Positions 1 to 27,165 of a stretch of DNA of 27,165 nucleotides are shown piece after piece; the first letter of the stretch is position 1, and each line of letters starts with the position of its first letter. Source of the DNA: Bacteroidaceae bacterium (lineage in GTDB: Bacteria; Bacteroidota; Bacteroidia; Bacteroidales; Bacteroidaceae); contig CABIVS010000009.1 of NCBI GenBank assembly GCA_902362375.1, positions 263,177-290,341 of the forward strand. The letters run 5' to 3'. The translations under genes were made by a program, and so were the position numbers. Under the pieces are notes generated by a model. The model was given only the letters and a program-made list of their open reading frames with translations. It ran no database searches and was not told the origin of the DNA.

Positions 1-324
1 GCCCTGACCCGCAGACTCGAACTCTATGACAATTCCCATGTCGCAGCCGTGGCCACTTTCGGAAAGAAAATATCCGATGTACAGATCTACAAGCTGCAAT
101 CGAAAGGCGTCAGAACCGTAGTCATCGGTTACGATGGTGATGCCGTCGAGTCGGTAAAGCGGACGGCTGAACGGCTGAAACCCTATTTCGAGGTTTTCAT
201 CGCGGACATTGCTGATGCCGCCAAAGACTGGGACGAACTCACGGAAGCGGAAATCTACGGGATTTTCGCCTGCCGCCTGCTGTCCGTCCTTGAATACAAA
301 CTCAAAAAAGTACAGGAAAGATGA
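1..324 (+). CDS. DNA primase, TOPRIM-domain C-terminal part (partial, 5' end outside window)
   Basis: The reading frame is open from base 1, so the gene starts upstream; 107 residues are visible. It carries the end of a TOPRIM fold: a strand followed by the metal-binding motif GYDGD and an AVESVKR helix, like the DGDxAG motif of DnaG-type primases, then DWDELTEAEI, which matches the KDPDEL-type segment of that family. Such primases make RNA primers for replication. The stop codon overlaps the start of the next gene (ATGA), and that gene is a replicative polymerase, which supports a replication role. The zinc-binding and helicase-binding ends cannot be judged because the N-terminus is missing. 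A phage or mobile-element primase is most likely given the neighbours. Confidence 0.75.
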   Translation, partial: ALTRRLELYDNSHVAAVATFGKKISDVQIYKLQSKGVRTVVIGYDGDAVESVKRTAERLKPYFEVFIADIADAAKDWDELTEAEIYGIFACRLLSVLEYKLKKVQER

Positions 325-2078
325 TACAGGAACTTTTCTCATGGCTCGATGCACAACGGATAACCTATATCCCGGTCGATACGGAAGTGGTGGATATTCC
401 CGGCTTCGGGCGGCTTTTCACGGCCGACCTGTCGGGAGTGGAATCCATCTTCCGCGGCGACGGGGACAAGCTCGTGTTCAACCTGATGGAAAGTCCGGAT
501 GTGCTGATGGAAGAAGGAATCTTCCATGTGGCCTTCCCGTTCGGCAGGAACTGGTACTACTATGACCTGCGGGAAGAATTCCGTTTCAACCTGCTGAAAT
601 ATATCGGCCGGCCCAAGCCTCCGGTACATGATGTACCTTTCGTGAACCTCGGCATCCATACCTCCTACGAGCTGCTGAACGCCTGCTGCTCGCCGGAAGA
701 TTTGTGCCGCAAGGCGAAATGGCTCGGGCATACGGCTGTCGGCATCTGCGACCGCAATACAATGGCCGCCACGCTGAACCTTCAGAAGGAGTGCGCCAAT
801 ACCGGGCTGAAACATATATTCGGCTACTCGCTGACAATGATGCACGAAGAAGAACGTGTCGGGCTGAAGATTTATGCCTTGGATAACGAGGGGCTGCATA
901 ATCTGCTGCGCATCCAACGGGCCGTCATGGTCGATTCGGAAGACAACACCCTCCGCTATGAACAGCTGCTGATGTATGCCGCAGGTTGTGTGGTGGTTTT
1001 CGCCATCCGTTCCGTCTACTGGATGGCCGGACACCCCAAACAGGTGAAGCGTATCCGGAAAGGTGCCGAAGCGGTCTATTACCAGGTCGACGCCAACGAA
1101 TACAAGGCGGACCGCATCGACAGGGAGCAACTAGAAGCCCTGAAATATTATTTCGGCAACTGTTATGATGCCGACACGGATTCATTTACAGTAGAACCAG
1201 TCCTGATTCCGGACTGCTACTACATGGACAAGGACGATGCAGGGTACAGAATCGTGGTGAACAAGATTGCCACGGGAGCCGCCCATGAACAGAGCGATGA
1301 CCAGTATTTCAAGACAGCGGATGAATTGTATGACACGCTCCGTCCTCTGTTCTCCGGGCAATGGGACTTCGATTCCCTGTTCAGGCGCATGTGCCGTCCC
1401 ACGGTGGAGATTGCCGGACGTGCGGACGCCTCATTCGAGACCGGGCGAATGTTCATGCCGGAATACCGTATGCGACCGGAAGAGCGGGAACGGTATGGTG
1501 ACCGCCGTACGATGTTCCTCCGACTGCTTGACGACGGGCTGGACCGGAAAGTGCCGGAACCGGAGCGGGAACGCTATCGGGAACGGCTGGACGAGGAAGT
1601 CTATATCATTGAATCGACCGACAATGTGGACTATTTCCTGGTGCAGTGGGATATGGTGCGGGAGGCGCACCGGAGAGGCATCGCAACTGGTATAGGTCGC
1701 GGTTCCGCCGGGGGCTCGCTGGTTTCCTACTTGCTTGGCATAACCTCCATCGACCCGCTGAAATACGACCTTATCTTCTCGCGCTTCCTCGTGCCGGAAC
1801 GCTGCGGGCTCAGCTGGAAAGACGAACTGACGGTGCTTGCCCCGGACATCACACTCGGCAAGGGCGAACGCTATGTGGAGATGGAATCTGAAGGCAAGAC
1901 TTACCGTCTGTGCACGGATGCCCGGATGCGGGTAATCCGTAACGGAGAAGAGCGGACGATATACGCAGATGAATTGATGTGTGGCGACGAAATCCTTTTT
2001 GACCGCCGAGATTGCTTGTGGAACCTAAAGGAACTCGAAACCCATGAATCCGACCTACGAACACCACCGTCCCTATGA
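321..2078 (+). CDS. dnaE: DNA polymerase III alpha (DnaE-like), N-terminal half of a fractured gene
   Basis: 585 residues. After about 105 residues of non-standard N-terminus comes a PHP-like domain (from about 107, GIHTSYELL), whose metal ligands are degenerate: ICDRNT stands where an active PHP would have TDH. The thumb/palm follows, with FLVQWDMVREAHRRGIATG and the DnaE signature GRGSAGGS (459-466), then DPLKYDLIFSRFLVPER ending at residue 494. In intact DnaE proteins the next block is the catalytic PDxDxD motif. Here instead there are about 90 residues (from C495) with no polymerase motif, and the ORF stops inside the start of a methyltransferase gene. The catalytic motif is in a separate ORF at 3343-5520. 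ATG at 321 overlaps the primase stop (ATGA). Alone this half lacks all three catalytic aspartates and should be inactive. Confidence 0.9.
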   Translation: MIQELFSWLDAQRITYIPVDTEVVDIPGFGRLFTADLSGVESIFRGDGDKLVFNLMESPDVLMEEGIFHVAFPFGRNWYYYDLREEFRFNLLKYIGRPKPPVHDVPFVNLGIHTSYELLNACCSPEDLCRKAKWLGHTAVGICDRNTMAATLNLQKECANTGLKHIFGYSLTMMHEEERVGLKIYALDNEGLHNLLRIQRAVMVDSEDNTLRYEQLLMYAAGCVVVFAIRSVYWMAGHPKQVKRIRKGAEAVYYQVDANEYKADRIDREQLEALKYYFGNCYDADTDSFTVEPVLIPDCYYMDKDDAGYRIVVNKIATGAAHEQSDDQYFKTADELYDTLRPLFSGQWDFDSLFRRMCRPTVEIAGRADASFETGRMFMPEYRMRPEERERYGDRRTMFLRLLDDGLDRKVPEPERERYRERLDEEVYIIESTDNVDYFLVQWDMVREAHRRGIATGIGRGSAGGSLVSYLLGITSIDPLKYDLIFSRFLVPERCGLSWKDELTVLAPDITLGKGERYVEMESEGKTYRLCTDARMRVIRNGEERTIYADELMCGDEILFDRRDCLWNLKELETHESDLRTPPSL

Positions 2079-2811
2079 CGGTTGCGACCTTTACCGGGGC
2101 GATGCACTCGATGTGCTGCCCCTGCTGGCTGAAGAAGGCATCACTGCCGACATGGTATTGTCAGACCCTCCATACGGTACGACACATTGTCGATGGGACG
2201 CCGTGATAGACATCCCCGGGATGTGGAATGCTGTACAGGGCATATCCAGACCTGACACTCCCGTACTGCTGTTCTGCCAGCATCCTTTTACGAGCCTGCT
2301 GGGCAGCTCCAATCTCCGCAGGCTGCGGTATGCCTGGGTATGGGAGAAGACGCAGGCGACAGGCTTCCTAAACGCCAGGCGTATGCCGATGAAGGCGCAC
2401 GAGGACATTCTGGTCTTTTACGACAGGTTGCCGAAGTATCATCCGATCAAGACGGACGGGCACAAGCGCAAGGTCGTGATGGCCGAACACCAGCGGAAAT
2501 GCGATGCCGGCGAGATATACCGGAAGCACGATAATTTCCGGGATTACATATCCACGGAACGCTATCCGCGCAGTGTGCTGAAATTCAAGACGGACAAGCA
2601 GCTCTCCTGCCTGCACGCGACACAGAAACCTGTCGCCCTGCTGGAATACCTGATACGCACCTACACCGACGAAGGAGACATCGTCCTCGACTTTGCGATG
2701 GGCAGCGGCAGTACAGCCGTGGCCTGCCGGAATACGGGACGCCGGTTCATCGGCGTGGAGATAGACCTGGGAATTTTTCAGACAGCACTAAACCGTATAA
2801 CCCATGGCTGA
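2044..2811 (+). CDS. DNA N6-adenine methyltransferase (beta class) inserted between the polymerase halves
   Basis: 255 residues. Motif IV DPPY (41-44) comes before motif I, DFAMGSGST (216-224), with the following TGRRFIGVEID. This order defines beta-class N6-adenine methyltransferases, which transfer a methyl group from S-adenosylmethionine to adenine. TQKP in the C-terminal part is also typical of this class. Its first 35 bases overlap the end of the N-terminal polymerase ORF in another frame, and its stop overlaps the HNH gene start. It therefore sits in one transcript with the split polymerase. It could protect DNA from the neighbouring nuclease or act as a solitary phage methyltransferase. 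The target sequence cannot be read from the protein. Confidence 0.9.
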   Translation: MNPTYEHHRPYDGCDLYRGDALDVLPLLAEEGITADMVLSDPPYGTTHCRWDAVIDIPGMWNAVQGISRPDTPVLLFCQHPFTSLLGSSNLRRLRYAWVWEKTQATGFLNARRMPMKAHEDILVFYDRLPKYHPIKTDGHKRKVVMAEHQRKCDAGEIYRKHDNFRDYISTERYPRSVLKFKTDKQLSCLHATQKPVALLEYLIRTYTDEGDIVLDFAMGSGSTAVACRNTGRRFIGVEIDLGIFQTALNRITHG

Positions 2812-3346
2812 CACCCGGGAAATCTGGGTGGATATCAAGAACTATGAAGGAAAGTACAAGATCAGCAACCTCGGGCGTGTCAAGAGTCTGGAACGGCAAG
2901 TTTCGCATGACGGTATCACCTGGACACAACCCGAACGTATCATGTGTCATTGGTGTGGGACGACTTCGCTCTATGACTGTGTCCGACTCTACAAGGGCGG
3001 TGTCGGAAAGAAGTTCTCCGTGCACCGTCTGGTGGCACAGCACTTCCTGCCCGACTGGAATCCGGGACTGGAGGTGAACCATATCGACGGGAACCGCGAC
3101 AACAACCGTGCGGATAACCTGGAAATGTGTACGCACCAGCGGAATATGGAACATGCCATAGCGGGTGGCCTCAAACGGGATTACGGCGAGAAAAGCGTGA
3201 ACGCCAAACTGACCAACGGGCAGGCGGAAGAGATACGGGTGAGGTATTCCTCCGGCCAGGCTTCCCAGAACAGCCTGGCAAAACAGTACGGTGTCAGCCG
3301 CCAGACGGTAAGCGCGATAATACGATACAAGAAATATATCAGATGA
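2804..3346 (+). CDS. NUMOD4-HNH homing-type endonuclease with C-terminal helix-turn-helix
   Basis: 180 residues. A NUMOD4 DNA-binding motif spans about 6-30 (EIWVDIKNYEGKYKISNLG, then RVKSLE). The HNH nuclease core follows at about 73-118: HRLVAQHF, VNHIDGN (91-97), DNLEMCT and N114/H117. A C-terminal helix-turn-helix lies at about 136-178 (LAKQYGVSRQTVSAII). This architecture belongs to phage free-standing homing endonucleases, which cut DNA lacking their own gene so that repair copies them in. It overlaps the methyltransferase stop by 8 bases, and its TGA overlaps the ATG of the C-terminal polymerase half (ATGA). Its position exactly in the polymerase break suggests that it, or an ancestor, caused the fracture. 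Alternatively the methyltransferase and HNH could work as a restriction-modification pair. Confidence 0.9.
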   Translation: MADTREIWVDIKNYEGKYKISNLGRVKSLERQVSHDGITWTQPERIMCHWCGTTSLYDCVRLYKGGVGKKFSVHRLVAQHFLPDWNPGLEVNHIDGNRDNNRADNLEMCTHQRNMEHAIAGGLKRDYGEKSVNAKLTNGQAEEIRVRYSSGQASQNSLAKQYGVSRQTVSAIIRYKKYIR

Positions 3347-5520
3347 AAGTAACACATATAAGAATCAGGAAAGCAGACGGACCGCTGACGGTCATGGATG
3401 CCTTTGTGGACAAAGGACTGACAGAAGGCGGCCACGCTTCGCTGCCGGACATAGATGTCGACTATGCCTCCGACCGGCGGCAGGAGATCAAGGATTACCT
3501 GGAAGAACGGTACAACGCGGACGGCCGCCAGCGTGTCTTTTCCGCCGGCACCTTTACCACGATGAAACTGAAAGCCGCCTTGAAGGACGTGGCACGCGTA
3601 CACCGCGTGCCTCACTCCATCGTGAACTATATTACCGCCATGATAGATGACGGCACGGACTGGACAGGACTGTTCAGACAGGCTGCCTTCAACAGAAAAC
3701 TTCGGGACTTTATCCAGACCTATCCGCTGGTCATCGAGGACGTGCAAGGATTGCTCGGACAGCCCAAAGCGGCCTCCATACACGCCTCGGCCATCGTTGT
3801 CACACCGGACACGCGGGACGGCAGGCCCGCCGAATGCTTCGATTTCCTGCCGGTCCGTAAGATGGACGGGGCACTGGTATCGGAGTTCGACGGCTATTCG
3901 GTCGATGAGATCGGATTGTTGAAGGAGGATGTGCTGGCGACAAAGGAACTTGCCAAACTGAGTGCCGTCATCGCGTTGGTCAACCGGAATTTCGGGCAGG
4001 AACTTACTATCGGGCGTATTACGCAGGATATGCTGGAAGACGGGAAGACCTACCGACTGCTCTCGGACGGCAACACGCAGAATGTGTTCCAGTTCTCTTC
4101 GCCGGGCATTACCCGGTTTATCCAGGATGTACAGCCGGAGTGTATCGAGGACCTGATCGCCATCAATGCCCTGTACCGTCCCGCCACACTCGACATCGGT
4201 GCCACCGATGATTATGTCCGTTTCAGGCGTGGCGAAGTGGCCCCGGTCTATAACTACGGCTGTTATGAAGCAACGAAGAACACTTTCGGAATCATGGTCT
4301 ACCAGGAGCAGTTCATGTCCGTTGCTCATACGCTCGGGGGATTCGACCTCGGGAAGACCGACTATCTGCGCAAGGCCATAGGAAAGAAGAAAGCCGACCT
4401 GATGGCCACGCTGAAGGCGGATTTCATTGCCGGAGCCGTCGGGAACGGATGCCCGGACTATGAGGCGGAGGAAATCTGGCACAAGATAGAGGTAGCCGGG
4501 AAATATTCGTTCAACCGTTCCCATGCCGCGGCATACGCCCTTACAGCCTATTGCGGGGCATGGCTCAAGGCCAATTACCCCTCGGCATTCTACACGGTGG
4601 CATTGCAATGGGCGGACGACAAGGAGATTCCTTCGTTGATGGCGGAGATGGAACGCTGCTCGTCGGCCAAGATCGTGCCGCCGGACATCAACCGCTCCGG
4701 GACGGAGTTCTTCACCGACTATGCCACCGATGAAATCTTCTGGTCGCTTACCCGTATCAAACAGGTCGGTGTCAAGACAGTGGAATACATCGTCACGGAA
4801 CGCGACCGGGGCGGGGCATATACCGGTATCGAGAACTTCATCCACCGCATATTCCGTTACAAACTCAAGAAATACAGTTACTGGGACGACCCCGACAACG
4901 CGGAAGAGGCCGTGAAAGTCCCCGTGAACGCCCGGCATGTCAAGCACATGATCCTTGCCGGATGCTTCGACCGTATCGAAAAAGTCGGGGCGGTTACCGA
5001 ACGCTGCGCGCTGCTCGAACGCGCAGCACGGGAACTGGGATTCTCCCTTTCTGAAAAAGACTTCCCGCAGGACATGCGCGGGCGGCATTTCTTCTGGTCG
5101 CAGCAGCAGATTGCCGTGTCGGGCATAGGCAGCATCGATTATCGCCGCATCTTCAACAATTCGGAAGCCCGCAGGCAGGTCAAGGGAAAAGCCTCTTACC
5201 TGACCCTGGACGAGGTGGCACGGGACGAGAACGACGGCAGGCGTGCGACTGTCTGCGCCACGGTGGTGGATGTAACCGAACATACCTACAAGGACAGGGA
5301 GACGGGAAGCCGGAAGCGTTTCGCCAAGCTGACACTCTCCCAGAACAACCGTCTGGCGGAATGTGTATGCTGGAACGACTATTACATGGAACACCACACC
5401 GTGATCCAGTCGCTCAAAGACCGGGTGGTCATCCTCACTGCCGTCATCCGTTACAGCGACTACAACGGATGCAATACATTACAGACCTATAGGAACTCAT
5501 TGTTATTCATTCAATCCTGA
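3343..5520 (+). CDS. dnaE: DNA polymerase III alpha (DnaE-like), C-terminal half with catalytic aspartates
   Basis: 725 residues from ATG 3343, which overlaps the HNH stop as ATGA. An open frame extends upstream to 3127 but only inside the HNH gene, so the ATG is preferred. The first 32 residues match no polymerase motif. Then comes the catalytic block SLPDIDVDYASDRRQEI (PDIDVD at 35-40); a third Asp candidate is D196 in LLKEDVLATKEL. Fingers follow, then an HhH-like segment at about 468-500 (LTRIKQVGVKTVEYIV, FIHRI), and an OB-fold at about 632-715 (ATVCATVVDVTEHTY ... RLAECVCWN). With the first half this completes a normal DnaE order from PHP to OB. No in-frame route joins the halves, since they lie in different frames. 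Function therefore needs assembly of two proteins or trans-splicing. Confidence 0.9.
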   Translation: MKVTHIRIRKADGPLTVMDAFVDKGLTEGGHASLPDIDVDYASDRRQEIKDYLEERYNADGRQRVFSAGTFTTMKLKAALKDVARVHRVPHSIVNYITAMIDDGTDWTGLFRQAAFNRKLRDFIQTYPLVIEDVQGLLGQPKAASIHASAIVVTPDTRDGRPAECFDFLPVRKMDGALVSEFDGYSVDEIGLLKEDVLATKELAKLSAVIALVNRNFGQELTIGRITQDMLEDGKTYRLLSDGNTQNVFQFSSPGITRFIQDVQPECIEDLIAINALYRPATLDIGATDDYVRFRRGEVAPVYNYGCYEATKNTFGIMVYQEQFMSVAHTLGGFDLGKTDYLRKAIGKKKADLMATLKADFIAGAVGNGCPDYEAEEIWHKIEVAGKYSFNRSHAAAYALTAYCGAWLKANYPSAFYTVALQWADDKEIPSLMAEMERCSSAKIVPPDINRSGTEFFTDYATDEIFWSLTRIKQVGVKTVEYIVTERDRGGAYTGIENFIHRIFRYKLKKYSYWDDPDNAEEAVKVPVNARHVKHMILAGCFDRIEKVGAVTERCALLERAARELGFSLSEKDFPQDMRGRHFFWSQQQIAVSGIGSIDYRRIFNNSEARRQVKGKASYLTLDEVARDENDGRRATVCATVVDVTEHTYKDRETGSRKRFAKLTLSQNNRLAECVCWNDYYMEHHTVIQSLKDRVVILTAVIRYSDYNGCNTLQTYRNSLLFIQS

Positions 5521-5526
5521 AAAGAT

Positions 5527-6294
5527 ATGGCACCCAAGACAGAACAGAAGATATATGTAGGCATCGGGCTGGACTTCGAGACCGGAGGGCTGGACTGCCG
5601 TGAATGCGCCTGTACACAGATCGCCCTGCAAGCCGTCCGTTTCGACACATGGCAGGTATTCGACCGCTATCAGGCGTATATCGCCCCCTACGGGAAACAG
5701 GACGCGGGGCTTCCCCGACGCAAGGTGTTGCGTACCCGCCATGAACAGGCGAAAGAACCGGAATATGTCCCGATGAAGTACGAACAGACGGCATTGGACT
5801 ATTCCGCCATTACCATGGAGATGCTGCGCACACAGGGTGTGGACATGAAGAAAGTCGCCGGAGAAGTCATCGCCTTCGCCAAACGCAGCACCCTCTCGAA
5901 GGGCTATCAGTGCAAGCCCGTGCTGGTCGGACAGAACATCGCTTTCGATATCGGATTCCTGCAACAGCTGATGAACTATGCCGGACTGGCCGCCGAGTTT
6001 GAAAAGACCTTTTCCGGTACCAAGGACTATTACGGCAACTTCCAGCCGCACTACATCGACACGCTTGTCATGGGACGGTTGGCTTTTGCCGCTGATCCGG
6101 AGGTTACTTCGTATAAACTGGAACTGGTAGCCTCAAAATTGGGGGTGGAACTGGACGATGCCCACGATGCGGCTGCGGATGTGACGGCCACGCTTGACAT
6201 CCTGGGGGTCTATACCTCCCGTCTGCGCCAGACGGAAGGGGCGGCAATCGCTACACAGAAGAAAGAGAAAACCCGTAAATATTTCAAGATATGA
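5527..6294 (+). CDS. DnaQ-like 3'-5' exonuclease (DEDDh), probable proofreading subunit
   Basis: 255 residues. Exo I motif is GIGLDFETGG with D16 and E18; Exo II is QNIAFDIGF with D141; Exo III is HDAAADV with H213 and D218. This is the DEDDh set of the RNase T/DnaQ superfamily. It follows the polymerase C-terminal half by 6 bases, so it most likely supplies proofreading, since DnaE-type polymerases lack their own exonuclease site. The basic C-terminal tail (KKEKTRKYFKI) has no recognised domain; no clamp-binding motif was identified. Its stop overlaps the next start (ATGA), so it belongs to the same transcript. Confidence 0.88.
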   Translation: MAPKTEQKIYVGIGLDFETGGLDCRECACTQIALQAVRFDTWQVFDRYQAYIAPYGKQDAGLPRRKVLRTRHEQAKEPEYVPMKYEQTALDYSAITMEMLRTQGVDMKKVAGEVIAFAKRSTLSKGYQCKPVLVGQNIAFDIGFLQQLMNYAGLAAEFEKTFSGTKDYYGNFQPHYIDTLVMGRLAFAADPEVTSYKLELVASKLGVELDDAHDAAADVTATLDILGVYTSRLRQTEGAAIATQKKEKTRKYFKI

Positions 6295-6650
6295 GTATGG
6301 ACACGAATAAGGAAGCCCAAGGCATTGACCGGGAACAGATTCCCGAGACCATTACATTCCGTACGGCGGACCGGATGACCTACGGGGCGCTGGGCTATGA
6401 CGGGAACGAACTGATGGCGTTCATATCGGGCTACGACCTGGAAATCAAGTTCAACCTGCGGCTCATCAACTCGCTAGCGGATGCGGAGGCGTGTGCCGAT
6501 GCGTTGGCCCAGGTATTCTATGACGCATTAATGGAGCAGTTGCTCAATGAAAAGGCGGATTTTGTAAAACCTCCGGGATACAAACCCGCTACTCTTTCAG
6601 AAAAGGAAGGAAGAACCGATGTCAGACAAGATAACGAACACGCAGGATAG
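6291..6650 (+). CDS. Hypothetical phage protein
   Basis: 119 residues, not recognised. It is acidic and soluble with no signal peptide or membrane segment. A central part (about 30-90) predicts alternating strands and helices, GALGYDGNELMAFISGYDL followed by an Ala-rich helix ADAEACADALAQVF. A second possible start lies two codons downstream (ATG at 6297). The start overlaps the exonuclease stop and its 3' end overlaps the terminase small-subunit gene by 32 bases, so it is in the same operon. Translational coupling and matching base composition argue that it is a real gene. Confidence 0.7.
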   Translation: MSMDTNKEAQGIDREQIPETITFRTADRMTYGALGYDGNELMAFISGYDLEIKFNLRLINSLADAEACADALAQVFYDALMEQLLNEKADFVKPPGYKPATLSEKEGRTDVRQDNEHAG

Positions 6651-7140
6651 GCCGGAAGAGAAACCGCTCACGGAGCAGGAGCTGCAATTCTGCAACCTCT
6701 ATGTGAACGGCGGGCTGGAATATGCCGGACGGCCGAAAAAATGCTTTGTGGAGGTATTCGGTGAGGATACGGTGAAGAACCCGTATGCTTCGGCCAATTA
6801 CCTGATGAACAAACCGCATGTGCTGGCACATATCAAGGCATTGCTCTCCTCGGAACGGTTCGAGATGGAGACGATGGCTGTAAAGCTGCAGGTGACCGAG
6901 ACTCTCAAGGCAATCATGGACGAGACGGCCACTTCGGACTATACAGACCGTTTCGGTGTGCCGCTCTCTCCGGCACCGCTCAGGGCCGTGTCGGTCAATG
7001 CCGCCAAGGCGCTGATGGATATCTTCCCCATCAGGCACAAGGAGGAGAACCGCCTGCGTATCGAAGGCAGCGACGGCAATGTTATCTTCAATGTAATCGT
7101 ACCCCAAAATCCTGTAAAAGATGGCGAAGCGGAAACGTAA
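6619..7140 (+). CDS. Phage terminase small subunit (putative)
   Basis: 173 residues. LTEQELQFCNLYVNGG at the start, followed by NPYASANYLMNKPHVLAHIKALL, resembles the N-terminal helix-turn-helix of terminase small subunits (LTxKQxxFxxxYxxxG, then a helix ending with a partner such as VxxRIxEL). The later LRAVSVNAAKALMDIF and the end GNVIFNVIVPQNP also follow that family's layout, with its C-terminal strand that contacts the large subunit. The protein would recognise the phage DNA end and start packaging. No large subunit follows in the window, which is unusual. It overlaps the genes on both sides. Not certain without a profile search. Confidence 0.7.
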   Translation: MSDKITNTQDRPEEKPLTEQELQFCNLYVNGGLEYAGRPKKCFVEVFGEDTVKNPYASANYLMNKPHVLAHIKALLSSERFEMETMAVKLQVTETLKAIMDETATSDYTDRFGVPLSPAPLRAVSVNAAKALMDIFPIRHKEENRLRIEGSDGNVIFNVIVPQNPVKDGEAET

Positions 7141-7279
7141 AATCACTAAGGAAGAAATCGCCTGGTGGGTCTATCTGGCGATGATGATCGCGCTTGTCAT
7201 CTATGGGTTCCGGGATAGTGCGGCAGCCGAGACTCTGCTGAGGGCTATCAGGGACGCATTCTCACTTTTAATGGAATAA
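7121..7279 (+). CDS. Small single-pass membrane protein (52 aa)
   Basis: A short ORF of 52 residues: a strongly basic start (MAKRKRK), one hydrophobic segment at about 13-29 (IAWWVYLAMMIALVIYG) and a short amphipathic tail. Its ATG lies 20 bases inside the terminase gene in another frame, and its stop is 3 bases before the next ATG, which is typical of this operon. Small one-helix proteins in this place in Bacteroidales phages may be holin-like lysis or membrane factors, but nothing in the sequence proves that. Confidence 0.6.
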   Translation: MAKRKRKITKEEIAWWVYLAMMIALVIYGFRDSAAAETLLRAIRDAFSLLME

Positions 7280-7282
7280 GAT

Positions 7283-7582
7283 ATGGAACAACTCAAAGAA
7301 TTTGTAATGAAGTACTTCAAGCTCATTGTCGTGGTACTCTCGTTCTCGCTGACACTGTACATACAGCATGTCAACAACACCGCCCAAATTGCAGAACTGG
7401 AAACCAAATGTATCGGTTTGGAAGTGGAAATCAAGAACCAGTATGACCGTATCAACGCCATGAAGCTGGACAAGTCCGTGTTCGAGGCAACCATGATGCA
7501 GCTCAACACGGTACAGAATGACCTGCACGAAATCCGTGCCGATATCCGTGAACTTCTCAAATGTCAGGGAACGCACAAGTAA
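7283..7582 (+). CDS. Membrane-anchored coiled-coil protein (spanin/holin-region type)
   Basis: 99 residues. One membrane segment at about 10-27 (YFKLIVVVLSFSLTLYI) is followed by a heptad-rich helix (IAELETKCIGLEVEIKNQ and onward to DLHEIRADIRELL). The layout of inner-membrane anchor plus periplasmic coiled coil resembles phage i-spanins and related lysis-region proteins, but no specific family was recognised. Spacing to the preceding gene is 3 bases. Confidence 0.65.
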   Translation: MEQLKEFVMKYFKLIVVVLSFSLTLYIQHVNNTAQIAELETKCIGLEVEIKNQYDRINAMKLDKSVFEATMMQLNTVQNDLHEIRADIRELLKCQGTHK

Positions 7583-7589
7583 AAACATC

Positions 7590-7811
7590 ATGGAAAGACC
7601 AGTTATGAAAAAGAATGCATACGTTACCATCATCGCTTCGCCTGAACTCTCCGAAATGAGGTTGGACGAACTGGTCGGTCGCCGTGGACTGGTCGTTGAA
7701 GACCTCCCGCAGAACCGAAAAAAGAACCGGGGCGGCCTTGTATTGTTGGAAGAAATCTATATGGATGAATTTCTGTGGTTCATCCCCGAAGAATCAGTAT
7801 CATATGAGTAG
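7590..7811 (+). CDS. Hypothetical small phage protein
   Basis: 73 residues from ATG 7590, or 68 from ATG 7605. An open frame reaches back to 7518 inside the previous gene, so the starts after 7582 are preferred. Soluble and probably beta-rich (AYVTIIASPEL, then GGLVLLEEIYMDEFLWFIP). It is conserved in layout as a compact barrel-like domain but not recognised. Its end overlaps the next gene by 8 bases. Confidence 0.6.
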   Translation: MERPVMKKNAYVTIIASPELSEMRLDELVGRRGLVVEDLPQNRKKNRGGLVLLEEIYMDEFLWFIPEESVSYE

Positions 7812-8397
7812 ATTAAACAGAATACTTCTGGCAACGGTGTTGCTGCTCTGTAGCATCCTCTGGCTGCAGCACCGGCGGACAATACGCCTCACGGAAGAAC
7901 GCGACCGATTCCGCATGAACAGCACCGCACTGCTTTCCGATGTGAAGCGGATGCAGATCGATTCAGCGACGATGGTCCTCGATGCCAAGGCATTGCGGCT
8001 GACTATAGATGAGTATAAAGAGTTCCGTGCCAAGGATGCCGAGACCATCGAAAGGCTAGGCGTGAAAATCAGGAACCTCGAAGTGGCTGCACGGCATGAA
8101 GTCGAAGTGAAAGCCCCGATAGATGCCGCCATCCGTGACACGCTCATTATCCGTGATACCGTTCCACTGCTGCGGCAGAAGGTGGAGATGGTTACACCGT
8201 ATATCCAACTTACCGGGTTGATCGAGAACAAACGGCTCAAAGGCGACATCAAAGTTCCGGTAACCCTCAATCAGGCGGTTTGGGTAGAATACAAGGGATG
8301 GTGGTTCTGGAAGCGTGTAAAGGCTATCCATCAGTCCATTTCCAGTGACAACCCGTATGTGGAAATCAGGTATTCGGAATATATACGCATACAGTGA
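7804..8397 (+). CDS. Membrane-anchored periplasmic coiled-coil protein, last gene of the phage-like operon
   Basis: 197 residues from ATG 7804; an upstream open frame to 7684 lies inside the previous gene. A membrane anchor at about 4-19 (LNRILLATVLLLCSIL) is followed by a long coiled coil to about residue 110. A smaller C-terminal domain includes IRDTVPLLRQKVEMVTPY and VWVEYKGWWFWKRVKAI. It resembles a family common at the lysis/late end of Bacteroidales prophages. A Rz-type spanin role is possible but not shown, and no recognised catalytic motif is present. A strong hairpin terminator follows, so this ends the transcript that began before the window. Confidence 0.65.
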   Translation: MSRLNRILLATVLLLCSILWLQHRRTIRLTEERDRFRMNSTALLSDVKRMQIDSATMVLDAKALRLTIDEYKEFRAKDAETIERLGVKIRNLEVAARHEVEVKAPIDAAIRDTLIIRDTVPLLRQKVEMVTPYIQLTGLIENKRLKGDIKVPVTLNQAVWVEYKGWWFWKRVKAIHQSISSDNPYVEIRYSEYIRIQ

Positions 8398-8421
8398 AAG
8401 AACATGTGTCTTTTATATGTG

Positions 8422-8459
8422 AAAAGTTCCTGTGACGCCGGTGCGCCAAGGGACTTTTT
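8422..8459 (+). terminator. Intrinsic terminator of the phage-like operon
   Basis: AAAAGTTCC (8422-8430) pairs with GGGACTTTT (8450-8458) with one G-U pair, and a T run follows. It lies 25 bases after the last gene of the operon. Confidence 0.75.
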
Positions 8460-8550
8460 GCTTTTAGATGTGTTAAAGGCAGATGAATATTCATGCAATG
8501 GTTTCCCCGGGATTAGTTTTCAGGTGAAAAATTAAATAACAGATATATTC

Positions 8551-8821
8551 ATGGCAACAATAAAAGTTAAATTCCGTGCCTCTTCCGTCGAGATGAAGGA
8601 AGGCTCGCTCTACTATCAAGTGATTCACAACCGTCTGGCAAGACAAGTACATACCGGCTACAAGCTTTTTCCCTCGGAATGGGATGCCGGCATTTCCGAG
8701 ATCGTGATGGATTCCGGCACGGAAGGGGGGGCGCAGGAATTACCTGCTCTCCGTGAAGACTGCCCTAGCAGAAAACTTGTCCCGTTTGAGAAGCATCATC
8801 GCACAGCAGGGATGTTTTTAG
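8551..8821 (+). pseudogene. Tyrosine recombinase, N-terminal remnant with frameshift and truncation
   Basis: The first 60 codons read like the arm-binding N-terminal domain of Bacteroidales tyrosine recombinases (MATIKVKFRASSVEMKEGSL, LYYQVIHNR, TGYKLFPSEWD). At a run of seven G (8725-8731) the frame is lost. One base fewer restores it as RRNYLLSVKTALAENLSRL and RSIIAQQG, but TAG at 8819-8821 then ends it. The core-binding and catalytic domains (R-H-R-Y) are absent downstream, so this cannot recombine DNA. It sits between the phage-like module and the lipoprotein array and could be the broken integrase of either. A sequencing slip in the G run cannot be excluded, but it would not repair the truncation. 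Confidence 0.8.
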
Positions 8822-8950
8822 AAAGCCTTTCAAGCTCCCGTCCGTGTTTCGAAACGATAAATATCTATGTATCTGACGCATGTATTGTCTCGTTCATCCA
8901 TAAACCCAAATCGGTTTCCCTTGCGGCATTTTCAAGTCTCTCAAGTAAGA

Positions 8951-9301
8951 CTATTGTTGTCTGTTTTCTTCACTTCTATTCCCTTTCTTGTCGATGTAAT
9001 ACCATTCGTCGCTTTTCCAATAGTGGTATTCTCCGTCCGAACCCGGCACTTCTTTCATTTCTCCCTTGTCGGTTACTTTTGCCTTGCCGTTCTCGAATGG
9101 GAAGCCGAAGGCGAAGCGGGGCTTGATGACCGTCCTGCCGCTTTCGTCCGCGTACCCGATACGCCCTCGCTTGTCCACGATACGGTACAATCCCTCGCTG
9201 ACATAATCGTTGCCATTGTCACATTGAAACACGCCGTAGTGTTTCATGGAACTGCAACCGCATAATAACATTATCACAATTATCGTTGGAATTTTGCTCA
9301 T
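8951..9301 (-). CDS. WG-repeat lipoprotein
   Basis: 116 residues. A lipoprotein signal peptide (IPTIIVIMLLCGC, acylated Cys at 15) is followed by about one WG-type repeat, YRIVDKRGRIGYADESGRTV then IKPRFAFGFPFENGKAKV. This repeat builds small beta modules in secreted or surface proteins of Bacteroidetes. The C-terminal KSDEWYYIDKKGN looks like a second, partial unit. It is alone on its strand near the recombinase remnant. Several array neighbours are also lipoproteins or membrane proteins, which fits an envelope immunity-type role, but that is inference. Confidence 0.75.
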   Translation of the reverse strand: MSKIPTIIVIMLLCGCSSMKHYGVFQCDNGNDYVSEGLYRIVDKRGRIGYADESGRTVIKPRFAFGFPFENGKAKVTDKGEMKEVPGSDGEYHYWKSDEWYYIDKKGNRSEENRQQ

Positions 9302-9351
9302 TGTCTAAATTTTAAAATATCAGAACCATAAACTATTACCATTCTTCCCGC

Positions 9352-9747
9352 TCATTGATACACAAAGAAAAGCCAATAGGCTATGCCCAAATTAATCAGA
9401 AACAGACCAAGCGGCAATAGTAACTGAAGCCAGAAATAGTTTTTATCCTTTCTTTCAGGATAAAGGCGGTAATAGGCACGCTCCCGCGCTTTGGTAAAGT
9501 ACTTCTTTTCAATCTTTGAATACACCTCTACTGCTGCCCAGACCAAGCCGACAGACAAAGCTGACGGCAGCCACAACGGTATTACCCAGTATAGGAATCT
9601 TATTATAAGAAGCGAAGGGACAACAGCGAAAACCCACAAGAAGATAGCATCCAACGGCATAGACCACCTGTTGTGGATGCGTCGTATGCGACCCGCATAA
9701 TACAGGTGGTCTATTATGCTGAACTTATATTTCCGTTTGAAAGCCAT
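9352..9747 (-). CDS. Small membrane protein, copy 1 of a repeated family
   Basis: 131 residues, not recognised by name. It starts with a basic segment and KYKFSIIDHLYYAGRI, then two membrane helices at about 35-75, a cytosolic stretch with ARERAYYRLYPERKDK, and a C-terminal hydrophobic segment (LQLLLPLGLFLINLG). The same order appears in the proteins at 10788-11183 and 11597-12427 and in the fragment at 20069-20173. It is divergent from the gene at 9883. A likely -7 box, TATTTTTG on this strand (9773-9766), lies upstream. Confidence 0.7.
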   Translation of the reverse strand: MAFKRKYKFSIIDHLYYAGRIRRIHNRWSMPLDAIFLWVFAVVPSLLIIRFLYWVIPLWLPSALSVGLVWAAVEVYSKIEKKYFTKARERAYYRLYPERKDKNYFWLQLLLPLGLFLINLGIAYWLFFVYQ

Positions 9748-9765
9748 AGCTGATTTCCATTTTTA

Positions 9766-9773
9766 CAAAAATA
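9766..9773 (-). promoter_or_regulatory. Bacteroidetes -7 box for the gene at 9352-9747
   Basis: TATTTTTG on the - strand fits TAnnTTTG and lies 19 bases before the start codon. A TTTG at 9793-9790 is a possible -33 element, but the 16-base spacer is shorter than the usual 19-21. Confidence 0.5.
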
Positions 9774-9850
9774 CTGTTTTTACGGCAGACAAAGAGCATC
9801 CGGCACATTGTTTTTCGGCATAACGTGGTGATTGAGTGGACGAAAAACAT

Positions 9851-9858
9851 TATTTTTG
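9851..9858 (+). promoter_or_regulatory. Bacteroidetes -7 box for the gene at 9883
   Basis: TATTTTTG followed by CG fits TAnnTTTG and lies 24 bases before the ATG at 9883. No good -33 TTTG at the right spacing was found. Confidence 0.5.
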
Positions 9859-9882
9859 CGTTCGGAATCACGATTATCGGCT

Positions 9883-10491
9883 ATGGCGAGTAGATTTCTG
9901 CAAGTATTATTGTCGGCAACTGTAGTGGCTTTCATTGCCGTAGGGTGTGGCAACAGAGGTTTCAATCCTCCGTCTGACGAGGATATGATTCATAATTTCT
10001 ATGCCCATGAAGATGCGTTTAATGAAATAACCGAAATTCTGTTGAATTGCCCGTATGGCGACATTTACCCTCCGTTCTATCCAATCGGGAGCGCAACGGA
10101 TTCATTGTGTTTGTCAAGTCTTGGCAATGAAAAATGCACGCGTCTTGATTCCCTGCTTGCATCGGTGGGTGGTAGGAGATTGTATTTCAAAAGCCGGCAT
10201 ACTTTGTGGCAGATTGAACATGGCGATTTTAGCTCAATTCCTCCCATTGAGGAACTGCCCGACACCATTGTTCCAAGCATCTCTATCATTTACTATTCTG
10301 CCGGTTGGTCTGTCGGGCCGAGTGTGGACAAGCAGTATGCTTACAGGTTCGCGGAGGACTCAACCTATGCGGTCAATTGGGAACTGAACGACCTGATTGA
10401 GCTTGTTAGGAATGATCCGGATGCACCGGGCGGTATGGCATCAAGACACATTGAGGGCGATTGGTATATTGAATTATGGTATGACAAATGA
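9883..10491 (+). CDS. Lipoprotein of a family present in both array halves (PPSDEDMI type), copy 1
   Basis: 202 residues from ATG 9883. An open frame extends to a TTG at 9832, but that start would precede the -7 box. A lipoprotein signal peptide (LLSATVVAFIAVGC) is followed by NPPSDEDMIHNFYAHEDAF, NEITEILLNC and a C-terminal GDWYIELWYD. The protein at 22950-23540 has the same landmarks (PPSDEEMIRHFATHEAAF, GWYIELDHLR). No catalytic motif is seen. Export and anchoring to a membrane are expected. It leads a three-gene + strand operon with the next two membrane proteins. Confidence 0.75.
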   Translation: MASRFLQVLLSATVVAFIAVGCGNRGFNPPSDEDMIHNFYAHEDAFNEITEILLNCPYGDIYPPFYPIGSATDSLCLSSLGNEKCTRLDSLLASVGGRRLYFKSRHTLWQIEHGDFSSIPPIEELPDTIVPSISIIYYSAGWSVGPSVDKQYAYRFAEDSTYAVNWELNDLIELVRNDPDAPGGMASRHIEGDWYIELWYDK

Positions 10492-10501
10492 TAATTATGC
10501 A

Positions 10502-10783
10502 ATGAAAGTTACCGATATATACGAAGCTATGAACAGCAAGGCGGAAGCGTTTTTCGAGTGGTTGCAGGCTCACCCTAAATACGGGTTGCTGTTTGGTGTC
10601 GGGTTGCTTGCCCTATGGCTTGCAGGGTTGCTGTTCCGTTGGAAATGGGCATGTGAGTGGCAGTTTCATGGAAAGCTATGGTTCTTTGATGATTGCAAAC
10701 CCGAAACACGCCGACGGATTAAGATAGTGCTGGTCAGCGTTCTGATTATCCTCATATTGGTCGATTTCTTTGTATGGAGGTGA
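10502..10783 (+). CDS. Small two-helix membrane protein
   Basis: 93 residues from ATG 10502; an alternative ATG at 10481 would overlap the previous stop. Two membrane segments at about 28-43 (YGLLFGVGLLALWLAGLLF) and 73-90 (IKIVLVSVLIILILVDFF) flank a cytosolic or periplasmic loop, ACEWQFHGKLWFFDDCK. Not recognised. Its position between a lipoprotein and a membrane-family gene in one operon suggests a shared envelope function. Confidence 0.65.
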   Translation: MKVTDIYEAMNSKAEAFFEWLQAHPKYGLLFGVGLLALWLAGLLFRWKWACEWQFHGKLWFFDDCKPETRRRIKIVLVSVLIILILVDFFVWR

Positions 10784-10787
10784 GAGC

Positions 10788-11183
10788 ATGGATAAGGACA
10801 ATCGCAAATACCGGTTCTGCTTCATCGACTATATGTGGTATGTAGCCGAAAAATGGAGCGAGCGAGAGCATAACAATCTCAATGGGAGAATGTTGCTTTT
10901 CCTATGCTGGCTGTTTGCCATAACCATACCGCTTGGAATACCGCTACTATTTCGCCTTTTCAGTTGGATAATTGCTTTTGCCATAGTAATGATTCTTTGC
11001 TTTCTTCCCGACTTATTTTGCCAGCTCCGTTACACAGCCGGGCGGCGTGAAGCGCTCCGTAAATATTACGGAAAGATGAAACACTCCGGCAGGAAGCTCG
11101 CCAAAATAGTCCTTATCGTCATCGCCCTGACCGTAGCGAATTTCCCACTAATGTTTCACTTCGGATTTATACATTGGGCATGA
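10788..11183 (+). CDS. Small membrane protein, copy 2 of a repeated family
   Basis: 131 residues from ATG 10788, with GGAGG 5 bases upstream. It starts with KYRFCFIDYMWYVAEKW, has paired membrane helices at about 35-80, then AGRREALRKYYGKMKHSGRK, and a last hydrophobic helix (IVLIVIALTVANFPLMF). Each block corresponds to one in the proteins at 9352-9747 and 11597-12427. Its end overlaps the convergent gene at 11167 by 17 bases. Confidence 0.7.
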   Translation: MDKDNRKYRFCFIDYMWYVAEKWSEREHNNLNGRMLLFLCWLFAITIPLGIPLLFRLFSWIIAFAIVMILCFLPDLFCQLRYTAGRREALRKYYGKMKHSGRKLAKIVLIVIALTVANFPLMFHFGFIHWA

Positions 11184-11583
11184 CAATGCCTGCCACTACC
11201 GCCACTGCAATGACAACGGCATAGTACACCTCTATCGCCTTTTTCCAATATAGAGGACGCAAATCAAGTTCTTCTCGGATTTCCATTCTCCAATCAGAAG
11301 GTTTGAACTGAAATCCGGAGATGCACCATGCTGCGACAACCGCCCATCCGATCAATATGCCGGTAACTATTTTCTGACCGTTATTCGGGTCGTCTTTTAG
11401 CGTAAGTAATGCCACCAAAATTAATGAGAGATAGGGAAGTCCAATTATCCCACCAGCCCGACGCTCCACCCAATCATGCCCCCCTTTCCTTCGCAGCATA
11501 TCGTAGGCAAGGATGTATGCGGTTTTATGTATCATCGCAATCAAGCGAAATAAATGAGGTCTTCCTGTTTCTGCTCTTTTCAT
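11167..11583 (-). CDS. Hypothetical membrane protein
   Basis: 138 residues. Three hydrophobic stretches at about 46-62 (IIGLPYLSLILVALLTL), 73-91 (VTGILIGWAVVAAWCISGF) and 119-137 (YYAVVIAVAVVAGIVM) are separated by charged loops. It lacks the aromatic DY N-terminal signature of the neighbouring repeated family, so it is probably a separate family. The start could also be Met 17. It is 13 bases downstream of the gene at 11597-12427 on the same strand and is likely co-transcribed with it. Confidence 0.65.
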   Translation of the reverse strand: MKRAETGRPHLFRLIAMIHKTAYILAYDMLRRKGGHDWVERRAGGIIGLPYLSLILVALLTLKDDPNNGQKIVTGILIGWAVVAAWCISGFQFKPSDWRMEIREELDLRPLYWKKAIEVYYAVVIAVAVVAGIVMPNV

Positions 11584-11596
11584 ACTTTTGTAGGTT

Positions 11597-12427
11597 TTAA
11601 AATTCCGTATCTTCCGTCCATTCCAGAGAGTCCACCGGACAAAGCCCGGTGTTTCTCACCTCGTACCACCCGGTCAGCAGTACCCTTATGCTGTCCGGCG
11701 TATATCCCTTGACCCATGTACATTCGACAAACTTCTGGCTGCCGTCTTGGATTTCATCAAAGGTGGCATGGTTCAATAGCCCTACACGGAACTCTCCTCC
11801 CATATCTTCCTCCCTTACCTGCATGACATAGACCGGTTGCCCGTATCGGGATGTGCGACCGTCCTGATTAATCAGATATTGCAAGGCTTCGCTGGGTACT
11901 TCCTGACGGGCTCCTACCGTGATATGCAGCGCAAGGTAATCCCTCCACCTTTGCGGAACTTCCGTCCGTGTGTTCTCCACCGGCTCCGCCTTGCGCCCGT
12001 CTATCCGCATCAGTGTGCTTGGCAACAGGTACATTTCGGCAATCATCAGAAAGCCGAGGGAGAACAGGAAGAAGTAACATCTGAAGGGGCTGAACCTGCG
12101 TCCCTCATAGTGCTGCATGACCGCTTCCCTTCGTGAAAACGGGTATATCCGACCATTCGATAGATAGTGGAGAATTGCGACGATTCCGGCTATCATGGCG
12201 ACTGTAAACCACTCAAATACCGTGGAGTCGAAAAGGAAATGAGCGGTTGTAAGGAAGATCGGCTCATAGATAAATATCATGATGCAAAGCATCAGCATGG
12301 ACTCCCCGTCGGGGCGTCTTGGCTCGCCCTTGTAATGCCTCTGTGCCATTTCTCCCAACCAGAACAGGTAGTCGAAGAAATAATAGCGCCGTTGTCGTTC
12401 TTGCTCCTTATAGTCCCGTTTCTTCAT
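11597..12427 (-). CDS. Membrane protein with extracytoplasmic domain, copy 3 of a repeated family
   Basis: 276 residues. The N-terminus YYFFDYLFWLGEMAQ, two helices at about 44-90, SRREAVMQHYEGRRFSPFR and a helix at about 117-138 match the family of 9352-9747 and 10788-11183. It then adds about 135 residues of extracytoplasmic domain without Cys pairs or catalytic motifs recognised (QEVPSEALQYLINQDGR, VYVMQVREEDMGGEFRVG). The first 100 bases are nearly repeated at 20069-20173, where an IS cuts them off. The hairpin element at 12437-12476 lies just upstream. Confidence 0.7.
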   Translation of the reverse strand: MKKRDYKEQERQRRYYFFDYLFWLGEMAQRHYKGEPRRPDGESMLMLCIMIFIYEPIFLTTAHFLFDSTVFEWFTVAMIAGIVAILHYLSNGRIYPFSRREAVMQHYEGRRFSPFRCYFFLFSLGFLMIAEMYLLPSTLMRIDGRKAEPVENTRTEVPQRWRDYLALHITVGARQEVPSEALQYLINQDGRTSRYGQPVYVMQVREEDMGGEFRVGLLNHATFDEIQDGSQKFVECTWVKGYTPDSIRVLLTGWYEVRNTGLCPVDSLEWTEDTEF

Positions 12428-12436
12428 TCTAAATAT

Positions 12437-12476
12437 AATATTTGGTGGCTAACCGACCTTTAGGGGAGGTTACGCC
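12437..12476 (-). repeat. Structured intergenic element, copy A
   Basis: Reading the + strand: ATAATATTTGGTGG, then GGCTAACC (12447-12454) pairing with GGTTACGCC (12468-12476, one bulged base), with TTTAGGGG in the loop. It lies 10-49 bases upstream of the start codon at 12427. Other copies at 24.2-27.1 kb share the layout but differ in arm sequence. Confidence 0.6.
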
Positions 12477-12531
12477 GTTTGCTATCTACCGTTGTTTGAT
12501 TTCTTTCGTTTAATATGTCTTTGATTAATTC

Positions 12532-12656
12532 CGGTACAGAAACAAAACGTACCGAAAGACGGAAACAGGATTTATTTCGGTACGCTTCCCCGATCGGTAC
12601 AAAAAACACGCAAAAAACGAAAAATACTACTTTTAGTATTTTAGTATATTAGTTTT
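12532..12656. promoter_or_regulatory. Repeat-rich control region of the partition operon (candidate operator/centromere)
   Basis: Four CGGTAC(A/G) sites lie at 12532, 12548 (inverted), 12578 and 12595. The middle two form a 10-base inverted repeat, CGTACCGAAA with TTTCGGTACG. Further in, an 8-base unit TTTTAGTA is repeated at 12631 and 12639 with a degenerate third copy at 12647, ending just before the -7 box. Such repeats upstream of parA usually bind the partner DNA-binding protein for autorepression and as partition site. Binding is inferred. Confidence 0.55.
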
Positions 12657-12660
12657 TGAC

Positions 12661-12668
12661 TATATTTG
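12661..12668 (+). promoter_or_regulatory. Bacteroidetes -7 box of the parA operon
   Basis: TATATTTG followed by CG fits TAnnTTTG and lies 32 bases before the parA ATG. No clean TTTG -33 box is present; the TTTTAGTA repeats occupy that place. Confidence 0.6.
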
Positions 12669-12700
12669 CGGACATGACAACCATTTAAAAAACTGAATTT

Positions 12701-13459
12701 ATGAGCAAAGCAAAAGTAATCTCCGTATTGAATCACAAAGGGGGAGTAGGAAAGACCACAACCACGATCAACCTGGGCGGCGCGTTACGTCAAAAAGGGT
12801 ACAAGGTTCTTTTGATCGACCTTGACGGACAAGCCAACCTGACTGAATCGCTGGGCTTCTCTGCGGAGCTTCCCCAAACGATCTACGGTGCGATGAAAGG
12901 CGAATACGACCTGCCGATCTACGAGCATAAGGACGGCCTTAGCGTCGTTCCCTCCTGCCTGGATCTCTCGGCCGTTGAAACGGAGTTAATCAACGAGGCC
13001 GGGCGGGAACTTATCTTAGCCCACCTTATCAAGGGCCAAAAGGAGAAATTCGATTATATCCTGATCGACTGTCCCCCCTCGCTGTCGCTGCTCACGCTTA
13101 ACGCACTGACGGCCTCGGATCGGCTGATTATCCCGGTTCAGGCTCAATTCCTGGCAATGCGTGGAATGGCCAAACTTATGCAGGTCGTCCACAAGGTGCA
13201 GCAACGTTTGAACTCGGATCTTTCGATAGCCGGGGTTCTGATAACCCAGTACGACGGAAGAAAGAACCTGAACAAGAGCGTTTCGGAACTGGTACAGGAA
13301 ACATTCCAGGGCAAAGTGTTCAGCACCCATATACGCAACGCCATTACGCTGGCCGAAGCCCCGACACAAGGGCAGGATATTTTTCACTATGCCCCCAAAT
13401 CTGCCGGGGCAGAGGACTACGAAAAGGTATGTAACGAACTGCTAACAGAAATAAAGTAA
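12701..13459 (+). CDS. parA: ParA/Soj-family partition ATPase
   Basis: 252 residues. The deviant Walker A motif is NHKGGVGKTTTT (11-22), the A' region VLLIDLDGQANLTESLG starts near 35, and Walker B is YILIDCPPSLSLLTLNAL near 117. QFLAMRGMAKLM follows the ParA layout. There is no N-terminal helix-turn-helix, so this is the short (Ib/Soj-like) form. ParA-type ATPases form ATP-dependent patterns on DNA to segregate plasmids, conjugative elements or chromosomes. It is followed after 4 bases by a ribbon-helix-helix gene and preceded by repeats, a compact type Ib partition locus. No replication or transfer gene is adjacent, so it may be left over from an integrated plasmid or element. Confidence 0.9.
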   Translation: MSKAKVISVLNHKGGVGKTTTTINLGGALRQKGYKVLLIDLDGQANLTESLGFSAELPQTIYGAMKGEYDLPIYEHKDGLSVVPSCLDLSAVETELINEAGRELILAHLIKGQKEKFDYILIDCPPSLSLLTLNALTASDRLIIPVQAQFLAMRGMAKLMQVVHKVQQRLNSDLSIAGVLITQYDGRKNLNKSVSELVQETFQGKVFSTHIRNAITLAEAPTQGQDIFHYAPKSAGAEDYEKVCNELLTEIK

Positions 13460-13463
13460 CCAT

Positions 13464-13721
13464 ATGGCAAAGAAGAACGATTTAAAAAACAGTATGTCGG
13501 CCGGGCTGACCGGGGGATTAGACAGCCTGATCCAATCCACGGCCGGGCAAAAAGAGGCTCAAAAGCCGAAGAAAGCGAAAACCGTGCATTGTAATTTTGT
13601 CATGGACGAAACCTATCACCAGAACTTAAAGCTGATCGCGATCCGCAAAGGCGATTCGCTAAAATCGGTATTGCAAGAGGCTATATCTGACTACTTGGAT
13701 AAAAACAGTTCCCTGCTATAA
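13464..13721 (+). CDS. Small ribbon-helix-helix partition partner (ParB-analogue)
   Basis: 85 residues. A flexible N-terminal half rich in Gly/Lys (SAGLTGGLDSLIQST), which in type Ib systems stimulates the ParA ATPase, is followed by a ribbon-helix-helix fold at about 43-80: VHCNFVMDETYHQNLKLIAI, RKGDSLKSVLQEAISDYL. It would bind the upstream repeats as a dimer and link them to ParA. It lies 4 bases after parA and is co-transcribed. The role is inferred from size, fold and position, since this class has little sequence identity. Confidence 0.75.
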   Translation: MAKKNDLKNSMSAGLTGGLDSLIQSTAGQKEAQKPKKAKTVHCNFVMDETYHQNLKLIAIRKGDSLKSVLQEAISDYLDKNSSLL

Positions 13722-13828
13722 CAGCGTATCGGGAATATACAGGGCAAACACTCCACAAAAGAAATTCTCCAGGAAAAAGGTACGCAGAAAAGCAACCCTA
13801 CACATAAATTACAGATGATAAAAGCAAT

Positions 13829-13880
13829 AAAAAACCCGTTGGCAGGATTAATCTTGCGTATGTTTAACCTGCCAACGGGT
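13829..13880 (-). terminator. Intrinsic terminator of the fimbrillin operon
   Basis: ACCCGTTGGCAGG (13834-13846) and CCTGCCAACGGGT (13868-13880) form a perfect 13-base stem. On the - strand it is followed by a T run (13834-13829). It begins 29 bases past the end of the gene at 13909 and may also stop the oncoming parA transcript. Confidence 0.85.
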
Positions 13881-13908
13881 ACGATATTAATAAACGTTTG
13901 GATTAAGG

Positions 13909-15042
13909 TTAGACGTTTACGTCTTTATCTGCTTTATCTGCATTACCCCAGTCTGTTGTCTTTGCATCAAACTGGATCGGATTCAACACAGCCTCTCCCT
14001 GATCATTATAACCACCACCGAAAATCAACGTGTAGATATGACGCTTGCCCGCTACCCATGTATCTCCGAACGGAACATAAATTGTTTTGTATTCGCTTGC
14101 TGAACCCAACAGATAAGCTCCGGACTGCTGGATTTTGCAGGAGATCGACAGGTAACATTGCTTCGCTTCGTTGGCCTGCGTCGTGGTTTTGGTGGCTGTT
14201 TCGGAAACGTTCCAAGCAGTCAGCGTCTGTGGTCTATTCAGCATAGGAGTATCTGTGGTAATATCGGTAACTGTGGCATTACCATTGACCGTGATGTTTG
14301 CGTTTTGCACTACGGTTAAATTGTACAGATCTGATACACCACTTGGTAAATCATCAAGATCACTCCAACTCCCCGTTCCATCGGCTGCCGCAGGCAATGT
14401 GAAGACGCCGGCTATTTTGACATTATAAATCTTGATCTCCTTGATGTCCACCTGCATGTTAGCATATTCGGTCTTTGCTTTGAATACGACCTGTGACAGA
14501 ATATGTTTGAAATTAAATTTCACTATTCCGTTGTCCATGGCTTTTGTCCGGCCTTTGGCCATGGCATACATCACGTCGTAGTTTGGAACACCGTTTTTAT
14601 ACTCATCGCTGCAGGTATACCTTATCTTTTGAGAAGTCCCGTCGACTTCCCACATATAATTCGTCCACATGTCTGGACTAACCGTTCCGGGATTGAACGC
14701 GTAAAAGTCCAAAGCCTCGGTAGGCCAATAACGAAGATCGCCCGCATTTTTATAATCCCACTTATTATCTTTGTACACGATATTCACTCCGTCATGTCCA
14801 AATTCCGTGTCGACCTTTCCCATGAAGGCAGTACCATCCGCCGTAAAAGCGAACACGTCGAAATCGGTGTTCTTCAAGTTGGTGTTGGTAGTAGGGGTAG
14901 CCCTCGTTTCCGCCGCATTACTTAACACGTTAAAACCAATCGCATTCCGTGAGGAGGTTTCCACATTCGCAATCTCCTCTTCTGAGCAACTCATTAGTAG
15001 TACTCCAAAGATTGCCCAAAGCATTACTGTACTTTTTTTCAT
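13909..15042 (-). CDS. Fimbrillin-family (Mfa1/FimA-like) lipoprotein
   Basis: 377 residues from the Met at 15042. An upstream Met at 15069 would add nine residues before the signal peptide. The lipoprotein signal is MKKSTVMLWAIFGVLLMSC. A propeptide-like stretch follows (NAIGFNVLSNAAETRATPT), with an Arg in the place where fimbrillin precursors are trimmed. The body has typical fimbrillin traits: DFDVFAFTADGTAFMG, LRYWPTEALDFYAF, KFNFKHILSQVVFKAKT and ending with TLIFGGGYNDQG and TTDWGNADKAD. Such proteins polymerise on the surface into fimbriae by strand exchange. It is the last gene of a three-gene operon with DUF3575 and DUF5119 proteins. Confidence 0.85.
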   Translation of the reverse strand: MKKSTVMLWAIFGVLLMSCSEEEIANVETSSRNAIGFNVLSNAAETRATPTTNTNLKNTDFDVFAFTADGTAFMGKVDTEFGHDGVNIVYKDNKWDYKNAGDLRYWPTEALDFYAFNPGTVSPDMWTNYMWEVDGTSQKIRYTCSDEYKNGVPNYDVMYAMAKGRTKAMDNGIVKFNFKHILSQVVFKAKTEYANMQVDIKEIKIYNVKIAGVFTLPAAADGTGSWSDLDDLPSGVSDLYNLTVVQNANITVNGNATVTDITTDTPMLNRPQTLTAWNVSETATKTTTQANEAKQCYLSISCKIQQSGAYLLGSASEYKTIYVPFGDTWVAGKRHIYTLIFGGGYNDQGEAVLNPIQFDAKTTDWGNADKADKDVNV

Positions 15043-15087
15043 AAATAAAAACAATTTAAATTGATACATATAATTAACAAACTCGTA

Positions 15088-16008
15088 TTACAACACTATA
15101 TCCACATTCACATCATCCCAATCATCAACGTCCACATCAAATCCCGGACCGCCACTTCCCGGCTCGGATGGTACCTCATAATCAAAATTCAACACCAGAT
15201 GCACATCACCGATATGCCCCGCTACCGGGACATCATGCACTTGGTCGCTCACGTCCTGTTCCAATACAGACATGCTGCCTGAACGGTTCTTGAGATACAG
15301 CCGGAAAACATTGGGCTCTCCTTCAAGTGCGGAATGTCCAAACGTATAGAATCCGCCTATAATCTGATTCCGTGAAACCATTCCATCAAAGAGCAGGCTC
15401 TCCGAAAGATCGGCGGGCAAACTGTCGCCGGACATGTTAAGCGAGCCGGACATGCCGGAAAGAGCGGCCCGCAAATCCGCCACCCTATCCAGTCCCCGAA
15501 GACCGTTCACCTCATACGTGTAGTGACATACCATGTTTACGGGAGTTAGCCGTACTATCTCCGCGCTTCCTCCCGGAATGTCCTTGAGGATAACTCTGTC
15601 TATATGGTCGCCACACAGCCAGGGTGGGGTGACAGCCATTGTCCGGTTATCCGGCGACTGAACATCACGCGTATCGGCAGTAAAAAGCGTGTAACTGCCG
15701 TTTTCTTTCCAAACCATCCCGTCGGTATCGTAGTTGAAGCAAATTACCCGGTAATCATTCTCGGGGAGCTCCACTTCCCCATCCTCTCCTCCGGGGAAAT
15801 CAAATATCCACGTGTTGCTTTCATCATCGGTCGGATAAAATACGACCCTCATGCCTTCAGGCTTGTCATGATTGGAAATCTTGGTCCAGTCGAATATTAC
15901 CCGCACCGTGGCAAAGTGCGGATGATCGTAACATAAATCCTTATGCTCACAAGCCGTCAGTCCTATCCATAAAAATATGAACACCAGACAAAAGCGTATC
16001 CGTATCAC
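15088..16008 (-). CDS. DUF5119-type lipoprotein of a fimbrial operon
   Basis: 306 residues from GTG 16008. The open frame continues to an ATG at 16056 inside the previous gene. The GTG is preferred because AAAGGAGG lies 6 bases upstream, it overlaps the previous stop as GTGA, and it gives a standard signal peptide, IRFCLVFIFLWIGLTAC. After the lipidated Cys comes EHKDLCYDHPHFATVRVIFDW, the usual start of the DUF5119 family. The C-terminus ends in an acidic Val-Asp run (FDVDVDDWDDVNVDIVL). In Bacteroidales such proteins sit between DUF3575 and fimbrillin genes and are taken as minor fimbrial or accessory subunits. Exact role unknown. Confidence 0.8.
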   Translation of the reverse strand: MIRIRFCLVFIFLWIGLTACEHKDLCYDHPHFATVRVIFDWTKISNHDKPEGMRVVFYPTDDESNTWIFDFPGGEDGEVELPENDYRVICFNYDTDGMVWKENGSYTLFTADTRDVQSPDNRTMAVTPPWLCGDHIDRVILKDIPGGSAEIVRLTPVNMVCHYTYEVNGLRGLDRVADLRAALSGMSGSLNMSGDSLPADLSESLLFDGMVSRNQIIGGFYTFGHSALEGEPNVFRLYLKNRSGSMSVLEQDVSDQVHDVPVAGHIGDVHLVLNFDYEVPSEPGSGGPGFDVDVDDWDDVNVDIVL

Positions 16009-17234
16009 TGCCTGCCTCCTTTCTTCTCGTTGTAGTTGCCACGGCCGATCAACCACACCAAAGAGATACCCGCCTTGGTCGGGCCGAACCAGCGGCGTTT
16101 TTTAGTGGTCTGCCATACATAGTGACCGTCCAAAGGGATGTACTCCTTGTACGATCCTCCAAGGTAGCCGATTCCCAACGTGAAATCCACATTGAACCGA
16201 TGTCCCACAGGTAACGAGTAGCCGTAAGCCACGCCTCCCCCGTAACTCCATTTATCCCCCAAGTAACCTTTCCCACCCAATTCGAAATCATAGGTGACGA
16301 TCTGCCCGTACAATCCGACATGATGCCCGGAAAACGGTTTTTCCACCGCTCTCCGACCGAACCAGCGGCGCAACTCCACATCTCCCCCATAGATACGCCA
16401 ATAATTATGCTTCCGATCACTTTTCCACCAGGCATACATCCAATTCCCGGCCACAGACCAGTTCTTCCCCAAACAGAACTCAACCCCGATGTCAGGTATC
16501 AAAACAGCGTCATAAAGCAAGTTTGTTTTCACCGCCATGCAAAACGGCCGTTTCTTTACCGGAGCTATGACGGTAACGGTATCACGGATGCACAACGTAT
16601 CACGTGTATGTATATATACCGTATCTCTGACGAGATTTATCGGATCACTATCATAGCATATTTTCACCATCGACGAACGAAGTTTCGGAAAATGGAATTT
16701 ATACAAATATGAGTATGGCCTCCCCCCTTTCAGTCTTTTCAGTTCTCCCTCCAAATAAGGGCTGTCCTGGTTTTCCAAACGGACGATCTTCTCCAACAAA
16801 CGAAGGACATCCTCCCTCTCCGGAACATTCACATCCGCTCTCACCATCGTTATAAGTCCGTTCCAGTCGCTTCCCGAAAAATGAAAATCCCTCTCCAATA
16901 CCGGAATCTTTATATAAGGTGATATATACCGCCACAAAACCTCTGCTCGTTTTTCAGACAGCCTTCCATTCAACAGCCCCCCTCCTTCCGGGGAAGCTCC
17001 TCCTATTATTTGAATTTTCCTGATAAGACGGACGGAGTCGTTCAATGCGGAACAGATTTTAGCAAACCGCTCCATCTCGTTCCCATTGTCAAGTAAACAT
17101 GTATCTATATTTACCTTTCCTTGATGAAAATAGATCCTTACCGAATCACGCTTCTCCTGAGCGGATATTTCTCCGCTTATACTCAACACGAGCACGAACA
17201 ATACACATTTAATATAAAAACCTCTTTTCGTCAT
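16005..17234 (-). CDS. DUF3575-family outer-membrane protein of a fimbrial operon
   Basis: 409 residues. A signal peptide (CVLFVLVLSISGEISAQ) is followed at about 30-190 by a region resembling the periplasmic OmpA-type fold of this family (IYFHQGKVNIDTCLLDNG, IQIIGGASPEGG, SEKRAEVLWRYI). A linker with RDTVYIHTRDTLCIRDTVTV comes next. The C-terminal half is beta-barrel-like: MAVKTNLLYDAVLIPDIGVE, WYAWW-type strands, VGLYGQIVTYDFELGGKGYL and GIGYLGGSYKEYIP. First gene of the operon, with a consensus promoter (17328-17297). It probably anchors or secretes the fimbrial components at the outer membrane, by analogy with other DUF3575-fimbrillin loci. Confidence 0.85.
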   Translation of the reverse strand: MTKRGFYIKCVLFVLVLSISGEISAQEKRDSVRIYFHQGKVNIDTCLLDNGNEMERFAKICSALNDSVRLIRKIQIIGGASPEGGGLLNGRLSEKRAEVLWRYISPYIKIPVLERDFHFSGSDWNGLITMVRADVNVPEREDVLRLLEKIVRLENQDSPYLEGELKRLKGGRPYSYLYKFHFPKLRSSMVKICYDSDPINLVRDTVYIHTRDTLCIRDTVTVIAPVKKRPFCMAVKTNLLYDAVLIPDIGVEFCLGKNWSVAGNWMYAWWKSDRKHNYWRIYGGDVELRRWFGRRAVEKPFSGHHVGLYGQIVTYDFELGGKGYLGDKWSYGGGVAYGYSLPVGHRFNVDFTLGIGYLGGSYKEYIPLDGHYVWQTTKKRRWFGPTKAGISLVWLIGRGNYNEKKGGRQ

Positions 17235-17296
17235 TTAATCATTTGTTAATATGACAATCCAAACCCAGGCTTTTACACCCCCTTGAATTTCGACCG

Positions 17297-17328
17297 CAAA
17301 AATACACACTTATAAACCAGCTTCCAAA
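17297..17328 (-). promoter_or_regulatory. Consensus Bacteroidetes promoter of the fimbrial operon
   Basis: On the - strand, TTTG (17328-17325) is followed after 20 bases by TATTTTTG (17304-17297). This matches the TTTG-N19-21-TAnnTTTG consensus of the primary sigma factor. The start codon is 62 bases further. One ACTTA repeat lies in the spacer. Confidence 0.8.
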
Positions 17329-17514
17329 GCAAAAAACAAACATTTTAAACTTATAAATACTTAAAAAGACGACCACACAACAACTACAACACTTACCATA
17401 GCAGCCAATCATGCTTACACAACAACTAAAAATACTTAACATCATAAAGAAAAGTACTTAAACATACAAAAAAACAGTTATCTTTGCAAGAAACATCATA
17501 CTTAATAACACTTA
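17308..17514. repeat. Eight ACTTA repeats with near-helical spacing
   Basis: ACTTA occurs on the + strand at 17308, 17349, 17359, 17391, 17434, 17456, 17500 and 17510. Distances are 41, 10, 32, 43, 22, 44 and 10, all close to multiples of a 10.5-base helical turn. They fill the divergent promoter region between the fimbrial operon and the regulator gene. One overlaps the leftward promoter spacer and one lies where the rightward -33 box should be. Confidence 0.55.
17479..17486 (+). promoter_or_regulatory. -7 box of the regulator gene
   Basis: TATCTTTG followed by C fits TAnnTTTG and lies 42 bases before the ATG at 17529. There is no TTTG at -33; an ACTTA repeat (17456) takes that place, which suggests that an activator may be needed. 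Confidence 0.6.
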
Positions 17515-17528
17515 AAACAATAAAATAC

Positions 17529-18587
17529 ATGATATTCAGCACAAAAGCCGCCTCTTTTCTAAGTTCAATAAAAACTCAAACTTACGACAAAAAAGAAAGA
17601 GAAATGATAATAACGTATCAACAAAAACGAGTCTTTCATCTATCCCTGCTCATGCTGGTCTTATGCGCACCCATATACATATATTCAGTTCCATTTCCCA
17701 ATGAACAGTTTTATTATATTAACAGCGTATTATTCCTGTTTATCATTATGTGCACTCTCGCTTATTTTAAAAAGAGAGTAAATCTGACCACGACCTTTTC
17801 CATTATACTGATAGCCATACATATCGAGATTTTTATCGAAATAATTTATTGCTCAATATGTAGCGGATATGAATATAGTTATCAAAGAGCATTGATAATG
17901 AGTAACATTACTATCTCTCTCTTATTTACCATGCTTTCCATCTGTGCCTATATGAGTAATATCTCCATCCTATTGTCCTCCCTTACCATAGCTTCCTATA
18001 CAATCTGCACACTTATCACCGACGAACCGTTCCTATACAGTTATCTGCCTTTGATCATCATCATATACACCATGATCCCCTTATTAGGAAGATCCTTACA
18101 CAGTAATATCAGCAGCTTGCTAAAAAGTAGCAACTTGCTAAAAGAGGAAGAGGAAATGCTTTTGAAACGTCTCCAAATGAAAAAGGAAGAACTATTCGCG
18201 TTCGCCGAGTTGTTAAGCGAGAATAACCCGGAAGAAAAGACAAGCTCCCTGTTAAACATAATAGGGGAACAATCCAAAGAAAATCTTTTTACAGCCCTTG
18301 CCGCATACCAGAAAAAGGAAAAAAGTAAACTTGATACAATCAGGAGAATATATCCCAATTTATCCCCGTCCGAATTAAACATCTGCCGTTTAATACTGCA
18401 AGACAAGACCGTCAGCCAAATATGCGAATTATTACATCGGAGTAGCGGAAACATAACCAGCCAACGAGCGAACATACGTGCCAAACTCGGACTGAAAAAA
18501 AGCGACAATTTAAAAGAAGCATTACAAGAACGCATGAGGCTGTATGAAGAAGAACACCGGCAAGAGGACTTTTCAGCCATGCGTTAG
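17529..18587 (+). CDS. Membrane-bound LuxR-type HTH regulator
   Basis: 352 residues from ATG 17529; a TTG at 17484 in the same frame lies on the -7 box and is not used. After about 30 residues come six likely membrane helices to about residue 190 (HLSLLMLVLCAPIYIYS, INSVLFLFIIMCTLAYF, SILLSSLTIASYTICTL, LPLIIIIYTMIPLLG). A charged coiled coil (about 195-225) and a LuxR/GerE helix-turn-helix at about 276-331 follow: LSPSELNICRLILQDKTVSQ, ICELLHRSSGNITSQRANIR. It is divergent from the fimbrial operon across the ACTTA repeat region, so it probably controls that operon from the membrane and may regulate itself. The sensed signal is unknown. Confidence 0.8.
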   Translation: MIFSTKAASFLSSIKTQTYDKKEREMIITYQQKRVFHLSLLMLVLCAPIYIYSVPFPNEQFYYINSVLFLFIIMCTLAYFKKRVNLTTTFSIILIAIHIEIFIEIIYCSICSGYEYSYQRALIMSNITISLLFTMLSICAYMSNISILLSSLTIASYTICTLITDEPFLYSYLPLIIIIYTMIPLLGRSLHSNISSLLKSSNLLKEEEEMLLKRLQMKKEELFAFAELLSENNPEEKTSSLLNIIGEQSKENLFTALAAYQKKEKSKLDTIRRIYPNLSPSELNICRLILQDKTVSQICELLHRSSGNITSQRANIRAKLGLKKSDNLKEALQERMRLYEEEHRQEDFSAMR

Positions 18588-18668
18588 GGATTGCAGAGTA
18601 AAGCCCACAGCCTTTAGGCGAGGACTTGAAACGTAAAGCCCGACCGTCCCACGGGAACGCCCAAAAGA

Positions 18669-18698
18669 AAAAAAATCCCCCGAACATTCATCCGGGGG
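18669..18698 (-). terminator. Hairpin terminator facing leftward
   Basis: CCCCCG (18677-18682) pairs with CGGGGG (18693-18698), and on the - strand an eight-T run follows. It ends 3 bases before the IS end at 18701, so it now lies between the transposase and the convergent regulator gene. It cannot work as a U-tract terminator in the + direction. Confidence 0.7.
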
Positions 18699-18742
18699 TA
18701 GTGTAAACTGAACTGTGTCACGGCTCTGTTTTTTATTCTTTC

Positions 18743-18787
18743 CCTCTTATTTGTGTGCAGATTTCACATCTGCATACAAATAAGAGG
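18743..18787. other. Long hairpin inside the IS, downstream of the transposase
   Basis: CCTCTTATTTGTGTGCAGAT and ATCTGCATACAAATAAGAGG form a 20-base stem with one mismatch and a 5-base loop. It lies between the transposase stop and the left inverted repeat. No T run follows in the transposase direction. It may stabilise the mRNA end or block read-through. Confidence 0.6.
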
Positions 18788-18805
18788 AGCCTTTCACAAG
18801 CAAAG

Positions 18806-20011
18806 TTACATAATCTTGAACCTATCACCAAATTTTATGGCAAGTTGCTGTGATATCAGTGCCCAATTAGACAGTGGCATAGTCCATTTCCCACTAATGT
18901 CTCGATAGGCAAGATACACAAGCTTTTCAAGTGCGGTGTCTGACGGGAACACACCTTTGTTCTTCGTTACTTTACGCACCTGACGATGATAGCCCTCAAC
19001 CGTATTGGTTGTGTAGATAAGTTTGCGGATTGCAGGAGTATACTGAAAATATTCCGTAAGACGCTCCCAGTTGTCGCGCCAGGATTTGATTACTATGGGG
19101 TACATCTCACCCCATTTTTCATCAACCATGTCAAGCTGTGCTAATGCAGAATCCTTGCTTACAGCACCATATACGGTCTTGAGATCCTTCAGAAACTCTT
19201 TCTGATGCTTGCTTCCTACATACTTGATTGAGTTACGGATTTGGTGGACTACACATAGCTGAACGGAGGTTTCCGGGAATACACTTTGGATGGCATCAGG
19301 GAATCCCTTAAGACCGTCTACGCAACAAATCAGAATATCACGTACACCACGGTTCTGAAGGTCGGTCATAACATCAAGCCAGAAGTTAGCACCCTCACTC
19401 TCAGATATATACATACCAAGAAGATCCTTGTGACCAGACTTGTTTACACCTAGGACATTGTATATTGCACGAGTGACTGCACGACCCTTATCGTCTTTTA
19501 CCTTGTAGTGAATGGCGTCAAGCCAGCAAATGGCATAGACGGGGTCAAGCATACGGGACTTCCAGGCTGTTATTTCGGGAATAACTCGGTCGGTTATAGC
19601 ACTGATGGTTTCTGCTGAAAGGGTTGTGTTAAACTCACGCTCAAAGTACTTGCTTATATCACGAGTGCTTGTACCAAGAGCATACATGTTGATGATTTGA
19701 TCTGCCATACCTTCAGCAAGAATTGTCTCACGTTTCTTAACTGTCTCCGGTTTAAAAGAACCGTCACGGTCACGAGGGGTTTCGACTATCACCTCTCCAT
19801 ACTTTGTCTGTACGGTCTTGCTCATCTTGCCGTTACGACGATTGCCAGAACTGCAGTCAACGCTATTAAGGTGAGCATCCATCTCACCTTCTAAGGCTGC
19901 GTTTAGGATACGTTCTAGCATAGGAGCCAAAGCTCCGTCTTTACCGAAGAGTGCTTCACCGCTACGCAGCTGCTGGGCTGCTTTCTTGTAGTCTATTTCC
20001 AAATTGGCCAT
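18806..20011 (-). CDS. IS256-family (mutator-type) transposase
   Basis: 401 residues, full length. The start is Met at 20011; the inverted repeat lies 38 bases upstream. The N-terminal DNA-binding part has MLERILNAALEGEMDAHL, a family hallmark. The DDE catalytic triad is visible in CWLDAIHYKVK, ILICCVDGLKGFPDAI and IYTTNTVEGYHRQVRK. CVVHQIRNSIKYV is the C/H signature of mutator transposases. It cuts and rejoins the IS ends through a copy-out circle pathway. No frameshift or stop is seen, so the element may be active. Confidence 0.93.
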   Translation of the reverse strand: MANLEIDYKKAAQQLRSGEALFGKDGALAPMLERILNAALEGEMDAHLNSVDCSSGNRRNGKMSKTVQTKYGEVIVETPRDRDGSFKPETVKKRETILAEGMADQIINMYALGTSTRDISKYFEREFNTTLSAETISAITDRVIPEITAWKSRMLDPVYAICWLDAIHYKVKDDKGRAVTRAIYNVLGVNKSGHKDLLGMYISESEGANFWLDVMTDLQNRGVRDILICCVDGLKGFPDAIQSVFPETSVQLCVVHQIRNSIKYVGSKHQKEFLKDLKTVYGAVSKDSALAQLDMVDEKWGEMYPIVIKSWRDNWERLTEYFQYTPAIRKLIYTTNTVEGYHRQVRKVTKNKGVFPSDTALEKLVYLAYRDISGKWTMPLSNWALISQQLAIKFGDRFKIM

Positions 20012-20068
20012 ATTATAAAAACTGTGTTAAACTATTATTATTATAGCCTGACACAGTTTATTTTACAC

Positions 20069-20173
20069 TCTCCTGACCTTGTGATAATGCTCCCATGTTA
20101 TTTCTCCCAACCAAAACAGATAGTCGAAGAAATAATAATGTCGTTCTTGCTCTTTATATTCCTGTTTCTTCAT
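20069..20173 (-). pseudogene. Membrane-family protein copy 4, truncated by the IS256 element
   Basis: From the ATG at 20173 it reads MKKQEYKEQERHYYFFDYLF then WLGEITWEHYHKVRR, and runs into the IS inverted repeat where GTG TAA ends it. The gene at 11597-12427 starts almost identically (MKKRDYKEQERQRRYYFFDY), and the DNA is also close, including about 20 bases upstream. The rest of the gene is not found on the far side of the IS, so it was deleted or moved. The remaining 34 residues cannot form the membrane protein. Confidence 0.8.
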
Positions 20174-20180
20174 TCTAAAC

Positions 20181-20216
20181 ATAATGTTCGGCAGCCAATC
20201 GCTGTTTATGGCAATC
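20181..20216 (-). repeat. Structured intergenic element, copy B (degenerate, next to the intron)
   Basis: ATAATGTTCGGCAGCCAATC, then GCTGTTTATGGCAATC, matches the first half of the other copies (TAATGTT, GG, TTTATGG loop). The second arm is not clear. It lies 8 bases from the start codon of the truncated gene, and the group II intron begins about 14 bases further on. Confidence 0.45.
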
Positions 20217-20267
20217 TTTTCATTTCGTTATGTAGGTCGGCGGCATTACTGCCGCTTTCCCCATTAA

Positions 20268-20301
20268 GAACTGTACGTGCGACTTTCACCGCATACAGCT
20301 C
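20268..20301 (-). ncRNA. Group II intron domain V (catalytic hairpin)
   Basis: The 34-base hairpin reads GAGCTGTATGCGGTGAAAGT then CGCACGTACAGTTC, with the GAGC start, GAAA tetraloop and GTTC end typical of bacterial domain V. The AGC triad and bulge are intact, so the ribozyme core looks functional. Confidence 0.93.
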
Positions 20302-20382
20302 CGATAATTCTAAATTTAATTCTCATAAAATTAAATCGGCTCATAATCATCTTGCGATGACTTGTCTCCGATAAGGTTTTCT

Positions 20383-21873
20383 TCACGCACGTTGACGGGC
20401 ACTCTTGAGTTTCCGTCTTTCGAAGTATTCGTCCCATAATGGGTCAAACGGATTGGCTTCGCATTTTATCTTTATGTGTCGCTTGATTGGAATATCAGTC
20501 AGTTTATCTAATGTGAACTTCTCCTTTATTCCTCCACATACATATTCAAAACCGAAAATCCAGTTCCTGCCACTTTCATGGATAAAATACTTCTTCCTTA
20601 TCCATTCCCTTGACTTATTGGTATGTCTGCGATATGACCATCTTTTCAGTTGATTTATTAAGATATGGTCGTATCGGCAGAACACTTTCTTTGATACCAC
20701 ATGGCTGTAGTAGTTACCCCATCCCTTTATTATAGGATTTAGCTTCTCTATCAACTCCTGCTGTGATAGTGCCTTACCTTTGGTCAGCACAACCTCATGC
20801 AGTTTGTCAGTGAAACGTTTCTGACTTTTCTTTGACGGCTTTATTAACAATGTTCCGTTGTACTTCCGTACATTGAAGCCTAAGAAATCAACTCCCTCAC
20901 TGATATGTGTTATCAGTGTCTTCTCTTCGGATAGTGTAAGTCCTCTTTCCTTTAAAAAGGCTGTCAACATTCCCTTTATTTCAAGTAATGTCTCCTTTCT
21001 GTCAGCTGTGACAATGAAGTCATCCGCATATCTTACGAGATTGACTTTGGGGCAGTACATCTTTCCATTCACGCAACTTGCCTTATACTTCTCTTTGAGC
21101 ATTCTTTCCATACCGTCAAGAGTTGCATTTGCAAGTGTCGGTGATATGATGCCACCCTGCGGTGTACCTTCAATAGTCGGTTGAAGTAGCTTGTTGAATA
21201 CAACTCCACTTTTAAGCCATTTCCTTAATATCTGCCTGTCGATTCGTACGTTATCGAGAAGCCATTCATGGCTGATATGGTCGAAGCAGCCTTTTATGTC
21301 TCCCTCCAATATCCATTCGGGAGAGCAATCCTTGCTTAGCCATCTGTGGAGTGCGTCTATCGCATCTGCCGTACTTCTGAACTTTCTGAATCCGTAGGAG
21401 TTTGCATCCGCTTCATTCTCCGTTATGGGTTCCAGGGCCATAAGGTACAGCGCCTGCATGGCTCTGTCTTTCATGGTCGGTATTCCCAACGGTCTTGTCT
21501 TGCCGTTTGTCTTAGGTATGTTAACCCTTTTCAATGGGAGGGCTTTATATCCTCTCCGTGTCAAAGAACGTATAGCTTCTATTTTCCTGGCATCGGTATC
21601 CCACTTTATGTGGTCAACCCCTGCCGTGCGTTTACCTTTATTGGATGTCACTTTCCTTACCGCCAATGCCTTGGCTTCGAACGAAGTGACAAGTAAGAAC
21701 TGCAAGGCTTTCACCTTGTTGTACCTCTTTCCTGTATGAGCCTTTGCTATTCGGATTTGCAGCTTTCTAACCTTGCATTCACACTTATGAAAGTCAATGT
21801 CTTTCCATGTAGTGTTATCCTTGGCTGAAGATGCACACTCGGCTTTCGCCTCGCTCCTTTGCTGTTTCTTCAT
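20383..21873 (-). CDS. ltrA: Group II intron reverse transcriptase/maturase, lacking the HNH part
   Basis: 496 residues. The reverse transcriptase blocks are in order: KALPLKRVNIPKTNGKTRPL (RT1-2), SYGFRKFRSTADAI (RT2a/3), WILEGDIKGCFDHI (RT3), GTPQGGIISPTLAN (236-249, RT4) and VRYADDFIVTA (280-290, catalytic YADD, RT5). A maturase X domain follows (KLNPIIKGWGNYYSH), then HIKIKCEANPFDPLWDEYFERR, the segment that in longer relatives leads into a zinc-HNH endonuclease. Here the protein stops 10 residues later, with no CxxC pairs. It helps fold the intron RNA and reverse-transcribes it during retrohoming. It would need a nicked or replicating target to prime, since second-strand cutting is lost. 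Confidence 0.92.
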   Translation of the reverse strand: MKKQQRSEAKAECASSAKDNTTWKDIDFHKCECKVRKLQIRIAKAHTGKRYNKVKALQFLLVTSFEAKALAVRKVTSNKGKRTAGVDHIKWDTDARKIEAIRSLTRRGYKALPLKRVNIPKTNGKTRPLGIPTMKDRAMQALYLMALEPITENEADANSYGFRKFRSTADAIDALHRWLSKDCSPEWILEGDIKGCFDHISHEWLLDNVRIDRQILRKWLKSGVVFNKLLQPTIEGTPQGGIISPTLANATLDGMERMLKEKYKASCVNGKMYCPKVNLVRYADDFIVTADRKETLLEIKGMLTAFLKERGLTLSEEKTLITHISEGVDFLGFNVRKYNGTLLIKPSKKSQKRFTDKLHEVVLTKGKALSQQELIEKLNPIIKGWGNYYSHVVSKKVFCRYDHILINQLKRWSYRRHTNKSREWIRKKYFIHESGRNWIFGFEYVCGGIKEKFTLDKLTDIPIKRHIKIKCEANPFDPLWDEYFERRKLKSARQRA

Positions 21874-22451
21874 TTCATTAAAGTTCTACAATCGTTTCAC
21901 AAAGAATTACCCTGCGGAAGTCTGCCTGCTTTCGCATGAGGTGACGTTCAAACCTCTATCCTCCGCATTACACGGAAGCGTTCGCTTTCTCCGCAATCCT
22001 TTACCCGCACCTCATTCGGCTTCTCTTGCGATTGGCTTACCTGTTATATATAGGCAGGAGAGATACGGGCTTACCAAGTTCCATACAAGTAACTGACGAC
22101 CAACTTAGAGTCCGCCCGTCCACCGGCAGTATTACATCCGTGTAGTCCTATTAAACAGAGAACTAACCTGACTGCCCGCCTTTTTGGCTATAGCTTGTAA
22201 ATATCCGTAAGCTATTCATTTGTTACGATGGTGCAGCGGTTCACATACGTTACTCATATCGGTCAGCCTAACAGCCTATGCATTGGATATTTCTGCATAG
22301 AACCATATTGTCAAGAGGGCTTCACACCAAACAATTACTCGTAAAGCATGCCTCTTTAGGCTACTGTTGACGGAACAACAGGTTCAGACATCATGCTGAA
22401 CAATTACTTGTACGACTTCTTGTCGCACGCTCAATTACAAATATATATCAT

Positions 22452-22488
22452 AAGGAAGAAACTTCAGAACATTCGGTCTTCCTTTTTT
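22452..22488 (+). terminator. Hairpin followed by T run
   Basis: AAGGAAGA (22452-22459) pairs with TCTTCCTT (22477-22484), followed by T6. It lies 24 bases outside the intron 5' end. No + strand gene is visible before it, so it may have lost its gene when the intron or IS arrived. The rest of 22489-22614 shows nothing recognisable. Confidence 0.6.
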
Positions 22489-22614
22489 CTATGGTATGCT
22501 CAAAAGCATTTTTTGGGGATGCTTGTTTGGACGTTCTCCCTAAGGTCGGTGGAGCTGTCTCGCCCGAAAGTTTCCCGGCGTTTAATCGTTAGTTAGGGAC
22601 AATAAAGCAAACCC

Positions 22615-22926
22615 CTATCCATAAATGACTATACAATTCCAACAACATCGAAGTAGTGTCAGTACAAAATGTACCAACAGTATTTTTCCGCTATACTTGA
22701 AACGATAGCAGGCAGATGCGACAAAGCCGATGGCACTCCAACCAATCGCCACCCGGCTTGTAAAGATATAGTTTTCGGAAGATTCATAGCTCCAACCTAA
22801 TCCTTCACAACCTATCGGGTAAAGTTCCGGATGCTTTGAGAATTGTATAGAATCACTGACAACCATCCACAGCAATAGCAGACAGCATAGTCCCCACAAT
22901 ATCCTTAATACCAATCTTGATTTCAT
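22615..22926 (-). CDS. Hypothetical small membrane protein
   Basis: 103 residues. A membrane segment at about 7-24 (LRILWGLCCLLLLWMVVS) is followed by an extracytoplasmic loop with two Cys-rich or aromatic stretches (YPIGCEGLGWSYESSENYIF) and two more hydrophobic stretches (VAIGWSAIGFVASAC, ILLVHFVLTLLRCCW). Not recognised. It follows the lipoprotein gene at 22950 by 23 bases on the same strand and is probably co-transcribed. Confidence 0.6.
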   Translation of the reverse strand: MKSRLVLRILWGLCCLLLLWMVVSDSIQFSKHPELYPIGCEGLGWSYESSENYIFTSRVAIGWSAIGFVASACYRFKYSGKILLVHFVLTLLRCCWNCIVIYG

Positions 22927-22949
22927 ATTGTTTTGTTCATCATTTCAGG

Positions 22950-23540
22950 TTATCGTAAATGGTCTAACTCGATGTACCAACCTTCCTTGATGGGCTTGTA
23001 AAGCGTGGTGTCGTTGTACGTCCTGCGGTAGATCTCGTTTAGGTCGCCATGTTCGGTGATACGGATATTCCGACGGCTTCTCAATCCGGGATCGTAAACG
23101 AAACTCTTGGACGTTCCTGCATCTACGATACCGAGGGAGTAGTATGGCATAAAAAGGCTCACATATACCGAATCTGCCGTTTCCCATTCCCTGCGATCAA
23201 CAAGGATAAAACCGCATCCAATCTCTGATAACAGGGAGTCGAGTAGGATTCGGTCTGGCTTTAACAGCCCATATACCGGGAGGTCTTGTTCGTCATTTGA
23301 TTCATAGGATGTATCACTTTGCTCCATTGAATCAAGTATAATGATCCCGTCAGGAGAAAACGGCGGGTAGTGAAAACTACCTTCTGAACTCTCTGACATG
23401 ATTTCGTACACCTTGCGGAACGCCGCCTCGTGCGTGGCAAAGTGGCGTATCATTTCCTCGTCCGATGGCGGCATGGGTGGATCTCCGCAACTTGCAGCAA
23501 ACAGGCTTGCTAAAAGCAGGATTATGATAGGTATTCTCAT
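22950..23540 (-). CDS. Lipoprotein of a family present in both array halves (PPSDEEMI type), copy 2
   Basis: 196 residues from Met at 23540. The open frame goes up to 23615, inside the previous gene, so the internal Met with a proper signal peptide (IPIIILLLASLFAASC) is chosen. PPMPPSDEEMIRHFATHEAA, FRKVYEIM and the end GWYIELDHLR match copy 1 at 9883-10491. The central YYSLGIVDAGTSKSFVYD parallels YYSAGWSVGPSVDKQYAYRF in that copy. Function unknown; expected at a membrane surface. The two copies are in opposite orientation, 12.5 kb apart. Confidence 0.75.
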   Translation of the reverse strand: MRIPIIILLLASLFAASCGDPPMPPSDEEMIRHFATHEAAFRKVYEIMSESSEGSFHYPPFSPDGIIILDSMEQSDTSYESNDEQDLPVYGLLKPDRILLDSLLSEIGCGFILVDRREWETADSVYVSLFMPYYSLGIVDAGTSKSFVYDPGLRSRRNIRITEHGDLNEIYRRTYNDTTLYKPIKEGWYIELDHLR

Positions 23541-23577
23541 TTTCTTATTTATCTTATGTCTGACGGATAAATAGTAT

Positions 23578-24216
23578 TCAATGGTTCTGCCCTCTACTGG
23601 CGACCTTAGTTTCAATAATTATAGCCCCGTTGATTCCGGCTATACCATATTGGCAGTACGCCTGTTTGCCGTACAGTATCTTAATCTGTACATTTTCCAC
23701 ATTGTCCTTGATTATTTTATTCAACTTCCCAAACACTGCGGAATCTCTTACCATCGTACCGTCATAGATCCACAACAAATCCATTCCGTTTAATATGCCT
23801 TTCACTGTTTGTGCGCTGAAATATGGGCGATTATCCCCGGATATACGTATCTCACTGTCTGAAATACGCTTCAGGTATTTCCCATCCAGCGAAGCGGATA
23901 TTGGCAAATCTATGTCTATGCCTTTGGTAGCTGTCTGTTCGGCGTTTGGCATGCCGATACGTCGCAAACAACCGTCTTGTGCAATCACATAAAACAGCGT
24001 GTAAGGCGGAAATAACCCCATCCCCTTGACCTTTACGCGCAGCGTGTCTTCTTGCAGAAACAGACGGTGTGCCGGTTCTCCTTCCAATCTGTAAGAAATG
24101 AAGCCGCTATCAGGCATTTCCACACACCGGTTACACACTTGCGCATGGGTGCAAAGCACACTGCAAAACAGCAGAAGCAGAACCGTTATTTTCGTTTGTT
24201 TGACAGACCAACACAT
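23578..24216 (-). CDS. Secreted protein with TonB-plug-like C-terminal domain
   Basis: 212 residues from Met at 24216, which gives a clean signal peptide (ITVLLLLFCSVLCTHAQ). The open frame continues to 24276. The N-terminal half has FISYRLEGEPAHRLFLQED. The C-terminal part (about 140-205) reads ISGDNRPYFSAQTVKGILNG, MDLLWIYDGT, VENVQIKILYGKQAYCQYGI and AGINGAIIIETK. The last block is the plug-domain signature (xxYGxxGxNGxIxIxTK) of TonB-dependent transporters, but no barrel follows, so it is a stand-alone plug-like module. Such small proteins occur in Bacteroidetes surface and immunity contexts. The role here is unknown. Confidence 0.7.
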   Translation of the reverse strand: MCWSVKQTKITVLLLLFCSVLCTHAQVCNRCVEMPDSGFISYRLEGEPAHRLFLQEDTLRVKVKGMGLFPPYTLFYVIAQDGCLRRIGMPNAEQTATKGIDIDLPISASLDGKYLKRISDSEIRISGDNRPYFSAQTVKGILNGMDLLWIYDGTMVRDSAVFGKLNKIIKDNVENVQIKILYGKQAYCQYGIAGINGAIIIETKVASRGQNH

Positions 24217-24241
24217 TCTTATTTTTTTTACTTGATTCGGT

Positions 24242-24273
24242 ATAATATCCGACGGATAGCTGACCGTTATCCG
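24242..24273 (-). repeat. Structured intergenic element, copy G
   Basis: ATAATATCCGACGGATA then GCTGACCGT and TATCCG. CGGATA (24253-24258) pairs perfectly with TATCCG (24268-24273). It sits upstream of the start codon at 24216, between it and the stop at 24277. Confidence 0.55.
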
Positions 24274-24276
24274 CAT

Positions 24277-24483
24277 TTACATTTCATCAAAAATTGAATC
24301 TAAAAGACTATTCAATTCATCGTCTGTAAGATTGAAATTTTCTTGTTCAATTTTCATACTCTCGTATATTTCAGCCATTGCCTCGCCTTCGGTAGAGAAA
24401 AACTGGTCAGCTGATTTTATACCGTACTCGTCAACAAGCATTTTCCTAAATACTTGTTTAGCTTTTTCGATTTTACTTTCCAT
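24277..24483 (-). CDS. Hypothetical small acidic protein
   Basis: 68 residues, not recognised, mostly helical, no signal or membrane segment (KAKQVFRKMLVDEYGIKSAD, NFNLTDDELNSLLDSIFDEM). It is acidic at the C-terminus, as are many small immunity proteins. It lies in line with the other leftward array genes. A partial match to the intergenic element (TTGCGGATAATAAAACTATT) precedes it. Confidence 0.55.
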   Translation of the reverse strand: MESKIEKAKQVFRKMLVDEYGIKSADQFFSTEGEAMAEIYESMKIEQENFNLTDDELNSLLDSIFDEM

Positions 24484-24585
24484 ATCTATTTCCTTTGTTT
24501 ATTGCGGATAATAAAACTATTATTAAGCCTTTATATCCCCTCAATTTTGCCGTCATTTTTATATTTCTTGTTTAATGTTCATATC

Positions 24586-25044
24586 TTATTTTCGACTCCA
24601 ATATCCCAAAAACCTACTGAACAGTATCATCATAACCAGATACAATACTATTATACCATTTATCTCAACAAAAAGCACTAAGTCACCTGCCGTAGGAACA
24701 CTTTCATACGTATTTTCGGTTAAATACTTGCCTTCATATCCTAAATAGATGAAATAATACTCGTATGTTTTATATACACCATTGAATAGCAATAGTATAA
24801 TGGCAGACAATCTGAATTTATTATGACGCAGAAACAAGTGGAAGAAAAGGTCAAGAAATATGAATAATACGCAGATTACTACAAAACCAATCAACGCCAT
24901 CAATCCGTCCACCGCGGCTCCCGGACCATCATTAACTTCAGTTATGCTCATTAATTGGTTGGGCTCCATCAAGACAAGAGCAAACATAAGTAAGTATATT
25001 ACCCATGCAATCAGTTGTCCAACTTTTATTTTAGCTATCTTCAT
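24586..25044 (-). CDS. Hypothetical four-helix membrane protein
   Basis: 152 residues. Four hydrophobic segments: about 10-25 (LIAWVIYLLMFALVLM), 46-70 (GLMALIGFVVICVLFIFLDL), 78-92 (FRLSAIILLLFNGVY) and 123-145 (LVLFVEINGIIVLYLVMMIL). The short loops carry no known motif. Preceded by intergenic element copy F and separated from its neighbours by about 80-100 bases, so it may be a single-gene unit of the array. Confidence 0.6.
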   Translation of the reverse strand: MKIAKIKVGQLIAWVIYLLMFALVLMEPNQLMSITEVNDGPGAAVDGLMALIGFVVICVLFIFLDLFFHLFLRHNKFRLSAIILLLFNGVYKTYEYYFIYLGYEGKYLTENTYESVPTAGDLVLFVEINGIIVLYLVMMILFSRFLGYWSRK

Positions 25045-25060
25045 TATGGTTTATCGTATA

Positions 25061-25117
25061 TGCGGATAATGGTTTGTGAATAACTGACCGTTAAGGCAGT
25101 TCATTCTCTTGTTACCA
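25061..25117 (-). repeat. Structured intergenic element, copy F
   Basis: GAATAACTG (25078-25086) pairs with CAGTTCATTC (25097-25106, one bulge) around ACCGTTAAGG. TGCGGATAATGG precedes it and TCTTGTTAC follows. It lies 17-73 bases upstream of the start codon at 25044. Confidence 0.6.
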
Positions 25118-25122
25118 ATATT

Positions 25123-25410
25123 TCAATCTCCACTTACCCAAATTGTGTTTTTATCTATTATCATAGGACGCAAATTCTTAATAAACTCTATTACAATTTT
25201 CATTGATTGTTTATCTAACGTCTTTATATAATCATTTGCCAAATTAATAAGTAATTCAAGATTTTGAGGTATCAATCTTGTATCTCCATATTCATCAATA
25301 CTCAATCCTGTCTTTGCATGAAACTCCAAAAAGACAGGTTGTAATATTCTCAATTCAACATCATTCAAAGCGAAGTGATGATTATTCATTGTATTGCTAA
25401 AATCTAACAT
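25123..25410 (-). CDS. Hypothetical small protein
   Basis: 95 residues, not recognised. Mostly helical and mildly acidic; NNHHFALNDVELRILQPVFL, EFHAKTGLSIDEYGDTRLI and LELLINLANDYIKTLD suggest a compact soluble fold with no export signal. Its size and position in the array would suit a cytosolic immunity protein, but nothing proves it. Preceded by intergenic element copy E. Confidence 0.6.
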   Translation of the reverse strand: MLDFSNTMNNHHFALNDVELRILQPVFLEFHAKTGLSIDEYGDTRLIPQNLELLINLANDYIKTLDKQSMKIVIEFIKNLRPMIIDKNTIWVSGD

Positions 25411-25430
25411 TTCAATTATTTGTTTATTGG

Positions 25431-25472
25431 TAATGTTTGGTGGATAATCATCATTAAAGGAGATTGATCCGC
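25431..25472 (-). repeat. Structured intergenic element, copy E
   Basis: TAATGTTTGG, then GTGGATAATC (25440-25449) pairing with GATTGATCCGC (25462-25472, one bulge), loop ATCATTAAAGGA. It lies 21-62 bases upstream of the start codon at 25410. Confidence 0.6.
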
Positions 25473-25488
25473 TTGTTATCTGCCCGCT

Positions 25489-26487
25489 TTATTCCTCTTC
25501 TTCGATAAAATGATTTATAAAGTAATTGAATGACTGGGCGATGTAACGAGTATTTGTTTCAAAGTTGTATTCTCTTGAAGCGTTTTCGTCCCACTCGTCA
25601 GTCAAGTAATAGTAAATCTTTTTATTCTTCAAGTTCAACGCATAATAGTTTCCACCCGAATCCATAGCAAAAGGCAACAGGTTGCTTGGCATTAGATTTC
25701 TGCTCCACATGTCTTTGGCTATGACTTCAATTGTTTCAAAAGCATTGGTGCGTTCCTTTATCGGAAAGAACGCATTTATCTCCACCCAATCCAAATCCTC
25801 GTCCTGCGGTTGAAAACAATATGGTGATGGCATACCACCGTTGAACTTGAGGTAAAAGTTCTTCATGCCTGCCGGAATCTTTACATTCAACTCAACCTCA
25901 AAATTCTTTATATCTTCTTTTGTTAGCGAAGCCGAACAGTCCGAAAGTTCAGGCATTACACCTTCTATTTCTATAATCTCCGTTTGTTGTTCCTCTTCGA
26001 TTTTTGGGAAAGCAACGAGATTATTGAAAAAATCATCTATTGAATCCGCTATCAATTGAGGTTCATCAAAAATAAATGCATCGCTATTTTTTACAAAACC
26101 AATAATTTTATAAAAATATACAGCTCTGTTTTTTATATTGATTGCAATTACACCAATATTTCTCAAATTGTTATGTCCACTGGCAAATAGCAGAATATTG
26201 TCAGAAATCGAATTAGAACTACGATGCTCCAAGGTTTCTCCTTCAACAGTATGAAAAAGAGCATTCTTAAAACTCTTATTATATTTGAACGGTTGGAAAA
26301 TTCTAATTTCCACTTCGTAATATTTGTTTATGGAGATGGTTTGCTGTTTAGGTTCTCCTCCATTATATTGTAAATAGAACTCTTTCAGTCTTTCCGGCAA
26401 AACATGACCCAACTTGCTCTCAACTTCTTCAAAATCTTTGAGAGTAAGACTTTTTTGACAATTTTCTAATTCTATTTTCATATTCAT
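25489..26487 (-). CDS. Tandem SUKH (SMI1/KNR4) domain protein, probable toxin immunity protein
   Basis: 332 residues. Two SUKH domains: about 14-155 (LTLKDFEEVESKLGHVLPER, LKEFYLQYNGGEP) and about 187-328 (LTKEDIKNFEVELNVKIPAG, MKNFYLKFNGGMPS). Each has the family hallmark of a helix that begins with LP or IP followed by FYLxxNGG, and a later block ending in a helix (IADSIDDFFNNL; YIAQSFNYFINHF). SUKH proteins are the most widespread immunity partners of contact-dependent and polymorphic toxins. A linker of Glu-rich residues (EEEQQTEIIEIEG) joins the domains. No toxin gene is adjacent, so this is an orphan immunity gene. An alternative start is Met 3. Confidence 0.88.
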   Translation of the reverse strand: MNMKIELENCQKSLTLKDFEEVESKLGHVLPERLKEFYLQYNGGEPKQQTISINKYYEVEIRIFQPFKYNKSFKNALFHTVEGETLEHRSSNSISDNILLFASGHNNLRNIGVIAINIKNRAVYFYKIIGFVKNSDAFIFDEPQLIADSIDDFFNNLVAFPKIEEEQQTEIIEIEGVMPELSDCSASLTKEDIKNFEVELNVKIPAGMKNFYLKFNGGMPSPYCFQPQDEDLDWVEINAFFPIKERTNAFETIEVIAKDMWSRNLMPSNLLPFAMDSGGNYYALNLKNKKIYYYLTDEWDENASREYNFETNTRYIAQSFNYFINHFIEEEE

Positions 26488-26500
26488 TCTTTTTATGGGC

Positions 26501-26541
26501 AGATAATGTTCGGCAGCATTCCGCTTTAAGCAGTAGTGCTG
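26501..26541 (-). repeat. Structured intergenic element, copy D
   Basis: AGATAATGTTCGG, then CAGCA (26514-26518) pairing with TGCTG (26537-26541), and an inner GCTTTAAGC (26523-26531) that can form its own stem. It lies 14-54 bases upstream of the start codon at 26487. Confidence 0.5.
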
Positions 26542-26548
26542 TTTGTTA

Positions 26549-27073
26549 CTAACGTTTACACATCGAATAGAGATTCATTTTATCTTTGAACATCTGTTCC
26601 GATTCTTTATATCCTTGCATTTTATAATATTCAAGTAAAATATCCGGATGCTTATTCAGTAAATAATAATCTATTAAACAATTTGCAACATCAAGATAAT
26701 CATGCGTTTTACAACGCTGCTTATATTCGTCTTCCGAGATTTCAAGTTCATTTAATATATAATCTCGCTCCGACTCATCTATAACAATTTCTTCGTTTTC
26801 CCACTCTAAAAGCACGTATTTGCAAAAAGCCCTAAAACTATCCGATAAAAGATAAGTATATAAATCTTTTATTGATAATTCTTGAAAGTTACACTTACAG
26901 AGCAAAGTATTACATTCGGAGATGTAATCTTCAAGGTTATCAATTCGTGCTTCCTCCCAAGAGTCATTTTCTTTACAAAAATAAAGTTGTGGCAACTCTT
27001 GTTGAATTGTTTGCCATAGTTCTTTCAATTCTTTACTTTGAAGTAGTCTTTCAATTTCTATTCGATTTACCAT
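26549..27073 (-). CDS. Hypothetical acidic helical protein, possible immunity protein
   Basis: 174 residues, not recognised. Acidic and almost wholly helical, with no signal or membrane segment: LKELWQTIQQELPQLYFC, ISECNTLLCKCNFQELS, LLSDSFRAFCKYVLLEWENE, then a helical-repeat-like end (CLIDYYLLNKHPDILLEYYK). It is the rightmost gene of the array and has the best copy of the intergenic element (C) upstream. A role as an immunity protein follows only from this setting. Confidence 0.6.
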   Translation of the reverse strand: MVNRIEIERLLQSKELKELWQTIQQELPQLYFCKENDSWEEARIDNLEDYISECNTLLCKCNFQELSIKDLYTYLLSDSFRAFCKYVLLEWENEEIVIDESERDYILNELEISEDEYKQRCKTHDYLDVANCLIDYYLLNKHPDILLEYYKMQGYKESEQMFKDKMNLYSMCKR

Positions 27074-27089
27074 ATTTCTTACAAGTTAG

Positions 27090-27132
27090 TAATGTTTAGA
27101 GGATAGCCGACCGTTTAGGGCGGTTCATCCTC
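27090..27132 (-). repeat. Structured intergenic element, copy C
   Basis: TAATGTTTA, then GAGGAT (27099-27104) pairing with ATCCTC (27127-27132) and an inner ACCG/CGGT pair around TTTAGGG. It lies 17-59 bases upstream of the start codon at 27073. After it, 27133-27165 shows nothing recognisable. Confidence 0.6.
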
Positions 27133-27165
27133 ATGTTCGAGACAATTTTTATTTCCTTTATTACA

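Follow-up and report, generated by a model that had tools for sequence, protein, structure and literature searches.

The window, by which we mean the whole stretch of 27,165 nucleotides that was analysed, belongs to a phage-type element, as the original prediction had proposed, and near its start carries a DnaE-type replicative polymerase in two genes, with two other genes between them. The features discussed here are the following.

1..324, + strand: Toprim primase, C-terminal part, upstream neighbour in the replication operon (Pfam Toprim_2, E 1e-4); the gene at the same position in BS-TP1 is annotated as DNA primase
321..2078, + strand: DnaE N-half, PHP and first part of the palm to R494 (Pfam PHP 1.7e-14, DNA_pol3_alpha 1.4e-29)
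1803..2075, + strand: 91-aa tail of the N-half from Cys495, probably a degenerate N-part of a split intein (Hint-like; profile, Pfam and fold matches)
2044..2811, + strand: N6/N4-type DNA methyltransferase, passenger between the halves (Pfam N6_N4_Mtase 2.2e-25)
2804..3346, + strand: NUMOD4-HNH_3 endonuclease with HTH, free-standing passenger (HNH_3 5.7e-14, NUMOD4 1.5e-11, phrog_59 2e-48)
3343..5520, + strand: DnaE C-half, remaining palm, fingers and HhH (DNA_pol3_alpha 4.8e-27, DNA_pol3_finger 3e-40, HHH_6 2e-14)
3343..3435, + strand: 31-aa head of the C-half, putative C-part of a degenerate split intein (block-F-like V-x-D-x-x-V, terminal Asn absent)
3445..3462, + strand: PDIDVD catalytic motif, first codons past the seam (residues invariant in 11 C-halves)
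3340..3445, + strand: segment exchanged for 649 bp in phage MT835494 (nucleotide identity on either side)
5527..6294, + strand: DEDDh exonuclease, probable proofreading partner (Pfam RNase_T 3.1e-8; phrog_192 'DNA polymerase exonuclease subunit' 7.5e-25)

The four ORFs from 321 to 5520 form the overlapping series originally described: the methyltransferase start at 2044 overlaps the N-half by 35 bases, methyltransferase and HNH genes overlap by 8 bases (2804–2811), and HNH gene and C-half by 4 bases (3343–3346). Matches to Pfam and phrog_405 confirm that the outer two (321–2078 and 3343–5520) divide the motifs of one polymerase between two genes. In Pfam the palm is cut between positions 98 and 99 of DNA_pol3_alpha: the N-half matches positions 4–98 and stops at R494 of RFLVPER, and the C-half matches positions 99–260 from its residue 32, followed by DNA_pol3_finger and HHH_6. 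The PHROG family is cut almost equally, with positions 40–440 of phrog_405 matched up to N-half residue 495 and positions 441–1044 from C-half residue 33. Fingers and HhH had been assigned to the C-half together with an OB domain; Pfam recovered the former two and reported no OB domain in the C-half. The predicted division of the active site was also found: one half carries the dNTP-side motif GRGSAGGSL, its partner the catalytic Asp residues. Residues P35, D36, D38 and D40 of PDIDVD, as well as D196, are invariant across 11 C-halves; we take the catalytic assignment of the Asp residues from E. coli alpha, with the register backed by alignment to 2hnh. Judged by sequence, the two halves together have the PHP, the palm with its Asp triad, the fingers and the HhH of a family C DnaE. 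A self-splicing intron between the halves was rejected, as an Rfam search of the window (E up to 0.5) returned nothing at the seam. Elsewhere Rfam placed a group II intron at about 20.2–22.4 kb; a plastid intron model there and Flavo-1 at 18.6 kb matched below their gathering scores.

Relatives of the window share the split. Among the best 120 of the 1,866 N-half clusters found at E up to 0.001 (7,995 scored), 118 have a separate N-half with a tail starting CGL, the exceptions being P0017 and P0078; these 118 listed clusters, 58–100% identical, all retain the tail. In a tree built from 61 of 104 dereplicated rows, the split is common to the whole clade. Genome G001 contains one copy that keeps the gene order, its halves being 78% and 85% identical (C12), and a second with 100% identical halves and equal spacing (C1), and the split is also present, together with a second HNH gene, in phage record MT835494 (marked UNVERIFIED). 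Assembly error, which the original prediction had named as a way to refute it, is unlikely as the source of the split, since all three show the halves as separate genes. The other such way, a second intact DnaE in the same element, found no support either: none was detected with the C-half as query in BS-TP1, MT835494 or phi13:1, three phage records that were searched whole. A DnaE-like ORF of 1,303 aa lies elsewhere in G001 (C11). A scan of genome contigs returned at least 80 loci, among which L117 is a true relative; 79 others were left out as presumably general DnaE (match about residues 90–518, 24–30%).

The content of the gap varies between relatives. In 74 in-frame C-half contexts, the recognised gene that ended no more than about 90 bases from the head was a Dda-type helicase (26), the N-half itself (24), an HNH gene (10) or a methyltransferase (2), with the halves fused in 2, no recognised gene in 5 and a contig edge in 5; a looser count, up to 900 bases, gave N-half 28, helicase 26 and HNH 9. 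The methyltransferase is found between the halves in a subset of relatives only, and in some relatives there is nothing, or a helicase, or the methyltransferase alone.

The seam itself consists of sequence that is untypical of a polymerase, 91 residues after PER and 31 ahead of ASLPDIDVD in the window, and about 72–91 aa (tail) and 31–33 aa (head) across lineages. When a profile of 40 tails was compared with the PDB, the top five matches were inteins (E 0.017–0.059), and 23 of the 40 tails matched Pfam Intein_splicing at E up to 10 (best 1.2e-4). A fold search with the tail also placed inteins first, with moderate scores; 4kl5 and 2keq, presumably structures of the cyanobacterial DnaE split intein, were among the matches, and 7vzr (VIA-align rank 47) was set aside as unrelated. 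DrmE_C is a weak competing Pfam match in 18 of the 40 tails. Scanned with NCBIfam, the tails matched no intein model clearly; weak matches to intein-containing models came from a few members only. Sequence and fold comparisons thus suggest, at moderate scores, that the tail is Hint-like. The head is less distinctive: a profile of 41 heads had no intein match, Met1, Asp19 and Gly25 are invariant among these 41, and a loose block-F-like pattern occurs in 53 of 59 heads. It was poorly modelled, with pLDDT <50 in the tail and head model from alignment A14, the one used after A6, A7, A8, A11, A12 and A13 had been left out as wholly or partly misaligned.

Several residues needed for splicing are missing. 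Position 1 of the tail is Ala, Gly or Met rather than Cys in 67 of 83 distinct tails, a figure that rests on an unrestricted pattern; an earlier pattern limited to Cys, Ala or Gly at this position had given 54 Ala, 15 Cys and 10 Gly (n=79). The window tail keeps its first Cys (Cys495), as does its clade. The block-B (N3) His position is Ala in 40/40 aligned tails, no block-B His was seen among 79 tails, and a terminal Asn is absent from the end of 59/59 heads. In L081 and DAC22 the insert is retained within one ORF. Because these residues are missing, covalent joining of the halves by ordinary splicing is unlikely; of the two outcomes originally offered, covalent joining or a two-chain enzyme, the latter is the likelier.

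The explanation that we consider probable is that the DnaE replicative polymerase of this Bacteroidales phage group consists of two polypeptides which meet at a splicing-dead intein seam. In an ancestor, an intein would have stood next to the catalytic motif, with PER before it and (A)SLPDIDVD after it, and the gene would have separated at the usual split-intein place, leaving the tail on the N-half and the head, putatively also of intein ancestry, on the C-half. The intein would then have lost its catalytic residues (the first Cys/Ser in most lineages, the block-B His and the last Asn), with both pieces retained. Tail and head may pair and fold into a Hint-like domain which, without splicing, clips the halves into one working active site, with the dNTP-side motif from one chain and the catalytic Asp from the other. 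The gap would have been a harmless landing place because the gene was already in two pieces; the methyltransferase and HNH endonuclease would have arrived there later, and the HNH gene adjoining the catalytic codons may have been turned over by homing. If this is true, a dead split intein may persist by clipping the two chains of an enzyme together, and the phages would possess a natural two-part replicative polymerase cut beside its catalytic residues.

Other explanations have points in their favour. The window clade could still splice via Cys495 and Ser33 of the C-half, by an unusual mechanism that yields one full-length polymerase, given that Cys495 is found in 118 of the 120 listed close relatives, that a Ser directly follows Ala32, that ordinary split inteins have pieces close to 91 and 31 aa in size, and that the block-B His is described as dispensable in one split intein in the available part of one report (PMC10189870). 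We nevertheless regard this as very unlikely in view of the heads lacking a terminal Asn, the Ala in place of the block-B His, the same-seam relatives without Cys at position 1, and the unbroken ORFs of L081 and DAC22. That tail and head are an unrelated small beta domain or a linker, the halves joining via the palm itself, would agree with the failure of the head profile to match inteins, with the weak DrmE_C match of the tail and with the split Pol III alpha of jumbo phages, for which the accessible text mentions no such domain (PMC7824862). Inteins, however, rank first in all three comparisons of the tail (PDB profile, Pfam members and fold), and most heads have the loose block-F-like motif, making this reading unlikely.

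The original prediction had the methyltransferase-HNH cassette fracture an intact dnaE here. The cassette does sit exactly between the window's halves, and T4 gene 39/60 (PMC3014915) and a phage ribonucleotide reductase gene (PMC10448857), as described in the available parts of these reports, were broken by homing endonucleases; but the same break is found throughout the phage clade, where the halves often adjoin directly or have just a helicase gene between them, and we find this origin scarcely credible. It is also highly improbable that host DnaE copies the phage while the halves, singly or together, decay or serve other functions. Nothing direct speaks for it, the 1,303-aa ORF of G001 aside, and against it stand the tails retained in all 118 listed clusters and the invariance, across the 11 C-halves, of the catalytic Asp and further motifs. 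Moreover, L092 and L283 differ by 69 synonymous and 2 other changes in 180 codons. Such counts are clear for close pairs only; further polymerase-body pairs gave, synonymous versus other, 24:2 (L043/L044), 88:33 (L026/L043), 71:41 (L092/L296) and 85:45 (L068/L296), and ungapped counts without synonymous excess were obtained for L107/L347 (66:68), L107/L352 (25:133) and L347/L352 (35:127), for which unaligned indels are perhaps responsible. Over the 35 codons of the head, counts were about even (4:3, 10:10, 5:10, 6:12, 9:7, 6:6, 7:9, 1:0), and no peptide-level selection was detected in this way.

In the near-identical phage MT835494 the cassette has been replaced. Its identity to the window is 97.2% up to window position 3339 and 92.6% again from 3446, and the 649-bp insert, which takes the place of the head, contains a second HNH gene, a divergent head, a hairpin, and a stop with a frame change just ahead of the catalytic codons. 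A comparable element, in more than one net frame, occurs in 12 of 86 distinct contexts, and the window itself has none. In these 12 contexts a stop codon directly follows the take-off codon and coding resumes in another frame after a gap of 7 nt (L026, L043, L044, L091, L111, L283), 8 nt (L068, L092, L107, L296, L352) or 11 nt (L347). Letters are shared at the landing codon, taken as the three bases ahead of resumed coding, in 3/3 positions in one context, 2/3 in ten and 1/3 in one (n=12). The hairpin covaries, with 8 of 10 pairs altered on both sides and 95.5% pairing (0/500 shuffles), in alignment A10, which holds 11 of the 12 sequences, L044 being omitted as a near copy of L043; the hairpin tables cover 70 and 72 of the 74 in-frame rows.

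An independent start of the C-half in the frame-shifted loci was rejected as a general answer, since L091, L092 and L296 contain none of ATG, GTG and TTG from the upstream in-frame stop to the anchor codon of the catalytic motif. It could apply to L107, L347 and L352, where a GTG lies four or five codons ahead of the anchor; other loci in which a TTG or ATG occurs upstream are weaker candidates. Because net frames differ between loci, no plain +1 or −1 frameshift accounts for them all. They differ even between the close relatives L092 (8 nt) and L283 (7 nt), whose gaps are one base apart in length, a difference that could be a sequencing error. By analogy with T4 gene 60, the element is a candidate homing-endonuclease and ribosome-hop cassette. 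We are evenly divided on whether the seam serves as a hot spot for insertion of a mobile cassette (HNH, head, hairpin and stop-containing 7/8/11-nt gap) and ribosomes hop over its gap to yield the C-half, which would give several independent counterparts of T4 mobA-gene 60 placed just before the catalytic motif (inside it in L091 and L111) of a replicative polymerase that a splicing-dead split intein holds together. If true, this would be a short-hop family whose 5' hairpin covaries and in which two close alleles have gaps of 7 and 8 nt, and comparison could then test both how the bypass works and how it is tied to homing endonucleases. Selfish genes apparently land repeatedly at the gap between the halves in gut Bacteroidales phages.

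Cyanobacterial DnaE is likewise encoded in two genes, divided at a split intein; splicing is active there and the site in DnaE differs from that in the window. Dassa and others reportedly described in 2009 fractured genes with split inteins and a free-standing endonuclease between the halves. The window resembles these in a gene split at an intein with an endonuclease gene between the pieces (HNH, 2804–3346), and the kinship originally proposed holds because the seam looks intein-derived; however, residues that a working split intein needs are missing, and the endonuclease is here a late, optional passenger. Phage MIJ3, as far as the available text describes it, has a split PolB with a split intein and HNH, and keeps the block-B His and the terminal His-Asn before Ser that are lost at the window seam (PMC6892783). 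In group 2.2 jumbo phages, the catalytic module of Pol III alpha is made as two proteins, of which one has the NTP-binding part and the other the Mg2+ and template part. Together they are described as likely to restore the enzyme, and the accessible portion of that report mentions no intein at the split (PMC7824862, 2021). Both systems are thus two-protein Pol III alpha, but the jumbo phage enzyme is a minimal module encoded by distant genes beside a family B polymerase, whereas the window DnaE has PHP, fingers and HhH, one operon and an intein-like tail and head.

T4 genes 39 and 60 encode a replication enzyme in two genes, with the HNH gene mobA between them and a 50-nt bypass (PMC3014915, PMC5009743), and in the part of the former report available the bypassing is said to appear unique to T4. 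In relatives of the window the downstream gene is similarly interrupted by a gap that contains a stop and follows a 5' stem-loop, but these gaps are of 7, 8 or 11 nt, the hairpin precedes the stop, there were several separate gains, and the window itself has no gap. A homing endonuclease gene also lies between two working halves of a ribonucleotide reductase gene, according to the accessible text of PMC10448857. There the endonuclease made the break, whereas in the window the break is older. We take this system to be Aeh1 nrdA with mobE.

The window phage group is perhaps the proposed Gratiaviridae, Bacteroides phages with DnaG, DnaE and SbcCD whose dnaE tree includes Cellulophaga phage phiST (PMC8008677, 2021). 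The available part of that report mentions neither split nor seam. The phiST relative phi13:1, a Cellulophaga phage with the taxonomy line 'Cbastvirus ST', carries a split dnaE.

The two polymerase genes of the window meet exactly at one point of the DnaE fold: the polymerase part of the N-half (321-2078) stops at R494, position 98 of the Pfam DNA_pol3_alpha profile, and that of the C-half (3343-5520) starts at residue 32, position 99, which bears out the original prediction that these are two parts of one DnaE. The junction overlaps it had read, 35, 8 and 4 bases, were also the same when we re-read the window. Residue 497 aligned with residue 399 of E. coli alpha (2hnh), which puts the cut a few residues ahead of D401 and D403, the catalytic Asp pair; the conserved GRGSAGGSL motif is on the N-half and PDIDVD on the C-half. 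An earlier possible start of the C-half is a GTG at 3127, but Met1 (3343), which opens the 31-residue head preceding its palm part, was invariant in 41 heads.

Among the best 80 of 180 N-half loci from IMG/VR, 69 had the C-half, one of them fused to the N-half (L081). In the other 11 the contig mostly ended shortly past the N-half; L112 and L114 had no C-half within the roughly 2 kb of contig beyond it. Between the halves, we found the following.

Nothing: L050, L053, L054, L094, L096
Methyltransferase alone: L037, L049
Methyltransferase and HNH: the window, L039, L040, L047
Methyltransferase and two HNH: L043, L044 and the near-identical phage record MT835494 (locus L026)
HNH alone: L082
Dda-like helicase: many loci, and phage BS-TP1, whose C-half spans the record ends

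The proposal that the methyltransferase-HNH cassette broke the gene therefore fails, as the same split occurs in relatives with nothing, a helicase or only a methyltransferase between the halves. In a tree of 61 rows, built by a quick method, 40 rows formed one clade (SH-aLRT 100) in which every row except L081 was split; the split is common to this clade and predates the cassette. Five rows of the Cellulophaga phi13:1 type, a second set of splits whose tails are short, were placed apart. The tree requires a minimum of three changes between fused and split, but the number of splits is uncertain because its deep part includes several open or long branches.

The N-half carries 91 residues after PER, a tail which starts with CGLSWKDE and includes CTDARMRVIRNGEERTIYADELMCGDEILF. 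In an alignment of 40 tails (A9), Gly-Leu at positions 2-3, one Arg and two Asp were invariant, as was an Ala at the place of the intein block-B His. The top five PDB matches of the tail profile were all inteins (9hth, 2jmz, 2lcj, 2cw7 and 5o9j, E 0.017-0.059), with the intein His falling under the tail Ala in all three printed alignments. Pfam Intein_splicing matched more tails than any other family did, 23 of 40 with E no higher than 10 and a lowest value of 1.2e-4; DISARM DrmE_C came next with 18. AlphaFold2 confidently predicted strands at residues 21-70 of the natural fused insert of L081, for which Foldseek and VIA-align ranked inteins and Hedgehog Hint domains first. The window head, MKVTHIRIRKADGPLTVMDAFVDKGLTEGGH, is among the 53 of 59 heads with a loose block-F-like V-x-D-x-x-V; heads by themselves gave no intein match in profile searches. 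The two pieces, 91 and 31 residues, are close in size to those of ordinary split inteins, about 100 and 35-40 residues (PMC10189870).

The seam thus looks like a dead intein, and Cys at tail position 1, present in 118 of 118 tail-bearing close relatives among the matches listed, makes it less likely that the intein has decayed completely in the clade of the window. None of 59 heads ended in Asn, however, which deprives the final step of ordinary splicing of a usable residue. We infer that each gene would give one chain, and that tail and head, as two Hint-fold parts pairing in the manner of split-intein parts, would keep the palm halves in register with no cutting or joining. Natural support for such non-splicing assembly comes from L081 (IMGVR_UViG_3300024582_000042), where the tail continues into the head within a single ORF, with a frame break further downstream, and, likened by position, from Bacteroides phage DAC22 (L024:4824-8648), which has a 62-residue insert at the seam site. 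The DAC22 polymerase is uninterrupted over 1,274 residues.

Three further scans brought the C-half contexts, found by motif pattern, to 86 distinct ones, including one outgroup (L213). When a recognised gene was counted as neighbour if it ended no more than about 90 bases from the head, the 74 in-frame contexts had a helicase (26), the N-half (24), HNH (10), a methyltransferase (2), nothing recognised (5) or a contig edge (5), and two were fused (L081, L213). In the remaining 12, two of them (L043 and L044) almost copies of each other, a stop follows SLP (or SLPD) at the end of the head's reading frame, and the conserved C-half resumes 7, 8 or 11 nt on in another frame. The neighbour here was HNH in eight, the N-half in three and nothing recognised in one (L111). 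The element lies directly before or within the C-half catalytic motif.

Hairpin, stop and frame change in the shifted contexts
L026:13462-13511
L043:10531-10580
L044, same element
L068:3841-3891
L091:7555-7601
L092:6000-6050
L107:1684-1734
L111:4613-4653
L283:3570-3619
L296:3570-3620
L347:3570-3623
L352:3570-3620

Every shifted context has a hairpin finishing a few bases upstream of the stop, with an uninterrupted stem of 9-12 pairs in 11 of 12 (longest run 5 in L091), whereas the longest stem was 3-7 pairs in 65 of 70 in-frame rows and 8-10 in five, including L049 and L050. Mean folding energies were -19.2 and -8.2 kcal/mol, respectively (Mann-Whitney p 9e-8, a mere guide since the rows are related). 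Among 11 sequences both sides had changed at 8 of 10 stem pairs while 95.5% of cells were paired, a level reached by none of 500 shuffles; the same ten positions gave 2-9 pairs (mode 5) in 72 in-frame rows versus 8-10 in the shifted ones. The seven shifted rows on the tree require seven changes, so that the gap element seems to have arrived repeatedly. In-frame L050 has almost the same hairpin without the gap and is possibly the empty form for L043.

Close shifted pairs showed a strong synonymous excess in the C-half body, as in L092 and L283 (69 synonymous to 2 other changes over 180 codons), whose gaps are 8 nt in one and 7 nt in the other; the excess was absent in three distant pairs, and head codon changes were about evenly divided. 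The parts described for T4 gene 60 in PMC3014915 and PMC5009743, an upstream HNH gene, a take-off codon ahead of the stop and a 5' stem-loop, have counterparts in this element. On this likeness we propose it as a candidate for a ribosome hop, which would cross the stop and one or two bases (five in L347) to a landing triplet. Against a hop stand the imperfect landing codon match in 11 of the 12 contexts, the four without HNH immediately upstream, and a GTG in three loci that allows a possible separate start.

Window 1-2858 is 99.0% identical to MT835494, while 2859-3019 is unmatched, the flanking matches overlapping by 5 bases; the first HNH gene of MT835494, short by 166 bases net, is thus broken. 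Identity is 97.2% over 3020-3339, to the HNH gene end, and the match restarts at 3446, the first catalytic codons, at 92.6%. Between these matches lie the 106 bases of the head in the window and 649 bases in MT835494, which comprise a second HNH gene (50% identical), a different head, a hairpin and TAAGGCG. The pattern suggests that homing replaced this segment, with the incoming HNH carrying its own head, in a direction which we infer.

Precedents exist separately in a split Pol III alpha, in fractured genes and in the T4 cassette, and the dnaE seam could be a variant on such systems; the gap family, the bold part, could possibly be more. The portions of open-licence PMC papers returned by our literature search held no mention of the seam or of a comparable gap in dnaE.

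MT835494 (L026:10001-15577), with its broken first HNH and a second adjoining the C-half, suggests homing endonuclease turnover at one place. Four of 120 listed C-half proteins (P0121, P0122, P0123 and P0232, 899-904 aa) have NUMOD4-HNH domains in frame with the polymerase half. Another phage DnaE (L229:2500-5200) is broken directly ahead of CDIDVDFC by an insert apparently coding, by eye, for a LAGLIDADG-type endonuclease; homing may commonly be aimed at this DnaE catalytic motif. In L270, a phage DnaE has an apparently live intein end (VNGLAVHN, then SAAGS) at the GRGS motif.

Similarity to MT835494 stops at window position 8385, with bacterial-type genes further on, and the phage part may end around 8385-8551. 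Other features of the window are as follows.

12701-13459: ParA-like gene
13909-17234: row of fimbrillin-like, DUF5119 and DUF3575 genes
18806-22382: Mutator-family transposase and group II intron plus its reverse transcriptase, on the minus strand
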